64,000 nucleotides of DNA from Pseudomonas sp. BN411. Its GTDB lineage: Bacteria > Pseudomonadota > Gammaproteobacteria > Pseudomonadales > Pseudomonadaceae. Positions 1-64,000 of the stretch are shown here, piece by piece. The stretch is taken from assembly GCF_029871235.1 (NCBI RefSeq), contig NZ_SSOM01000083.1, forward strand, positions 1 through 64,000, read 5' to 3'. Under the pieces are notes generated by a model. The model had not been told where the DNA came from, made no database searches, and saw only the letters and a program-made list of their open reading frames with translations. Made by a program: the position numbers and the translations under genes. Every line of letters starts with the position of its first letter. The stretch's first letter is position 1.

Positions 1-53
1 CGTTCACGCAGTTGCCGGGCTTCGGCTTTTCCGTCGATCAGGAATGCGGACAT
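1..53 (-). CDS. folD: Methylenetetrahydrofolate dehydrogenase/cyclohydrolase FolD, N-terminal fragment at window edge
   Basis: Only the first 17 codons are in the window, reading MSAFLIDGKAEARQLRE on the minus strand from an ATG at 53. The segment LIDGKA is the typical FolD N-terminus, and a GGAG motif sits 8 bases before the ATG. FolD interconverts 5,10-methylene-, methenyl- and 10-formyl-THF. It lies directly downstream of the LigM-like demethylase and PurU genes in the same direction. This matches the gene set of the second demethylase operon at 46485-51556 and supports a one-carbon disposal role. The rest of the gene lies outside the window. Confidence 0.8.
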   Translation of the reverse strand, partial: MSAFLIDGKAEARQLRE

Positions 54-108
54 TGTTTCTCCGGGTCTTACAGATGAAGCAGGCCCTGAGACCCAGGGCC
101 TTGCCGAC

Positions 109-1368
109 TCAGCTGCGGCGGTTGTCGGTTTTGTACGGTGCGGGCTGGACAGTGGCGCGGATGGGCAGTTGCGGCTCGCCCGGATTGCCCCAGATAACCG
201 TGACTTCAGTACCTACTTCTGCCTGGGCGATGTCCAGGGTGCACAGCGAGAGCATCTCGCGGAAGAAGTAGCTGTAGCCACGAGAGGTGGAAACGCCGAC
301 CTCACGGCCGTTCACCAGCACCTTGTCGGCATACATGAAACCGCGCTGATCCCGGGGCATCTCCATGAAGGCGTAGTGCTCGCCCTTCTGGAACAGGGAT
401 GCGAATACCTTGAGCACATCATCGGGATTCCACACCAGGGTGCGAATCACCCGGCGTGGGTTGGCCACTTCCTTTTCCAGGGCCTCGCGGCCGATGAAGT
501 CGTGATCGAACTTGATGTTGCGCCCCCAACCGAGCTCGACAGGGCTGCGGTACCAGGCGCTGACATCATCAGCCTCGAAGCTGCCGGCAACGTTGAAGGT
601 CGAGGCGAACGCCGGCAGAGACGCTTCGAATTCGGCGCGATACTCAGCCATGTCCTCGCTGAAGATCGCCGGCAGGTAGTCGGTCACGATAGTGGGGAAA
701 CAGGCTTCCAGGTGGTTGATGAAGGCAGCTCGACCACCCAGCTTGCGAATCCCGAACGCTTCGCCGGCTCGCACCACTGCCTCATACACCTCGGCAGCAT
801 GTTCGGCAGGACCTTGCAGCTCCACACCAGGCTCCCCGGACATGCCCTGTCGCAGCGCGTAGACCTCATGCCCGGCAATCTTCACCACTTGCGAGTGCAT
901 GAACTTGATGTCCGCCAGGGCCACGCCTGTCAGCTTCTCGATCAATGCGGCAGCCTTGGGCCCAGCAACCTGGAATTTGAACCCTTCGACAACCTCCGAG
1001 CTGACGTTGTAATCACCCTTGCGTAGGTGGAAGTCCATGAGGAAGCCGCCGCGACCGAAGAGCATGAAGTCATCCTCCCCCCAGCGGCTGAGGATACCCT
1101 CATGGATCACCTTGCCATCACGATTGCAGTGGGTGACATGCTTGGACTGCATGATGTCGAACTTGGCGAAGCTGTTGATGGAGGTATCGGAGAAAAGCTT
1201 CAACACGTCCGGTCCACGGTAACGCCGCTGCCAAAGGAACGACCAATCACCGATGTAGCAGTGGTCCTTCCAGGACATGCTCTCGTCGAGCCAGTCCGTG
1301 TACTCAGGCTGCCCCCAACGGGACGTGAAATAGCCCTCTGGAGTCTTTCTGAAATTCTTGGGGAGCAT
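109..1368 (-). CDS. THF-dependent aromatic O-demethylase, GcvT/LigM/DesA-like (copy 1)
   Basis: This 419-residue protein belongs to the aminomethyltransferase (GcvT) fold family and resembles the LigM/DesA O-demethylases of lignin-derived methoxyaromatics. Those enzymes move the methyl ether group of vanillate or syringate to THF, giving 5-methyl-THF and a phenol. Family-like segments include WLDESMSWKD near the N-terminus, the central IKFMHSQVVKIAGHEV stretch and ELGWGRNIKFDHDF in the C-terminal half. The ATG at 1368 has a GAGG motif 9 bases upstream. Its neighbours, purU upstream and folD downstream in the same direction, would oxidise the transferred carbon. A porin, an aromatic-acid importer and a LysR gene lie next to them. 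A sarcosine- or dimethylglycine-type substrate is possible but fits the transport neighbours less well. The substrate cannot be read from the sequence. Confidence 0.75.
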   Translation of the reverse strand: MLPKNFRKTPEGYFTSRWGQPEYTDWLDESMSWKDHCYIGDWSFLWQRRYRGPDVLKLFSDTSINSFAKFDIMQSKHVTHCNRDGKVIHEGILSRWGEDDFMLFGRGGFLMDFHLRKGDYNVSSEVVEGFKFQVAGPKAAALIEKLTGVALADIKFMHSQVVKIAGHEVYALRQGMSGEPGVELQGPAEHAAEVYEAVVRAGEAFGIRKLGGRAAFINHLEACFPTIVTDYLPAIFSEDMAEYRAEFEASLPAFASTFNVAGSFEADDVSAWYRSPVELGWGRNIKFDHDFIGREALEKEVANPRRVIRTLVWNPDDVLKVFASLFQKGEHYAFMEMPRDQRGFMYADKVLVNGREVGVSTSRGYSYFFREMLSLCTLDIAQAEVGTEVTVIWGNPGEPQLPIRATVQPAPYKTDNRRS

Positions 1369-1417
1369 GTCTTTACCTCGGTTACTTCAACGAATTGTTG
1401 TTATGCGTGGCCAGGCG

Positions 1418-2287
1418 TCAGCCTTCGAACACGATGGTTTTGCGACCGTTCGGAATGACGCGGTCTTCCAGATAGGCGCGCACTGCCCTGGCCAGGACGC
1501 GTCGTTCGATGTCACGCCCCTTACGTACGAGATCTTCCGCGCTATCGCGGTGGGAAATGCGCTCGACGTCTTGCTCGATGATCGGGCCCTCGTCCAGGTC
1601 GGCGGTGACGAAGTGCGAGGTCGCGCCAATCAGCTTCACGCCACGCTCATGGGCCTGGTGATAGGGACGCGCGCCCTTGAATCCCGGCAGGAAGCTGTGA
1701 TGGATGTTGATGCAGCGCCCATCCAGCTTGCGCGAGAGGTCATCGGAGAGGATCTGCATGTAGCGAGCGAGCACAACTAGGTCGGTCCTGGTGGACTCGA
1801 TCAAGGCAAGCAGTTTCTCTTCCTGCTGGGACTTGTTATCCCGGGTCACTGGCAGGTAGTGAAACGCTATGCCCTGCAGATCAACCGCGGCGTATCGCTC
1901 CTGGGGATGGTTGGCGACAACGGCCGATATCTCCATCGGCAGCTCGCCGATTCGGCTGCGGTAAAGCAGGTCGCGCAGGCAATGGTCATAGCCGGACACG
2001 AGCAGCATTACGCGCTTGCGCTGGTCCTGCGGACGCAGCGACCACTCCATGCCGTACCGATGGGCAACATCGGCGAATCCAGCCTTGATGTCCTCGAGTA
2101 CCAGTTGCGTCGCGCTGTCTATCGCGTCGAACACCACCCGCATGAAGAACTGCTGAGTATCCAGATCATCGAATTGCTGCGCATCGAGGATGTTGCATCC
2201 CTGCTCAAAGAGGTAGCTGGAAACATCCTTCACGATTCCGGCGGTATTGCGGCACGACAACAGCAGAATGAATTTGGGGTTGGACAC
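1418..2287 (-). CDS. purU: Formyltetrahydrofolate deformylase PurU (copy 1)
   Basis: PurU hydrolyses 10-formyl-THF to formate and THF. The 289-residue protein has an N-terminal ACT-type regulatory domain (about residues 5-85) and a GART-like hydrolase domain. The latter shows [18 protein letters not shown] and the [10 protein letters not shown] motif. A GTG start at 2287 is preferred because TTGGAG lies just upstream; a TTG at 2299 would add four residues. It sits 49 bases before the LigM-like gene in the same direction. The coupling suggests that methyl groups removed from aromatics are released as formate to regenerate free THF. A second purU lies at 47914-48789. Confidence 0.93.
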
Positions 2288-2418
2288 GGCGGTCTCCAAT
2301 CATCGTTTTTATTGAAGTGGGCTTCAGCGCCGTGGCGCTGAAGTGCGGGCCACTATAAAAACGCGACAAAATGAAAGCCACGAATGGCATCGATTAATCG
2401 CATGCGCCATATGCATAA

Positions 2419-3750
2419 CTATGAAGTGACCGACTCAGCGTCCCCTCTCATCTGCGGAGAGCGCAGCGCACGTAGCAGAATCGCCGCCAGCAGCACAGGC
2501 AGGGCCAACACGAGGAAGTACTGTTCGCGGCTCCATCCCATGTCGATCAGGACGCCCGCCAGGTAGGGGCCAAACACTGCCCCCAAGCGCCCTACTCCCA
2601 TGGCGATACCCGTGCCACTACCGCGCAGGGTTGCCGGGAATGCCACCGGTACCACCACGTAGAGAGTGGTGACCGCCGAGTAGAGGAAGAAGCCGAGAGT
2701 CACAGCGACCACCACCAACAGAGTCGGGTGGTAACCCATGTTGCTGAACAGCAGCATCATGGCGAACAGGGCGACCATGGTGATGGCAGTGAGTCGATGA
2801 GCCCCGACTTTCGCCGCTAGCAGGCCGAAGCTCATGCAGCCGAGCATGCCGCCGAAGCTGAGCAGCATTGCACCGGAGATCCCCCCTGTAACGCTCAACC
2901 CCGCGTCGGTGAGGATCTTCGGTGTCCAGCTGGAAACGAAGTAGAACGTCATCATGATGCAGAAGTACATGATGCAACTGGCAACGAACGGTCCCTTCAG
3001 CGACGCGCTCAGCAAGTCCTTGAGGCGACCATCAGTGATGTTCGGATCACGTGCAGCAGGCAGTGCTGACAGTTCCTGCAGACCAAGGCGCGGCAGTATT
3101 CGATTGACCCGATCCAGCGCGCGGGTAGGACGTTTCTCGATGAGAAAGTCCAGAGACTCAGGGAACAGCCACCAGGCGAAAGGCAGCAGGACGATAGCCG
3201 CCACACCGCCAAACACGAAGGGCGCCTGCCAACCGTAATGGTTGATCAGCAGCACCGACACCAGGCCACCCAGGGTCGCCCCGAGCGGAACGCCTACCGA
3301 CATCCCTGCATTGCACAGACTGCGACGACGATCATTGGCGTATTCGGTTATCACGATGTTGATGGTTGCCAACATGGCACCGACACCAATTCCGGTGAAC
3401 AGCCGGGCGGCAAACATCTCGCTGAAATTGCGCGTGGCAGCCGACATCAGCATCGACACTGCCAGAAGCATGAGACATCCCAATGCGATAGGGCGCCGTC
3501 CGATCCGATCGCCCAGGGGCGCCAGGAAGAACGCGCCAATCGCGGTTCCAATCATCCCGGCACTGAACAGCGCGCCTAGCATCGATCCGTTCAGCCCCCA
3601 ACTCGCCGATAGCGTGGGAGCCACGAAGGCCATGACCAGAACGTCGAAACCGTCGAGAGCCGCCAGGACGACGCAGAAGATGACAAGGCTGATTCTGAAT
3701 CCGCTCATGTGACCATGCTTGATATGGTCACGTGGGTCTTTGACCGACAT
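2419..3750 (-). CDS. MFS aromatic acid:H+ symporter (AAHS family)
   Basis: This 443-residue inner-membrane transporter has about twelve hydrophobic segments. It carries AAHS landmarks seen in PcaK, BenK and VanK: the DGFD motif in the first membrane segment and the cytoplasmic loop GDRIGRRP between segments 2 and 3. Family members import benzoate, vanillate or 4-hydroxybenzoate with protons. The start at 3750 is chosen because AAAGGT precedes it; the upstream in-frame start would overlap the porin gene by a few bases. It lies just downstream of the OprD-type porin in the same direction, giving an outer-plus-inner-membrane uptake route for the methoxyaromatic processed by the adjacent demethylase. 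The exact substrate is unknown. Confidence 0.88.
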   Translation of the reverse strand: MSVKDPRDHIKHGHMSGFRISLVIFCVVLAALDGFDVLVMAFVAPTLSASWGLNGSMLGALFSAGMIGTAIGAFFLAPLGDRIGRRPIALGCLMLLAVSMLMSAATRNFSEMFAARLFTGIGVGAMLATINIVITEYANDRRRSLCNAGMSVGVPLGATLGGLVSVLLINHYGWQAPFVFGGVAAIVLLPFAWWLFPESLDFLIEKRPTRALDRVNRILPRLGLQELSALPAARDPNITDGRLKDLLSASLKGPFVASCIMYFCIMMTFYFVSSWTPKILTDAGLSVTGGISGAMLLSFGGMLGCMSFGLLAAKVGAHRLTAITMVALFAMMLLFSNMGYHPTLLVVVAVTLGFFLYSAVTTLYVVVPVAFPATLRGSGTGIAMGVGRLGAVFGPYLAGVLIDMGWSREQYFLVLALPVLLAAILLRALRSPQMRGDAESVTS

Positions 3751-3782
3751 ATTTGTTACCTTTGTAGTTGTTGTTGGAGGGC

Positions 3783-5054
3783 TCACCACAGCTTCCAGCT
3801 GTAATCGATGTTCAGCCGGAGGTGGTTCTCATCACGCATCGAAGCGGCATCCGCAAAATCATTGCGGTACACGGAATACCTCGCCCTCAGGTACAGGCCG
3901 GCAAGCAGACCGGACTGGACGACGTAGGAGAGCTCAGCGTGCTTCTCGCTTTCTGTGAGCCCATTGCCGCCAAGGCGCTCGGGCAAGTTGATGTCATGGC
4001 CACGCATGTAGCGCAGGGTGGTCTTCAGGCCGGGAATGCCGGATGCGGCGAAGTCGTAGACATACTTGGCCTGCCAGGCCTTCTCGTTGGCGCCGACGAA
4101 ATCGGAGCTCATCAGGAACTCGCTCAGCACAAGAATCTCGGTGCCTGAGAGATAAGGCATGGCGGTGTCGCCAGTGGCGTGCTGATAGCCGAGGTTGAAC
4201 AGGTGGGCGCCAGTCTGGTAGCTGAAAGTCGCCGTCATGTTCTTGTAGTCGACCTCTCCCGCCCGGGCGCTGCCATCTTCGGTGCCATAAAATCCCCGCA
4301 AGTCGGCGGTGAAGGTGTCGTTGCCGATGGGCCAACTGCGTTTGAAGTCCAGGTACTCCATGCGATAGAGATCCTTGACGTCACCGTGATAGGCCCGTGC
4401 CAGATAACGGTTCTGCGGGTGATATTCGGCTGCTAGGAAGGTGGCCTGGTTACTCTGCGCACCACCGTTGAAACGCTGGTTTGGCGCCGCCAGGGATAGC
4501 GATTCGAAATCAGTGGAGTTGCGCTTGGTGGTCTGATCGAACCAGGTACCTCGCAGCGTCAGGTCGTCGAACTCGTTCGAGACCACCGACGCCCCCCTGA
4601 AGGTCTGTGGGAACAACCTCGATTGGCTGGCATAGACGAAGGGGATGAACACGTCATCCAGACTGCCTGCCTTCAGTTCGGTGCGGGAGTACTTGGCCTT
4701 CGCCGTCAATCCGAGCTTGGAGTACTCATCAGCAGCACGACGGTCACTGGTCGATACCGGTAGCAAGTCGGTACCGGTCCTGGAAGGTGAGGAGTCGAGT
4801 TTGAAACCGGCCATACCCAACGCGTCCAGGCCCAGTCCCTGGTCACCGTGGGTGAGTCCCGACTTGAATCTGAGAATGAATCCCTGCGCCCACTCCTCAG
4901 CCTTGTCTGGATCCCGGGAGCCTTGGTAGTCACGTTCGAGGTAATAGTTTCGGGCAGTTAATGTGGCCTGGCTGTCATCGATCAGGCCGGCGGCGAGGAG
5001 GCTTTGGCTGCACAGAGCTGATAGCGCGAATGCGCTGCACGTTTTGGGGTTCAT
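3783..5054 (-). CDS. OprD-family outer membrane porin (OpdK-like)
   Basis: The 423-residue precursor has a signal peptide ending near LLAAG, then an OprD-type barrel beginning LIDDSQATLTARNYYLERDY, where the NYYLERDY segment is a family hallmark. It ends in a beta strand with a C-terminal aromatic residue (YSWKLW), as expected for BamA-dependent barrels. OprD/Opd channels of pseudomonads take up small carboxylates, and the OpdK subgroup takes vanillate and related aromatic acids. It is divergent from the LysR gene at 5178 and upstream of the AAHS importer, so it probably serves the same substrate. The choice of an aromatic acid over an amino acid rests on context. Confidence 0.88.
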   Translation of the reverse strand: MNPKTCSAFALSALCSQSLLAAGLIDDSQATLTARNYYLERDYQGSRDPDKAEEWAQGFILRFKSGLTHGDQGLGLDALGMAGFKLDSSPSRTGTDLLPVSTSDRRAADEYSKLGLTAKAKYSRTELKAGSLDDVFIPFVYASQSRLFPQTFRGASVVSNEFDDLTLRGTWFDQTTKRNSTDFESLSLAAPNQRFNGGAQSNQATFLAAEYHPQNRYLARAYHGDVKDLYRMEYLDFKRSWPIGNDTFTADLRGFYGTEDGSARAGEVDYKNMTATFSYQTGAHLFNLGYQHATGDTAMPYLSGTEILVLSEFLMSSDFVGANEKAWQAKYVYDFAASGIPGLKTTLRYMRGHDINLPERLGGNGLTESEKHAELSYVVQSGLLAGLYLRARYSVYRNDFADAASMRDENHLRLNIDYSWKLW

Positions 5055-5177
5055 AGGATGACTCTTGTTCTTGTTATCTACTGCGGGAATCGGCGCCGCC
5101 GATTCCCATGCGGTGTTTCAAGAATCGATCCTATTGAAATATCCTACTGCACCATAATCACGACAACGATCACCTCT

Positions 5178-6119
5178 ATGCACAGCATTCATAATGAAAA
5201 GAAGCTCGACCTCAATCTGCTGACTGTTTTCGATGCCCTGCTTCGCGAAGGCAGTGTCACTCGGGCCGCCGATAGCCTGGATCTCTCGCAGAGTGCGGTC
5301 AGTCATGCGCTCAAGCGATTGCGGGACTTCTTTAGCGATCCGTTGTTCGTGAAAGTCGGCGACGGCATGAAGCCGACGCCCAAAGCCGAACAGCTGGCTG
5401 TGTCGATCCTCGGGATCATCAGCACAGTGCAAGATTCGCTGCTCACCCAGACACGCTTCGATCCAAGCACAGCAGTCCGCACGTTCAAGTTCTGCATGAC
5501 CGATATGGGCGAACTGGTGTTTCTGCCCAGGATGATCCAGGAGTTCAAGCGCAGGGCCCCCCACTGCACCATCCAGACCCTGCAAGTCCGCCCCGAAGAC
5601 ATTGCTGCCACCTTGGAGTCAGGCGAGGCCGACCTGGCGATGGGCTCGCAGCTCGCGGTCAACGATGAGTTGTTTCAGCAAAATCTGTTCGTCCACAAGT
5701 TCGTGACGATTGTCAGCAGAGAGAACAGCCAGGTCGGGGACTCGATCAGCCTTGAGCAGTTCACGCGCATGAAGCACATCGTGATCAATCTGGGCGGCAA
5801 GACCACTCACTACGATAGGGCGTTAGACGAACACGGAATCAAACGTGAGGTGTTCCTGCTGACTCCCCACTATCTGGTCATTCCCATGCTGATCAGAAAT
5901 GATCCGGAGCTGATTGCAACCGTACCTGGAGAGATCGGCCGCATCTTCGATGAGTACGGTTGGGTTAGACGATTGAAACCACCGGTTGATCTAGCACCAT
6001 TCCCCATCTGCCAGTACTGGCACCCGCGCTTTCATCACGACGAAGCGAATCGCTGGCTCAGGCAGTTGATGAAGGAAATCTACAATGATTTCCTCCCGGA
6101 GTCAGGGAATGACTGGTGA
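5178..6119 (+). CDS. LysR-family transcriptional regulator, NahR/LinR-like
   Basis: The 313-residue protein begins LDLNLLTVFDALLREGSVTRAAD with an N-terminal winged helix-turn-helix and follows with a LysR effector domain. The RAADSLDLSQSAVSHALKRLR stretch is the recognition region of the NahR/NodD/LinR branch. The ATG at 5178 puts the helix-turn-helix at the usual distance from the N-terminus; longer in-frame starts give an unlikely extension. It is divergent from the OprD-porin/AAHS/PurU/LigM genes. By usual LysR organisation it is the likely activator of that module, with a methoxyaromatic or its product as inducer. A short, decayed copy of the central part of a close relative lies at 10117-10205. 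Confidence 0.88.
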   Translation: MHSIHNEKKLDLNLLTVFDALLREGSVTRAADSLDLSQSAVSHALKRLRDFFSDPLFVKVGDGMKPTPKAEQLAVSILGIISTVQDSLLTQTRFDPSTAVRTFKFCMTDMGELVFLPRMIQEFKRRAPHCTIQTLQVRPEDIAATLESGEADLAMGSQLAVNDELFQQNLFVHKFVTIVSRENSQVGDSISLEQFTRMKHIVINLGGKTTHYDRALDEHGIKREVFLLTPHYLVIPMLIRNDPELIATVPGEIGRIFDEYGWVRRLKPPVDLAPFPICQYWHPRFHHDEANRWLRQLMKEIYNDFLPESGNDW

Positions 6120-6384
6120 GTGAACTGCCGGACGGACTCAACCGACGAAGGCCAACTTACTGACAAAAAAATGTGCCACCTAAGGCGAGCCAGGCATGGG
6201 CCAGGTTCAGCGGTAAAAGCGGGGATAGTCCCAAAGAGTTACTGGCTAATGCACTAAATCTCTGAAATGGTCGTTTCAGCCTGAGTGGACACTGACTAAA
6301 GATGGATTAGCCGGCCCTATCGCCGCCTAGGAATGTATCGCACCGGGTTTCGTATAAGAGGCGTGTGCCCTGACGTGATGGCAT

Positions 6385-8412
6385 TTACTTTTCTATTTTC
6401 CAAACTGAAGACACCAACCAATCCTTGAACTCATCAATAGGCATCGGCGCACTTACAAAGTAGCCTTGAATCACATCACACCCCAGCATCGTCAAGTAGT
6501 CTTTTTCCGCCTCATTTTCCACCCCCTCCGCGACCACTTCTAGGTTCAGGTGATGAGCCATCTCAATCGTAGACCCAACAATAGCCGCGACCTCAGGCTC
6601 ACTCAAGATGCTCCTGACAAAAGACTGATCAATCTTGATTTCATCAACCGGAAGATTCCTCAGGTAACTCAGGCTAGAATAACCAACCCCAAAATCATCA
6701 ATAGAAAAACCAACACCCATCGACTTAACTTTATTAATAGCCTCGAGCGCCAACAGCGGGTCTTTCATCATCCCACTTTCAGTTACTTCAAACTTAATCC
6801 AACTCCCCTCCCCTCCCCACGTAGCCATCAGGCCCTCAATTTTTCCGACCAAATGTGGATCACATAGATCCTGAGCGGACAAATTAACGGAAAGTGGAAG
6901 GTCTATACCTACTTCGCGCCAAGCAAAGCGCTGTCTAAATGCAGTTTCAAGCACCCAATGTGTAAGCGGAGTGATTAAACCAGAAAATTCCGCAAGCGGC
7001 ACGAATTCACTTGGGGGAATCATTTCCCCTTCTTGACATCGCCACCGAACAAGAGCCTCTGCCCCGCAAAGCGTTGAGTTTTTCAGCCTAAGCTTGGGTT
7101 GACAATAAAGCAACAACTGCCCCTTGTTAATAGAATCTCTGAGCTTCGCTGTCAGCCCTAGCCGGCGACTGCATCCTTCATCAAGTTTGCTCGAGAAAAC
7201 TGCATAATCTCGCCCAGTGCGTCTAGCTTCACTCATAGCAGAGCGGGCGCGCCTGATCAGCAATTCTGGATCAGAACCATGCCCTGGATATACCGCGATA
7301 CCTATAGAAAAACTAGCATACTGTTCATGCTCCGGAATTCCGCCTTGATCCTTAAACAAGGAAACCACTCGCTGAGATTGCCGAGTGGCAACTTCTAAAT
7401 CCGCAGAAGGCAAAATAACAGCAAACTCGGCGTCTCCCGCCTTAAACACATCACCAGACATTCCTAACGTTTCACATAAATGCCGCGCCGCCCCCACAAG
7501 CACCTTATCACCCTGCTGAAACCCAAACGTTTCATTGACCTCATTAAGTTGAATCACCTTTATAATTAGCAAAACAAAAGATTGATACCTCCCCTCAAGG
7601 CCATCAATTAGCGCCCGCGCCCTTTTAAACAAAAGTTGCCGATTGGGTAGTTCTGTCAGAGGGTCGTAGAATGCCATGCGCTGAATTATCTCTTCAGCTT
7701 CACGTCTACGAGCCCTCTCGCGGATATGCTCTACGCCGTAAGCAAGGTCCTCCGCCAACTCCCCCAGCAGAGCCACTTCGGAATCGTTGAACGCATCAGG
7801 CTCAGTAGCAGCGATGCTCAAGGCCCCAATCACTGTTGAATCGACACGAATGGGAAAAGAAGTGAGCGAACCATATCCAAGCCGAATCGCGTCCTCCCTC
7901 CATGCCCTATGGTCAGGATCGCTCAACAGATTGCGACCAATGCAAGGAGTGCCAGTCAGCACAGCGATCGCTGTGGCCCCTCCTTGCTCAGGGAAAGCCC
8001 ATGACAACCGTAGCGATTCAAAGAACTCTACTTCGTTTTTCTCGTGTGGGAGACCAAGGGAGTAAGCCTGGTTAACGAGCGGCTGGCCTTCGTCATTGCT
8101 GGCGTACCAGACACTGGCGTAGCGATATCCGCCTTGCGTTACCACTACGTCACACATTCCTTTCAGAAGCTGCAGCTCATCACTCGAGCGCAAAAGCATA
8201 CGGTTACCAGCGCTGAGGGTCCTCAGAACGCGATATAGGCGCTCCAATTCAGTCAGCTTATCGCCCGTTATCTTCAAGGCGGAGCGCTTCACAGCGTGTC
8301 GGTGTTTCGATGTCTGCGTCATCGCCTTCGCCCGGAGTGGTAGCTCTGTAAGCGTAGTCCCAAGGCTGGATTTATCTGACAGTCGTACTCGATCTCTACC
8401 CGGGGCCGTCAT
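6385..8412 (-). CDS. GAF-GGDEF-EAL cyclic-di-GMP protein, likely phosphodiesterase with degenerate GGDEF
   Basis: This is a 675-residue cytoplasmic protein. Residues about 55-235 form a GAF-type sensor, about 240-410 a GGDEF-fold domain and about 420-670 an EAL domain. The GGDEF signature is degenerate: the segment reads AGDAEFAVIL in place of GGDEFAVIL, and the metal-binding aspartate of the IDLDxFK region is replaced in LIIKVIQLNEVNETFG. The EAL domain keeps GAEALVRW, SVNLSAQ, FEVTES, IDDFGVGYSS, IKID and VVAEGVE, so c-di-GMP hydrolysis is expected. No membrane segment is evident. The start at 8412 is uncertain; an internal ATG at 8322 is also possible. Base composition in the C-terminal half is more AT-rich than the flanks. 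Confidence 0.9.
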   Translation of the reverse strand: MTAPGRDRVRLSDKSSLGTTLTELPLRAKAMTQTSKHRHAVKRSALKITGDKLTELERLYRVLRTLSAGNRMLLRSSDELQLLKGMCDVVVTQGGYRYASVWYASNDEGQPLVNQAYSLGLPHEKNEVEFFESLRLSWAFPEQGGATAIAVLTGTPCIGRNLLSDPDHRAWREDAIRLGYGSLTSFPIRVDSTVIGALSIAATEPDAFNDSEVALLGELAEDLAYGVEHIRERARRREAEEIIQRMAFYDPLTELPNRQLLFKRARALIDGLEGRYQSFVLLIIKVIQLNEVNETFGFQQGDKVLVGAARHLCETLGMSGDVFKAGDAEFAVILPSADLEVATRQSQRVVSLFKDQGGIPEHEQYASFSIGIAVYPGHGSDPELLIRRARSAMSEARRTGRDYAVFSSKLDEGCSRRLGLTAKLRDSINKGQLLLYCQPKLRLKNSTLCGAEALVRWRCQEGEMIPPSEFVPLAEFSGLITPLTHWVLETAFRQRFAWREVGIDLPLSVNLSAQDLCDPHLVGKIEGLMATWGGEGSWIKFEVTESGMMKDPLLALEAINKVKSMGVGFSIDDFGVGYSSLSYLRNLPVDEIKIDQSFVRSILSEPEVAAIVGSTIEMAHHLNLEVVAEGVENEAEKDYLTMLGCDVIQGYFVSAPMPIDEFKDWLVSSVWKIEK

Positions 8413-8690
8413 CGCTTGGGCGATTCAACGCCGCCTCCAGCCACCGGTCCAGGCGATGCCGTTATGGTCCTTGCGCGCCGGCTGCGAGCGCCCCCAACGG
8501 GCGAACAGGCACAGCGAAGGTTCTCGCCCGGCGTCGCAAAGCCTCCCCAGGTACCATCACGCACTAGACTGGGAAGGGTATCTACCAACTATGTAGAGTA
8601 ATCAGCGGCAGGGTACGTACCTTGGCCATTCCGCCATTTACCGCTGGTGCTCGCCGAATAGAACGATAACGATCAAGCGAGAACAGTCTA

Positions 8691-10061
8691 ATGAACGCCA
8701 AGGCAGCTCTTCGTTTTGCACAATGCCTGCCAATGATCGCCATATTCCATACAGCAAATGCAACTGATGTGATGCGCCTTGAGGGCTTCGGACCCATTTC
8801 CCGATCCATGGGAGGGACAGCCATGGCGTTTGATATCGGAACAGCAGGCATGATGAGCAACCCAGCCACTCTCTCCTTGGGCGAGGAAGGCAGCCGATTG
8901 AGCATTGGCGTCGACCTGCTTCAACCGGATATCAGCACTCGCAATCTCGATTCTGGTGAAACTGCCGAAAGCAAAAATAAGTCAAAGAATCGTGGACCTT
9001 ATTATGCGCCGCAGATTGCATACACCTATCGCGGAGAACGCTGGGCGCTTGGTATCGGTACCTTTGCTCAAGGCGGAGTCGGTACCGAGTATGGCAATGA
9101 TAGTTTCCTTTCAGACGATGGAAATAGTCAGCCCACAGGGCTAGATAGTAGTAGTCGACTGCTCGTCCTCAATATTCCATTCGCTTTCAGCTTCGATGTA
9201 ACCGATGAGTTGACTGTAGGCGCCAGTCTGGATGCCATGTGGATGGGCATGAACTTGAACATGATGTTTGCGAGGAACCAAGTTGGCGCCCTCATCGGAG
9301 ACGGTCGCGTTAGCGGTTCATTATTACCAGTTTTAGGTGCATTGCCAGCGCTTGATGGTGCTCATATTAGCTTCAGCCGAGCGGAACCCATTGCCAGCGG
9401 CGCCGACGCGTGGGGATACGGTGGGCGTATTGGCGTGCTGTGGAGAGCTACCACGTCCACTAATGTCGGACTTGCTTATAACTTCGCCAGCGAAATGGGC
9501 GACTTGGAAGGCGACGCGACGGTCACTGCGATCGATAGTGTCGTAGGGAAAATTTCTCTCCCTGGAAAGATCAAGATTAAAGACTTCCAGATGCCGGCAT
9601 CATTGAGCCTAGGAGTCGCACACGAAGTGAACGACAGGTGGTTAATCGCCGTCGACGTTTCTCGCGTGTTCTGGAAAGACGTAATGAAAGACATTAACGT
9701 CGCCTTCAACAGCGATAGTGGTGGTGACCTCAATCTGAAATTTCCGCAGAACTATCATAATCAGACCATTGTCGGGCTGGGAACTAGCTATCGAATCAAC
9801 AACTGGACCCTACGATTAGGGTATAGGCAGGCAACAGAAGCTGCCCCTAGCAACCTACTATTTGCAAGCTTACCGGTAACACCTACCCGACATGCATCGG
9901 CAGGTATTTCGTATGACCTGGGATACGGCTCCATCGACCTCGCGTACTCTCATGCATTCACAGCAACCACTACCAATCGTTCCCTACCCAATGCCCCAGT
10001 GCCGATTCGCAATAGCCATGGCCAAGATAATTTAGTTTTTTCGTATACCCATCGTTTCTGA
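8691..10061 (+). CDS. FadL/TodX/XylN-family outer membrane hydrocarbon channel
   Basis: The 456-residue precursor has a signal peptide ending near HTANA, then a FadL-type mature start with GFGPISRSMGGTAMAFD. The NPA signature of the hatch domain appears in MMSNPATLSL, and the C-terminus (FSYTHRF) is a beta strand ending in phenylalanine. FadL relatives TodX and XylN move hydrophobic aromatics across the outer membrane. It lies beside the meta-cleavage genes, convergent with the cysteine-less MhpF paralogue. This position suggests uptake of the aromatic substrate of that pathway, though the sequence does not reveal which one. Confidence 0.88.
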   Translation: MNAKAALRFAQCLPMIAIFHTANATDVMRLEGFGPISRSMGGTAMAFDIGTAGMMSNPATLSLGEEGSRLSIGVDLLQPDISTRNLDSGETAESKNKSKNRGPYYAPQIAYTYRGERWALGIGTFAQGGVGTEYGNDSFLSDDGNSQPTGLDSSSRLLVLNIPFAFSFDVTDELTVGASLDAMWMGMNLNMMFARNQVGALIGDGRVSGSLLPVLGALPALDGAHISFSRAEPIASGADAWGYGGRIGVLWRATTSTNVGLAYNFASEMGDLEGDATVTAIDSVVGKISLPGKIKIKDFQMPASLSLGVAHEVNDRWLIAVDVSRVFWKDVMKDINVAFNSDSGGDLNLKFPQNYHNQTIVGLGTSYRINNWTLRLGYRQATEAAPSNLLFASLPVTPTRHASAGISYDLGYGSIDLAYSHAFTATTTNRSLPNAPVPIRNSHGQDNLVFSYTHRF

Positions 10062-10087
10062 AGCATACGTTGTTCGGCTTCTTTTTT
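10060..10087 (+). terminator. Weak intrinsic terminator after the FadL gene
   Basis: GAAGC at 10060-10064 pairs with GCTTC at 10077-10081 and is followed by six T residues. The stem is only 5 bp with a 12-base loop, so the call is tentative. It would end the FadL transcript. Confidence 0.35.
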
Positions 10088-10116
10088 GCGTAGCGCCGCC
10101 ACCACAAACCGACAGC

Positions 10117-10205
10117 TCGCTGAAGCATATCGTGATCAATCTGGGCGGCAAGAACACCCACTACGCTAGAACGCAGGGCGAACACTGAATTAAGCGTGAC
10201 GGGCG
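10117..10205 (+). pseudogene. Decayed LysR-gene fragment, related to the regulator at 5178
   Basis: About 85 bases match the segment around 5768-5852 of the LysR gene. Both share CATATCGTGATCAATCTGG or near-identical bases and the GGCGGCAAGA run. Translation gives KHIVINLGGKNTHYARTQGEH then a stop and IKRD, against KHIVINLGGKTTHYDRALDEHGIKRE in the intact protein. No upstream or downstream part of a LysR gene is present. This is a remnant of a deleted LysR gene or of a rearrangement, located between the FadL gene and the MhpF paralogue. Confidence 0.85.
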
Positions 10206-10232
10206 AATGCACCAAGCTCCGAAGAGGTTCGG

Positions 10233-11138
10233 CTATGTGGGCAGAACGTCAAAATCGGAGGACACGCGGCCAATCGACTTGATCCTGTCCACGAGTGCCT
10301 CTGCAGAATGGACTGCCGAGCTCACCATGATCTCTTCGTCTGCGAAACCGACGGGCAAAGTATTCCCCCCCTCACTGCTTGAAACACCAAAAGTAATCAG
10401 GTTTCCTTCGAAATATGGGCCACTGATCAGACGGTACCCCGGCACATATCGCCGCACCTTTCCAATCATGCGTTGTACCGATTCAACAATATCGTCTCGC
10501 CTCGGTTCGCTTTCGACGATGCAGCTGATGACAGCGCTAGATCCCAGATTGGGTTTGACTATCGCGTGCACCTTCCCGTGTTTGGCCCCCCCGACACGAA
10601 TCAAGGCCCCGACGGTTGCGTTAGCAAGTGTCTCAGTGCTTTCGCATGTCATGGATGCTGGAGTGACGTTTATAACGACCTCCGCGTAATCCACATCCTG
10701 TACCAGGGAGATCGCATTGACGATGGGAACAGCTGCCTGGCTGGTGGCGGTGGCCAATTGAAGGTGCTGCAGACCGTTCGCGATCAACTTCGGAAGATTC
10801 AATGCAGGAATACAATGCACCCCATCGCCGGTGGATGCCAAACCAACTGTGGTCACTCCCAAGGCATTGAGGCTACGAGAGGCCTCATCATGCCCAGCAC
10901 CTTGGGCAGCGTTGAATGCGATCTGCACACCATCTTCGACGACGTGAGGCAGAAAACCACGCACGCCTTGATGGGTGACCTTGAGCCCCAAGCCTTTAGC
11001 TTCAGAAAGGTACTGGGATTGAGGATCCGTCCCTATCAACCAGACGGGGTCCAGCAGGGGGCTAAGCCGCAACCTGTGGACCAGGTCCATTCCAATGCTG
11101 CTGGAGCCGATCACCGCGCATTTCACTTTCTCATTCAT
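10233..11138 (-). CDS. MhpF-like acetaldehyde dehydrogenase paralogue lacking the catalytic cysteine
   Basis: This 301-residue protein aligns along its whole length with acylating acetaldehyde dehydrogenases (DmpF/MhpF/XylQ), including the paralogue at 13999-14913. The active-site segment differs. The paralogue has [18 protein letters not shown] with Cys130; this protein has LATATSQAAVPIVNAIS, placing Ala131 at the cysteine position. The N-terminal nucleotide-binding loop is GSSSIG rather than GSGNIG. Without the nucleophile it should not form the thioester intermediate. It could be a structural or regulatory partner of the aldolase or dehydrogenase, an enzyme with another chemistry, or a decaying duplicate. 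The frame is open to full length, which argues against simple decay. It is last in the minus-strand meta cluster, 165 bases beyond the ferredoxin gene. Confidence 0.85.
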   Translation of the reverse strand: MNEKVKCAVIGSSSIGMDLVHRLRLSPLLDPVWLIGTDPQSQYLSEAKGLGLKVTHQGVRGFLPHVVEDGVQIAFNAAQGAGHDEASRSLNALGVTTVGLASTGDGVHCIPALNLPKLIANGLQHLQLATATSQAAVPIVNAISLVQDVDYAEVVINVTPASMTCESTETLANATVGALIRVGGAKHGKVHAIVKPNLGSSAVISCIVESEPRRDDIVESVQRMIGKVRRYVPGYRLISGPYFEGNLITFGVSSSEGGNTLPVGFADEEIMVSSAVHSAEALVDRIKSIGRVSSDFDVLPT

Positions 11139-11303
11139 GATCCAAGTCCCACTTGAGTAGCCACCTGGCCATTTGCCTGGCTATAGCTTTGGTGCCGGCA
11201 AGCCTGCGAAGGGTCAGAAGCTGGTAGAGAATCGATAAATTCGCTCGACCTGCTTCGCGCGCTCAACGTCGTTTGTGATCCCTTCGTTTGTGGTCCCGTA
11301 GGC

Positions 11304-11660
11304 TCACCCCGTAGTCCGTGCTCCGGTAACAGTTGGAAAAGTGGTCTCTCGCTCACGCACGCGAACCACTGCTTTTCTGATTTTCCCCACGACGGTGAGG
11401 CGTAGATCGCTCTCCGCCACGATGCAACACGCCAGGGCAACTCCATCGAGCTGTTCCTCCGCGCTGACATGTTGTCGGCTCATCTGTCGAGCCTGGTACT
11501 GACCTTGAATGACTCGGACCTTACACACCCCGCAGCCACCACCACGACAACCCGCGGGAATCCCCTTGCGTCCCAGGCGCGTCATTCCACTAAGAACGCT
11601 TTCCCGATCGGTGCAGGAGAAGCGGTCTCCCGTATCCACGATCAAAACCTCATGGCCCAT
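11304..11660 (-). CDS. xylT: XylT-type 2Fe-2S ferredoxin
   Basis: The 118-residue protein is a plant-type 2Fe-2S ferredoxin. The cluster-binding cysteines are in GCRGGGCGVCKV (C-x4-C-x2-C), with the distal ligand in LACC. XylT and its relatives in meta-cleavage operons reduce the oxidised active-site iron of catechol 2,3-dioxygenase and so reactivate it. Here the dioxygenase gene is on the other strand at 25529. The ATG at 11660 overlaps the end of the tautomerase gene by 11 bases, indicating translational coupling. The C-terminal tail (about 15 residues after VRVRE) is longer than the minimal family core. The XylT role is assigned from domain and context. Confidence 0.82.
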   Translation of the reverse strand: MGHEVLIVDTGDRFSCTDRESVLSGMTRLGRKGIPAGCRGGGCGVCKVRVIQGQYQARQMSRQHVSAEEQLDGVALACCIVAESDLRLTVVGKIRKAVVRVRERETTFPTVTGARTTG

Positions 11661-12081
11661 GAGCAGGCTCTCCGGCCGCGCGAACTGCCAATTCATCAGC
11701 CCTCTGCAGACTTGCCGGAACACCTGCAATCGACCAATCCTCGGGGGCAATACGTTGGCATCGACCCCGCACAACATCGCGTCGTACCGCCAGATGCTTG
11801 ACCAACAACTCAGTGAAGCCTTCCGCCAACTGATGGCGCTGCTCGACGGAGCGGCCATCGAGAACGAAGAAGTCAAAGAATGGTGCGTGCATACCAGTTG
11901 CCGCGCATAAAGACCCCGCCGCGGCGAAATGGCGCGAGTCGTGCCATGTGATGAATGCACGTACACGTTCGATGGGAGATTGCAGAACCTTCGCGTAGAG
12001 CTGCGAGGCTTCAACGAGCAAGAGCTCGCATTGTTCGCCGGTACTTTCGCCGGCTAGTAGATGGAAATTCACGATGGGCAT
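11650..12081 (-). CDS. Tautomerase-superfamily protein, about 140 residues
   Basis: After removal of Met1 the protein begins PIVNFHLLAGE, giving the N-terminal proline that is the catalytic base of the tautomerase superfamily. It is 143 residues long and has two halves resembling fused 4-OT-like beta-alpha-beta units, the size class of MSAD, cis-CaaD or 5-carboxymethyl-2-hydroxymuconate isomerase. The second half contains FFDFFVLDGRSVEQRHQLAEG. The ATG at 12081 is chosen to give Pro at position 2. It lies between the SDR and ferredoxin genes and supplements the short 4-OT at 14910. A role in tautomerising a substituted 2-hydroxymuconate is plausible but not shown. Confidence 0.75.
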   Translation of the reverse strand: MPIVNFHLLAGESTGEQCELLLVEASQLYAKVLQSPIERVRAFITWHDSRHFAAAGSLCAATGMHAPFFDFFVLDGRSVEQRHQLAEGFTELLVKHLAVRRDVVRGRCQRIAPEDWSIAGVPASLQRADELAVRAAGEPAHGP

Positions 12082-12138
12082 GACTGTTCTCCTTGTTGTT
12101 ATCGATGCCAGGCGGCGCAACCGATGTGGAGAAGGAAA

Positions 12139-12894
12139 CTAGGGCAGTCCTCGTCGGCGACCGGAGTCAAGCATCACGGCAGATCCCGACATTGCAGTAG
12201 CTTCAGGAGCCAGCAGCATGCTGATAGCCCAGGCCACCTGCTCGGGCGTGGTCAAAGCACCAAGGGACGATTCCGCACGTATTTCCTCCAGCACAGCATC
12301 AACACTCACGCCTCGCTGCGCCGCACGGTCTGCCGCGACACGATGCAGTCGCTCGGTATCCGCGGGACCCGGGGCAACCAGATGGGAGGTAATGCCACGC
12401 GGGCCGTAAGCCAGACTGAGCTGCCGGTTGAGATTGGCAAGGGCTGCATTGGCGACTCCTGCCGCCGCCGCATAGGCACTAGGCTCGAAGCCATAGTGCC
12501 CACCAATGGCGACCAGGCGTGAACCTGGTTGCAGAAAGTCGTCTACTGCTCGCACCAGGCGCAACATGCCGCCAACCTTGATGTTAACTGCGGAGTTCAA
12601 CGCGCTTACCGAGGCATCCAGCACCCCTCCAGCAACTGCTACGCCAGGTCCATGGACGACCATGCGGACGGGGCAGTTCAGGGAAGTTCGAATGACTTCG
12701 ATTGCACTGTCGTCTCCGATATCAGCTTCACAAGGTCTGACCTGTGAATATCGATCCGCTAGCGAATTGAGGCTTTCGCTGCTGCGAGCCACGGCGATGA
12801 TATCGAGGCCACTGGCACATAGCCTTGAGACGATGGCTTGTCCGAAAGCACCTGTGGCGCCGACGATTACCGCGACTTCATTGGTCGAATTCAT
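12139..12894 (-). CDS. SDR-fold protein with altered active site
   Basis: The 251-residue protein has the Rossmann start VAVIVGATGAFGQAIV and the family-like C-terminal segment GITSHLVAPGPADTE. The catalytic residues of classical short-chain dehydrogenases are not all present. The Ser region reads VAIGGHYGFE and the YxxxK motif reads YAAAA, so the Ser and Lys are missing. The NNAG motif is replaced by HGPG. The ATG at 12894 has GGAG 7 bases upstream. It lies 55 bases downstream of mhpE in the meta operon. It may bind NAD(P) without acting as an ordinary reductase, or use other residues; the function is unknown. Confidence 0.75.
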   Translation of the reverse strand: MNSTNEVAVIVGATGAFGQAIVSRLCASGLDIIAVARSSESLNSLADRYSQVRPCEADIGDDSAIEVIRTSLNCPVRMVVHGPGVAVAGGVLDASVSALNSAVNIKVGGMLRLVRAVDDFLQPGSRLVAIGGHYGFEPSAYAAAAGVANAALANLNRQLSLAYGPRGITSHLVAPGPADTERLHRVAADRAAQRGVSVDAVLEEIRAESSLGALTTPEQVAWAISMLLAPEATAMSGSAVMLDSGRRRGLP

Positions 12895-12949
12895 GAGCAC
12901 TCCGCTACTCGAGAAAACGCCGAGCAGATACTTCTGCTCGGCGGACGCA

Positions 12950-13999
12950 TCAGGCGCTCTTGAGCAAGCCACGCTCCTTGGCCATCGTCATCGCAGTATC
13001 GAGGATCATGTCTTCCTGACCACCGATCATCTTCTTGCGGCCAAGCTCAACCAGAATGTCGCGCGCCGAAACGCCGAAGCGTTCTGCCGCTCGTTTCGCA
13101 TGCAGCAGGAAGGTCGAATACACGCCGGCGTAACCCAGCGTCAGAGACTCGCGATCAACACGCACCAGGTGATCCATCATGGGAACGATGATGTCCTCGG
13201 CCACATCCATCAGCTTGAACAGGTCCACGCCGGTGTCGATGCCCATGCGCTCGCAAACAGCGGCGAATACCTCAAGAGGAGTGTTGCCAGCCCCCGCTCC
13301 CAGCCCAGCTACCGAACCGTCGATCCGGGTGGCGCCAGCTTCAATGGCTGCAATGGAATTCGCGACGCCCATGCCCAGGTTGTGGTGCCCGTGGAACCCG
13401 ATCTCGGTTTCGGGATTGAGCACATCACGAAGAGCCTCGACCCGTGCCTTGACGTCCTCCGGCAGCATGTATCCGGCCGAGTCAGTGACGTAAACGGTCT
13501 GCGCCCCATAGGACTCCATCAATTTCCCCTGCTGGGCGATGCCTGCAGGATCGTTGAGGTGGGCCATCATCAGGAATCCGGTAGTGTCCATTCCCAGCTT
13601 TCGAGCGAAGGCGATGTGTTGCGGAGAGGTGTCTGCCTCGGTGCAATGAGTGGCCACGTGAACGCTGCGTGCGCCGCAATCGTAGGCGGACTCGAGTTCC
13701 TTCATCGTGCCGAGACCTGGGATCAGCAGTACCGAGACTTTCGCCTGGGTCATCCGAGATGCGACAGCGCTGATGTATTCCTCATTGCTGTGCAGGGCGA
13801 AGCCATGCTGCAGCGAGTTCCCACCGAGACCGCCGCCGTGGGTCACCTGGATGTACGGAATGCCGGAGTCATCCATTGCAGTGGCAACCTTGATCATCTG
13901 ATCGACGCTGATCTGCTCGCGCTTGGCGTGCATGCCGTCACGCAGGCACATGTCGTGGAGAATGACCTTGCGGCCTTTGAGGCTGATGGGCTGACTCAT
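12950..13999 (-). CDS. mhpE: 4-hydroxy-2-oxovalerate aldolase
   Basis: This 349-residue enzyme (MhpE/DmpG/XylK) splits 4-hydroxy-2-oxovalerate into pyruvate and acetaldehyde. It shows the DRE-TIM metallolyase start [16 protein letters not shown] with the metal-binding Asp, and the [14 protein letters not shown] segment carrying the metal-binding histidines. The C-terminal domain that contacts the dehydrogenase is present. The ATG overlaps the mhpF stop codon by one base (TAATG), fitting the channelled aldolase-dehydrogenase complex known for this family. It belongs to the dmpC-led minus-strand operon. Confidence 0.95.
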
Positions 14000-14913
14000 T
14001 ATGCGACCTCCACAGTGGGCAACTGGAGCTTTCCGGCAAGGATTTCTTCGGCGAACATTTCCGCTGTGCGCGTCGCGGCCGCGGTCATGATGTCGAGGTT
14101 TCCAGCGTAAGTCGGCAGGTAGTCACCAAGCCCTGCAACCTCGAGGAACACTGAGACCTTGTTGCCATCGAAGAGCGGGCCATTGACCAGCCGGTAGCCC
14201 GGAACATACTTCTGCACCTCGCCGATCATCTGCAGAATCGACGCGGTCACGCGCTCTTGGTCAGGCTCATCGTCGGTCAGGCAGTAGATCGTGTTGCGCA
14301 TGATCAACGGCGGCTCAGCCGGGTTGATGATGGCCAGGGCCTTACCCTTGCGCGCACCACCGACTGCCTCGATAGCGCTGGAGGTCGTGTAGGTGAACTC
14401 ATCCAGATTCGCGCGGGTACCTGGCCCTACGGACTTGGACGACAGGCTAGCGACGATCTCCGCATAACCCACGCTTTGGATACGTGAAACGGCATTGACG
14501 ATGGGAATGGTTGCCTGGCCGGCACACGAAATCATGTTGACGTTCGCTACCTGTTTCTGGGTGTGCTCGCTCAGGTTCACCGGGGGCACGCACAGCGGAC
14601 CGATAGCAGCCGGCGTCAGGTCGATCATCAGAACACCCAGCGCATTGAGCTTGCGGCTGTTCTCGGCGTGCACATAGGCACTGGTAGCGTCGAAGGCGAT
14701 CTGGATATTGTCCTCCAGAACGTGGGGCAGCAGACCGTCGACACCTTCCGAGGTCGTCTTCAAGCCCATGTCTCGAGCTCGTTTAAGACCTTCTGACTCC
14801 GGGTCGATACCTACCATCCAGACCGGCTCAAGCACCGGGCTGCGCATGATCTTGTAGATCAAATCGGTACCGATGTTGCCCGAGCCGATCAACGCACAAC
14901 GGATCTTCTTCAT
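13999..14913 (-). CDS. mhpF: Acetaldehyde dehydrogenase (acylating), catalytic copy
   Basis: The 304-residue protein (MhpF/DmpF/XylQ) turns acetaldehyde, NAD+ and CoA into acetyl-CoA. It has the nucleotide loop IGSGNIG and the nucleophile Cys130 in [11 protein letters not shown]. The ATG at 14913 overlaps the 4-OT stop as ATGA; a longer in-frame start would overlap the tautomerase gene extensively and is rejected. It is followed with a one-base overlap by mhpE, its partner in the bifunctional complex. It differs from the paralogue at 10233-11138 by keeping the catalytic cysteine. Confidence 0.95.
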
Positions 14914-15119
14914 TTCGCCTGCCCCTGCAGCGCATCGCGCTGCATCTTGTTCAAACCAGCGACATAGAACTCGTCGTGGCGGTGTTCGGTAATCAGGATC
15001 CGGACCGTGTCCGGGTTGCATGGAAGGCTCTCGCTAACAGCCTTGGTCACAGCTGCAGCGACGCGGCTTTTCTGCTCGGCGGTGCGCCCCTCGACGAGGT
15101 GCATTTCGATAATGGGCAT
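14910..15119 (-). CDS. xylH: 4-oxalocrotonate tautomerase
   Basis: The 69-residue protein begins [17 protein letters not shown]. It has the catalytic Pro1 after Met removal, Arg11 in the EGR segment and an Arg in VRILITE matching Arg39 of the Pseudomonas TOL enzyme. 4-OT converts 2-hydroxymuconate (enol) into 2-oxo-3-hexenedioate in the oxalocrotonate branch. The protein is a few residues longer at the C-terminus than the 62-residue TOL enzyme. A GGAG motif is 8 bases before the start, and the stop overlaps the mhpF start. Confidence 0.93.
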
Positions 15120-15136
15120 GACTTCTCCTGGAGGCC

Positions 15137-15940
15137 TTACTCGATAAAACGCATGGAAACGCTGCCCAGTTCCTGGAAGCGTGCAATGACGTTGTCGCCG
15201 GGTTTCACTGCGACGGCTTCGGTGATTCCACCACTCATCACAAAGCTGCCGGCTGGCAGCGTCTCTCCCAGTTCGGAAAGAATGTTGACCAGCATCGCCA
15301 CAGCCTCTGCCGGATGCCCGAGCACTGCTGCACTCGCTCCCATGCCGACGATTTCGCCGTTCTTCTCCATCACCACGCCCAGTGTGCGCAGGTCCAGTTC
15401 ATCGACCTTGCGGGCACGACCGCCGCCGACAAATCGGGCGGAGGAACCGTTGTCAGCGATCACGCTGGGAAGATCGAATTTGAAGCCGGAGAAGCGTGAA
15501 TCAATGATTTCCACTGCAGGCAACACATAGTCGGTGGCGGCCAGCACATCGGCGACAGTGCAATTCGGGCCTTCAAGTCCTTCCTTGAGGACAAAGGCAA
15601 CCTCGCACTCCACACGGGGATGGACCAAGTCGGAGGTCTTGATCTGCGAGTTCTCCGGACGCGCCATGCGGTCGGTCAGAAAACCGATGGAGGGCACGTT
15701 AACGCCCATCTGCTGCATCTTGGCCCTGGAGGTCAGTCCTGCCTTCCAGCCGACGAGACGATGCCCCTTCGCCTTGAAGCGGCGCAGCAACTCCAACTGC
15801 ACGGCGTAGCCGTCAGCAATCGACATCTGGGGGTATTCATCGGTCAATTTGCGAATCGAATAGGCGTGCGTCTGAGCCCCCTCGACACGCTCACAAAGAC
15901 GCACGATGTCCTCGCGGGACAGTGTCAGTTGTGCGCTCAT
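15137..15940 (-). CDS. dmpH: 4-oxalocrotonate decarboxylase
   Basis: The 267-residue protein decarboxylates 2-oxo-3-hexenedioate to 2-hydroxypenta-2,4-dienoate (DmpH/XylI/NahK). It belongs to the FAH-like hydratase/decarboxylase family and shows the metal-site segments HPRVECEVAFVL and EIIDSRFSGFKFDL. The GASAAVLGHPAEAVAML and GSFVMSGGITEAV segments are close to known decarboxylases and separate it from the hydratase encoded next to it. The ATG at 15940 has GGAGG upstream and overlaps the dmpE stop as ATGA. The two enzymes form a complex in known pathways, which the coupling supports. Confidence 0.92.
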   Translation of the reverse strand: MSAQLTLSREDIVRLCERVEGAQTHAYSIRKLTDEYPQMSIADGYAVQLELLRRFKAKGHRLVGWKAGLTSRAKMQQMGVNVPSIGFLTDRMARPENSQIKTSDLVHPRVECEVAFVLKEGLEGPNCTVADVLAATDYVLPAVEIIDSRFSGFKFDLPSVIADNGSSARFVGGGRARKVDELDLRTLGVVMEKNGEIVGMGASAAVLGHPAEAVAMLVNILSELGETLPAGSFVMSGGITEAVAVKPGDNVIARFQELGSVSMRFIE

Positions 15941-16734
15941 ACTGCACTCCTCCCGGTAAACTTCGCCCTGCAGCTGCCAAGACCACCCACGGTACATACC
16001 AGTTCGTCACCGTCGGCGATGGGTACCAGGGCAGATTGCGAGCCCGAAAGAATCACCTCTCCCGCTTTGAACGGAATCCCCAGCTCTCCCAAGGTGTTGG
16101 CCAACCAGGCGACCGCATTGGCTGGAGACCCTTGCACGGCAGCACCAACGCCGGTGGAGAACAGCTCGCCGTTCTTCTCCAGCACCATGCCGGCCAATGT
16201 CAGGTCGAGCTCTCGCGGATCACCTCTGTCATTCCCCAGCACATACACGCCACAGGAAGCGTTGTCCGCGACGGTGTCCTGGATCTTGATCTGCCAATCC
16301 GTGATGCGCGAATCGACAATCTCGAAGCACGGCACTACGTAATCAGTTGCCCGGATCACATCCATTGCGGTGATCCCCGGCCCAACCAGGTCATGCTTAA
16401 GAACGAAAGCGAGTTCGGCCTCGGCCTTCGGTTGGATGAGGGTACCAAGGTCAATCTCATCACCCTCCTGGTACACCATGCCGGAGGTGAGAATGCCGAA
16501 GTCCGGTTGAAAAACCCCGAGGAAGTCCTGAACAGGCTTGCTGGTGACGCCGATTTTCTTACCCACCACGGTCTCGCCGGCGGCAAGTCGACGCGCAACG
16601 TAACGCTGCTGAATGCGGTAAGCATCCTCGATGGTTATCTCGGGCTCACGCTGCAGTAACGGGGGAACTGTGCGACGAGAGACGAACGCTTCGTAGAGCT
16701 CGTCGCCGTATTGCTCGATCTTGTTGTCGTTCAT
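15937..16734 (-). CDS. dmpE: 2-oxopent-4-enoate (2-hydroxypentadienoate) hydratase
   Basis: The 265-residue protein (DmpE/XylJ/MhpD) adds water to 2-hydroxypenta-2,4-dienoate to give 4-hydroxy-2-oxovalerate. Diagnostic segments are GKKIGVTSK, QPKAEAELAFVL with metal-binding acidic residues, CFEIVDSRITDWQIKIQDTVADNASCG and AGEVILSGS. It lies between dmpC and dmpH in the minus-strand operon. The start has only a weak ribosome-binding site, and translation may depend on upstream dmpC. Its product feeds MhpE. Confidence 0.93.
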   Translation of the reverse strand: MNDNKIEQYGDELYEAFVSRRTVPPLLQREPEITIEDAYRIQQRYVARRLAAGETVVGKKIGVTSKPVQDFLGVFQPDFGILTSGMVYQEGDEIDLGTLIQPKAEAELAFVLKHDLVGPGITAMDVIRATDYVVPCFEIVDSRITDWQIKIQDTVADNASCGVYVLGNDRGDPRELDLTLAGMVLEKNGELFSTGVGAAVQGSPANAVAWLANTLGELGIPFKAGEVILSGSQSALVPIADGDELVCTVGGLGSCRAKFTGRSAV

Positions 16735-16794
16735 GGTTTTCTCACAGGACGGCGGAAGTCGGACGCCGCATGAAGCGGCGCCCTAAAAGGCGAT

Positions 16795-18255
16795 TTACAG
16801 CTTCACGCACACGTTGCGTGTCTCGGTGTAAAACTCCAGGGAGTGAACGCCACCTTCGCGACCGATTCCCGACTGCTTGGAACCGCCGAACGCAGTGCGC
16901 AGATCGCGGAGGAACCAGCTATTGATCCAGGTAATCCCTACATCGATACGCGCAGCCATGCGATGGGCGCGGGATAGGTCGCTCGTCCAGATGGTGGTAG
17001 ACAGGCCGTATTCATTGTCATTGGCCAGCGACACCACCTCGTTCTCACTGTCGAACGGGCGAATGTGGCAGCAGGGGCCGAAGATCTCCTCGCGCACTAC
17101 CGCAGCGTTGTCCGGCAGCCCCGTCCAGATAGTGGGCTGAACCCACGAGCCCTCGGCCAACTCACCGGGCATATCAGGCACACCACCGCCAGTTACCACC
17201 GTGGCCCCCTCCTCCACCGCCTTGCGGTAGTAGGAAAGCACCTTGCTGCGGTGCTCCTGGCTGATCAACGGACCATAGGTCGTGGCGTGATCTTCAGGCC
17301 GACCGTATTTCACGCCCTCTGCCTTAACCTTCAGTGCCTGAACGAAGCGCTCAAAAATCGGACGTTCGACGTAAACGCGCTCGGTACCCAGGCAGACCTG
17401 TCCGGAATTGAGGAAGGACGAACGGAAAATCCCATCCACTGCCGCATCGAAATCGGCATCGGCGAATACGATTCCTGCGTTCTTCCCACCCAACTCGAAT
17501 GACACATCTCGCATGCCTTCGGCAGCGGCCTTCATGATTGCTGTGCCTGTGCGCGTTTCACCGGTAAAGGTGATGGCGTCGATGCCAGGATGCTGAGTAA
17601 TGAACTCGCCCGCGGAATCCGGACCGAAACCGTGCAATACGTTGTACACCCCCTTGGGGATGCCTACGGTGTTCATCACTTCACCGAGAAGAGTTGCTGT
17701 GAGCGGAGATTCTTCGGAAGGCTTGACCAGTACGGTATTACCGCATGCCAGCGCCGGGCCGACCTTCCAGGTCATCAGCAGGAAGGGCGCGTTCCATGGG
17801 CAAATCACTCCAATTACGCCCTTCGGCACACGCATGGAGTAGTTGAGCGCGCCGCGACCATCCGGGGTATCCATCCGGAAAGACTCACTGGCGACATTCT
17901 TGATTACATCGGCGAAAACCTTGAAGTTGGCCGCGCCACGAGGAATGAAGGCATGCCGCATGACATGTGCCGGCTGCCCGGTGTCGGCCATTTCAGCTTC
18001 GACAAAGTCATCGAAGCGGCGGGTGATCTCGTTAGCCACGGCATGCAGCATGTCGACACGCTGCTCGGTGGTCAGGCCACCCCATTCGCCATGCAAGGCA
18101 CTGCGTGCAGACTTTACGGCGCTATCCACTTCCGCACGGCCCGCTTCGGAAATCGAAGCGATCACACGGTTGTCTACCGGCGAACGCTTGTCGAAGCGTT
18201 TGCCGCTGGCAGCGGCGACGAATTCGCCCGCGATGAAGTTATCGATATTGCGCAT
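16795..18255 (-). CDS. dmpC: 2-hydroxymuconic semialdehyde dehydrogenase
   Basis: This 486-residue aldehyde dehydrogenase (DmpC/XylG) oxidises the ring-cleavage product 2-hydroxymuconic semialdehyde to 2-hydroxymuconate with NAD+. It has the general-base Glu in FELGGKNAG, the catalytic Cys in NSGQVCLGTE, and the XylG-like segments CPWNAPFLLMTWKVGPALACG and WFLRDLRTAFGGSKQSG. GGAG precedes the ATG. It is the first gene of the minus-strand meta operon, with a 442-base upstream gap that holds a LysR-type dyad at 18368. No semialdehyde hydrolase (XylF) is present in the window, so this dehydrogenase is the visible entry to the lower pathway. Confidence 0.93.
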   Translation of the reverse strand: MRNIDNFIAGEFVAAASGKRFDKRSPVDNRVIASISEAGRAEVDSAVKSARSALHGEWGGLTTEQRVDMLHAVANEITRRFDDFVEAEMADTGQPAHVMRHAFIPRGAANFKVFADVIKNVASESFRMDTPDGRGALNYSMRVPKGVIGVICPWNAPFLLMTWKVGPALACGNTVLVKPSEESPLTATLLGEVMNTVGIPKGVYNVLHGFGPDSAGEFITQHPGIDAITFTGETRTGTAIMKAAAEGMRDVSFELGGKNAGIVFADADFDAAVDGIFRSSFLNSGQVCLGTERVYVERPIFERFVQALKVKAEGVKYGRPEDHATTYGPLISQEHRSKVLSYYRKAVEEGATVVTGGGVPDMPGELAEGSWVQPTIWTGLPDNAAVVREEIFGPCCHIRPFDSENEVVSLANDNEYGLSTTIWTSDLSRAHRMAARIDVGITWINSWFLRDLRTAFGGSKQSGIGREGGVHSLEFYTETRNVCVKL

Positions 18256-18697
18256 GATCGCTCCGCACTCTTGTCCTTAGGTGGTCCGCCGGAAGGGCGA
18301 ACCAGACTGTTTACTGAGTCTAGGGAGCGGATTCGATACCGACTAATACTTTATTCGTTCCTCGCCAATACCAATCGGGTATCTCTTTGGACAGCGAACA
18401 ACCTTGCGGCAAGGCGCCTTAAAGCAGCAATAGAAATGGGTCAGAGTTGCTGCGCGTATATCGCGAAAAGGACCGCAGCGGAGTCGATTGTCCTGGGCTC
18501 CTCGCCACGCGACTCCCGAAGACATCGCGGAGCGCAGTTCTCCGCGACGGTTCACACTTAGTTGAGTACTGGCCGCCCTTCACTCCAAGAAACTTCTCTC
18601 AAAGCTCGAACAGCGGAGAATCTAGACGGCCAATAATGAGGAGAAACGCTGCGTCAGGTATCGAGCGGTATCGCCCCCCTGCCCGATACCCGAGAGG
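18256..18697. other. Promoter region between dmpC and the thiolase gene, no gene seen
   Basis: This 442-base gap holds no convincing coding frame. It carries the ATACC-N5-GGTAT dyad at 18368-18382 with half-sites on the dmpC side. Near the thiolase end there is a second group: GGTAT at 18657 and 18667, and a GGTATCG/CGATACC inverted repeat at 18667-18690 just beyond the thiolase stop. The latter has no T run, so it is not an obvious intrinsic terminator. The region probably contains the dmpC operon promoter. Confidence 0.6.
18336..18382 (-). promoter_or_regulatory. LysR-type (BenM/CatM-like) operator upstream of dmpC
   Basis: The dyad ATACC-AATCG-GGTAT at 18368-18382 fits ATAC-N7-GTAT, the site known for BenM and CatM, and the LysR T-N11-A rule. 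Toward dmpC, further half-sites occur 22 bases away (ATACT at 18346) and 32 bases away (ATACC at 18336). The same 22- and 32-base steps occur beside the dyad upstream of xylE at 25260. The dyad lies 112 bases before the dmpC start. Binding is inferred. Confidence 0.65.
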
Positions 18698-19879
18698 TCA
18701 GACGCGCTCGAAAATCACCGCGATGCCCTGACCTCCCCCGATACACATGGTCGCCAAGCCATAGCGCCCCTGAGTACGGTGCAATTCATGAATCAACTTC
18801 GTGGCGATAATCGCCCCGGTCGCCCCTATGGGATGACCAAGAGCGATTCCAGAACCGTTGGGATTTACCTTGGCGGGGTCCATCTGCAGCTCCTTCATCA
18901 CCGCACAGGCCTGCGCCGCAAAGGCCACGTTGGCTTCGATCACATCCAGATCATCGATAGCGAGGCCAGCACGCTTGAGCGCTAGGCGTGTTGCCGGAAC
19001 AGGCCCGAGCCCCATAAGTTCGGGCTCCACACCGGCGTGAGCGTACGCAACGATGCGAGCCAGCGGCTTAAGCCCCTGATCGCCGACAGCTTGAGCACTA
19101 GCCAACAGCAATGCCGCAGCGCCGTCATTGAGCCCCGACGCATTACCGGCGGTGACGGTGCCGTCAGACTTGAACGCGGCTTTCATTTTCGCCAGTTGCT
19201 CCGCAGTGGATTCACGCGGGTGTTCATCCACGCTGAAAAGCTCCACACCTTTGCGAGTGCGCAGTTCAACCGGGATGATCTGGCTTACAAATCGCCCCTC
19301 CATGATGGCCAGCGAAGCACGGCGCTGTTCTTCCACCGCGAACTCATCCTGAGTCTCGCGACTGATACCGCTGTGTGCAGCAACGTTCTCCGCAGTGATG
19401 CCCATATGAACACTGTGGAAGGGGTCATGCAGAACACCGAGCACGTAGTCCAGGGCCTGCATATTGCCCATTCGACCGCCCCATCTGGCCGCCGGCATCA
19501 TGTATGGCCCCCGGCTCATGGCTTCTGCGCCAGCGCCAATGGCCAACTGCACATCCCCCAGCATCACGGCCTGTGCGGCAGAGACAATGGCCTGCAGGCC
19601 CGAGCCACACAGACGGTTGACGTTGAAGGCCGAAGCGTCCTTAGGAATTCCTGCATTCATCGCAGCAACTCGGGACAGGTAGGCGTCGCGCGGCACCGTA
19701 GGGATGACGTTTCCCATAACGACATGACCAATAGCTGCCGGATCAATCCCGGAACGCTCGATCACTCCTTTGATGGGTGTGGTAGCCAAGTCGGCCAGCT
19801 CCACATCCTTGAGGGCGCCACCGAAGGTACCAATAGCTGTACGTGCCGCTTCGATGACGAAGACATCCTGGGAACTCAT
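18698..19879 (-). CDS. Acetyl-CoA C-acyltransferase (thiolase)
   Basis: The 393-residue protein is a type II thiolase. It has the nucleophile Cys in VNRLCGSGLQAI, the GHPIGATGA histidine motif and the second Cys in MCIGGGQG. The usually conserved NEAF motif reads NVAF (codon GTG where GAG is expected), which touches the oxyanion region. It would cleave or condense 3-oxoacyl-CoA esters and may work with the acyl-CoA dehydrogenase at 27269. The ATG at 19879 has GGAG upstream. It follows the quinone reductase gene by 49 bases in the same direction. The substrate is not evident. Confidence 0.88.
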   Translation of the reverse strand: MSSQDVFVIEAARTAIGTFGGALKDVELADLATTPIKGVIERSGIDPAAIGHVVMGNVIPTVPRDAYLSRVAAMNAGIPKDASAFNVNRLCGSGLQAIVSAAQAVMLGDVQLAIGAGAEAMSRGPYMMPAARWGGRMGNMQALDYVLGVLHDPFHSVHMGITAENVAAHSGISRETQDEFAVEEQRRASLAIMEGRFVSQIIPVELRTRKGVELFSVDEHPRESTAEQLAKMKAAFKSDGTVTAGNASGLNDGAAALLLASAQAVGDQGLKPLARIVAYAHAGVEPELMGLGPVPATRLALKRAGLAIDDLDVIEANVAFAAQACAVMKELQMDPAKVNPNGSGIALGHPIGATGAIIATKLIHELHRTQGRYGLATMCIGGGQGIAVIFERV

Positions 19880-19928
19880 GGGAACTCCTGCTGAGCAAAT
19901 AGTAGGGAGGGTTTCGGGCTCGCTCGCG

Positions 19929-20633
19929 CTAGCGAACACGCCGTTCAAAATTCGTGTCGTATTCGTCGGTGAAGGGCATCGGCATCACCGGTCGCTGATC
20001 GATTTCAGCCAGAAGCTCGCACCACTGGGAGAGAATTTCTCCGCGCGCGGCGTCATCCAGATAGGGCACGTGATAGGCAAAGAATGGATCGAACACTTCG
20101 AAGCCGGTATAGCCCAGTGTCCCTTTCAGCAGAGGCCGAAACAGAGCATGCAGGTCGTCGTGTATGCCTTCAGCGGAGAACATGCCCTCGCGCCCTCCGA
20201 GGGTCGCGCAAACCAACGCACGCTTTCCGCGCATACCCCCTAGGTCGAAGATGCGTCGACCACCGTAGAACACCCCGGAGACAAACACCCTGTCGATCCA
20301 ACCTTTGAGGATGGCTGGCATCGCATACCAATAGACGGGGAAGCAGAGAACCAACAAGTCGCAATGCTTGATCTTGTCGATTTCCCTCTGGATATCATCA
20401 CGAAGGGTTTCGCTCTTGACTCCGTTGCGTTGCTCCAGGGCGTACACCAGGTAGTCCGGATTGGCGCGCTCGTTAAAGTCCGCACCGCTGGCAACAGGAT
20501 CGAACCCCATCGCGTAAAGGTCAGAAACCTCGACCGCTGCTCCGAGGTTGCGGAAATGCTCGACTGCGGCCTGGAAGAGCGCTGAGGTAAAGGAGGCAGG
20601 CTCCGGATGGGCATGCACGATCAAGACATTCAT
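19929..20633 (-). CDS. NAD(P)H:quinone oxidoreductase, flavodoxin-like fold (NQO1/KefF family)
   Basis: The 234-residue protein has the NQO1-family start MNVLIVHAHPEPASFT, the flavin-binding segment LLVLCFPVYWYAMPAILKGWIDRVF and GKRALVCATLGG. The family reduces quinones by two electrons using FAD or FMN, avoiding semiquinone formation. Beside catechol-producing genes it may protect against catechol-derived quinones, which is inference from context. It lies just upstream of the thiolase in the same direction, probably in one transcript. Confidence 0.88.
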   Translation of the reverse strand: MNVLIVHAHPEPASFTSALFQAAVEHFRNLGAAVEVSDLYAMGFDPVASGADFNERANPDYLVYALEQRNGVKSETLRDDIQREIDKIKHCDLLVLCFPVYWYAMPAILKGWIDRVFVSGVFYGGRRIFDLGGMRGKRALVCATLGGREGMFSAEGIHDDLHALFRPLLKGTLGYTGFEVFDPFFAYHVPYLDDAARGEILSQWCELLAEIDQRPVMPMPFTDEYDTNFERRVR

Positions 20634-20734
20634 GGAGGCACCTCACTTGGCAGGGCGCCAGAGTAAGGGCGTGCATATTGCTCGCACAGTGGCAAAAATG
20701 ACTCCAACTATGCGAGTTCCGACAAGCGAGCAAT

Positions 20735-21715
20735 TTAACCGCCCAGCCTGAATTTCCGCCGATAGGCTGCCGGGGTGAGTCCAATGCGCTCGCGAAACAG
20801 CCTGACGAACGAGCTGCTGTCCAGATACCCGACTGCCTGCGCAATGCTCTCGATGCGCTGATTACCGGTCTCCAACATGGTTCGCGCTGCCTCGATGCGC
20901 AAGCTCTGTAGGTAGGCCAGAGGAGTCTGCTCAAGCGCCAGATGGAATCTACGAATCAGCGTGCGCTCGCTTACCGCCAGACGCTTCGCAAGATCTGTCA
21001 GGCGAATGGGGTCGGCGAGGTGGCGCTCGAGATAATCCTGCGCCTGCTGCACCACGGCATCGCTGTGCGAACGATGCGCCAACAACGGAAGGTATGGCGT
21101 TTGAAGCGTCTGGCTGACATCGATCAGCAAGCTCTTGGCGCACTGCGCTGCCAGTGCTGCACCTGAATGGCGCTCAATGGTCTGGATCGACTGCAAGTGA
21201 TAGGAGGACAGTGCTCCGGCGCAGAACAGTCGGTCCGACTGAGTCAGTATCGGCGCCATCTGGAGATCCACGGCGGGAAACCAGGCGCGGAACTGCTCCT
21301 CCAGCCACCAGGTGGTTGTTGCGACGCGACCATCAAGCAGTCCGGTATTGGCCAGGACGAATGTTCCAGTGCAGGTGGCAATGAGCTCAGCCCCCACCTC
21401 CCACTGCCGGCAGAGCCATTCGCAATGCAGCGACTGTTGATCAAGGAATTGCCTGAAGGAGTGATAGCCCAGATAGTGACAGGCAGGAATGTAGACAATA
21501 TCGAAGTGTTCACCCGGCTCAGGCTGCCGAGCCTGGAGCGGTAATCCGTTACTCGTCGTGATACCACCAGCCTTCGGCGCGAGGAATGACCAGGTGTAAC
21601 GCTGCGCTGAGTTCTGAGCGGCAAGATGCGCGTTGGCGACTTGCAACACATCGGCAAAGCCGCCCACGCTGGAGGCGTAGCAGTTGTCGTATAGGAAAAT
21701 CGCCGCGACAGGCAT
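20735..21715 (-). CDS. GlxA-family transcriptional regulator (DJ-1/PfpI-like domain plus AraC helix-turn-helix)
   Basis: The 326-residue protein has an N-terminal class I glutamine amidotransferase-like domain (about residues 1-190), starting MPVAAIFLYDNCYASSVGGFADVLQ. An AraC-type DNA-binding domain follows (about 220-320), with LAKRLAVSERTLIRRFHLAL and AQAVGYLDSSSFVRLFRERIGLTPAAYRRKF. The ATG at 21715 is chosen because longer starts run into the divergent gene region; its ribosome site is weak. It is divergent from the SGNH-hydrolase/VanAB genes and upstream of the quinone reductase, so it may control either group. Confidence 0.88.
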   Translation of the reverse strand: MPVAAIFLYDNCYASSVGGFADVLQVANAHLAAQNSAQRYTWSFLAPKAGGITTSNGLPLQARQPEPGEHFDIVYIPACHYLGYHSFRQFLDQQSLHCEWLCRQWEVGAELIATCTGTFVLANTGLLDGRVATTTWWLEEQFRAWFPAVDLQMAPILTQSDRLFCAGALSSYHLQSIQTIERHSGAALAAQCAKSLLIDVSQTLQTPYLPLLAHRSHSDAVVQQAQDYLERHLADPIRLTDLAKRLAVSERTLIRRFHLALEQTPLAYLQSLRIEAARTMLETGNQRIESIAQAVGYLDSSSFVRLFRERIGLTPAAYRRKFRLGG

Positions 21716-21827
21716 ACCGTCTGTTTCCGCATATAAAGTGGCTTTTTTTACACTACTGCCATTCAGTCGAGCTTCATAGACTGCGCCTTTGTCCGACAAA
21801 ACGGATCCACAACCAGAGGTGCGCACC

Positions 21828-22880
21828 ATGCAACACGTCCCCCTTACCGACCTCAAGTCCCTGCTGACAGGTCAGCTCGGCTGCATCGAGCATGAGGCAG
21901 GGTTGCAGCCAGTTCGCTTCGATCCGGCTACTGGCTTCATGCTCGACCCGCTCAACGGCTTTACCGCAGCGATGACATCGGGCGTGCGCCTTCGCCTTAA
22001 CACCAATAGCCGCAACGTGCGACTGAGGACCTTGCAGACCCAGGCTTACTTGAGCGAACCGGAACAGTGGAAACGCAACTTCGAGGTTCGCGTTAACAAC
22101 GAGGTGTTTGCGCAAGCGGCAGCTGCAGGTGGTGCGTTTCTCACTCCAGGCCAGGCCCCGCAGGGTGATCCGCACGCCGTGCTGAGTGTTGAGCATCTGC
22201 CCGCAGGCGAGAAAACCGTGGAAATCTGGTTCCCACAATCCACCGTGCAAATCATCCAATCGCTTGAGGTGGATGCCGGCGCAAGCTGGAGCGCAGCGCC
22301 TGACGTCCGCCCACAGGTACTGTTCCATGGCAGCTCAATTACCCATGGCATGGAAGCTGATAGCGGCACCGGCAGTTGGCCGGCAGTCGCCTCGGCCCTC
22401 GCCGATGTCAGCATGCTCAACATGGGCTGGGCGGGCTCCTGCCTGATCAGCAGCCTGGCAGCTCGGACCATCGCCAAGCAGGACATCAATGCCCTGGTCT
22501 TGGAACTAGGTATCAATATCTGGGACGGCGGCGCCATGAATCCGCGCACCCTGGCAGACTCCACCCATTCCATGCTGGTCTTGATTCGGGACGCGAAGCC
22601 CGAACTCCCAATCGTTCTCGTATCTCCCATCGCATCGCCGTCCCGCGAAGCAGCTGGCGAGAACGGAGGCATGACTCTGGAGGAGATTCGCCAGGTCCTG
22701 GAAGGCGTAGTCGAATCTCATCGCAGCCAGAACGACCAGCAACTGCACTACATCAATGGATTGGACCTGTTCGGCACTGCCGATAACGCGCTACTGGTAG
22801 ACGGCCTGCACCCGAATGCAGATGGCTACCGCCTGATTGGCGAACGCTTCAATCGTTTGGCAATGGGCTTTCTGCTCTAA
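21828..22880 (+). CDS. SGNH/GDSL hydrolase-family protein
   Basis: The 350-residue protein has an N-terminal beta-rich domain (about 1-165) and a C-terminal SGNH hydrolase domain. Block I is LFHGSSITHGME with the candidate Ser nucleophile, block III LELGINIWDGG supplies the oxyanion Asn, and block V DGLHPNADGY supplies the Asp-His pair. No signal peptide is visible, so a cytoplasmic esterase or deacetylase is likely. An AGAGG motif precedes the ATG at 21828. It is the first plus-strand gene ahead of vanA, 222 bases away. It may release an aromatic from an ester, but the substrate is unknown. Confidence 0.8.
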   Translation: MQHVPLTDLKSLLTGQLGCIEHEAGLQPVRFDPATGFMLDPLNGFTAAMTSGVRLRLNTNSRNVRLRTLQTQAYLSEPEQWKRNFEVRVNNEVFAQAAAAGGAFLTPGQAPQGDPHAVLSVEHLPAGEKTVEIWFPQSTVQIIQSLEVDAGASWSAAPDVRPQVLFHGSSITHGMEADSGTGSWPAVASALADVSMLNMGWAGSCLISSLAARTIAKQDINALVLELGINIWDGGAMNPRTLADSTHSMLVLIRDAKPELPIVLVSPIASPSREAAGENGGMTLEEIRQVLEGVVESHRSQNDQQLHYINGLDLFGTADNALLVDGLHPNADGYRLIGERFNRLAMGFLL

Positions 22881-23102
22881 CGCTGAATCGTGTAAACCGG
22901 CCTGAGGTAACGCCTCGGGCTGGTTACTGCCCCCCGCATGCTGCCCCACTCCCCACGCCACGATGCCTCGCCCCACCATCCCAAAAGGTTGGTGCGTCAC
23001 CATTCCCACGCTCGCTACCTTGGCCACAGGTGCTCTTACGACACCACAAGCCAGACCAAACAAAAACAACGCTGCTCTACAGCGCCCTGGTAGGAGATAG
23101 CC

Positions 23103-24164
23103 ATGTTTCTCAAAAACTGCTGGTACTGCGCAGGCTGGGATTACCAGATATCGCAAGGGAAGACTTCCATCGTCGCCCGGAAAATCGCCGGAGAGCGCGT
23201 CGTTCTGTACCGCAAGCTAAATGGCGATGTCGTTGCTCTCGAAGACCGCTGCCCACATCGCCAGGCGGCCCTTTCGATGGGCGCCAAAGAAGGTGACGAC
23301 CTGCGGTGCATGTACCACGGCATCAAGTTCGGCGCCGATGGCAAGTGCAACGAAATCCCCGGCCAGGACAACATCCCCGAACGCGCCTGCGTGCGAGCCT
23401 TCCCTGTAGTGGAGAAGGACAACTGGATCTGGGTATGGATGGGTGACCCGGAAAAGGCTGATCCCGCATTGATCTGCAGTTCCGTCGGCCCAGGCAACCC
23501 GGACTACATAGTACGCCCGAGCTACATCCAGGTTGATGCGGACTATCGCATGGAGAACGCCAACCTGGCGGACCTGTCGCATAGCTCATTCACGCACGAC
23601 AACACCATTGCCATGGGTTGGGCACAGGCTCTTGCCAGACCCGAGCACAAGATCCTGCCTCGCGGGATCAAGACCGACTACTGGGTACGTAACGTACCGG
23701 TTCCAAAGTTCGTCGCTCACCTGTTCCCGCCGGGATTCACATGCGATGCGCACTTCGACATCACTCAGACCGTCCCCTGCAACTGGATCCTGCACTTCCG
23801 CGTATTTACTGCAGGCACCGCCACTGAAGGCGAGTCCGATGGCGAGTTGGTACTGGACTCCTGGAGCTGCCAAGCCATTACGCCTCGTGACGCAGACTCG
23901 GTGGATTACTACTTCTCCTGGGGTGTGAGCAAGGCTACCGAACGCCCGGGGCTAGCCGATCTACTCAAGGAAGGCATCGACGCCGCCTTCTTTGAAGACA
24001 AGGTGATGCTCGAAGGCCAGCGCATTCGCATGCAGGAAAAGCCTGACTTCAAGACCTTCGACATCGCAGCCGATGCTGGCCCCGGCAAAATGCTCTGGGT
24101 GCTGGACAAGCTGATCAGAGAAGAACGCATGCAAGAAGAAGCACTTATTGCATCGTCCCTCTGA
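23103..24164 (+). CDS. vanA: Rieske-type O-demethylase oxygenase subunit, VanA-like
   Basis: The 353-residue protein has a Rieske 2Fe-2S domain, with Cys50-x-His52 in CPHRQAALSMG and Cys69-x2-His72 in CMYHGIKF. A mononuclear-iron domain shows Asp157, His160 and His165 in ADLSHSSFTH. Length and motifs match VanA, which removes the vanillate methyl group as formaldehyde using electrons from VanB. The GGAG-containing sequence before the ATG supports the start. Position next to catechol 2,3-dioxygenase suggests that the product here may be a catechol rather than protocatechuate. The substrate is therefore left open, and the symbol marks family membership. Confidence 0.85.
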   Translation: MFLKNCWYCAGWDYQISQGKTSIVARKIAGERVVLYRKLNGDVVALEDRCPHRQAALSMGAKEGDDLRCMYHGIKFGADGKCNEIPGQDNIPERACVRAFPVVEKDNWIWVWMGDPEKADPALICSSVGPGNPDYIVRPSYIQVDADYRMENANLADLSHSSFTHDNTIAMGWAQALARPEHKILPRGIKTDYWVRNVPVPKFVAHLFPPGFTCDAHFDITQTVPCNWILHFRVFTAGTATEGESDGELVLDSWSCQAITPRDADSVDYYFSWGVSKATERPGLADLLKEGIDAAFFEDKVMLEGQRIRMQEKPDFKTFDIAADAGPGKMLWVLDKLIREERMQEEALIASSL

Positions 24165-24220
24165 CGTCCGTGGCCGCGAGCGCTGTGCCCGCGACGACAC
24201 CTTATGGAAAGGCTGCCGAA

Positions 24221-25168
24221 ATGAGCGAAAAAATCTCCCTGAAAGTCACCGACGTACGCTGCGAAGCACGTGACGTCATGCTCCTGGAACTACGTAATCC
24301 CGCTGGCAAGGATCTGCCCCCCTTCGAGGCTGGTTCGCACCTTGAGGTCTATCTGCCGGGCAACCTGATTCGCCACTACTCACTCTGCAATGATCCAACT
24401 GAGCGGGATCGCTACTGCATTGGCGTAGGTTTGGCCAAAGACAGCCGCGGCGGCTCCCGCCTGATCCACCAGTCGATCCGCGTTGGTGTAACGCTGCAGA
24501 CCAGCGCGCCTCGAAACAACTTCCCCTTCAAGGAAGAGGCAGACGAGTTTGTCTTCATTGCTGGCGGTATTGGTATTACGCCAATCATGGCGATGATCCA
24601 TACCTGTATTCGCCTGGGCAAGAAATGGCAGCTGTTCTACTGCGCGAGGAATCGCCAGCGCATGGCGTTCTATGAAGACCTCATGTCGCTGGCACCGGAG
24701 CGCTGCCACCTGCATTTTGATGACGAACAGCAAGACTTCTTCAATCCATCACAGGCGCTGGTCGGCATCAGCCCAACAGCCCACATCTACTGCTGCGGCC
24801 CTGACCCACTTATGAAATCGGTCGAGGCCTCGGCGACCGGACGCGACCCAGCAACCCTGCACTTCGAGTGGTTTACGGCAACGGAGATCGATACCACCGG
24901 GGACAAGCCATTCACCGTTGTATTGCGCTCGGGGAAATCTCTCGAAGTACCAGCCGGACGCAGCATTCTCGAAGAGCTCGAGGCATGTGGTGAAGGCGTG
25001 CCTTATTCGTGCCGCGAGGGCCTGTGCGCCACATGCAAGACGGGCCTGCTGGATGGTATTCCCGAGCACCGTGACAACGTGCTCTCAGCTGCCGAACGCG
25101 CGGCGAACAAGCACATCATCATCTGTGTATCCCGCGCAATGTCAGACACGTTGTATCTCGATCTTTGA
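24221..25168 (+). CDS. vanB: Rieske demethylase reductase subunit, VanB-like
   Basis: The 315-residue protein has a flavin/NAD reductase module with the FMN motif RHYSLCND and the pyridine-nucleotide motif AGGIGITPIMAM. It ends with a plant-type 2Fe-2S domain (CREGLCATCKTG). This order is that of phthalate-dioxygenase-reductase-type proteins such as VanB. It transfers electrons from NAD(P)H to the oxygenase encoded 57 bases upstream. The ATG at 24221 has GGAAAGG upstream; an earlier GTG would add 17 residues and is less likely. Confidence 0.88.
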   Translation: MSEKISLKVTDVRCEARDVMLLELRNPAGKDLPPFEAGSHLEVYLPGNLIRHYSLCNDPTERDRYCIGVGLAKDSRGGSRLIHQSIRVGVTLQTSAPRNNFPFKEEADEFVFIAGGIGITPIMAMIHTCIRLGKKWQLFYCARNRQRMAFYEDLMSLAPERCHLHFDDEQQDFFNPSQALVGISPTAHIYCCGPDPLMKSVEASATGRDPATLHFEWFTATEIDTTGDKPFTVVLRSGKSLEVPAGRSILEELEACGEGVPYSCREGLCATCKTGLLDGIPEHRDNVLSAAERAANKHIIICVSRAMSDTLYLDL

Positions 25169-25528
25169 ACACGCTGTGCCGCATGCGGACAAGGCCACGG
25201 CACAAGGAAAACCGCCAAGAGCAGCCCCTTGGGGCGACTAAAGAGGGCGAGCCATAGACATACCAAATAGGTATGAGGCAGACGAAAACAAGGTATTAGA
25301 CGGTATTTACAACGGTAGTTAGGGTATCTACTGACTGCCAAATGGAGCTAGCCGACATACAGACTGGAGCAGCATCGCCGCGCTCCATGACCTCTGTAAG
25401 TGGTACCTCCGGTACATGACCCAGACGTGTTTAGCCACCGTCGGGTCGAACAGCTAGGCCAGAAGACGGGCCCACGCCCGGGGGCAACAGCCAGCCCTCT
25501 CTAGAACAAACACAATCAGGAGCGAAAC
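25169..25528. other. 360-base gap between vanB and xylE, regulatory
   Basis: No gene is supported here. The central part carries the ATACC-N5-GGTAT dyad at 25260 and further GGTAT half-sites up to 25327, described separately. The last 200 bases before xylE include AGGAGCG just upstream of its ATG. xylE thus appears to have its own promoter rather than depending only on vanAB transcription. Confidence 0.6.
25260..25327 (+). promoter_or_regulatory. LysR-type operator with GGTAT half-site array upstream of xylE
   Basis: The perfect dyad ATACC-AAATA-GGTAT spans 25260-25274. GGTAT repeats follow at 25292, 25302 and 25323, with a GGTAG at 25314, in steps of 22, 10, 12 and 9 bases. This places them on about the same face of the helix. 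ATAC-N7-GTAT is the known BenM/CatM binding form. The first two extra half-sites repeat the spacing seen upstream of dmpC. The dyad ends 254 bases before the xylE ATG. Confidence 0.65.
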
Positions 25529-26464
25529 ATGGCAATGACAGGCGTTCTGCGCCCCGGGCACGTTCAACTACGTGTCATGGACCTTGAGGCGGGCGTACAC
25601 CACTACCGCGATGTTCTCGGCATGCTAGAGACCGGGCGGGATTCCCAGGGTCGCATCTATCTCAAATGCCGCGACGAGTTTGATCATCACAGCGTGATAC
25701 TGCGTGAGGCCGATCGCGCAGGTATGGATTTCGTCGGCTTCAAGGTGCTGAATGTCGCTACCCTGAATGACCTTGAAGGCAAGCTGCAGGCCTACGGGGT
25801 AGACACGCATCGCATCGCCGCCGGCGACCTGCTAGAGACCGGTGAACGCGTACGCTTCACCACCCCCAGTGGTCACGAAGTCGAGTTGTATGCCGAGAAG
25901 ACTTTCGTCGGCAACGGGTGCGGTGAGGTCAATCCGACTCCGTGGGACCCTACGGCTACTCACGGCATCTCACCACTGCGGATGGACCATCTGCTGCTGT
26001 ACGGACCGAACGTACCAGAGACGCTCAAGCTGTTCATCGATGTGCTCGGGTTCACGCTGGTCGAGCGCGTACTTGGCCCAGATGGCGAGACCAACATCAT
26101 TGGGTTCCTCAGCTGCTCGATCAAATCCCATGACATCGCCTTCGGTCATTACGAGGAGCCAGGGAAGCTCCACCATGTGTCTTTCCTGATGGAAAGCTGG
26201 GAACAGGTATTGCGCGCCGGCGACATCATGGCGATGAACAACGTGCCTGTGGACATCGGACCAACCCGACATGGCGTGACTCGTGGCAGGACCATTTATG
26301 CATGGGATCCGTCCGGCAATCGCTTCGAGACTTTCAAGGAAGATCGCCAGCCCTATCCGGACCATCCACCGCTGACTTGGACTTTCGACGGTATCGGTGA
26401 TGGCGGCGGTCTCGACTACGTGCAGCGCAAGCTTCACGAAACTTTTCTCACTGTGGTGACCTGA
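25529..26464 (+). CDS. xylE: Catechol 2,3-dioxygenase, extradiol type I (XylE-like)
   Basis: The 311-residue two-domain vicinal-oxygen-chelate protein cleaves catechol next to its hydroxyls, giving 2-hydroxymuconic semialdehyde. The Fe(II) ligands are visible as His154 (RMDHLLLYG), His216 (KLHHVSFL) and Glu267 (GNRFETF), matching His153, His214 and Glu265 of the TOL enzyme. AGGAGCG precedes the ATG. It is physically apart from the dmpC operon but shares the same dyad motif upstream. The XylT-type ferredoxin at 11304 is its probable reactivator. A T-rich terminator follows. Confidence 0.94.
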   Translation: MAMTGVLRPGHVQLRVMDLEAGVHHYRDVLGMLETGRDSQGRIYLKCRDEFDHHSVILREADRAGMDFVGFKVLNVATLNDLEGKLQAYGVDTHRIAAGDLLETGERVRFTTPSGHEVELYAEKTFVGNGCGEVNPTPWDPTATHGISPLRMDHLLLYGPNVPETLKLFIDVLGFTLVERVLGPDGETNIIGFLSCSIKSHDIAFGHYEEPGKLHHVSFLMESWEQVLRAGDIMAMNNVPVDIGPTRHGVTRGRTIYAWDPSGNRFETFKEDRQPYPDHPPLTWTFDGIGDGGGLDYVQRKLHETFLTVVT

Positions 26465-26526
26465 TTGTTGCCTCTCCGCAACCGCCAACAAGGTCTCGGA
26501 GAGAAAACCAGCAGTGCTCCTTTCAC

Positions 26527-26573
26527 GGGCGTCTACCTTATCGAGCGTGAAAAACCGAGACGCCCTTTTTTTT
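26527..26573 (+). terminator. Intrinsic terminator after xylE
   Basis: GGGCGTCT (26527-26534) pairs perfectly with AGACGCCC (26558-26565), followed by eight T residues. The stem is 8 bp and the loop is 23 bases. It separates xylE from the GlcG-like gene. Confidence 0.7.
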
Positions 26574-26738
26574 CAGTGTGGCCGGTGGGCGGAGTGCCGA
26601 TCAGCCAGTTTCATCAATGCCCAGGGGAATTGAGCCTTGCATGTTTACAGGCACCGAGCCCCTGGCTAGCTCCGCTGGCGCACATCGCCCCGAGCGCAAC
26701 AAAAGCAGGACCGAATTCGTTCGGTCTCGGAGTCAACG

Positions 26739-27191
26739 ATGGTCGTCAATCCGAAGTCCACTGATCCCCTGTACATCTCTCACCCCCTCATCACCCATCG
26801 AGCTGCGCTACAGGCCATAGAGGCCGCGATCCACCACGCGGAACTACTGGCGATAAAGGTAGTGGTCGCCGTTGTCGACTCCCAAGGCGCGCTTACCGGC
26901 TTCGCCAGGATGCCAGGGGCGTTTCTGATTTCCCATGAAATGGCCATCAAAAAAGCGCGCAGCGTAGCAGGCTGCGGCATCACAGCAGCTGAGCTCGAAC
27001 AAGTCCTGGAAGCCTCCGGCCAACGCGTACGTGATGGTCTGCTATCGCACCGCGACCTGACCTTGGTGAGAGGTGGTCTGCCGATACGTATCGACGGTCA
27101 ATTGATAGGTGCTGTCGCTGTTTCCGGTGGTAGTGAATCCGAAGACGAAGCCTGCGCCCGGGCTGCGCTCATCGCCCTGGGTGCGTGTTGA
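26739..27191 (+). CDS. GlcG/HbpS-family protein
   Basis: The 150-residue protein belongs to the GlcG/HbpS (DUF336) family. It shows the start of the domain in ALQAIEAAIHHAELLAIKVVVAVVDSQGAL, the ARMPGAFLISHEMAIKKARSV segment and the glycine-rich GGLPIRIDGQLIGAVAVSGGS. Members are small cytoplasmic proteins of uncertain role, some linked to haem binding or glycolate use. Homologues occur in aromatic-degradation clusters. It overlaps the region just before the acyl-CoA dehydrogenase and is probably co-transcribed with it. The function is not predictable. Confidence 0.8.
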   Translation: MVVNPKSTDPLYISHPLITHRAALQAIEAAIHHAELLAIKVVVAVVDSQGALTGFARMPGAFLISHEMAIKKARSVAGCGITAAELEQVLEASGQRVRDGLLSHRDLTLVRGGLPIRIDGQLIGAVAVSGGSESEDEACARAALIALGAC

Positions 27192-27268
27192 GTGTGTTCA
27201 GGCCCGACCAGGGCGGATATCCGGACAAAGTGCACCTCCCATCCCGACCAACACGAGAATTGCCAGAA

Positions 27269-28504
27269 ATGACAATGACAAACGAGATTCATCCACCTCG
27301 CCAGGAACCACGTCTGTACCACGACCTGATGAGCCCAGAGGAGGTACTTGCGATTCGGGCAGAAGTGCGTGCGTTCTGCGAAAAGCATGTGGCACCTGTT
27401 GCCTGGCAAATCGGCCACCGTGAAGAAGCTGTCGAGGCTTTCCCTTTCGACCTCTTCGAGACAATGGCAGATGCCGGCCTTTTTCGAATTCCCTTCTCCG
27501 CTGAAGTCGGTGGGCGCGGCCTGGCATGTCCAGCAGCAGCAACCGCGGTCGTTATCGAGGAGCTGAGCTATTTCAGCAATAGCGTCGCGGCGATCTACGA
27601 TGTGCACTGCATCCTCGCCGGCCACGCTCTCGAATGGGCCAACCCCGCACTCCAAAAGCGTTACCTGACGCCGCTACTGGAAGGTCGAAAGATCGGCAGC
27701 TTTGCCACCAGCGAACCGGAGGCTAGCACTGACCTGTCGGTAGAGGCCCTGGTGACCCATGCGACCTTCCACGACGACCACATTGAGATCAATGGGCACA
27801 AGCGCTGGATCACGAACTCGCCAGTAGCTAGCTTCGTCGTGCTGCTGTGCCGCGATGGTGAGCGAATGACCGAAGTGGTTGTCGACCTCGACCTACCAGG
27901 CGTCACTGTCGGTGCGCCTGACAAAAAACTCGGAAACCATGGGCAACTGACCGCCGATATACGGTTCGACAAGGTCCGAGTCCCGCTAGACAACGTTGTG
28001 GGCAAGCGTGGCGACGGACTGAAGATCGCGCTGCAAGTACTGACTTACGGACGCATTGGCATCGCCGCCAGTGGTGTAGGCATGGCGCAGAGCGTTTTCG
28101 ACCATAGCGTTGCCCGCCTGCAGAAAAGACGAGCCTTCGGCAAGGCTTTGGCCCAGTTCCAGCACTGGCAATTCCGCCTGGCCGAACGAGCTACCGAAAT
28201 CGAAAACGCACGCAACCTGTACCTCAAAGCCGCATTGCGAATGGATGGGGGGGAGCAGTTCCCCGAGCCTGAAGCAGCCATGGCCAAATGGTACGGGACC
28301 AACCTGGCCAGCGAATTCGCCCGCGAAGGTGTTCAGATTTTCGGCGGCTACGGTTTCACCAAGGAGCTGGCCTTCGATGGGTCGCACTATCATGTTGAAG
28401 AGGTGTATCGCGACAGCAAGATCGCGGAGATCTACGAAGGCACCAACGAGGTACAGAAGTGGGTGATCGCTCGGAACATCTTCGGCAAAGACTTCACCGG
28501 TTGA
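27269..28504 (+). CDS. Acyl-CoA dehydrogenase family protein
   Basis: The 411-residue flavoprotein has the acyl-CoA dehydrogenase domain order: an N-terminal helical domain, then a beta domain with FATSEPEAS and KRWITNSPVA. A C-terminal helical domain follows with the FGKALAQFQ segment and the catalytic Glu in IYEGTNEVQKW. Such enzymes introduce a 2,3-double bond into acyl-CoA with FAD. The substrate may be a CoA thioester arising from a side chain or from the pathway, but this is inference. The ATG at 27269 is chosen over a longer frame that overlaps the GlcG-like gene. It precedes the MalT-type regulator. Confidence 0.88.
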   Translation: MTMTNEIHPPRQEPRLYHDLMSPEEVLAIRAEVRAFCEKHVAPVAWQIGHREEAVEAFPFDLFETMADAGLFRIPFSAEVGGRGLACPAAATAVVIEELSYFSNSVAAIYDVHCILAGHALEWANPALQKRYLTPLLEGRKIGSFATSEPEASTDLSVEALVTHATFHDDHIEINGHKRWITNSPVASFVVLLCRDGERMTEVVVDLDLPGVTVGAPDKKLGNHGQLTADIRFDKVRVPLDNVVGKRGDGLKIALQVLTYGRIGIAASGVGMAQSVFDHSVARLQKRRAFGKALAQFQHWQFRLAERATEIENARNLYLKAALRMDGGEQFPEPEAAMAKWYGTNLASEFAREGVQIFGGYGFTKELAFDGSHYHVEEVYRDSKIAEIYEGTNEVQKWVIARNIFGKDFTG

Positions 28505-28775
28505 TACCTGACTCGAATAGCTAAGGGACTACCGGCTGGGCACTCCACTGTGCATTGGCCGGTATTCTCATCCCAGCAGCAACGCCCCCACCCTCCCTTT
28601 CGGGCATTGCCATCGTTCGTCCTTCCGGGGCCGCACGCTCAAGGGCCTTGAGCATCACAGACGGCTATGTGATAAACGACGCACTCGCTGCCGATTTCGG
28701 CAGTTTCTAACAACAAGGGTTTCCGTGATGGGTATTCCACTCAACGCTGGAGCCTGAGCAGCGTTCAGTTTGATC

Positions 28776-31526
28776 ATGCCCGGTGAACAGTCGATGAACG
28801 GCCCAGCCTCATGGCCGATTCTGCCAACAAAATTCGCACCGCCAACGCAGGCCGGCGGGCTGATTGAGCGAGAGGACTTGCTGGATCGGATTGAACGAAG
28901 TCTCGACAAGTCGCTGCTACTGATCTGCGCGCCGGCAGGATATGGCAAAAGCAGTCTTATGGCCGCGCTGCTCCGTCGCCTGCAGCAACGGCACCTGCAA
29001 GCCACCTGGCTGGGCCTCGACAGCTACGATAACGACGTAGTGCGCTTCTCGTCCCTGCTCCTATCAGCGCTTGATGGCCACAGTGCAATCAATGCCTCCG
29101 GCTCGCACCATGGCCTAGGATCCGGCCCCAGCACTCCCTACCTGGCAGCAGAGATTCTCGAACGTGTCATGCAGTTGCCAGACCGCGTGTATCTGTTCCT
29201 GGATGACTTCCATCTGATCACCGACACTCGAGTGCTGGAGTTGATCAGCCTGCTTCTTACCAGCCCAGTGCATAACCTGCATCTGGTGATTTCCTCGCGC
29301 GAGTTACCGCGGCTGCCTCTTTCCCGGCTACGCGCCCTCGGTCAATTGCATGAGATCGATAGCGCAGCGATTTCATTTTCCGAGAAAGAAGCCCGCCAGT
29401 TCATGGCCGGATTCCATATACCGGAATTGTCCGAAACGCAGCTGATTACCTTACTGGGGAAAACAGAAGGCTGGCCGGCAAGCCTACGCATGGCCTCGAT
29501 TGCCTTGGAGTCTGGAGTAGATGTCGATACTTTTCTCCAGCGGTTCTCCGGCGCAGATAGAGACATTGCCGCCTTCCTGGTGGAAGAGGTACTTGCCAAG
29601 CAATCTCAAGAGATCGAGCAATTTCTCCTTGCGACCTCGCTACTCAAATCGTTCAACGCCGAGCTCGCAAACGAGGTACTCGGAGTGAGCAACGCAAGGG
29701 ACTTGATCGATCAGATAGAGGTGAAGCACCTATTCCTTCTCGGGCTGGATCGGGAGCGCAACTGGTACCGTTATCACCATCTGTTCGCCGACCTGCTGCG
29801 CCGTATTCTGATGGACCGATCTCCGCGCTCGGCGCAGCAGTACCATCGTCGTGCCGGTCAATGGCTGGCTGGACACGGGCGGGAGCTTGAAGCCATCGAG
29901 CATGCGTTCATCCTGGACGAACAGGAATGGGCCGGCACGTTACTGGACCGTATAAGCCCAGCGCTCTTCAGCAGCGGACAAACCACCACGCTACAGGCGC
30001 TGGCCGATCAGCTCGATGCCAACGTGATGCAACGCCTTCCTCGGCTACAGCTTGAGCTGGTATGGGACAACATCATTCGCTGGCGATTTTTCGAGGCTCG
30101 CCGCCTGCTCTTCGAGACCCAACAACTTCTTGACCCAGATGTTGTTGAGGGCAGCAGCGCCGCCAGGGAGCAGGAGCTGCTCCGTGTAACCCTGGAGCAT
30201 CGCGACTGCATGCTGCAAACCTTTACCGACCAGTTACGCCCAGCCGAACGCGCCATCACAAATTGGCTGCAGGCCTATCAGCACAGCGATAGTTTCATGC
30301 TCGCCTCGGCAAAAGTTGCCTTGATAATGTGCCGGCGTGATAGCTATCAGAGTCTCGTTTCCGAGCTGGAGGTGGACGAGCTACGTCGGCTATTCCTCAA
30401 CGTAGGGGCCGGCTATGGAACAGTCTTCCTGGACGTTGTCGCCGGCTGCGTCTTTGCATCGCGCGGCCAGGTTGCCACCGCGGAGCGTCTGCTCCTGTCC
30501 GCTCACGCAACGGCAATCCGTATCCAGGGACGGGACTCTTCACTCGCGTCCATGGCTGCAGCTCCATTGGTTCAGCTTTGGTATGAAACGGATCGCCTAG
30601 ACGAAGCCCGCAGGCTGTTGACCGAGATTTCCATCAGTAGCTTGGACTTCGGCATCGTCGACTCCATCATTTCCCGAGTGATTACCGGCGCGCTTCTGAC
30701 AAGGCTAGATGCGGGTTACACCGTGGCGCACGAGCAACTCGACGCAGCCCATCAATTTGCCATGCGATTCCAGCTGCCGCGTTTGCGCGCCCGGGTGCTG
30801 GCGGCCCAAGTGCAACTTTACGTTGAACAGGGTCAGTTGGTGCAGGCCGAGCGATTGCTTGAACGCAGCCCGGATTTCACTGCTCTCAAATCCTTATCCC
30901 CTGAGAAAGGGGCAGACAGCAGCCGAGAGAGTTTCGCAATGGCATTCGCCCGCGTTAGCCTTGAGAACGGCCAATATGCCAATGCCATACGCGTACTACG
31001 ACGCTGGGCAAATCTGTTGCAGGAGCGCCAGTACAATCGGTCCTTTGTACGCGTGTCCGTATTGCTGACACGTCTGCTGTCTCGCTCTGGCGACAACCTA
31101 GCTGCGCGCCGCACATTGATCGAAGCTTTAAGCCGCTCCGAAGGACTATTTGTGCGCATCTTTGTCGACGAGGGCGAAGAGCTGTGTGGGCTACTGCTTC
31201 AGCTGAAACAATCAACAGCAGCTGATATCCCTCTGGCATGGACCAGCTATCTAGACAAACTGCTTGCGGCCTTCGGCCAACGCCCTGAAGTACCCCGAGT
31301 AACTGAGCTGGTATCCACCGATGCCAGCGCCGAGCTCCTGTCCGAACGCGAATTGGCGATCATTCGTCTAACGGCCCAAAACCTCGCCGCCAAGGAAGTA
31401 GCTCAAGCGTTGGGGCTGACGGAGAACACTGTTAAATGGTACTGGCAGCGCATCTTTGAAAAGCTTGGAGTACGAAAGCGAAAACTGGCGGTACGTGCCG
31501 CCAGAGAGCGTGGATTGATTCATTAA
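28776..31526 (+). CDS. MalT/AlkS-type LuxR-family ATP-dependent transcriptional regulator
   Basis: The 916-residue protein has an N-terminal STAND-type ATPase with Walker A in CAPAGYGKSSL and a Walker B-like VYLFLDDFHLI. A helical repeat region follows (about 430-800). A LuxR-type DNA-binding domain ends it (about 850-916), with LSERELAIIRLTAQNLAAKEVAQALGL and ENTVKWYWQRIFEKL. MalT and AlkS act as inducer- and ATP-dependent activators. It closes the plus-strand catabolic cluster, so it is a candidate regulator of vanAB or the acyl-CoA genes. The start may be the ATG at 28776 or at 28794. Confidence 0.88.
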   Translation: MPGEQSMNGPASWPILPTKFAPPTQAGGLIEREDLLDRIERSLDKSLLLICAPAGYGKSSLMAALLRRLQQRHLQATWLGLDSYDNDVVRFSSLLLSALDGHSAINASGSHHGLGSGPSTPYLAAEILERVMQLPDRVYLFLDDFHLITDTRVLELISLLLTSPVHNLHLVISSRELPRLPLSRLRALGQLHEIDSAAISFSEKEARQFMAGFHIPELSETQLITLLGKTEGWPASLRMASIALESGVDVDTFLQRFSGADRDIAAFLVEEVLAKQSQEIEQFLLATSLLKSFNAELANEVLGVSNARDLIDQIEVKHLFLLGLDRERNWYRYHHLFADLLRRILMDRSPRSAQQYHRRAGQWLAGHGRELEAIEHAFILDEQEWAGTLLDRISPALFSSGQTTTLQALADQLDANVMQRLPRLQLELVWDNIIRWRFFEARRLLFETQQLLDPDVVEGSSAAREQELLRVTLEHRDCMLQTFTDQLRPAERAITNWLQAYQHSDSFMLASAKVALIMCRRDSYQSLVSELEVDELRRLFLNVGAGYGTVFLDVVAGCVFASRGQVATAERLLLSAHATAIRIQGRDSSLASMAAAPLVQLWYETDRLDEARRLLTEISISSLDFGIVDSIISRVITGALLTRLDAGYTVAHEQLDAAHQFAMRFQLPRLRARVLAAQVQLYVEQGQLVQAERLLERSPDFTALKSLSPEKGADSSRESFAMAFARVSLENGQYANAIRVLRRWANLLQERQYNRSFVRVSVLLTRLLSRSGDNLAARRTLIEALSRSEGLFVRIFVDEGEELCGLLLQLKQSTAADIPLAWTSYLDKLLAAFGQRPEVPRVTELVSTDASAELLSERELAIIRLTAQNLAAKEVAQALGLTENTVKWYWQRIFEKLGVRKRKLAVRAARERGLIH

Positions 31527-31656
31527 TAAGCGAGGGGCTGGGTTATGCAGCAGCCGATACCGAATGGCAGATAACAGCCAAGTTGAGGTCGTCTACTAAT
31601 CGAAGCTCCAGCAGCGCCCTCTTCCCTGCCCTCCGTTCAGTTTCATTACTGAACGA

Positions 31657-31672
31657 TGGCACATCACTTGCT
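31657..31672 (+). promoter_or_regulatory. Sigma-54 promoter of nasS-nasT
   Basis: TGGCACATCACTTGCT matches the -24/-12 consensus TGGCAC-N5-TTGC exactly, with GG and GC at the correct spacing. It lies just before the nasS leader, so the transcript should begin near 31683. NtrC control is expected for nitrogen assimilation but no NtrC site was assigned. Confidence 0.8.
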
Positions 31673-31687
31673 GACACCAGCACTCCG

Positions 31688-31773
31688 AACTCCCTCCAAC
31701 GGCGGAGACAGTTCATAGACGATGGCGTCGTACCCGGTCACCAATCCCATGGCGACTGGGACGGCGCCTTTTT
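31688..31773 (+). promoter_or_regulatory. nasS leader: hexaloop hairpin and intrinsic terminator (candidate NasT target)
   Basis: Hairpin P1 has the hexaloop AACGGC (31698-31703) closed by CTCC/GGAG, with an outer AACT/AGTT helix. A weaker P2 candidate is GAC-GATGGC-GTC at 31718-31729. The terminator stem runs from GGCGTCGT at 31724 to GGCGCC at 31768 with G-U pairs, then TTTTT. P2 and the terminator share bases, so they exclude each other. ANTAR proteins such as NasT stabilise such tandem hexaloop hairpins and allow read-through. This suggests autoregulation of nasS-nasT. Confidence 0.65.
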
Positions 31774-31796
31774 CGTTCAGTGGTGGGACAAACAAC

Positions 31797-33011
31797 ATGA
31801 CCGACAAGAGTTGCACCCGTAACGACAACCTCGCCTGGGTCGCGGGCAGCGATGCCCCGGAAAAGCGCACAGTGAACCTGGGCTTCATGGCCCTTTCCGA
31901 CTCCGCCTCGCTGATCGTCGCGGCCACCCAGGGTTTCGCCCAGCCCTACGGGCTGACCCTGGAGCTGAAGCGGCAGACCTCCTGGGCTGGCTTACGTGAC
32001 AGATTATTGAGCAGCGAGCTGGACGCCGCGCACTCGCTCTATGGCCAGGTCTACGGCACCCACCTGGGACTGGGTGGCTCGCCCACCGAAATGGCGATCC
32101 TCATGGGGCTGTGTCAGAACGGCCAGGCGATCAATCTCTCCGAACCACTGCGTCAGGCAGGTGTGACCCGAGCCGACACTCTCGCCGCCCGGGTGCGTCA
32201 GCACGGTGCGAAACTGACCTTCGCCCAGACCTTTCCCACCGGCACCCATGCCATGTGGCTGCACTACTGGTTGGCGGCCCAGGGTATCCACCCGCTGGAA
32301 GATGTGAACACAGTCGTGCTTCCGCCCGCGCAGATGGTCCAGCACCTCAAGACCGGGCACATCGACGGTTTCTGTGCTGGCGGCCCCTGGGGCGCATTAG
32401 CGGTGGATGAGAAACAGGGCTTCACCCTGGCCACCAGCCAGATGATCTGGCCCGACCACCCGGAAAAGGTGCTCGCCTGCACGCGCGCCTTCGTGGAGCA
32501 GTACCCCAACACCGCCCGCGCCCTAACCATGGCGGTGCTCGAGGCCAGCCGCTTCATCGACGCCAGCGACGAGAACAAGCGCAGCACTGCCCGGCTAATC
32601 AGCGGTGTCGAGTACCTCGATGCACCACTGTCGGCCATCGAACCGCGTTTTCTCGGCGACTACGAGGACGGCCTCGGCTACGCCTGGCGCGATGCTCACC
32701 CACTGCGCTTCTTTGCCGGCGGAGAGGCGTCTATGCCCTGGCTGTCCGATGGCATGTGGTTCATGACCCAGTTCCGTCGCTGGGGGCTGCTCAGGGACGA
32801 CCCGGATTACCTCGGCGTGGCCCGTCGAGTCCACCAGCTAGCACTCTACCGCGAAGCGGCCGAAGCGCTGGGCATAGCGGTCCCCGCGCACCCCATGCGC
32901 AGCTCCAGGCTGTTCGACGGCCAGATCTGGGACGGCACCGACCCGGCCGGCTACGCCCGCAGCTTCGCTATTCACGCCCACAGCGCCGCCACTGCGGCCG
33001 CTGCCCTCTGA
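31797..33011 (+). CDS. nasS: Nitrate sensor NasS (NrtA-like, cytoplasmic)
   Basis: The 404-residue protein is closely related to the nitrate-binding protein NrtA encoded at 34115, sharing FAQTFPTGTHAMWL, WPDHPEKVL and PWLSDGMWFMTQF. It lacks a signal peptide or twin-arginine motif, so it should stay in the cytoplasm. In Azotobacter and Pseudomonas, NasS binds NasT when nitrate is absent and releases it when nitrate is bound. The ATG at 31797 is chosen because upstream starts fall inside the leader terminator. It is followed by nasT after 20 bases. Confidence 0.9.
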   Translation: MTDKSCTRNDNLAWVAGSDAPEKRTVNLGFMALSDSASLIVAATQGFAQPYGLTLELKRQTSWAGLRDRLLSSELDAAHSLYGQVYGTHLGLGGSPTEMAILMGLCQNGQAINLSEPLRQAGVTRADTLAARVRQHGAKLTFAQTFPTGTHAMWLHYWLAAQGIHPLEDVNTVVLPPAQMVQHLKTGHIDGFCAGGPWGALAVDEKQGFTLATSQMIWPDHPEKVLACTRAFVEQYPNTARALTMAVLEASRFIDASDENKRSTARLISGVEYLDAPLSAIEPRFLGDYEDGLGYAWRDAHPLRFFAGGEASMPWLSDGMWFMTQFRRWGLLRDDPDYLGVARRVHQLALYREAAEALGIAVPAHPMRSSRLFDGQIWDGTDPAGYARSFAIHAHSAATAAAAL

Positions 33012-33031
33012 CGCCTAGAGTTGACCACTGC

Positions 33032-33610
33032 ATGCTCCGCATTCTCCTGATCGATGACACCCCGAAGAAAGTCGGCCGTCTGCGTAATGCCCTGGTGGAG
33101 GCCGGTTTCGAGGTCATGGACGAAACCAGCCTGAGCATCAACCTGCCCGAGCGCATCGAAGCGGCGCGCCCCGATGTCGTACTGATCGACACCGAGTCCG
33201 CCGGCCGCGACATGATGGAACAGGTGGTGATGGTCAGCCGCGACCGGCCCCACCCCATCGTCATGTTCACCGACGATCACGATCCCGAGCTGATGCGCCA
33301 GGCGATCCGGGCCGGTGTCAGCGCCTACGTGATCGAAGGCATTCACACTGAGCGATTGAGACCAATCCTGGACGTGGCCATGGCGCGCTTCGAGAGTGAT
33401 CAGGCCCTGCGCGCCCAACTGCTGGAGCGAGACAGCCAATTGGCCGAACGCAAACGCATCGAGTTGGCCAAGGGCCTGCTGATGAAGATGAAAAGCTGTG
33501 ACGAAGAGGCCGCCTACACCTTGATGCGTCGCCAGGCCATGGGACGCCAACAACGATTGATCCAGGTAGCCGAGCAGATCATCGCCACGCACGAGATGCT
33601 TGGCGTCTGA
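33032..33610 (+). CDS. nasT: Transcription antiterminator NasT (ANTAR RNA-binding protein)
   Basis: The 192-residue protein has a receiver-like N-terminal domain (LLIDDTPKKVGRLRNAL, VLIDTESAGRD) and a C-terminal ANTAR domain (about residues 130-190) containing RKRIELAKGLLMKMKSCDEEAAYTLMRRQAM. ANTAR domains bind paired RNA hairpins with six-base loops and prevent terminator formation. Three such leaders lie in this window, before nasS, nrtA and the porin gene. NasS controls it by nitrate-dependent binding. Confidence 0.93.
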   Translation: MLRILLIDDTPKKVGRLRNALVEAGFEVMDETSLSINLPERIEAARPDVVLIDTESAGRDMMEQVVMVSRDRPHPIVMFTDDHDPELMRQAIRAGVSAYVIEGIHTERLRPILDVAMARFESDQALRAQLLERDSQLAERKRIELAKGLLMKMKSCDEEAAYTLMRRQAMGRQQRLIQVAEQIIATHEMLGV

Positions 33611-33957
33611 GCGTCAACCAGAAATCGGTCAAGTCCATGAGGAGGCGAACTTGTTCGCTCCCCATGGACAGGGCCAACGCTCGCAACAATCTCTAGCCAC
33701 ACACAGTACGCAGGCGCACTGTGGTGCTGTCCTCCGTTGCCCCGAATACTGCACCCCGTTCCTGGCATCCGCCCCTCGCTGCCCTCTCCTGCTCCAAGCG
33801 AACCAAAACCGTTCAGGCCGCATCGGCGCCGCACGAACATGGCTCATTGCCGCCAGCTAGCCCGAAGCATTACCGCAATAGCCAAGCTACTGATTTAAAA
33901 GACAATAACGACCGAAAGTAACCTGCCAAGACCATGGCTTCGGGCTGCAGGCCAAGC
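33611..33957. other. 347-base gap between nasT and the nrtA promoter
   Basis: No gene, repeat or strong terminator was recognised. Short frames on both strands have no homologous features that can be seen. The region ends at the nrtA sigma-54 promoter. Confidence 0.5.
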
Positions 33958-33973
33958 TGGCAAGGCGTTTGCA
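33958..33973 (+). promoter_or_regulatory. Sigma-54 promoter of nrtABC
   Basis: TGGCAAGGCGTTTGCA fits the -24/-12 consensus, with GG at 33959 and GC at 33971 separated correctly. The transcript should begin near 33985, just before the leader hairpins at 33998. Confidence 0.82.
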
Positions 33974-33997
33974 ATCTCACCTGCAGATTCTTGCGTA

Positions 33998-34090
33998 GCG
34001 CGCCAACGGCGGTGGGCCGCGGATCACGGACAACGGCGTCCGTCAGAGTTCCTTCCCCTATTAGGAGCTCTGGCGTACGCCGTTTTTGTT
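33998..34090 (+). promoter_or_regulatory. nrtA leader: tandem hexaloop hairpins overlapping an intrinsic terminator (NasT target)
   Basis: P1 (33998-34017) and P2 (34026-34043) both have the six-base loop AACGGC, with A at loop position 1 and G at position 4 as in known ANTAR targets. P2 has a perfect 6-bp stem ACGGAC/GTCCGT. The terminator stem uses 34032-34048, which includes the P2 loop and 3' arm, and pairs with 34068-34084 over 17 positions with one mismatch and one G-U. A T-rich tail follows. P2 and terminator are mutually exclusive. Nitrate-released NasT should stabilise P1-P2 and permit nrtABC transcription. Confidence 0.8.
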
Positions 34091-34114
34091 TTGCCCTCCA
34101 TTCAGGACAACACC

Positions 34115-35398
34115 ATGAGCGAACGTGATTCCAAAGACCCGGTGAACAGCAGTCGCCGTAACTTCCTCAAGCAATCGATCGCCATTGCCGGCACGGTCGG
34201 TGGCGTGACCGCCCTCGGCCTCTCCGCCCCCGGTTTCTTGCGCAGCGCGGCCTGGGCCGCCGGCTCGGATGCACCGGAAAAGGCCGCTCTGAAGGTCGGC
34301 TTCATTCCCCTCACCGATTGCGCCTCGGTGGTCGTGGCCGCCACCCAGGGCTTCGCTGCCAAGTACGGCCTGTCCATCACACCCAGCAAGGAAGCTTCCT
34401 GGGCGGGCGTGCGCGACAAGCTGAACACCGGCGAGCTGGATGCCTCCCACGTGCTCTACGGCATGATGTACAGCTCCCAGCTCGGCGTGGCCGGTCCGCA
34501 GAAGAACATGGCCGTACTCATGGGGCTGAACCAGAACGGCCAAGCCATCACCCTCTCTCGCCAGCTGAAGGAAGCCGGCGTGACCAATGGCGAGCAGCTC
34601 GCCGCCCATATCAAGAAAGGCGGCAACCCGCTGACCTTCGCCCAGACCTTCCCCACCGGAACCCACGCCATGTGGCTCTACTACTGGCTGGCCAGCCACG
34701 GCATCAACCCGCTGACCGATGTGAAAACCATCACCGTGCCGCCGCCGCAGATGGTCGCCAACATGCGCGTCGGCAACATGGACGGCTTCTGCGTCGGCGA
34801 GCCCTGGGGCGCGCGGGCGATCTTCGACAAGATCGGCTTCACCGCCACCACCACCCAGCAGATCTGGGCGGACCATCCGGAGAAGGTGCTGGGCTGCTCG
34901 CGCGACTTCGTCGAGCAGAACCCCAATACCGCACGCGCCCTGGTGATGGCCCTGCTCGACGCCAGCCGCTTCATCGAGGCCAGCGACGAGAACAAGAAGG
35001 CCACCGCCAAACTCATCGCCGGCAAGGCCTACGTCAACGCCCCGGTGGACGTCATCGAACAGCGCTTCCTCGGCCACTACGAGGACGGTCTGGGCAACAA
35101 ATGGGAAGACAAGCACGCCATGGCCTTCTGCAAGGACTGCAACGTGAACTTCCCCTGGCTCTCCGACGGCATGTGGTTCATGACCCAGTTCAAGCGCTGG
35201 GGCCTGATCAAACAGGATCCGGACTACGCCGCCGTCGCCGCCCAGGTCAACCAGACCAAGCTGTTCAGTGAGGCGGCCAGCGCCCTCGGCCTGCCGGTTC
35301 CGGCCAGCCAGATGCGCGGCAGCACCCTGATGGACGGCAAGTTGTGGGACGGCTCGAACCCTGCCGCCTACGCCCAGTCCTTCGCCATCAAAGCCTGA
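34115..35398 (+). CDS. nrtA: Nitrate ABC transporter substrate-binding protein (NrtA/NasF), Tat-exported
   Basis: The 427-residue precursor has a twin-arginine signal (SRRNFLKQS) with a hydrophobic stretch ending near AWA. An NrtA-type periplasmic nitrate-binding domain follows: FIPLTDCASVVVAATQGF, FAQTFPTGTHAMWLYYWLA, WADHPEKVLGCSRDFV. AGGA precedes the ATG. It is the first gene of nrtABC and follows a sigma-54 promoter and NasT-type leader. It is the secreted counterpart of NasS. Confidence 0.92.
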   Translation: MSERDSKDPVNSSRRNFLKQSIAIAGTVGGVTALGLSAPGFLRSAAWAAGSDAPEKAALKVGFIPLTDCASVVVAATQGFAAKYGLSITPSKEASWAGVRDKLNTGELDASHVLYGMMYSSQLGVAGPQKNMAVLMGLNQNGQAITLSRQLKEAGVTNGEQLAAHIKKGGNPLTFAQTFPTGTHAMWLYYWLASHGINPLTDVKTITVPPPQMVANMRVGNMDGFCVGEPWGARAIFDKIGFTATTTQQIWADHPEKVLGCSRDFVEQNPNTARALVMALLDASRFIEASDENKKATAKLIAGKAYVNAPVDVIEQRFLGHYEDGLGNKWEDKHAMAFCKDCNVNFPWLSDGMWFMTQFKRWGLIKQDPDYAAVAAQVNQTKLFSEAASALGLPVPASQMRGSTLMDGKLWDGSNPAAYAQSFAIKA

Positions 35399-35412
35399 CC
35401 CGGGAGGTAACG

Positions 35413-36270
35413 ATGAACGCTCCGGTAAATCCTCCGCTGCCACTGCCGGCCAAGGCCGCACCCAGCTCGCATCCACGCTTGGCCAGACCAGGCGCGGAGC
35501 TATTCAGCAACCTGGCGAGGGCGCTGGTCCCACCACTGCTCGGCCTGCTGCTGTTCATTGGCCTCTGGGCCCTGGTGGCGGCGCGCAGCGAAGGGTTGCC
35601 GGGGCCACTGTCGACCTGGCATTCGGCGCTGGAACTCTTTGCCGATCCCTTCTACGACAACGGCCCCAACGACATGGGCATCGGCTGGAACATCCTGCAC
35701 TCGCTGGGCCGCGTCGGCCTGGGCTTCGGTATGGCGGCGCTGGTGGGCATACCCCTGGGCTTCGCCATCGGCCGCTTCACCTTCCTGGCCGGGATGCTCT
35801 CTCCCATCATCAGCTTGCTGCGCCCGGTGTCGCCGTTGGCCTGGCTGCCCATCGGCCTGCTGGTGTTCGAGGCCGCTGGCCCCGCGTCGATCTGGGTGAT
35901 CTTCATCAGCTCGATCTGGCCGATCATCCTCAACACCGCCGCCGGGGTGGCCAGCGTGCCGCAGGACTACCTCAACGTGGCGAGGGTGCTGAAGCTCTCC
36001 GAGTTCAAGGTCCTCACCCGCATCCTGTTCCCGGCCGTATTGCCTCACCTGATGACTGGCATCCGTCTGGCCATCGGTGTCGCCTGGCTGGTGATCGTGG
36101 CGGCGGAAATGCTCACCGGCGGCACCGGCCTGGGCTTCTGGGTGTGGGACGAATGGAACAACCTCAACGTCGAGCACATCCTCATCGCCATCATCATCGT
36201 CGGCCTGGTGGGCCTGGCCCTGGAACAGAGCCTGCTGTGGCTGGCCAAGCGCTTCGATTACAACAACTGA
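35413..36270 (+). CDS. nrtB: Nitrate ABC transporter permease NrtB
   Basis: The 285-residue membrane protein has about six hydrophobic segments and the binding-protein-dependent permease loop near the C-terminus (LNVARVLKLSEFKVLTRILFPAVLPHLMTGIRLAIG). It shows the NrtB/SsuC-type core WPIILNTAAGVASVP. GGGAGG precedes the ATG, 14 bases after nrtA. It forms the inner-membrane channel with NrtC. Confidence 0.92.
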   Translation: MNAPVNPPLPLPAKAAPSSHPRLARPGAELFSNLARALVPPLLGLLLFIGLWALVAARSEGLPGPLSTWHSALELFADPFYDNGPNDMGIGWNILHSLGRVGLGFGMAALVGIPLGFAIGRFTFLAGMLSPIISLLRPVSPLAWLPIGLLVFEAAGPASIWVIFISSIWPIILNTAAGVASVPQDYLNVARVLKLSEFKVLTRILFPAVLPHLMTGIRLAIGVAWLVIVAAEMLTGGTGLGFWVWDEWNNLNVEHILIAIIIVGLVGLALEQSLLWLAKRFDYNN

Positions 36271-36278
36271 CCATTCCT

Positions 36279-36330
36279 GTAGGAGCGAGCTCTGCTCGCG
36301 AACCGCATTCGCGAGCAAGCTCGCTCCTAC
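36279..36330. repeat. REP-like palindrome between nrtB and nrtC
   Basis: GTAGGAGCGAGCTCTGCTCG, through GCGAA, is repeated in reverse as TTCGCGAGCAAGCTCGCTCC then TAC. The two arms form a near-perfect hairpin of about 23 bp around a short spacer. This GTAGGAGCGAGC family is typical of Pseudomonas repetitive extragenic palindromes. It lies inside an operon and may affect the mRNA level or the ratio of nrtC to nrtB. Confidence 0.85.
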
Positions 36331-36349
36331 CAAGAGCAGGAGAACCCTG

Positions 36350-37141
36350 ATGGACAAGTTCGTCGAGCTGACCGGCGTCAGCAAACACTTCGATACGCGC
36401 AAGGGTCGTTTCCAGGCCCTCAGCGACGTCAACCTCTGCATCGCCCGTGGCGAGTTCGTCTCGCTGATCGGCCACTCCGGCTGCGGCAAGTCCACCGTCC
36501 TCAACCTGATCGCTGGCCTGCTGGATGCCAGCGACGGCGGGCTGATCTGCAATGGCCGGGAAATCGACGGCCCTGGCCCTGAGCGCGCCGTGGTGTTCCA
36601 GAACCACAGCCTGCTGCCCTGGATGACCTGCTTCGGCAACGTCCATCTCGCCGTAGAGCGGGTCTTCGGCGCCCGTGAAAGCAAGGCCCGCCTCAAGGAA
36701 CGTACCGCCGCGGCGTTGCAGATGGTCGGCCTGGATCATGCGGCGCACAAGCACCCCAATGAAATCTCCGGCGGCATGAAGCAGCGCGTGGGCATCGCCC
36801 GTGCGCTGGCGATGGAACCCAAGGTGTTGCTGATGGACGAGCCCTTCGGCGCCCTGGACGCCCTCACCCGCGCGCACCTGCAGGACGAGTTGCTGCGCAT
36901 CGTCGGCGAGACCCACAGTACCGTGGTGATGGTCACCCATGACGTGGACGAGGCCGTATTGCTCTCCGACCGCATCATGATGATGACCAACGGCCCGGCG
37001 GCCACCGTCGGCGATATCGTCCAGGTCGAGCTGGCGCGCCCACGCGACCGCCTGGCCCTGGCCAACGATGCCCGCTACCACGAGTACCGCACCGCAGTGC
37101 TGGAGTTCCTCTACCAACGTCAGCAGCGCCCCGCCGCCTAG
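36350..37141 (+). CDS. nrtC: Nitrate ABC transporter ATP-binding protein (NrtD/NasD type)
   Basis: The 263-residue ATPase has Walker A GHSGCGKST, the Q-loop in VVFQNHSLLPWMT, the signature ISGGMKQR and Walker B VLLMDEPFGALD, then the switch His in MVTHDVDEA. It powers nitrate import with NrtA and NrtB. It lacks the extra NrtA-like C-terminal domain found in cyanobacterial NrtC, so it resembles NrtD or NasD in length. A ribosome site (AGCAGGAGAA) precedes the ATG, just after the REP element. Confidence 0.92.
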   Translation: MDKFVELTGVSKHFDTRKGRFQALSDVNLCIARGEFVSLIGHSGCGKSTVLNLIAGLLDASDGGLICNGREIDGPGPERAVVFQNHSLLPWMTCFGNVHLAVERVFGARESKARLKERTAAALQMVGLDHAAHKHPNEISGGMKQRVGIARALAMEPKVLLMDEPFGALDALTRAHLQDELLRIVGETHSTVVMVTHDVDEAVLLSDRIMMMTNGPAATVGDIVQVELARPRDRLALANDARYHEYRTAVLEFLYQRQQRPAA

Positions 37142-37158
37142 GTATCCGCCCTGCCCTT

Positions 37159-37195
37159 CGCGAAAGCCCGGCCCCGTGCCGGGCTTTCGCGTTTT
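37159..37195 (+). terminator. Strong intrinsic terminator after nrtC
   Basis: CGCGAAAGCCCGGC (37159-37172) pairs perfectly with GCCGGGCTTTCGCG (37178-37191), then TTTT. The 14-bp GC-rich stem with a 5-base loop ends nrtABC, so the porin needs its own promoter. Confidence 0.88.
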
Positions 37196-37340
37196 GACTT
37201 GCCCGCATGCCCCATGCAGGGGCCCCCGTACCCGGCTTCGCACCCCGCCAATGCAACCTTGCCCGCGCAGGTGCATGACGTAATCGCCAAATGTTCTTGT
37301 CGCTAAACAAACATCATGTAAATCAAGTAGTTGAACAAAC

Positions 37341-37356
37341 TGGCACAGTGCCTGCT
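37341..37356 (+). promoter_or_regulatory. Sigma-54 promoter of the nitrate-associated porin gene
   Basis: TGGCACAGTGCCTGCT has the -24 TGGCAC and a -12 GC at the correct spacing, with one mismatch at the T before TGC. It lies 16 bases before the first leader hairpin. The 37196-37340 stretch between the nrtC terminator and this site holds no recognisable gene. Confidence 0.7.
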
Positions 37357-37371
37357 AAGACCTTCCCCGGT

Positions 37372-37460
37372 CAGCACAACGGCGTGTCTGCCACTCAACC
37401 GACAACGACGTCGCGGAATCCCCTCTCCACCCGGAGCGCGGACACCGTGACGTTTTTTTT
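37372..37460 (+). promoter_or_regulatory. Porin-gene leader: tandem hexaloop hairpins and terminator (candidate NasT target)
   Basis: P1 (37372-37390) has stem CAGCAC/GTG(T)CTG with loop AACGGC, identical to the nrtA loops. P2 (37400-37413) has stem CGAC/GTCG and loop AACGAC, keeping A1 and G4. The terminator stem ACGTCGCGG (37408-37416) pairs with CCGTGACGT (37445-37453), followed by eight T residues, and shares bases with P2. The layout is the same as at nrtA, so the porin should be a third NasT-controlled transcript. Confidence 0.72.
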
Positions 37461-37487
37461 GCGCTTTTCAGACCTAGGAAGTCCGCT

Positions 37488-38735
37488 ATGCACATGCTGA
37501 AACCCGCTCTGCTGTCGCTGGCCGTTGCCGGCACCAGTCACGCCGCCCTGGCCACAGAGGACGTTAGCAACCTGTTCACTGGGGGCAAAGCCATCCTCGA
37601 TGCCCGCTACCGCTTTGAGAACGTCGACCAGAACAACAACTTGCGCGACGCCAATGCCCAGACCCTGCGCACCCGCGTCGGCTTCCAGACCGGCAAGTGG
37701 TACGGCCTCTCGGGCCTAGTGGAAGTGGACAACGTCAGCCGCCTCGGCGATGCCGCCTACAACAGCACCCGCAACGGCCAGACCAACTACGCCATGGTGG
37801 TCGACCCCGACGGCACCGAAGTCAACCAGGCCCTGCTGCGCTATGACCAGGCCTTCGGCAGCGCCGTGCTGGGCCGCCAACGCATCAACCTGGACAACCA
37901 ACGCTTTGTCGGCGGCTCGGCCTGGCGGCAGAACGAGCAGACCTACGACGCTGCACTGGCCCAGCTCAAGCCCCTTGATGGCCTGACCCTGACCTACAGC
38001 TACCTGGACAACATCAACACCATTTTCGGCCCGGAAAACGGCCGCTTCGATAACCGTACCAACCCCGCCAACATCGAAGGCCACAGTCACCTGTTCAATG
38101 CCCAGTACCTGGTGCGGCCGGAACTCGCAGTGACCGCCTACAGCTACCTGCTCGGCCTGGACAACATTGCGACCACTGCGACCTCCCCACTGGGCAGCCT
38201 GTCCAGCCGGACCAGCGGCCTGCGCCTGAACGGTGCGCTGGCCGGTTTCAGCTATGCGCTGGAGTACGCACGCCAGCAGGACTACGCCGACAACCCGCTG
38301 GACCTGGACAGTGAGTACTACCTGGCGGAGCTGGGGTATGTCTTCAACGGCGTACAGCTCAAGGGCGGCTACGAGGTACTGGGCGGCGACAGCGGCCCCG
38401 GCAACCGAGCGTTCCAGACGCCGCTGGCAACCAAGCACATCTTCCAGGGCTGGGCCGACCAGTTCCTCACCACGCCGGCTGACGGCATCGAGGACGCCTA
38501 CCTGGGGTTCACCGCGCCATTGGCCGGCGGCAGCCTGCAAGCCTGGTACCACGACTTCGACACCGAGCAGGGCAGCGACAGCTACGGCAGCGAGATCGAC
38601 CTGTCCTACGCCCATCCGATACCAGGCGTGAAAGGTCTGGTCGGACTGCTCAAGTACGCCAGCTACGACTCGGATGATCGAGCCCGCACGGTCGATACCG
38701 ACAAGCTCTGGGTGCAGGTGCAATACACCTACTGA
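37488..38735 (+). CDS. Alginate-export-like family outer membrane porin, nitrate-associated
   Basis: The 415-residue precursor has a signal peptide ending near SHAALA and a beta-barrel sequence. Diagnostic segments are [37 protein letters not shown] and [16 protein letters not shown], with [16 protein letters not shown], all typical of alginate-export-like porins of pseudomonads. It ends in the aromatic strand WVQVQYTY. The leader upstream has the same antitermination layout as nrtA, so a role in outer-membrane passage of nitrate or nitrite is likely; this is inference. Its assignment to alginate export itself is not supported by the neighbours. Confidence 0.82.
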
Positions 38736-38752
38736 CCGTAACGGCTGGGTAC

Positions 38753-38785
38753 ATCGGTGTGCGGGCGTCTTGCCCCCACACCGAT
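38753..38785 (+). terminator. GC-rich hairpin after the porin gene
   Basis: ATCGGTGTG (38753-38761) pairs perfectly with CACACCGAT (38777-38785). An inner GGGC/GCCC helix is separated by a C/C mismatch and closed by a 5-base loop. No T run follows, so it may be an end-stabilising hairpin or partial terminator. Confidence 0.5.
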
Positions 38786-38860
38786 CCTGCTGGACGTCTC
38801 GCGAGGACGCAGCACAACCATGAACAACGGACAGTCTTCACTTCACGTGGGAATCCAACC

Positions 38861-40054
38861 ATGAGCAATCTCGCTGACTCCCGTGTAACTGGAATCGAAG
38901 GAGCGACCAGACTCGTTCAGGACCTCCAGCGAACGCCTCGGCAATGGACAACCTATCCGCCATTCGAGCCAGGTATCGCCCTCGTCGCCAGCATTCAGCA
39001 TGGTGCATGGGTCCCCATCGGTACCGCGCTTGGCGCGGCGGCCTGCGCGCATGCAGGTCAGCCGACAATGGCATTTGGGCTTGTTCTGGGAACACTCTAC
39101 CTGGGCATTTCCCTACATCTGCACCAATTGCGCCAGCGCTACAGCGAGGCCTTCTGGTTCGACGAACTGGCACGCCTGCTCCGTACCCAATCCGCCAACG
39201 ATCAAGCCACCCTGCTGGTCGAGTGCAGTGAACGTCTGCGCGGCAATGATCGCCTGAACAGTGAGGTGCGCTTCGCCAGCCAGGCACTGGAGCAGTTGGC
39301 GCAGAAGGCCAATGTCCAGGGCGGCGAGCAAAGCCAGCGAGTGAACATGATCGCAGCCGCGAGCGAACAGATTGAACGCAGCCTGGCCAGCGTGGACGAA
39401 ATGGCCAGCAGCGCCCGCTCGGATTTTGCGGCCGCCCATGCCCAGGGCGAGGACGGCTGCCGGGCGGCGCGGGAACTGGGGACCGGGATGGCTGACATCC
39501 GCAGCAGCCTGGGCGACACCGCCCGAGCGGTGACGCAATTGCTGCAAAGTACCGCGCTCGTCGAACAGTCGGTGCAAGGCATCCAGGACCTGGCGAAGCA
39601 AACCCAGCTACTGGCCCTGAACGCCTCGATCGAGGCTGCCCGTGCTGGCGAGCAAGGGCGTGGTTTCGCGGTGGTGGCAGACGAAGTCCGGCAGATGGCG
39701 ACCGCTACCGACAGGACCACGCGCGACATCATCGCCGCCGCCACATCCATCGCCGGGGCCGTGAACCAGGTAAGCAAGGAAGTCGAACACCATCGCGAGC
39801 TGCTGGAGCGTGGCAGCGGCCAGAGCAATAGCCTCGCCGAGAGCCTTGACCGGCTGGCCCGCAAAAGCCAGGAAAACCTGCAGCGTTTCGACGGCATGCA
39901 ACAGGCGCTGGTCGAACATCACCAGGCGAACCAGGACCTCGGCGAACAGCTCCAGCAGATCAGCACCAGCCTTCAGGTGCAAAGCCGGCAGACCCATGAG
40001 CTGCATGACCTCACCCGCTACCTCACCCGACTCACAGGCGACGCAACGCCATGA
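38861..40054 (+). CDS. Methyl-accepting chemotaxis protein without a large periplasmic domain
   Basis: The 397-residue protein has two close hydrophobic segments (about residues 50-90) with almost no periplasmic loop, then a cytoplasmic coiled coil. The chemoreceptor hairpin tip is [30 protein letters not shown] (about 250-285). It should couple to CheA and CheW. The usual ligand-binding domain is absent. GGGA precedes the ATG. The gene overlaps the next one by four bases (ATGA), suggesting that the small membrane sensor downstream supplies input. Confidence 0.88.
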
Positions 40055-40755
40055 TCATAGAGAGCCTGCCCGCACTGGCCGTACTGGCCGCCCTGGCCGC
40101 GTCCTGCGTTGTCCTGTGGCTGGCCGATCGACGCCGGCAGTTCCGCCAGCAAGAAGAATTGCGCGATATGTTGCAGTTGGGCCTGGTACTCATGCAGGGC
40201 GTCCAGCGCCATCGTGCGCTAGGTGCTCAGACCAGTGCTGACGCCGTGCACCACCGCCGGAAGCTTGAAGCCGAACTGGAACGTTCCTGGCGGGCCTGGA
40301 CCGATGCTGGAAACTACCGAGCCTGGCAACGCCTGCTGCTCACGCCGGAGGACTTCGACGGACATTGCCGTCTGCTGGAGCAATTACTCGCCCACATCCA
40401 GCACCTGGACTTGCAACGCTGCCACCTGCTGGCACTCACACCGGAGGTCGCCGAGCGGTGCTGGCAAGTCGAAGAGCTCGGCCGACTGCGCGGCCTTTCG
40501 ATACGGGCGGCAGCCCAGGAACACTGCCCGCTGGAGCTTCGCATCCAACTGCAGTACCTGCATGATCGCCTTCTCAAGGATGCGGACATGCCTCTTCGCA
40601 CGGCCCTGGGGCGACTGTCCATTGAACTGCTGGGCAAACAACGATCCACTCTCCGGCCTACCGAACTCTATGCCTTGCTCACTCCACTGATCGACGCGCG
40701 AATCGAAGCGATTCAAAGCGGTATCCGACCTGCTGGACACCTCCGCGCCTCATGA
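40051..40755 (+). CDS. Small membrane protein with NIT-like helical domain
   Basis: The 234-residue protein has one N-terminal membrane segment (about residues 5-23), then a helical soluble region. It contains [21 protein letters not shown] and the similar [13 protein letters not shown]. The arginine-rich QRHRA/GRLRG motifs recall nitrate- and nitrite-sensing (NIT) domains, which have conserved arginines. The similarity is by eye and moderate. Position in a nitrate cluster and translational coupling to a chemoreceptor lacking its own sensory domain support a nitrate-sensing role. Other helical sensory folds cannot be excluded. Confidence 0.55.
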
Positions 40756-40917
40756 CCTGGTTCCTCATTGGGAGCCAGGAGCCAGGAACGCTCCCGTGAC
40801 GTACTGGTGTCCACAACCAACTGTGGATTCAACCGCTAGCTGCCATTCGCTACCGACTGCGTTCGACTGCCGATTGCTGCCCTTCATGACAGGTAGCTAC
40901 CGGCCAAGAGCGGACGA

Positions 40918-42651
40918 TTACCCAGCAAGAGCCTGACCAGCTTCGAGAAAGCCGGCCCGCTCCAGCTGAGGTCTCAAGGCAACCAAGGCGGTCGCAGGAA
41001 CCGCCAACCAAAGCAGATCGCGGGCGCGAGTCACCGCAACATAGCCAATACGGCCTACCTCAGTATTCATTCCTGCCAGCATGGCTTCGATGTTGGCCCG
41101 ATTGGCCACATATAAGACGGCATCAATACTTTCACCCTTAACTTGGTGAACGGTTCTCACGCGGGCCTTGGGCTCCTGCTCAACCGCCACCTCAAGCCCC
41201 ACACTAAGTGGCCCAGCAGGCAGCGAGGCGCGCGTTAGCCGGCGTGTCAGCCCATCCAGTGCGATCAACTCAAAATCACGCTGAATGTCACGAAGCAGCT
41301 GAGCAACTCGCCCCTGCAGCAGGGGAAGCCATTGGCCTGAGGCAGGCAGACTTGAAGCCGGCAAACCCTGAGCAGCATCTCTAGTGAACAACCACAGCCG
41401 ACGTCGCAGCTCGCGCAAATCACGATCATGAGTGACGCCACTCAGCCTATTGAGAAGCCCTGGGGGTGGGCCATTCAAGAGACTGACAATGCCTCGAGCG
41501 ACCATTCTGAATGCCCCCAGGAAGTCGGAGTTCTGATCTCGAAGTACCGCGGCTTCGGCAAACAGCTTCACTACTCCCCGTCCTTCAGGATCTCTTTCTC
41601 CCGACAGCCTGGAGGCCATTGCAGCCGCACGACATACGACAGCCGATCTATCAGGGTTGATTGCTTGCCGCCTCAGTTCTGCATGGAAAGCATCCAACAG
41701 AGGTGGAAGCGCCTGCTCGTTATAGCCAATGAAGTAGGCTCCGAGAGGTGGGGGTTCGTCAGCACGATCAGGATCATCCGCCCTTCCCGAAAGGTAATTT
41801 GCAACACTCAGGATCGAGGGCACGGAGCGATAGTTGCGAGTCAGGTTGTAAGGAACAACTCTTTCCCGCTCGTGGTAGTTCCGCAAAAAATGACCGTCGG
41901 CATCAGCGAACTCATAGATAGCCTGATTTGGATCACCAATCAGCGACACCTGCACGCCAGCACCAATCAGAAGCTCCAAAAGCTCTTGATGCAGGACTCC
42001 AATATCCTGGGCCTCATCGACGATGATATGAGGGTAGCGTCGAGCCAAAGCTCTAAGCACCACAGGCTGCTCACTTAGGACGCGGTAGCACCAATAGCGT
42101 CCCAGATCGTGCGTATAGCCCCCCACGCGTCCCAATCTAGCAACCACTCGACTAGCATCCAGCTGGTTAAGCGGCATCTCGTTACCATGTACCGTGTAGT
42201 AGAAGAGCGGCTGACCAGCGCTAAATCGAACCTTGATGTCGCTTACAGGTATCGGGTGATCCCGCGTTGGGCAATTGAACCCAGCCAGGAAAGGCTCTCC
42301 GCCGGTTACTAGAAAAGCTGTCTGGTTTGCTCCCATAGTGCGGTGACCATGGGCCTTCATGACGTGGGTCGTCATGAAGCTATCCAGCGTATCGATATCA
42401 ACCCTGCTTCGACCGGAGCTATTCGGCAGTGTTTGCGAAAGTTCCTGGTAACCCTGCCGAAATGTCTCCACGGCCACATTAGAGAATGACAGCAGTGCTA
42501 TGCGTCCCCTCGCTCCACCAAGGCGTCGGCGCATCTCAACTAGACGCTGAATGGCAGTAGCCGTCTTGCCACTTCCCGCACATGCCGTAACGGCTAGGGG
42601 TACCAGGGGAGCATCGATGACGAGCTGCTGTTCGGGGGATGGCTCAATCAT
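40918..42651 (-). CDS. gajB: Gabija system helicase-like protein GajB (UvrD/Rep family)
   Basis: The 577-residue protein is a superfamily 1A helicase-like protein. Motifs seen are Walker A TACAGSGKTATAI (motif I), IIVDEAQDIG (II), LIGDPNQAIYEF (III), LTRNYRSVPSI (IV), VRTVHQVKGESIDAV (V) and YVAVTRARDLL (VI). It is longer than the original Bacillus GajB. The ATG at 42651 overlaps the gajA stop as ATGA. In Gabija, GajB works with GajA in sensing phage-altered nucleotides or DNA ends and triggering DNA cleavage. All core motifs are intact. Confidence 0.88.
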   Translation of the reverse strand: MIEPSPEQQLVIDAPLVPLAVTACAGSGKTATAIQRLVEMRRRLGGARGRIALLSFSNVAVETFRQGYQELSQTLPNSSGRSRVDIDTLDSFMTTHVMKAHGHRTMGANQTAFLVTGGEPFLAGFNCPTRDHPIPVSDIKVRFSAGQPLFYYTVHGNEMPLNQLDASRVVARLGRVGGYTHDLGRYWCYRVLSEQPVVLRALARRYPHIIVDEAQDIGVLHQELLELLIGAGVQVSLIGDPNQAIYEFADADGHFLRNYHERERVVPYNLTRNYRSVPSILSVANYLSGRADDPDRADEPPPLGAYFIGYNEQALPPLLDAFHAELRRQAINPDRSAVVCRAAAMASRLSGERDPEGRGVVKLFAEAAVLRDQNSDFLGAFRMVARGIVSLLNGPPPGLLNRLSGVTHDRDLRELRRRLWLFTRDAAQGLPASSLPASGQWLPLLQGRVAQLLRDIQRDFELIALDGLTRRLTRASLPAGPLSVGLEVAVEQEPKARVRTVHQVKGESIDAVLYVANRANIEAMLAGMNTEVGRIGYVAVTRARDLLWLAVPATALVALRPQLERAGFLEAGQALAG

Positions 42652-44411
42652 TCTGCCTCCGCTCCTGCGTCCGGTACCTGGCACACATGAACGATCGCAT
42701 CGAGGATGTAAGGTGGGACCTCACAGGCGGCTCCCTCTCCGATTACATAGGCCAGGGATTGACCAAAGCGGCCCTTCTGCACGTTCTTCTGGGTAGATGG
42801 ACGTTCAAACATTCCACAGAACAGTGCTTTTGCCTTAGCTGCATCGTCAGGGGCCAAATTAACGACCACCTCAAGGTCTTGAGCAATCTGAGGATGGATT
42901 TCAGCCAAGGCAACCAACATGGCTGCGCGATTGTTCGGATGCAGAGCCAAGTCGTACTCCAGCGTTTTAACGCCATGGAAAACTTGGACGTATCTGTCCT
43001 CAAGCTCAAGCATATTGGCCGTGTTGTCAGAAACCTGAACATCAGCCCCCAAGGCAGGATACAAGGGCTGGGCCGGTTGACCGGGAACCACGACCCCTGA
43101 TGGGTCAGCGTCAGTGATCAACGCGACAGGAATCTTTAGTGCGTTCTCGCCAAACAGTGGAAGGAAGGAATCGAAATTGAGTCCCTCGACGCTGATGAGG
43201 CTCACTCCATGCCCATGTAAGTCGAAGCCAGCCGCGGTGGCCAAAGCATCGACGAGCATCATCTCTGCTGCCCCTTCAACAAAAATGACCCGCCGTGCAA
43301 AGAACAGCTCCGCACGAGTGACATCGAGATATCGCTCCAGCTTTTCCCGCTTGCCCCTCTCAAACCTTACTTCGCGCGGAAAGAACGTCTCGACTCGTCC
43401 CGCCGACTCCACCAAGCAAACGAGGCAATCGAGATTTGCATTGCTGGCGAAGTTGGGTGAATGGCTCGTCACGAAGAGTTGAACAGGCTGTTCTCCATCC
43501 ACCTCCTGCAAGCTCGCCAGATATCTCAACAGCACTGCCTGCAGTTGAGGATGTAGGTGCGCTTCCGGCTCCTCCACGATTAGGCCGCGGTATGCCGCGT
43601 CAGAGTTACGAGCCAGCTCACTGAGTACCACAGCCATGAAAATCAAGTTGTTGAAGCCCAGGCCGTTCTGCTCAAGCTCGAAGTCATCTACAGAGAGTGT
43701 CAATCGTGTGGAAAGGCGTTGAAAGTCGGAGGCACTCAGTCCCACAGTGAGGGCTTGACGTAGCTGCTCTCCAAGCATCGCGTTATGACGATCAGTAATT
43801 GCAGTCTGCGTACTCCGGATAGGAGCATGCTCCCGAAGCTCGTTATCCAAACGCTGCAACGCGTCATTGATGCCCTCGCGACCTGCTCCATCGGTGAGCA
43901 AATGAAGCAAGCGCGAAAGCTGACTGTTTCGGCCGGGGCGAAGCCCTTGTGTTGCATCACGTAGGGGCTGCAAATAGACCCCACGTAGGTTCTCGATCAT
44001 GTCCGCCGTCAGCGACACCTCCTGATGATCGCCACACCAGCGGCGCACCCTAAAGCGCCCCCCTTGGTCCGCATCTGAATAACGGACATGAAAGTGCGCC
44101 TCCACTTGACCGACGGCGCCGAGTTTGAGTGCGGCCAAAAAGTCGGCTTCGTCGTCGGGTCCTAGCCCTCGAAAGACATAGTGGAACTCGATGTCTCCAG
44201 TTGGCTCTTCCCGCGGAGGACGATGGCGGTCTTCGATTCCGAAGCGCGGATAGGACTCTTCATACCCGACCAGCAATGCCCGTAGTGCGTCGACTACAGC
44301 GCTCTTGCCTACGTTGTTAGCCCCAACCAGGACGTTCAGGCCGGACTGAAAGCGCAGCTGGACATCCCTTAGCTTCCTGAAATTACAGATATTCAGTTCG
44401 GCCAGATACAT
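42648..44411 (-). CDS. gajA: Gabija system OLD-family nuclease GajA (ATPase plus TOPRIM)
   Basis: The 587-residue protein has an ABC-type ATPase domain with Walker A LVGANNVGKSAVVDAL and Walker B GLIVEEPEAHLHPQLQ, then a TOPRIM nuclease domain with VIFVEGAAEMMLVDAL and the LITDADPS acidic pair. Length and order match class 2 OLD proteins (GajA about 580 residues), which are always paired with a UvrD-like helicase as here. GajA cleaves phage DNA and is inhibited by nucleotides in the resting state. It is the first gene of the minus-strand pair and is coupled to gajB. Confidence 0.9.
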   Translation of the reverse strand: MYLAELNICNFRKLRDVQLRFQSGLNVLVGANNVGKSAVVDALRALLVGYEESYPRFGIEDRHRPPREEPTGDIEFHYVFRGLGPDDEADFLAALKLGAVGQVEAHFHVRYSDADQGGRFRVRRWCGDHQEVSLTADMIENLRGVYLQPLRDATQGLRPGRNSQLSRLLHLLTDGAGREGINDALQRLDNELREHAPIRSTQTAITDRHNAMLGEQLRQALTVGLSASDFQRLSTRLTLSVDDFELEQNGLGFNNLIFMAVVLSELARNSDAAYRGLIVEEPEAHLHPQLQAVLLRYLASLQEVDGEQPVQLFVTSHSPNFASNANLDCLVCLVESAGRVETFFPREVRFERGKREKLERYLDVTRAELFFARRVIFVEGAAEMMLVDALATAAGFDLHGHGVSLISVEGLNFDSFLPLFGENALKIPVALITDADPSGVVVPGQPAQPLYPALGADVQVSDNTANMLELEDRYVQVFHGVKTLEYDLALHPNNRAAMLVALAEIHPQIAQDLEVVVNLAPDDAAKAKALFCGMFERPSTQKNVQKGRFGQSLAYVIGEGAACEVPPYILDAIVHVCQVPDAGAEAE

Positions 44412-44666
44412 GCTGGGTTGCCTCCATCCTTGAGTTTCTGATCAGAGTCGAAGCTCGTTCCAGCGAGCCCCCCTCAGCAGCATTGTAATGGTGGCTGGTC
44501 CTGAAGATCGATAGTCCATATCTCCAACCTCTGACGCGCATTGCTCAACGTGAACAATTTATCCTCTGGCCAGCCATGCTGGTCAGCGACAAAAGATGAT
44601 AGGCTGTCAAGAGTGTCAATTATTTGAATAACTCAAGATTAAGTTTTTTATTTACAAGGAATTAGT

Positions 44667-45353
44667 ATGACCGTACGTTTAGATGAAGCTGAAAAACAAA
44701 TTCTTGGCACGCTTCTAGCAGATTTTTCAGATCGAAACCTGAATGCTGATCACCTGAACTCCGGATATGAAGGCCCTAAAGTATCTGATCTCGCCAAGGC
44801 TATTTGTGCAGGGGACGATATCACACAAGTTGATTTCGATATTGCCCTTTCAGATCTTGAAAAAAAGAATCTAATTAATACCGGGCCTTATGAGGCATAC
44901 AAGAATGAGCCTGGTGATAGGCTCATTATTATTGGCGGCTATAGCAAGCGAGAATACGCAGGCCTCACAGAACTAGGATACAAGACTGCTAGGCAGTCAA
45001 CTAATCGCCCAAGCAAGGTTCAGCGAATCATAAACAATGTACACATTTCTGGCGGCCAATTTTCCAATTTACAACTCGCCACAGGCGGTAGCGTAGTGCA
45101 AAGGATGGACTCCGTTTCCGGTACGGATAGTGACATTCTAGTGAGATTGGTTGCGATACTGGAGAAACAGGGGGAAGTGGTTTCAATAGAGCAGCGCGAA
45201 ATTTTAGTTTCCGCCATAGCGGAGGCGAGCGAAGGTAACGGAAAAGAAGCTAAGAGATTACTTGAAAAAGTCTGCGGGCCAGCATGGACGGCTGTTCAGC
45301 CTGTAATTTGGCCAATTTTCGGTGACCTTCTCAAGAAAAGCCTGGGTCTGTAG
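44667..45353 (+). CDS. Unknown protein with N-terminal winged-helix-like region, in the defence island
   Basis: The 228-residue protein is not recognised. Residues about 1-110 look like a helical winged-helix fold with DLAKAICAGDDITQ and YAGLTELGYKTARQ. Residues about 118-140 are a short glycine-rich beta segment (NNVHISGGQFSNLQLATGGS), and the C-terminus is helical and ends in a hydrophobic stretch (VQPVIWPIFGDLL). Base composition is more AT-rich than the flanks, a sign of transfer. It lies between GajA and an Abi_C protein. A defence accessory or effector is possible but is only inferred from location. Confidence 0.7.
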   Translation: MTVRLDEAEKQILGTLLADFSDRNLNADHLNSGYEGPKVSDLAKAICAGDDITQVDFDIALSDLEKKNLINTGPYEAYKNEPGDRLIIIGGYSKREYAGLTELGYKTARQSTNRPSKVQRIINNVHISGGQFSNLQLATGGSVVQRMDSVSGTDSDILVRLVAILEKQGEVVSIEQREILVSAIAEASEGNGKEAKRLLEKVCGPAWTAVQPVIWPIFGDLLKKSLGL

Positions 45354-45568
45354 CTTCGATTGTGGCTTACAGAGTAGTGAACACTGACCCTATAGATTTA
45401 GCTGTCACTGTCTGCATTGGAGAAACGTAGCGATCCTCTCGCTAGCCATTAAGCATGCGAGTTCACGGCCACAGTCGTACTTCAATCAGTCGGCTGCCGA
45501 CAGAGATTGCGAAGCAGCCACACAGATTGATCGAGCTAAAAACCACAAGAGATACAGGGGCGACGACC

Positions 45569-46273
45569 ATGAATTTGCTGCTACACGAAGTTTTGCGAAA
45601 GGTGAAGTCCGGAGCGACATCATTCTCCCCCCAAAAAGATGCAAGTGGCGACCCAGATAAATTCCAAGCCATTGCGAAAGCGGTTATTTATGCTCACAAA
45701 CAAGGGTATATATCGAGAATTATTCCGCAAATAGACTCCATGTCCGGTCATATGTCTTACAGCCTTATTCTAGTTGATGGCGGACTTACATTTGAAGGCG
45801 AATGCCATTTAAATGAGCTTTCCGGCCAACCAACACCCGCTGACGACGTTTTGACCGACCTCTTAATTCGGATTCCAAGCTACAATATACGAGATAAGTG
45901 GGAAAAAGCTCTGCATCGCCGCGTGACAGACCCAAGCGGAGCGATTACGGCGGCAAGAAGCCTTCTTGAAACAACACTTAAATGGATTATTGAGGAGCGC
46001 GGAGGAAAACCCACTGAAAATAACAGAGAGCTATTTAGCAGAGCGATTGACGCCCTTGGGATTGTTGTTAAAGGACAGCCCGTTGAGAAAACTATCGAAG
46101 GGCTTAATTCGATCATCTGGGGCATAGGCGAAATGAGGAATAGACTTGGTGACGCTCATGGCGCAGCCTCAAGCAGCACACCCCCAACAGTTAGCGAGGC
46201 GGGTTTCTGTGTGAATCTTGCCGGAGCAGCTGCCCTGTACCTGCTTGAGGAGTTTGAGGCTAGTCAAGTCTAA
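45569..46273 (+). CDS. Abortive-infection family protein (Abi_C domain)
   Basis: The 234-residue protein has an uncharacterised N-terminal half and a C-terminal Abi_C domain (about residues 125-230). The domain shows ITAARSLLETTLKWIIEERGG, EKTIEGLNSIIWGIGEMRN and RLGDAHG, then NLAGAAALYLLEEFE. Proteins with this domain are reported in abortive-infection systems, where phage infection triggers host growth arrest. AGGGG precedes the ATG at 45569; a longer in-frame start adds 38 unsupported residues. The gene is AT-rich compared with neighbours. Confidence 0.8.
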   Translation: MNLLLHEVLRKVKSGATSFSPQKDASGDPDKFQAIAKAVIYAHKQGYISRIIPQIDSMSGHMSYSLILVDGGLTFEGECHLNELSGQPTPADDVLTDLLIRIPSYNIRDKWEKALHRRVTDPSGAITAARSLLETTLKWIIEERGGKPTENNRELFSRAIDALGIVVKGQPVEKTIEGLNSIIWGIGEMRNRLGDAHGAASSSTPPTVSEAGFCVNLAGAAALYLLEEFEASQV

Positions 46274-46484
46274 ATGCTTCTAGCTTCGTAGGTGCTCTAT
46301 GGCTGCTTTTGGCCGTTCGCAACCCTTCGCAGCGCCTCCTTTCACCACTTGCTATATCCATTGGCTACCGGCGCTAGGCAAATCGAGCTTGAGGCCGGAC
46401 GATGATTATTCGTGGCGAACTGGAATGACCGAGGGAGTAACACTAACATCTTACCAAGTCAAAAATGGGCGAGCAGCAATGTGT

Positions 46485-47021
46485 TTACAGGTAAGATTTA
46501 TCACAGGAAATTCTTTTACCATTCCACTCAAAATTCACTTTCTGTATTAATGGCAAATCATGCCCATATAGCAGCCACAAATCCTCATACGTCTTTGATG
46601 AGCCTTGATGCACCAGATTAGGACTCAGTTCCGCCATTGGAGCCAAAACATATGCGCTCTCAACCATCCCCGGACGAGGCAAATGCACATGACCGAATAA
46701 TCCACACAAGTCATCAAATAGCAAAATATCAATATCAAGGCGCCGAGAGCACTTAAGAAGATCATTATTAGCACGACCAAAGTCACTTTCTATAGCACGG
46801 ACACTCGAAACGACTTGAGCGAGAGATAACTCCGTCAAGACTTTGACCACCATATTCAAAAAAGGAGGACCGTCGAATCCTACAGCCTCGCTAAAATAGA
46901 CTGATGAACTCTCGAGAATATTAAAAACCCCCTCAAGACGGTCCAATCCTGCAGAGAGAGACTCCCATGGCAGGACGTTAGATCCAAGACCTAAATAAAC
47001 GGTATGCAATTCATCCGTCAT
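46485..47021 (-). CDS. folK: 2-amino-4-hydroxy-6-hydroxymethyldihydropteridine pyrophosphokinase FolK
   Basis: The 178-residue protein transfers pyrophosphate from ATP to hydroxymethyl-dihydropterin in folate synthesis. It shows VYLGLGSN at the start, the FLNMVVKVLTELS segment and the signature SRRLDIDILLFDD, followed by LPRPGM. The ATG at 47021 lies 9 bases after the folD stop. A folK in a demethylation operon is unusual and may raise the THF pool that accepts the methyl groups. Most bacteria keep folK near folP or panB, so this is probably an extra copy. Confidence 0.9.
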   Translation of the reverse strand: MTDELHTVYLGLGSNVLPWESLSAGLDRLEGVFNILESSSVYFSEAVGFDGPPFLNMVVKVLTELSLAQVVSSVRAIESDFGRANNDLLKCSRRLDIDILLFDDLCGLFGHVHLPRPGMVESAYVLAPMAELSPNLVHQGSSKTYEDLWLLYGHDLPLIQKVNFEWNGKRISCDKSYL

Positions 47022-47029
47022 TATATAGA

Positions 47030-47899
47030 TCAATCACCAAGAGGCTTGGCAAGTCTCTTTGCTGCGGTAAGCGTGTTATACATAAGGCAAGCAATTGTCA
47101 TCGGGCCAACCCCACCAGGAACCGGTGTAAGCGCACCCGCAACTTCTGCCACGCCGTCATAGTCAACATCACCGCACAACAAGCTTTTACCACCCTCTTC
47201 GATGCGATTTATACCGACATCAATGACCGTAGCTCCCGGTTTCACCCAGTCAGCCTTGATCAACTTCGGGCGACCAACGGCAGCAACTAAAATATCCGCC
47301 TGACGGCAAACCTCTGCCAAGTCTTTGGACTTTGAATGAGCGATGGTAACTGTGCAATTTTTTTTCAGCAGCAGGCTAGCCATCGGTTTTCCGACGATAT
47401 TAGAACGCCCTACAATTACTGCACGTAAACCATCCAGCGACCCAAGGGTGTCCTCAAGTAGCATCAAAGACCCGAGAGGAGTGCATGGTATCATCCCCTC
47501 CTTGCCGACAGAGAGTGCACCTACGTTCTCAATATGGAAGCCATCGACATCCTTGGCTGGATCGATCGCTGCAATCACCGCTTCTTCATCAATTTGACGA
47601 GGAAGTGGCAACTGAACCAGAACACCATGAACGTCTCTGTCCTTATTGAGGCTATCAATCAACTCCAGTAGCTCAGCCTGTCCAGTAGTAACAGGCAATC
47701 GGTATTCTAGGGAGCGGATGCCAACCTCTTCACAGCGCCTCACTTTATTACGCACATAAACATGACTCGCAGGATCATCTCCTACCAATACAACTGCAAT
47801 GCTTGGATAGAGCCCAGTCGATACTTTTAGCGCCGCAATCTCAACCTGGAGTGAAGCGCATAATTTATCGGCAAACAGCTTGCCATCAATGACTTTCAT
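47030..47899 (-). CDS. folD: Methylenetetrahydrofolate dehydrogenase/cyclohydrolase FolD (copy 2)
   Basis: The 289-residue bifunctional enzyme shows [54 protein letters not shown] and [14 protein letters not shown], all typical FolD segments with the NADP-binding loop. It turns methylene-THF into 10-formyl-THF, the substrate of the PurU encoded just upstream. It is 14 bases after purU in the same operon. The window edge carries the start of a second folD. Confidence 0.95.
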
Positions 47900-47913
47900 T
47901 TGCGCCTCAAAAC

Positions 47914-48789
47914 TTAACTGCCAAGGAAAATAACAGTTTTATTGTCGTCCAAGAAGACACGGCGCTCGATATGCCACTTGACCGCCGAAGCCAATGCATA
48001 ACACTCGTTCTCTCGACCCACACGTGCCAGTTGCTCAGGCTTATAGTTATGATCAACTCGAGCCACGACTTGCTCGATAATTGGACCCTCGTCCAGATCG
48101 GAAGTCACATAATGAGCAGTTGCGCCAATTAGCTTAACTCCGCGCTCGAAAGCCTGATGGTATGGGCGGGCACCTTTGAATCCAGGCAGGAACGAGTGGT
48201 GAATATTAATGCACTTACCTGACAATTCGCGACTTAGATTGTCGGAAAGAATTTGCATGTAACGCGCAAGAATTACCAACTCAGCATCAGTTTCGCTAAC
48301 GATGTCGAGCAAGCGAGCTTCTTGAGCAGGTTTATTATCCTTATCAACAGGCAGATGAACAAATCGAATACCTTCGCGCTCAACCATACCTCGCAGATCT
48401 TGATGATTGGAGATGACGGCAACAATCTCCAAGTTAAGCTCACCTTTTTTGTAGCGATAGAGCAGATCATTCAGGCAGTGATCAAACTTCGAAACCATGA
48501 TTACCGTTTTAACAGGCTCAACGGCATCATAGAACCGCCATGTCATGCCATATTTTTCAGAAACCTCAACAAATTCTTCGCGCATCTGGCCAATGGAAAT
48601 ATCTTGGCTTTCCATCCTGAACACGGCGCGCATGAAGAACTTTTCAGTTGTTTCATCATCAAACTGTTCAACCGCACAAATATAGCAACCTCTGTCTGCA
48701 AGGAATGTAGAAATTGCCGCCAAAATTCCTGTCCCGGCCTTGCAACTAACATTCAATATAAAAGTTGATTCTTGAGATTTATAAGTCAT
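47914..48789 (-). CDS. purU: Formyltetrahydrofolate deformylase PurU (copy 2)
   Basis: The 291-residue protein has an ACT domain (about residues 8-85) and a hydrolase domain with [22 protein letters not shown] and [13 protein letters not shown]. It is clearly related to copy 1 at 1418 but far from identical, so the two modules were not created by a recent duplication. It releases formate and regenerates THF. It lies between the epoxide hydrolase-like gene and folD. Confidence 0.94.
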
Positions 48790-48857
48790 GCAATCACCTA
48801 AATTTTATGTTTTATCAGAACCACAGCCATCCTACCCACACATAGCTGCGATTACAT

Positions 48858-50012
48858 TCAAGAGCCAAAAGAAAAAGCTGAACTCCGCAAACCGGAGAAG
48901 AATTCACGCAAATCCTCAGCCACCAAGACCGGCTCCTCCCACTCCAGGAAATGTCCACCAGATTCGCATACGGAATAACTGACAACGTTATAAAACCGGT
49001 CAGCCCACTCTCGCGGTGCATTCGGAAACATATCTTTGGAGCCATGATAGAAAGCGACTGGGACAGCTCTACAATCCTGACTGGAATAGTCTTCCCTACA
49101 GAATTCGTAATAGATTCGTATAGATGAAGCTATCGTCTGCGTGACCCAGTAGAGAGTGATATTGGTCAGGAGCTCATCTTTGGTAAATCGCCTAGACAAA
49201 TCCCCATCCACTCCGGCCCAACGTTGAAATTTCTCTAGAATCCATGCCAGCAAACCCACTGGCGAGTCATTAAGCCCATAAGCAAGAGTTTGAGGCTTTG
49301 TCATATGCTGGAGGCAGTAGGACATCTCTTCTTGCCATACCAAGTTATTTTTCTTGATATATTCCGCCTCTGCTTCCGACGCATTAGCTGGCACTTCACA
49401 CGGTCCAGGCATGATAATTTCTGCCAGATGCGCGCCTATTACTCTCTCTGCATAATCACTGCACAACCAGTCTGTAATCAGCTTCCCTATGTCCCCCCCG
49501 CGAACCCCATATCGTTGATAACCAAGAACGCTAGTCATCAACAGATTCAAAGCACGAGCTGCGCGCCTGGTTCCATATCCACTTACTGCCGGCTTTCCTG
49601 AGAAGCCATACCCTGGCAACGATGGAATCACAATATCGAAAGAGAGGCTTTCGCTATTTGTATTAATGATTTGCTGTGCCAGTTGGAGGAGCTGTACAAA
49701 ACTACTCGGCCAACCATGCAGCAGCAGCAAAGGAACAGCATTAGGAAATTGGCTTTTGTGGTGTATGAAGTGCACCTCAACACCATCGATCTCTGACGTA
49801 TAGTGATTCCAGCTATTCAGAATAGCTTCTTGCTTACGCCAATCAAAATCGTCACGCCAGTAGCTTATATACTCTCTAACAACATCAATATCGGCACCAT
49901 ATAACCATTGCGACTCCTCAATCGCATCTATCCATCTAGTGCCAATTAGCCGTTGCTTCAAGTCATTTAGTACTACTTGAGGCACGCAAATTTCATAGGG
50001 CGTCGGATTCAT
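48858..50012 (-). CDS. Epoxide hydrolase-family alpha/beta hydrolase (EHN domain)
   Basis: The 384-residue protein begins with an epoxide hydrolase N-terminal domain (VPQVVLNDLKQRLIGTRW) and continues with an alpha/beta hydrolase core. HGWPSSFVQ forms the oxyanion segment, GGDIGKLI carries the candidate Asp nucleophile (usually GGDWG), and GGHFLEWEEP supplies the His. The ATG at 50012 has GGGGAG upstream; longer starts would add 45 unsupported residues. It sits between the demethylase and purU in the operon, where it may act on an epoxide or ester form of the substrate. Confidence 0.85.
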   Translation of the reverse strand: MNPTPYEICVPQVVLNDLKQRLIGTRWIDAIEESQWLYGADIDVVREYISYWRDDFDWRKQEAILNSWNHYTSEIDGVEVHFIHHKSQFPNAVPLLLLHGWPSSFVQLLQLAQQIINTNSESLSFDIVIPSLPGYGFSGKPAVSGYGTRRAARALNLLMTSVLGYQRYGVRGGDIGKLITDWLCSDYAERVIGAHLAEIIMPGPCEVPANASEAEAEYIKKNNLVWQEEMSYCLQHMTKPQTLAYGLNDSPVGLLAWILEKFQRWAGVDGDLSRRFTKDELLTNITLYWVTQTIASSIRIYYEFCREDYSSQDCRAVPVAFYHGSKDMFPNAPREWADRFYNVVSYSVCESGGHFLEWEEPVLVAEDLREFFSGLRSSAFSFGS

Positions 50013-50173
50013 GAAGAACTCCCCCCACAGCTTCCAATATGCAAGCAGACATAATTGGAATGAAATACAACCCGCAGCTGGAAAAACGGTGGCATAAATG
50101 CCACCGTCTTGGATTTCATATAAAGATCTTCTGACCCTAGAATTCAACTCGACCTAGAACCAGAGTATCTCTA

Positions 50174-51556
50174 TCAATCCATCGTACCAACGGGGATCAG
50201 GCTGGTATCTACCTTCTGGTTCCGGCATTCATTGAAGTAGGGATACCGAGCTACTTTAGCGCGCACTTTCTTCTGCCGAGTACCGGGCTCCCCCCAGAGA
50301 ACCCAGACCTCGGTGCCTTCGCTCAGGTACTCTTCATCAATGGAGCAGAGCGAAATCATTTCCCGATAGAACCAGGACACCATCCGACCGCTACTGACAC
50401 CTACTTGCTCGCCCTTATCATTCAAAACCCAATCGGCTGGATAGATACCGCCAAATGCCAGATCTTCGGGACTAGAAATATCTTTATAAGGGACTGGATC
50501 GGCCAATTGCGAGCGGTGGATATCAAGGATATCCTCTTTATTCCACTCAAGAGTTACCATCTGGCGCGATGACTTTGCCTTTAGCTCTTCAATAGCCTTC
50601 TTTCCAACAAACTCATGATCCATATTAATGGTCTTACCCCAACCCAACTCAATCGGGTTTCGGTAACGAGCTGCGAAATCTTGACCGACGCTGCCAGACA
50701 AAGAATCTTTAACAATTTCGGGATCGCAGAGGAACCCAATTTCGCGCTCACGGAGCCATGCAGCAAATTCTTTGTGCTCAAACCAAGGAAGGGGGAAATC
50801 GAGATAGGCTTGTGGGAATCCATTCTCCCAATGGGTCATATTGTAAGCGGGGGTACCCAATCGCTTCAAACCGTACTTTACGCCAGCCTTGAGAATCTGT
50901 TCATAAACAGGAATGGCATCCTCTACATTCCCATGAACCTCATAAGCCAGGGAGCCAGCCATACCGACGCGCAGGATCATTACATCTCGACCTGCAATCT
51001 TACTCATTCGATGGTGAATGAATTTGATGTCGTGCAAGTTCTCACCACTAGCTGCATCTAGTACCTGCAAGCAGGTCGGACCACCCAACTGGAACATGAA
51101 CACTTTGCCGGTAACATCCTCACCCTGGACGTCAAGGTCGCTATTTTCTACGCAATATTGCAACCAAGGATTCATCCAGTAAGTGATGTAATCCTCTTCG
51201 CGGCGAACCAGCAAACCATCGACCATGATCCGCCCTTGCTCGTCCAGCATAATGCCGTGCTTAGCGAATCCAACTGGGAACTTTTCAAAAGAATTCCCGC
51301 AGTATTTCTTGAGAAACTCAATAGAGTCCGGCCCCCAGAAGCGGTAAGTCGGGGAGGGATTGAGATTTGCGTGAATGTAACTAGAGTCATGCCAAGAAAG
51401 AGATTCATCTCTCCATCCGGTGTATTCAAGCGGCTGCAAGCCAGCAAGAATAGGATTGGAAGCATAGGATACGAAATGCACCATATGACTAGTGACAGAC
51501 CGTTCATCGACAGGAATTACAGGGCTGGGACCGAATGTCTTTGTATGCTTAGTCAT
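50174..51556 (-). CDS. THF-dependent aromatic O-demethylase, LigM/DesA-like (copy 2)
   Basis: The 460-residue protein belongs to the same GcvT-fold family as the gene at 109 and is near the length of Sphingobium LigM. It shows YTGWRDESLSWHDSSYI, IKFIHHRMSKIAGRDVMILRVGMAGSLAYEVHG and IELGWGKTINMDHEFVG. It should move a methyl ether group to THF. It is first in an operon with epoxide hydrolase, purU, folD and folK, which would oxidise the methyl carbon to formate. The methyl-THF reductase step (MetF) is not encoded here. An ATAC-N7-GTAT dyad lies 163 bases upstream. The ATG at 51556 is preferred to an upstream in-frame start. Confidence 0.8.
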   Translation of the reverse strand: MTKHTKTFGPSPVIPVDERSVTSHMVHFVSYASNPILAGLQPLEYTGWRDESLSWHDSSYIHANLNPSPTYRFWGPDSIEFLKKYCGNSFEKFPVGFAKHGIMLDEQGRIMVDGLLVRREEDYITYWMNPWLQYCVENSDLDVQGEDVTGKVFMFQLGGPTCLQVLDAASGENLHDIKFIHHRMSKIAGRDVMILRVGMAGSLAYEVHGNVEDAIPVYEQILKAGVKYGLKRLGTPAYNMTHWENGFPQAYLDFPLPWFEHKEFAAWLREREIGFLCDPEIVKDSLSGSVGQDFAARYRNPIELGWGKTINMDHEFVGKKAIEELKAKSSRQMVTLEWNKEDILDIHRSQLADPVPYKDISSPEDLAFGGIYPADWVLNDKGEQVGVSSGRMVSWFYREMISLCSIDEEYLSEGTEVWVLWGEPGTRQKKVRAKVARYPYFNECRNQKVDTSLIPVGTMD

Positions 51557-51697
51557 AAAATTTCTCTTATTTTTTGCCAATAACTAAAGAAAGCCGCAGA
51601 ACCTACGGGCCGTACGTCTATGTGGTATGGTCTATAACTCAGCACCAATCTATGGGCCGCTTAGAAGTACGATATCCAGCGATGCTCGATATCTCCA

Positions 51698-51734
51698 ATA
51701 CCTTATTTCCCGCCGCCTCATACCAAAAAGGTAT
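51698..51734 (-). promoter_or_regulatory. LysR-type operator upstream of the copy-2 demethylase operon
   Basis: The dyad ATACC-AAAAA-GGTAT at 51720-51734 is a perfect ATAC-N7-GTAT. An ATACC half-site at 51698 lies exactly 22 bases nearer the gene, matching the spacing beside the dmpC and xylE dyads. The site links this operon to the meta-cleavage genes. Confidence 0.65.
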
Positions 51735-52222
51735 CGGAATCTCTGCATGTTCATACGAAGATAAGAGCAGTGGCCTATTAACTCTGAGGGCCATCCAGTG
51801 ATAGATGTGCGGAAAGTTTCCGAGTTAGATCCGAGACTTGGCTAAGAACTCTGCTCACTTAGCCTCGCTGTCGAATCTTCGGATAGCACAAAGCATTTGC
51901 AGGCCAATACGGGAAAGGAAGTGCCTTTGACCGGAGCCCCTCAGGCGTTGGATGAATCAGCCGGCTGTCGCCTCATTAAGGAGATCGAGCAGACTATCGC
52001 CGGATGAGCGCGAGCTTGCGCGGAACGTCCATAGGCCTGGTCGGCTGAAGAACGCTCCGCTGGTTGATGCTCGATCATCTGCCTCGCTCTAGCTAGGCTG
52101 CGCGAAGCTACGCAAGAGACACTGATCGAGACCGGTCGCCGAAAGGTCACTGCGCTACCCCTCGGTCACGGCTAATGGTTCAGTGGCATTCGGGCGATAT
52201 AAAACGATGCCCGCCGATCAGA
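51735..52222. other. Gap before the chemoreceptor gene, possibly decayed coding sequence
   Basis: No intact gene was found. The plus strand around 51940-52180 reads as a protein-like frame with at least three stops (segment LIKEIEQTIAG near its start), which could be a decayed gene, but no family is recognised. The stretch lies at the junction between the AT-rich demethylase operon and the GC-rich chemoreceptor gene. Confidence 0.35.
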
Positions 52223-54253
52223 TCAGACACGAAATGCGCTTATAAGCTCCTTCAGCCGCGCCACCTGACCAGATAGATAGCGGCTAGCCTGCTCAGTCTG
52301 CATGGCACCTTCAGCAGTAAGTTCGCCGGCCTGATTGATCTCGACGATGTTCATGTCGATATCGTGAGCCACGGCGGTCTGCTGCTCTACGGCGGCGGCG
52401 ATCTGCTGGTTCTGATCAACGATCACGCCAACCGCGCTGAGTATGTTATCCAGCGCTTGCTGCACCTGACTCGACTGGCTGACCGTGCTTTCGACCATTT
52501 GATGGCTGCCGTTCATGGCGATCACGGTAGCGCCCACACCACCCTGCAGACGGACGATCATCTGCTCAATCTCCTCGGTGGACTGATGGGTGCGCTTAGC
52601 CAGGTTACGCACTTCATCGGCCACGACGGCGAAACCACGGCCCTGCTCGCCGGCCCGCGCTGCCTCGATGGCAGCGTTGAGCGCCAGCAGATTGGTCTGC
52701 CCAGCGATCTCCTTGATCACGTCCAGCACCTGGCTGATCGAGGCGCTGTCGGCGGCCAGTTGGTTGATCACACCCACCGACTGGTCGATCTCACTGGCCA
52801 GACGCTGGATACTGTCGACCTGCGACCTGACCATGGCACGGCCGCTCACGGTCTCCTCGTTGACGCTCTGTGCGCTACCCACTGCCGCGGCGGCGCTGCG
52901 CGCCACCTCCTGAGCGGTGGCGGACATCTCGTTCATTGCGGTGGCCACCTGCTCGATCTGCCCGCGTTGGGCACTCACTGCCTGGCTGCTCTCACCGGAC
53001 ACCAGTTCGACGCGGTCGGCCTGGCGCTCTACCTCAATGACGGTCTGGCCGACCAACTCGATCAGGTCGCGGATCTTCGCCACGGTGCTATTGAACACCG
53101 CGCCCAGCTCGCCCAGCTCGTCGCTGCTTTGCACGTTAACCTGCACCGTCATGTCGCCGCCAGCGACCTGGCCGAGAGTCACAGCAAACCCCTTGAGCGT
53201 GGCGAGAGTGGAAACGTAAAAGCCGCCGTAGAGGTAAACGATGGACAGGAACAGCACCATCAGGGCAACTACGAGTAGGATCATCTGCAGACGCTTCTGC
53301 TCCAGGCGGTGGCTCAGCTCCTGCTCTAGGAAACCAAGCACGCCATCGTTCAGCGCATAGGTCTTGTCGATGGCAGCGCTGGTCTCGTCGTAGAAGCCCA
53401 TCCAGGGAGTATTCAGGCTGTCAGCAGTAAGCAACTGCCCCTCAAGCACCTTGGCGATATCGGTCAAGCTACGGTGGCTGGCTTCGGCAACTCCGCCCAG
53501 GGCGCTTTTGGCCTGGACATTGCCCTCGAGTACGCCCTGCAGCTTGAAACCATATTCAGCATGCAGCTTTTCTAGCTCCAGTAGCAGATCGTCGAGCTTG
53601 GTGATGTCGGAAGCGCCGAGGATGCCCTGGCCCAGGGAGTAGGAGCCGAGGGCACGCCCCTTGCTGATGGCACGCGTTACCGGCTGGCTTGTGCTGGTTA
53701 ATAGCTCGCTGATCTGGCGTACGCTCAGATCACCGTCCTGACTGAGTCCGGACTCACTGGCAATGAGCTTGATGAACAACTCGGAGTTATCCAGCGCCTT
53801 GGTCACCAAGCTGGCCTTGCTGCGCAGGGATGATTCTGCTGCTACCGCGTCCAGAGTGGTCTTGATTACCTCACGCTGGTCATTGAACTCCTCGGTTTCC
53901 TGAGCATCGCTGCTAGGGGGTTCGAGCGCGCCCAAGGTCTCAGCGATGCCCTTCTCCAATGGAGTGATCAAGGCGATGATCGTCGGCGCGTGATCTGACT
54001 CGGCGAGCACAGCATTGATCTCGTAGAGGTCGCTGAGACGCTCCAGCTGTTGGCGCAGCTGCTGGCCCTGCTTGAGCAGCGCCAGGCTCTGCAGCTCGGT
54101 ACGCGTATCGACGAAAGCGTCATAGGACTCGCGCACCAGTAGATAGTTGGTGACCAGCATGGGCAGGAAGAACAGCACACTGATCAGACTGAACTTCATG
54201 CCGAAGCTCATGCGGTTCATCAGGTTGATGGCAGGGTACAACACGCTATTCAC
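52223..54253 (-). CDS. Methyl-accepting chemotaxis protein
   Basis: The 676-residue protein has a membrane segment near residues 15-40 ([20 protein letters not shown]), then a large helical periplasmic domain. A second membrane segment ([22 protein letters not shown]) leads to a HAMP domain and the cytoplasmic signalling tip [34 protein letters not shown] start at 54253 with AGGAGA upstream is preferred to a longer ATG frame without a ribosome site. The ligand is unknown. The secreted unknown protein encoded just upstream is a possible partner. Confidence 0.88.
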
Positions 54254-54419
54254 TAGACGTCTCCTGTTGCCGTGATTGTTGTACGCCAAGCGGCAGTCGA
54301 CTGACCTGTGGATACGGCAAGGCAGCGGTATTTTGCTTCTAGGGATCGGCTGAAAGGCCGCGTCTTTCTGGCGGACTTCAGCATCCATTAGCCGGGAGAA
54401 ATGTCGATGCTATGGCAAC

Positions 54420-55160
54420 TCAAGGAGCGGTTTGTCCGGCCAACTCATCGAGCTTTGCGATGACCGATCCTAGGTAAAACGCCGCGCTCCCGGACACCGC
54501 CTTGTAGTTGTTACCGAGCAGATGACCACGGGCGAAACGGAACACACGATGCTGGTCAGTCAGAACCTTGGCATGCTCAGGCAGCTGCACTTTCAGCGCC
54601 TCGAACAGTTCATTGATTCGCTGGTCCTTGGCCTCGGCATCTTGAGCCTCATAGGCCACCGAGTACTCACCGACCACTCGCGTGATGCGAGCCTGATTAG
54701 AGATCAACAAATCGCCAATGCGCTCGCTCAACTCCCGCAGCATCAAGCGAGCTTGGGAGAGCTCGGGGCTCGCGTCTGCATAAGCACTGGCAACAGCTTT
54801 CTTCATCTCGGCATCTGCATCCATCAGGCCTATGAGAAGGTCCGGATAGCTGACCGAATGATCCGTGGCTCCAGATTCCAGTTGGGGAAGGAGCGCGCTC
54901 ATCTCCGCGACGGGGCGCTGCAGCGATTGCGGATAACCCAACGCCTCCACCAATTGTTGTAGGTCCTGGTAGCTCTTCTGATAGGCATCAAGACTACGCG
55001 GATCGCTCAAACGATTTTCGGCCCCGTAGTAGATCAGGGCATGGGTGGCGATTAGCAGTGACGACGAACGGACCTTTTGGTACAGGGCCTGCGTATTCGC
55101 CTGCGCGCATGCAATGGCAGGCACGATGAGAATCAGAAGAACAGCAATGCAAATCCGCAT
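54420..55160 (-). CDS. Secreted helical protein of unknown function
   Basis: The 246-residue precursor has a clear signal peptide (MRICIAVLLILIVPAIACA), then an almost wholly helical mature part rich in Ala, Leu and Glu. It has no recognised domain. The start at 55160 is chosen to place the signal peptide at the N-terminus; the ribosome site is poor and an in-frame ATG at 55211 is possible. It lies upstream of the chemoreceptor gene in the same direction, and the helical pattern may form a four-helix bundle like chemoreceptor sensory domains. A periplasmic ligand carrier for that receptor is a hypothesis. Confidence 0.65.
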   Translation of the reverse strand: MRICIAVLLILIVPAIACAQANTQALYQKVRSSSLLIATHALIYYGAENRLSDPRSLDAYQKSYQDLQQLVEALGYPQSLQRPVAEMSALLPQLESGATDHSVSYPDLLIGLMDADAEMKKAVASAYADASPELSQARLMLRELSERIGDLLISNQARITRVVGEYSVAYEAQDAEAKDQRINELFEALKVQLPEHAKVLTDQHRVFRFARGHLLGNNYKAVSGSAAFYLGSVIAKLDELAGQTAP

Positions 55161-55330
55161 AGGGTGAATACCACCCCGTTTTGGAGGGGGCAGAGTATTG
55201 GTGCGATCCATGTCAGGCGGGCCTTTCTTGTTTTTTATTGTGGGCGACGTGTCGTCAGAACGAGAGGATGACGCGGTTTGAAAAGCCCGCAGCGCGCGTC
55301 CATCCACCTCACTCGCGCTGCGGGAAACGT

Positions 55331-57751
55331 TTAGCTCCTTGCCTTGCTGACCTCGTCAGGCGCTTTATCGAAGAGCTTCCTGGGGAGTAGGAAATGAGCT
55401 AAGGCTGGCAACAGAATCAAGGCTCCAAGCATGTTCACCACGAACATGAAAGCCAGCAATATGCCCATGTCTGCCTGGAACTTGATGGGCGAGAAGACCC
55501 AAGTTGCCACTGCAGCCGCGAGTGTGACACCTGTGAGCATCACCACCTTCCCGGTGAACAGCAGGGATCGGTAATAGGCCAGTGAAAGCGAGTCCCCAGC
55601 ACGCAGCCTTGTCAGGGTTACGCTCAGTACATACAGGGCATAGTCGATCCCGATCCCTACGCCCAGTGCGATCACTGGAAGCGTCGCAACCTTCACCCCC
55701 ATGCCAAGGCCAACCATAAGCGCCTCACATAGAATCGAGGTGAGTACCAAAGGCAGCACCGCGGTTAGTACCGCACGCCAAGAGCGGAAGGTCACCCAGC
55801 AAAGAATGATCACTGCCCCATAGACCCAGAAGAGCATTTCTCGCATCGCCTTTTTCACGACGATATTGGTTGCGGCCTCGATACCCGCGCTCCCAGCCGC
55901 CAGCATGAACTTCGCATTGCCGAGATCGTTTTCAGCGATGAAGGACTCAGTGGCATCTACGACCCGAGTCAAGGTGTCCGCCTTGTGGTCGGTCAGGTAG
56001 ACGTACAGCGACAACAGCGAGCAGTCCTGGTTGAAGAGCTCACGAGACGCACGCCCCTGAACCGTCCCCAAAGCGCTGTCATTGGGAATCAGTTCGTACC
56101 ATTTGTAGCTGCCTTCGTTGTAGCCGGAGGTGGCAATCTTGCTGAACGATGCCATGGAGTTGGTGGACTCAACGCCCGGGAGCTGCTCCAGTTTCCAGGC
56201 CAGTGCATCGACAGCGGACAGTGTCGAGTAATGAGTGCATTGGTCCTCGCCCGTCTTGATCATCACCACAAAGATGTCCGTACTGGCAGCATAATTTTGG
56301 GTCATGAACGCTGCATCACGGTTGTAGCGTGAATCGGAACGAAGCTCCGGTGCACCCGGGTCCAAGTCCCCCACTTTCAGATTGAGACTGACGACGAAGC
56401 CGAATACCGCCAAACAGAAACCCAGTATGCACACTGGAGTAGCCCAGGACCGACGAGTGAACAGATCCAGGAAAGCCCAGACCGGATGCTTGCTCTTCGA
56501 AGTCAGTTCCTCGCTCTCGGCCGCAAGGCTGCGTGCGGCAGCCTTCTTGCTCACTCCGATGTAGCTGAGCAGCACTGGCAGCAGGATGAGGTTGGTGAAA
56601 ATAAGGACCGCGACACCGATGCTTGCGGTAATGGCCAGATCCTGAATTACCTGAATCTGGATGACGATGAGCACTGCAAATCCAACGGCATCACAAAGCA
56701 ATGCGGTAAGACCCGCGGCAAACAACCGGCGGAAGGTGTAGCGCGCTGCGATGATGCGATGTAGGCCGCGGCCAATATCCTGCATGATGCCATTCATTTT
56801 CTGCGCGCCATGGCTCATGCCAATGGCGAACACCAGGAACGGCACCAGAATCGAGTAAGGATCCAGTTCATAGCCTAGGATGGTGAGCAGCCCCAACTGC
56901 CACAGCACCGCAATCAATGAGCACGACACGACAATCAGCGTGCTGCGCACGCAGCGGGTGTACCAGTAAAGGATAACGATGGTGATGGCCACAGCGACGA
57001 CGAAGAACATCATCACCTGCGTAAGACCTTCGATCAGGTCACCAAGAATCTTGGTGAACCCGGTGATGTGAATCTGGATATCGTCGGTCTGATATTTTGC
57101 GCGGATCTCCTCTAGCTGCCGAGAGAACTGGCCGTAATCAAGGGGCTTTCCGGTTTCCGGATTGATGTCCAAGAGCGGTACATAGATCACGCTGGACTTG
57201 AAGTTGCCAGCCACCAACTGACCGATTTCCCCCGACCGCGCTACGTTCTGACGGATCTGTTCCAGACTCTCGGGCGAACCATCGTAAGTCGCAGGAATAA
57301 CAGTATCGCCGTCAAGCCCGTCTTCGGTCACCGCCAGCCAACGAGTGCTAGGCGTCCACAGCGACTTCATGTAGGGCTTCTCGACGCCCGGCAGCAGATA
57401 GATTTCGTCGTTGATCTTGGCCAACGTATCGAGATAGGTCTTGTCGAAGATGCTGTCTTTCTTTGTGGAGATCGCGACTCGAATAGAGTTGCCAATCCCA
57501 CTCAGGTCCTTGCGGTTCTCCAGGAAATTGACCACATAGGGATGGTTGGTCGGAATGGCCTTTTCGAAGCTGGCATTCAGCCGGATACCCAATGCCTGGT
57601 ACGCCAAGAGAGCAGTTGCCAGCGCGCACAGCAGGATCACCAGCAGTCGATGATTGAAAATGGCTCGCTCAACGAGGCCGCCTGACTTGGTGTCAAAGTC
57701 CTCAAGGGACGCCACTATGTCTTTATTTTGTGCAGCGATATCAATGGTCAC
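55331..57751 (-). CDS. RND-superfamily transporter (MMPL/HAE3 type)
   Basis: The 806-residue inner-membrane protein has two repeats of a large periplasmic loop flanked by six membrane segments each, as in hydrophobe exporters of the HAE3/MMPL group. Segments include VGDLDPGAPELRSDSRYNRDAAFM, and VIALGVGIGIDYALYVLSV with the polar residues expected for proton relay. A GTG start at 57751 has AGGGG upstream. It is last in the DUF1302-DUF1329-YCF48-like operon, a set that recurs in bacteria using steroids, long-chain esters or aromatics. Transport of a hydrophobic compound is likely, direction unknown. Confidence 0.88.
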   Translation of the reverse strand: MTIDIAAQNKDIVASLEDFDTKSGGLVERAIFNHRLLVILLCALATALLAYQALGIRLNASFEKAIPTNHPYVVNFLENRKDLSGIGNSIRVAISTKKDSIFDKTYLDTLAKINDEIYLLPGVEKPYMKSLWTPSTRWLAVTEDGLDGDTVIPATYDGSPESLEQIRQNVARSGEIGQLVAGNFKSSVIYVPLLDINPETGKPLDYGQFSRQLEEIRAKYQTDDIQIHITGFTKILGDLIEGLTQVMMFFVVAVAITIVILYWYTRCVRSTLIVVSCSLIAVLWQLGLLTILGYELDPYSILVPFLVFAIGMSHGAQKMNGIMQDIGRGLHRIIAARYTFRRLFAAGLTALLCDAVGFAVLIVIQIQVIQDLAITASIGVAVLIFTNLILLPVLLSYIGVSKKAAARSLAAESEELTSKSKHPVWAFLDLFTRRSWATPVCILGFCLAVFGFVVSLNLKVGDLDPGAPELRSDSRYNRDAAFMTQNYAASTDIFVVMIKTGEDQCTHYSTLSAVDALAWKLEQLPGVESTNSMASFSKIATSGYNEGSYKWYELIPNDSALGTVQGRASRELFNQDCSLLSLYVYLTDHKADTLTRVVDATESFIAENDLGNAKFMLAAGSAGIEAATNIVVKKAMREMLFWVYGAVIILCWVTFRSWRAVLTAVLPLVLTSILCEALMVGLGMGVKVATLPVIALGVGIGIDYALYVLSVTLTRLRAGDSLSLAYYRSLLFTGKVVMLTGVTLAAAVATWVFSPIKFQADMGILLAFMFVVNMLGALILLPALAHFLLPRKLFDKAPDEVSKARS

Positions 57752-57807
57752 GGGATGCCCCTAATCTGACGAAGTGAATGACCGTGTATGGCGGAGACGA
57801 TGCCGCC

Positions 57808-58905
57808 TCACTCGGCGGCGGCCCCTTGGTCGAGCGGGGCCCGCTCCAAACCATGCAATCCCACGGCTGACAGTTCGCCCGCCGGCGTTTCGGTAATGTC
57901 AGAAACAGAACCTGCGCCGCGCCACGGCAGCGTTTCAAAACTGGCGCCCCCTCCCCTATTGGTGAACACCTCGCCCGCCTGGCTGGCAAGCAGCAAGCTG
58001 CCGTCGCGCCTCTGCGCGGCCGAGGAGATAGCTGCGTCAGTTTTAATACTCACCTTCTGCCAACTTTCCCCGTTGTTACGGGAGAGGTAGGCGTTGCCAC
58101 GCAGTCCGTAGATCAGGACATCGCCGGCGCCGGTTGACAGGGCTCCGAAGAAACTCCCCTCATAGGGAGATTCCATCGTCGCGAATGTTTCCCCTCCGTC
58201 TAAAGAGCGCAGCAAAAGCCCGCGTTCTCCGACAATGAAGATGTTCTTCCCGTTGGCTGTAATGCCATTGAGGTGCAGGCTTGAGTCGTTGGAGAGGTGC
58301 TGCGCCCATGGCAGCCAGGTCTTCCCACCATCACGGGTCATGAAGATCAACCCATAGGCGCCGGTGATAAAGCCGGTGGATTGGTCGATGAACGCCAGGT
58401 CCAAGAAAGGTTTGTCAGGGCCGTCAGCGACCAGCCACTCGGCATTCTTGATCGCCTGGCCGTTACCACTCTGCTTGGCCTGTTCCATCATCAACTCGGC
58501 AGCACGAATGCCGTCCAGTTGCCGGGTCCAGGTTTCTCCGCCGTCCGCACTGTGCAACACAATGCCAAGATGCCCGACGGCCCATCCTTGATCCGCGTTG
58601 ACAAACTGGACTGCGGTCAAAGTTACGCTCACCGGCGATGAAGCTTGTCGCCAGTTCTGCCCGGCGTCGTCGGAGAGCAGGATGATTCCGCGCTCACCTA
58701 CCGCTACCAATCGATTACCAGCATGAGTAATTGAAAGCAGAACCGATCTCTGTGCTTTGGCACTGATGGTTGACGATTCCTTGAGCACACGCAGGGGTTC
58801 AGCAGCGACAACAGGCATGGTCTGCATGGCGGCCTGCATCACTACTGTGGCGACCATGAGAATCCTCAGCCTGAACTGCATGGACGAGAGAATCCGGTTA
58901 GCCAT
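57808..58905 (-). CDS. YCF48/BNR-repeat beta-propeller protein, secreted
   Basis: The 365-residue precursor has a signal peptide ending near MPVVAAE. It then has repeats of a WD40/YVTN-like propeller with BNR-type DxGxTW motifs (DDAGQNWRQ, DGGETWTRQ, DGGKTWLPW, NNGESWQKV). It resembles YCF48-like proteins. The ATG at 58905 has GGAG 7 bases upstream. It lies between the RND transporter and the DUF1329 gene and may help assemble or stabilise them. The role in such operons is not established. Confidence 0.82.
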   Translation of the reverse strand: MANRILSSMQFRLRILMVATVVMQAAMQTMPVVAAEPLRVLKESSTISAKAQRSVLLSITHAGNRLVAVGERGIILLSDDAGQNWRQASSPVSVTLTAVQFVNADQGWAVGHLGIVLHSADGGETWTRQLDGIRAAELMMEQAKQSGNGQAIKNAEWLVADGPDKPFLDLAFIDQSTGFITGAYGLIFMTRDGGKTWLPWAQHLSNDSSLHLNGITANGKNIFIVGERGLLLRSLDGGETFATMESPYEGSFFGALSTGAGDVLIYGLRGNAYLSRNNGESWQKVSIKTDAAISSAAQRRDGSLLLASQAGEVFTNRGGGASFETLPWRGAGSVSDITETPAGELSAVGLHGLERAPLDQGAAAE

Positions 58906-58980
58906 ATTCACTCCAACAGCAAAAAACATTCATAAGCAGGCCTGGAGCGACGTATGTCGCCCCGGCCCCATTAGCGAGAA

Positions 58981-60339
58981 TCAACGAGAGCTTTCGCTGG
59001 CCATTGCATCCGGAGTGAAAGCGGATGGCGGGAGTCGATCCGTGCGTTTGTAATGGAACTTGGAGTCGTTGGACGACATGCCATAAACGTAGGCGCCGGT
59101 TTCGATGTTGTAGAGCCCCCACGCAAACTGAGTGGTCAATGCGGGGAGATCCGGAGCCAAGTAAGGAAGAGACCATTGCTGGCGGATGAGTTTACCCTGC
59201 GCGTCATAACCGTCGACCAGGATGATTTGCCAGGAGTCCTCATCAATGTAGTAAGTGCGACGTGGAACCACGTGGCGCTGGCCAGCTTTAAGCGTCGCCT
59301 CAACCACCCACATGCGGTGTTTCTCCCAACGCACATGATCAGGATTGAGGAAGTTCGGGCTCATCAACTCGTCACTCGAAACCAACTGAGACTTATTAGA
59401 GTTATAGGGCACGAACATCTCTTTCTTGCCGACGATCTTCAGGTCATGTTTATTGGACGGGCCGAACATCATGAACGCTTCGTCGAAGAAGCTGACGCCA
59501 GACACTACGAAGTTTGGCGTATCGTAGGCCACGTTAGGCAGTCGGCGCACGCGACGCTGACCGACCAGATACTGCCAACTGGCACGTGCGTCTTGATTGG
59601 TGTTGTAGAAGATCATCAAACCTTCGCCGTTCTTCGAGGACGGCCGCTCAGTAATGATCTTGCCCTGATAATAGTTTCCATCGAACTTTTCCAGACTGCT
59701 TTCCTGGAAATAGTAGGGATATTGGAAATAATAAGGAGTAGTGGTGGCCAATACCTTCTTGCCACCGGCTGTCATAAGCCAACTGCTGATGTAGCTATTG
59801 AATGAGTCACCACCATTCCAAGACAGTCGGTGGTTCCACATGACCTCGGCACCGTTCTTCGGAATGGGGAAAGGAATACCACCGAAAGCGCCAGTTACGT
59901 TCTCGGTCTTCTCATCAACTTGAGCACGGGTTGCGTTGCTGAAGGTGTTGTCATACACCCATTGCGGGGCCGCAACGGTGCGATGGCTCGGATAGATATC
60001 CAGACGGTAGTCTGGATATTTCTTCAGCATGACTTTGGTGCCCTCGGCCAGTTGATCCGCATACTGGTCCGCATTCGCGGCCGTGATGCTCAGCACCGGT
60101 TTTTCGGAGGCAAAGGGGTCCGTGCGTTTGTCGCCTTGCTTGTAGTCGGCTGGAGCTTTTGTGTAACCACCATCCCATGCTGGGATGCTGTTGTCGGCAT
60201 TGCCTGCACGCTCCGCACCAAGCGGAGTCAGCGTCGTTTTCAGTTTGCCAGCCTCATCCGCTGATATAGCCGCCTGGGTCATCTGTGCGCTGAAAAGCGC
60301 GCAGGCCAAGAGAGAAATCTTCAGGATCTTGTTGTTCAT
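58981..60339 (-). CDS. DUF1329 outer-membrane-associated protein
   Basis: The 452-residue precursor has a signal peptide ending near MTQAAIS and a DUF1329 domain. Characteristic segments are LTPLGAERAGNADNSIPAWDGGY near the N-terminus, RHVVPRRTYYIDEDSWQIILVDGYDAQGKL and QWSLPYLAPDLPALTTQFAWGLYNIETGAYVYG. The fold is thought to be related to LolB/LolA-type lipid-binding proteins. It partners DUF1302 proteins in hydrophobic-compound clusters. GAGG precedes the ATG. The DUF1302 gene is 8 bases away, so the two are co-translated. Confidence 0.88.
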   Translation of the reverse strand: MNNKILKISLLACALFSAQMTQAAISADEAGKLKTTLTPLGAERAGNADNSIPAWDGGYTKAPADYKQGDKRTDPFASEKPVLSITAANADQYADQLAEGTKVMLKKYPDYRLDIYPSHRTVAAPQWVYDNTFSNATRAQVDEKTENVTGAFGGIPFPIPKNGAEVMWNHRLSWNGGDSFNSYISSWLMTAGGKKVLATTTPYYFQYPYYFQESSLEKFDGNYYQGKIITERPSSKNGEGLMIFYNTNQDARASWQYLVGQRRVRRLPNVAYDTPNFVVSGVSFFDEAFMMFGPSNKHDLKIVGKKEMFVPYNSNKSQLVSSDELMSPNFLNPDHVRWEKHRMWVVEATLKAGQRHVVPRRTYYIDEDSWQIILVDGYDAQGKLIRQQWSLPYLAPDLPALTTQFAWGLYNIETGAYVYGMSSNDSKFHYKRTDRLPPSAFTPDAMASESSR

Positions 60340-60347
60340 GATCGGCC

Positions 60348-61991
60348 TCAGAAGGTCTTTTTCACGTAGGCAGAGATAAAGTCACGGTCGGCCAAACTCT
60401 GGCCGTAGGTGAACACAGCGTTTTCATCGAATAGCGGATCTTTCTTGCCAAAGAAGTTCACGTAGTTCACACCGAACTCAATGGACTGCATGTAGTTGGC
60501 TTTCAGGCCGATGCTCCAGTCCCCGCCGTGGCGAGTGCCGAAACCGGCCTGGCTAACAGCCGAGGACTGGCCATCCAGACCAATGCCCAGGCCCATCGGC
60601 ACGCTCAAATCCAGGCCATCAAAGAACTGGAAGTAAGCAGGCTCGAAGAGGACGCGAAACGCTGTAGCGTCCCGACTACTGTTGGGATCAAGAGCCGCGC
60701 GGTTCTCCGTCACGCTGAGAGTGCGGTTCCAAGCCAGCTCTGCAAGCAAGGTGCCGCCGTCCCACAAAGAGGACGGATCGAGCGAGTAGATGGTCGAGAG
60801 GTTGATGTGAGCAGTTTTACCGCGTGCGAACAGGCCATTCTCGTCGTTATCCGCAGTCACTCCCGGCGTCACTGCCTGTAGCCCACTAACCAGTGGCGCG
60901 TCCCAGCGGATAGAAGCTTCACCTGCGAAGTTGAACGACCCCACGGAGGTAGAAGCGCTTACCCCAGCAGTCTTGATGTTCTCAGCGAAGACCTGGTTAT
61001 AGGAGTCAAAGAAAGGGGCCGGACCTACCGGAGTCGGGATAACGGCAGCCAGATTGGCGTAGATGTTGCTCGGCGTCTTGTCGTGATATTGGGCGGCATA
61101 GAAGCCGTACTCGACGTCCGAACCTTCTGGACTGAACCGGATCTGGAATCCACCCTGCCCCGAGTCCTTAGCGTGTATATCGCCACCATTCCGAGTAGGC
61201 CCAGTCAGCGACTGAACAGTGCCTGCACCATGACCCAAGAGGTCGAAGAAACTCAGGTAGCTCCCGGCACCCGGAATCGTCGAGCGCTCCCACTCAAACT
61301 GGTAGTAGGCGCCGATGGATAGCTGGGGATTGATCTGATACTGGCCGGAGATTTGATTGACCGGTCGCAGAATTTCCTTGAACTGGGTGCCCGGTACGCT
61401 CAGAAGCTTGACCACGTCGATTGGGCCTTGCGCGTTGGCTATACCATTGCCCCCGAAGAACAAACTCTCACCATAGATGAGACTGTGTTGACCGAGACGG
61501 ACCGTGGCCTGCCCATCACCAACAGCAGAGCGCATGTACACGAAAGCATCAAGCAACTCGGCGTCTCGACCGTGCAGCTCTTCGGTGTCATCAAGGAAAT
61601 GACGTTGGGTATCGCTGTCAGTGTTCTTGTTGTAGATATCGTCATACCAGGCTGCACCGCTAACGCGAGCACCAATGTTGTTATGACTGATATCCAGTTC
61701 GGAAAGCACATCTAGACGATTTGAGACCAAGCCGCGGTCAAAGTTACGATCACCTTGGCTTTGGACATCCGGGTAAAGACCGCCAAGGGTTGGCGATTCA
61801 GTCAGTTCGGAATCCTGACTCTGCAGGCGGTAGGCAACACTGTACTTCAGCGTATTGTCCCAGCGCACTTTCCAGTCCGAATCCCCAGTATCGATCTCCA
61901 TTGCCAGAGCACTCGATCCGGGAAAAACTGCGCCAATTGCGGCAGCAAGAACCGCGACCTTGAATGGCCGAACTGCTTTATTGCTCTTCAT
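60348..61991 (-). CDS. DUF1302 outer membrane protein
   Basis: The 547-residue precursor has a signal peptide ending near SSALA and then a beta-rich DUF1302 sequence. It shows WKVRWDNTLKYSVAYRLQSQ, NFDRGLVSNRLDVLSELDIS and RLGQHSLIYGESLFFGGNGI, and ends with an F-terminal strand (SAYVKKTF). It is probably an outer-membrane barrel for a hydrophobic compound. The ATG at 61991 is chosen because GAGG lies 7 bases upstream. It is first in the DUF1302-DUF1329-YCF48-RND operon, and the 672-base region upstream may hold its promoter. Confidence 0.9.
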   Translation of the reverse strand: MKSNKAVRPFKVAVLAAAIGAVFPGSSALAMEIDTGDSDWKVRWDNTLKYSVAYRLQSQDSELTESPTLGGLYPDVQSQGDRNFDRGLVSNRLDVLSELDISHNNIGARVSGAAWYDDIYNKNTDSDTQRHFLDDTEELHGRDAELLDAFVYMRSAVGDGQATVRLGQHSLIYGESLFFGGNGIANAQGPIDVVKLLSVPGTQFKEILRPVNQISGQYQINPQLSIGAYYQFEWERSTIPGAGSYLSFFDLLGHGAGTVQSLTGPTRNGGDIHAKDSGQGGFQIRFSPEGSDVEYGFYAAQYHDKTPSNIYANLAAVIPTPVGPAPFFDSYNQVFAENIKTAGVSASTSVGSFNFAGEASIRWDAPLVSGLQAVTPGVTADNDENGLFARGKTAHINLSTIYSLDPSSLWDGGTLLAELAWNRTLSVTENRAALDPNSSRDATAFRVLFEPAYFQFFDGLDLSVPMGLGIGLDGQSSAVSQAGFGTRHGGDWSIGLKANYMQSIEFGVNYVNFFGKKDPLFDENAVFTYGQSLADRDFISAYVKKTF

Positions 61992-62003
61992 TTCAACCCT
62001 CAT

Positions 62004-62588
62004 TGTTTTTATTTTGAATCATGGGTAGCTGAGCGGCCTTCAGGCCATAACCTCAGCTTTTTGCGACACTTTCAGCTTCAACCAGAGCGCCCTCTTCTTC
62101 ACGCCGGCAAAAGAGATCAGCACCAACATCTTTTTTTGAATAAAGTCATCCCCTCCCGCCAGGCATCCGAGAACAGATTGACCAAATCATTTATTACAAC
62201 TTAGGAGAAACAGAAATTTGGCACTAGCAAGACGGAACCGCTGAGACCGCACAAAAACCTAGAACTGACCAAATATTCTTGAACGACAACCTACCCGCAT
62301 CCCAATAAAAATTAATTAGGGAAAATTTCACGAGGAGGTTGATCTACTTCAACAGACCTACGGACCTATCCCAGCCCACCTCACAAATTTACGACTCAAA
62401 AACAGCGATTAACTTAACTGAGACACCACTTTCGTATACTGTGCAGGTTCATCCTATCGACACTTGGCAACACTGATCACAGACTAATGTCCTTCGTTCA
62501 ATGTGCTTACTATGTAGATCCAGCGGCTACCAGAGCGTCCTCCTGCAGCCTTTGACTCAAAACTATTGGCCGCATGCCAATCCGTCCA
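62004..62588. other. Long promoter gap upstream of the DUF1302 operon and the LysR gene
   Basis: No gene is supported. A TATACT hexamer at 62435-62440 resembles a -10 element, but no matching -35 was assigned. The stretch is more AT-rich than the flanking genes. A BenM-type dyad lies beyond it at 62611, near the LysR start. Confidence 0.4.
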
Positions 62589-62625
62589 ATACTATAAAAA
62601 CGGCCGAGCATTACCTAAAAGGTAT
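62589..62625. promoter_or_regulatory. LysR-type operator before the BenM-like regulator gene
   Basis: TTACC-TAAAA-GGTAT at 62611-62625 differs by one base from the ATACC-N5-GGTAT dyads before dmpC, xylE and the copy-2 demethylase operon. An ATACT half-site at 62589 is again 22 bases away, as at dmpC. The dyad ends 38 bases before the LysR ATG, a normal place for LysR autoregulation. Confidence 0.6.
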
Positions 62626-62663
62626 CGAGATAGCGCAAAGGCCCATCATCAGCGGGAGCGCCC

Positions 62664-63560
62664 ATGGATTTCCGACATCTCCGTTACTTCATCGCCGTGG
62701 CCGAGGAGCAGAACATTGGCCGTGCGGCAGCTCGACTGCACATTTCCCAGCCACCGCTGACCAGACAGATCCAGCAACTCGAAGCAGAAATCGGCGTGCA
62801 GCTGTTCAATCGCACCCCTAGAGGTATGGAATTGACTCCTGCCGGGGAACTCCTATTGGAAGAGGCACGCAACATTCGCGCGCTGGTCGAGCAAGCGACC
62901 GAACGGACTCAACGTGCCGGTCAAGGCAAGCTCGGTCGTTTAGATATAGGCATTTTCGGTTCGGGAATCCTGGATACCATCCCACGGCTGCTGGAGCGCT
63001 TTCGCGAAAGCAACCCAGACGTCAAGCTGGTACTGCACAGCATGAGTAAGCATGAGCAGGTCGAAGCATTGCGCCAGAAGCGGATCAGCATTGGCTTCAG
63101 TCGGATGCTATCGCCATTGCCAGATCTTTCCTGCGAGACCGTCTCATCTGAATCACTCCTGCTCGCAATCAATGAAGGTCACCCTCTGGCTCGAGAAACC
63201 ACGGTGCCTTTCCGGAGCCTCGCCGAGCATCCGTTGATCCTCTTCCCCACGGGAAGTCGCCCCAGCTTCCTGGATAAGGTACTTAGCCTCTGCCACCAAG
63301 CAGGCTTCGAACCACAGATTGCTCAGGAGGTGGGTGACACCATAACCGCGGTTGCCTTGGCTGCCCGAGGCCTAGGGGCGAGTCTTGTATCGGAGTCTAC
63401 GGAGGTGCTCAAACTGCCAGGTCTGACCTACAGACCTCTGAGTGGCCTGCCGGAAAATGCCCGGTTCGACCTGGGATGCATCTATCGGCAGGAAGACGAC
63501 TCTCCGACGCTTGGCGAATTCCTGCGAATCATTCGGGAGTTTCGCAAAGAACAGGCCTAA
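62664..63560 (+). CDS. LysR-family regulator of the BenM/CatM/CatR type
   Basis: The 298-residue protein begins MDFRHLRYFIAVAEEQNIGR with the recognition helix region AAARLHISQPPLTRQIQQLE, close to BenM/CatM/CatR N-termini. An effector domain follows. BenM and CatM recognise ATAC-N7-GTAT, and this dyad occurs upstream of this gene and of three catabolic units in the window. The regulator is therefore the best candidate to control xylE, the dmpC operon and the copy-2 demethylase operon. It is divergent from the DUF1302 operon, a likely further target. The inducer is unknown. Confidence 0.88.
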   Translation: MDFRHLRYFIAVAEEQNIGRAAARLHISQPPLTRQIQQLEAEIGVQLFNRTPRGMELTPAGELLLEEARNIRALVEQATERTQRAGQGKLGRLDIGIFGSGILDTIPRLLERFRESNPDVKLVLHSMSKHEQVEALRQKRISIGFSRMLSPLPDLSCETVSSESLLLAINEGHPLARETTVPFRSLAEHPLILFPTGSRPSFLDKVLSLCHQAGFEPQIAQEVGDTITAVALAARGLGASLVSESTEVLKLPGLTYRPLSGLPENARFDLGCIYRQEDDSPTLGEFLRIIREFRKEQA

Positions 63561-63562
63561 GA

Positions 63563-63611
63563 AAACTTCGAAGGATGTATGCACCGGAAACTTCGAAGGA
63601 TGTATGCACCG
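63563..63611 (+). repeat. Two-copy 25-bp tandem repeat with CTTCGAAG palindrome
   Basis: The 24-base unit AAACTTCGAAGGATGTATGC followed by ACCG occurs at 63563-63586 and again at 63588-63611, a period of 25. Each unit contains the palindrome CTTCGAAG. It lies just after the LysR stop codon and before mvaT. Confidence 0.9.
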
Positions 63612-63758
63612 AGGCCGGATGCCCTCGCCGTCAAAAATGCGAGAGGGGGCGGAGAAGAACGCTATGCAGAGGAAAAGCTTAATGGTCCATTCACTAAGAC
63701 CGGGACAGACCAATCGGTCAACTGCGGTGTGTAATTGCATCACGCTAAGGAGAACGCA

Positions 63759-64000
63759 ATGAGCAAACTGGCTGAATTTAAACGCCTGGAAGCACAGCTG
63801 GCAGAACAACTCGCTGCGCTGGACAGCCTGAGGAACGATACGGAGCTCAAGCGCGAAATTGAGTTTGAATCCAAACTCAAAGCGCTGCTGGATGAATATG
63901 GCCTTGGGCTAAAGGCCGTAATGAATATCCTTGATCCAGGTCGCACGCGCACTCCGCTGCTTGCTCAAAAAGGCCAGCGGCGCGAGCGCACCGTCAAGGT
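63759..64000 (+). CDS. mvaT: H-NS-like xenogeneic silencer of the MvaT/TurB family, N-terminal part
   Basis: The first 80 codons are in the window, starting MSKLAEFKRLEAQLAEQLAA at an ATG with AAGGAG 9 bases upstream. The coiled-coil N-terminus (residues about 1-60) is the dimerisation region of MvaT, MvaU and TurB. The linker then continues toward the AT-hook-like DNA-binding domain outside the window. MvaT proteins silence AT-rich acquired DNA in Pseudomonas. Which paralogue (MvaT, MvaU or TurB) cannot be decided here. The AT-rich island at 44.4-51.6 kb is the type of DNA they bind. Confidence 0.85.
   Translation, partial: MSKLAEFKRLEAQLAEQLAALDSLRNDTELKREIEFESKLKALLDEYGLGLKAVMNILDPGRTRTPLLAQKGQRRERTVK

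Follow-up and report, generated by a model that had tools for sequence, protein, structure and literature searches.

Does a single regulator govern the catabolic genes on this contig of Pseudomonas sp. BN411, and does it join O-demethylation to catechol cleavage? The whole stretch of DNA that was analysed (64,000 nucleotides, referred to as the window) had been predicted from its letters to carry a BenM-type dyad, ATACC-N5-GGTAT, upstream of three catabolic transcription units that would belong to one regulon.

Occurrence of the dyad in the window and the genome

Our search confirmed that the window contains exactly three exact copies of ATACC-N5-GGTAT, at 18368, 25260 and 51720, and one copy with a single mismatch at 62611, TTACCTAAAAGGTAT. 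With up to two mismatches allowed, the ten-base dyad matched 23 places in the window, versus 11.1 expected. The 0.06 chance copies estimated originally correspond to 64000/4^10, a value that assumes equal base use. The looser form ATAC-N7-GTAT matched exactly at four window positions, where 100 shuffles predict 0.22. One of these, 9416, falls within a FadL-like ORF and was absent from the original prediction.

The exact dyad was found at six places in the whole genome (6,373,962 bases), three of them in the window, which makes up about 1% of the genome, while the reversed pattern, used as a control, was found at none. Two of the three copies outside the window are located inside long ORFs on contig C50. 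The remaining one (C56:44118) has a muconate cycloisomerase gene (TIGR02534, above cut-off) on one side and a LysR gene on the other, presumably catB and catR. Genome-wide, the dyad is a weak to modest signal when taken alone, and it was rejected as sole proof of a regulon because of these six places. Frequent copies across the genome had been named beforehand as evidence against the regulon. This was found by half for the dyad alone, with three of the six copies outside the window and one of these at catB, but not for the longer element described below.

Gene units at the sites

The sites are associated with the following gene units:

12139..18255, minus strand: dmpC, dmpE, dmpH, dmpF and dmpG with an SDR gene, a meta-cleavage run, putative operon from strand and spacing
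25529..26464, plus strand: xylE, catechol 2,3-dioxygenase (TIGR03211, above cut-off)
46485..51580, minus strand: O-demethylase gene run, putative operon
52223..62003, minus strand: genes for DUF1302, DUF1329, BNR/YCF48-like, MMPL transporter, unknown (54420) and methyl-accepting chemotaxis (MCP) proteins
62664..63560, plus strand: LysR-type regulator, AphT-like, with 38 bases between the dyad and its ATG

The DUF1302/DUF1329/BNR/MMPL/MCP genes are divergent from the LysR gene. Between the 62611 site and DUF1302, about 580 bp (62004-62584) are without an obvious gene; the corresponding distance is about 140-225 bp in several relatives, as judged from tblastn edges. The long gap counts against the regulation proposed below. 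A second, diverged DUF1302/DUF1329/BNR/MMPL set was observed on the same contig, at 11229-18385 of locus L133 (G000:C53:80001-100000). Other regulators are encoded near the window genes, one AraC-like (20735) and one MalT-like (28770), and may act here too.

The long element and the predicted promoters

Read toward the gene, the sites consist of the dyad, 17 bases (N17) and the half-site RGTATT. Across the genome, dyad-N17-RGTATT was found at three places without mismatch and at a fourth with one mismatch. All of them are window sites; the next-best matches, with up to three mismatches allowed, had two. Thirty order-1 Markov sequences, each 64 kb long and scanned with a TA prefilter, contained no match at up to two mismatches and three at three mismatches, the same number as the window itself.

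The half-sites described originally at the xylE, dmpC and demethylase sites were all recovered in the direction of the gene. GGTAT is at +22, +32 and again +53 at xylE, AGTAT is at +22 and GGTAT at +32 at dmpC, and the demethylase site has GGTAT at +22 only. At 62611, where no half-site had been mentioned, AGTAT is at +22 and no GGTAT is at +32. All four sites have TA...T at index 60 (TAGGGT, TAGACT, TATCGT and TAGTTT). The elements are as follows:

25260..25274, plus strand: dyad upstream of xylE, ATACCAAATAGGTAT, recognition-site-like
25292..25306, plus strand: xylE half-sites GGTAT at +22 (25292) and +32 (25302), with a further GGTAT at 25323
25297..25325, plus strand: predicted xylE promoter, -35 TAGACG (25297-25302), 17 bp, -10 TAGGGT (25320-25325)
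18368..18382, minus strand: dyad upstream of the dmpC operon, read toward dmpC ATACCCGATTGGTAT
18317..18350, minus strand: dmpC half-sites AGTAT at +22 (18350-18346) and GGTAT at +32 (18340-18336), predicted -10 TAGACT (18322-18317)
51720..51734, minus strand: dyad upstream of the O-demethylase operon, read toward the gene ATACCTTTTTGGTAT
51669..51702, minus strand: demethylase half-site GGTAT at +22 (51702-51698), predicted -10 TATCGT (51674-51669), remainder weak
62611..62625, minus strand: one-mismatch dyad in the gap between the LysR gene and DUF1302, read toward DUF1302 ATACCTTTTAGGTAA
62560..62593, minus strand: 62611 half-site AGTAT at +22 (62593-62589), predicted promoter with -35 TGGACG (62588-62583) and -10 TAGTTT (62565-62560)

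The xylE promoter is predicted from the register of the site consensus together with TAnnnT at index 60 in other species.

A weight matrix was built from 25 non-redundant sites found in other species. The window and its identical twin in genome G007 were excluded, as were one reverse-orientation match (L038) and near-duplicates (at least 80% identical). The training sites were chosen by a consensus written after the window and its relatives had been viewed, and this choice therefore bears on the dyad and +22 columns; the columns outside them, the -10 register included, are independent of it. TAnnnT was at index 60 in 21 of the 25 training sites and at index 61 in the other four. This register marks the predicted -10 box, and a putative -35 box read at index 37-42 gives a spacer of 17.

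The matrix ranked the four sites first in the window, with scores of 60.2 for 62611, 43.0 for dmpC, 40.4 for xylE and 21.4 for the demethylase. The next score in the window was 2.0, the best in 126,900 bases elsewhere in the genome was 0.8, and the largest in 50 random 64-kb sequences was 15.3. Without the dyad columns, 62611 (41.2) and dmpC (28.3) were above the largest random maximum of 22.2, xylE (21.7) was just under it, and the demethylase site scored 0.9 versus a random mean maximum of 11.2. When the conserved blocks (index 30-45 and 60-65) were scored alone, 62611, dmpC and xylE reached 25.0-27.5, whereas the demethylase site, at 11.1, ranked eighth in the window and did not attain the mean maximum of the random sequences (13.7). 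The demethylase site ranks weakest of the four. Since its part outside the dyad is at chance level, its support consists of the dyad, the +22 half-site and the -10 register.

The regulator encoded at 62664

The 62664 protein contains the Pfam domains HTH_1 and LysR_substrate. Against the PDB it scored 212 bits with 1ixc, which we take to be CbnR, 168 with 7w06, 166 with BenM and 145 with CatM. These domains and structural relatives identify it as a LysR-type protein of the CatR/ClcR group. Its best NCBIfam match, AlsR, was below the cut-off (245 of 430 bits), as were BenM (171 of 600) and CatM (149 of 580); the CatR-like protein on C56 is also under the BenM and CatM cut-offs (243 and 210), which makes the cut-off test weak evidence. 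The term BenM-type fits the form of the half-sites but suits the regulator less well, given the higher 1ixc score and the AphT-like context, and BenM as the regulator's name was rejected on cut-offs and PDB scores. Because the gene content matches that of the AphT regulon, the protein would be better called AphT-like, a name based on gene context.

Twelve proteins of the genome, itself included, matched the 62664 protein at E<=1e-20, the nearest others being those on C55 and C56, both 40% identical. In a tree of 47 hand-picked rows, it grouped with orthologues from Pseudomonas, Xanthobacter and Zoogloeaceae (18 rows, 96/84), and the CatR-like C56 protein was in a separate clade (4 rows, 100/100).

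Conservation of the sites with the regulator

Among 398 genomes of the family, 18 had a match to the 62664 protein at E<=1e-70, and 14 of these had an orthologue of at least 67% identity and were counted as carriers. Two or more sites (up to two mismatches) were present in all 14 carriers, and any site in 15 of the 384 other genomes. A site before dmpC was found in 10 of the 12 carriers outside the island (G064, G069, G088, G167, G215, G026, G041, G074, G171 and G238); the carriers G095 and G102 had no dmpC site at two mismatches. The orthologues of at least 67% identity keep a site near their own gene, facing DUF1302, DUF1329 or an unread gene. These counts lend good support to the original proposal of a shared LysR regulon, probably governed by the 62664 protein. 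The sequence of the sites, their rarity, their register and their conservation with the regulator were observed directly.

Sites outside the carriers were also observed. Two non-carriers (G048 and G192) have a site before dmpC, their best matches to the 62664 protein being just 42% and 29% identical. Sites were found before dmpC in Xanthobacter (L056), before xylE in Methylibium (L059) and, with the half-site at +21, before a xylE-hbpS-dmpC-dmpE-dmpH run in a Nitrosomonadales MAG (L061). None of the five carriers checked (L167, L168, L171, L173 and L176) had a site within 400 bp upstream of xylE, the best matches having 9-10 mismatches. The xylE site thus draws support from L059 and L061 and from no carrier outside the island. 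Within one set of 80 loci, the dyad scan covered L049-L066. Seven more distant relatives (L044, L045, L046, L048, L064, L065 and L066; 42-53% identity) had no dyad at up to one mismatch.

G157, of genus group g9, has a site between a LysR gene and a chlorocatechol 1,2-dioxygenase gene; a muconate-cycloisomerase gene is also present beside the LysR gene, whose protein groups with CbnR in the tree. Seven other g9 genomes and G130 have a site by a LysR gene of 35-37% identity. The g9 loci L153-L155 and L157-L160 show the same operator layout, with ATACG-N5-GGTAT or a close variant as the dyad, followed by AGCATTGGAC at +22 and GGTAT at +32. For the sites of G053, G073, G101, G120, G126, G173 and G177, a CatR/catB identity was rejected, as no catB was present in the 3-kb loci; in L153, the one locus of the seven that was scanned for it, the divergent gene encodes a Mem_trans transporter. 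The site matches in G061, G072, G274 and G032 had no LysR neighbour among the genes searched in their 3-kb loci. Plasmid searches returned no close copy, with LysR proteins at 56.5% or less and demethylases below 60% in all 69 records, and the three plasmid DNA matches were short or weak.

The O-demethylase operon

The run downstream of the 51720 site contains the following genes:

50174-51580, minus strand: GCV_T-type (LigM/DesA-like) O-demethylase
48858-50147, minus strand: epoxide-hydrolase-like protein (EHN and alpha/beta hydrolase)
47914-48789, minus strand: PurU
47030-47899, minus strand: FolD
46485-47033, minus strand: HPPK/FolK

The 50174 demethylase is below the cut-offs for LigM (183 of 580 bits) and DesA (186 of 800 bits), and the nearest solved structure is that of a vanillate/3-O-methylgallate O-demethylase. 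The presence of the epoxide-hydrolase-like gene suggests that the substrate may be something more than a simple methoxyphenol. A second O-demethylase/PurU set is located at 109-5054 of the window, with an aromatic-acid MFS transporter and a BsrA-like LysR gene, and has no dyad at up to one mismatch. A further GCV_T-type copy (G000:C34:5662) is 41% identical to the 50174 protein.

The G+C content is 0.47-0.48 over 44-52 kb. The window as a whole has 0.567, and five other stretches of the same genome have 0.61-0.66. The low value suggests a separate foreign origin for the demethylase operon. The demethylase and the site occur together only here and in the identical island of G007, at the same site spacing, and G007 is not an independent witness. 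Relatives of the demethylase at E<=1e-80 were present in 3 of the 398 family genomes, and no independent demethylase site was found among them; the third genome (G302) has a relative of 40% identity without the site. At E<=1e-110, BN411 itself was the single genome with a relative among 340 of the class.

Phenol hydroxylase (PF02332) is encoded on the contig of the sites in all 12 other carriers. It lies between two sites in ten of them (G026, G041, G064, G069, G074, G088, G167, G171, G215 and G238) and within about 25 kb of the sites in G095 and G102. In BN411 and G007 the sole phenol hydroxylase matches are on a different contig (C6 and C64, respectively).

The claim that O-demethylation is joined to catechol cleavage under one regulator agrees with the exact dyad and the +22 half-site, but the remainder of the site is poor and no independent species shares it. 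The link of the demethylase to the regulon is new and plausible, as yet unproven.

Comparison with known systems

The closest parallel is the AphT regulon of Comamonas testosteroni TA441 and further Betaproteobacteria, whose regulator is a LysR protein of the CatR/ClcR type. The available excerpts of Suvorova and Gelfand (PMC6449761) give AkACC-N5-GGTAT as the motif of the CatR/ClcR group and describe a predicted AphT regulon in Betaproteobacteria with meta-cleavage, COG1028, DUF1302, PF07044, COG1033 and COG4447 genes, to which Azoarcus BH72 adds a methyl-accepting chemotaxis gene; the aph lower-pathway genes of TA441 are described there as being controlled by both AphR and AphT. Our locus shares with this regulon, as excerpted, a LysR gene divergent from its target, a T-N11-A dyad close to the CatR/ClcR motif upstream of meta-pathway genes (here dmpC and xylE), meta-cleavage genes with an SDR gene, and the DUF1302, PF07044, COG1033, COG4447 and MCP genes. 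The COGs were matched here by domain type, DUF1329 being equated with PF07044, MMPL with COG1033 and BNR with COG4447. The locus differs in its Pseudomonas host, in the location of phenol hydroxylase on C6, and in the site at a THF-type O-demethylase operon.

At PbenA and PcatB of Acinetobacter, BenM and CatM have a Site 1 of the form ATAC-N7-GTAT together with another site that overlaps the -35 region (PMC6628147, in excerpt), a layout like that of the window sites, where the -35 and -10 boxes so compared are predictions; the targets here are meta-cleavage and O-demethylation, not ben/cat. CatR at the catBC promoter of Pseudomonas likewise uses a repression site and an activation site next to the promoter (PMC9705993, in excerpt). 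The catB operator of BN411 has the same dyad as the window sites, but its TATTGGAC is one base nearer than the +22 of the window. In Sphingobium SYK-6, O-demethylation by LigM and DesA in vanillate and syringate catabolism is also regulated, by DesR (PMC6888825, in excerpt), which is of the MarR type, whereas the site here is of the LysR type. Among the titles and abstract openings of the literature matches listed, LysR control of a THF-dependent O-demethylase was not found.

Alternative explanations

It is very improbable that chance matching to a short palindrome accounts for all the dyads. The six copies in the genome are no more than the approximately six expected at equal base use, and two are inside ORFs, but the shuffle and Markov controls, the matrix and the conservation across species argue against this explanation; conservation contradicts it for dmpC and 62611, and least for 51720 and, across carriers, xylE. 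Recognition of the window dyads by the CatR-like protein of the same genome (C56:44168, beside catB), which would control or co-control the genes with cis,cis-muconate as the inducer, is unlikely to a lesser degree. In its favor, the exact dyad at C56:44118 is followed by TATATTGGAC, the catB site with one base inserted scores 20.4, like the 21.4 of the demethylase, and the two LysR proteins are 40% identical with similar recognition helices (QPPLSRQIQQLE and QPPLTRQIQQLE). The published group motifs are also alike, with cross-regulation suggested for MmlR and its homologues in the excerpted source (PMC6449761), and the dmpC site is present in G048 and G192, neither of which encodes a close orthologue of the 62664 protein. 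However, the catB site drops to -1.6 when the spacing is fixed, and the genome search at up to three mismatches did not recover it. The site type of the window tracks the 62664 orthologue over the 398 genomes, and the CatR-like protein falls in a separate clade.

For the demethylase dyad taken singly, an origin outside the regulon is possible, although we consider it doubtful: the dyad may be the site of another LysR protein, may have arrived with the foreign block, or may be a chance match. The low G+C over 44-52 kb, the score of the part outside the dyad, which is no better than chance (0.9; blocks 11.1), and the restriction of the site to the identical G007 island are in line with this. The exact dyad, the exact GGTATT at +22, TA...T at the -10 register and a full score above all 50 random maxima point the other way.

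Proposed regulation and its meaning

Taken together, the four sites are probably the operator-promoters of one LysR-type regulon under the AphT-like 62664 protein. By analogy with CatR and BenM, a LysR tetramer would hold the dyad as its recognition site, and with an inducer of the ring-cleavage type the second dimer would settle on the +22 half-site beside the -35 box. There it would assist RNA polymerase at promoters whose -10 box is TAnnnT and whose spacer is 17 bp; binding, activation and inducer are inferred. The 62611 dyad is located just before the ATG of the regulator's own gene, which fits autorepression. The regulon would comprise the dmpC meta-cleavage genes, xylE and the DUF1302/DUF1329/MMPL/MCP genes. 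The THF-type O-demethylase/PurU/FolD genes would be less certain members.

Tentatively, and at close to an even chance, the regulon may have swapped its upper pathway: phenol hydroxylase is gone from the cluster, and a low-G+C, foreign THF-type O-demethylase operon with one-carbon recycling genes would stand under the same LysR switch, such that a methoxy-aromatic is demethylated to a catechol and meta-cleaved as one response. Exchange of the upper pathway under a kept regulator is the simplest reading. Guaiacol as the methoxy-aromatic substrate is a guess from the catechol dioxygenase.

The regulon is mostly of a known kind in a new host, and the demethylase link is its new part. For a class predicted in Betaproteobacteria (PMC6449761), the locus offers a precise, testable operator consisting of the dyad, the +22 half-site, the -35 box, 17 bp and the -10 box. 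If the demethylase site works, a foreign lignin-monomer demethylase would have been wired into an existing catechol pathway.
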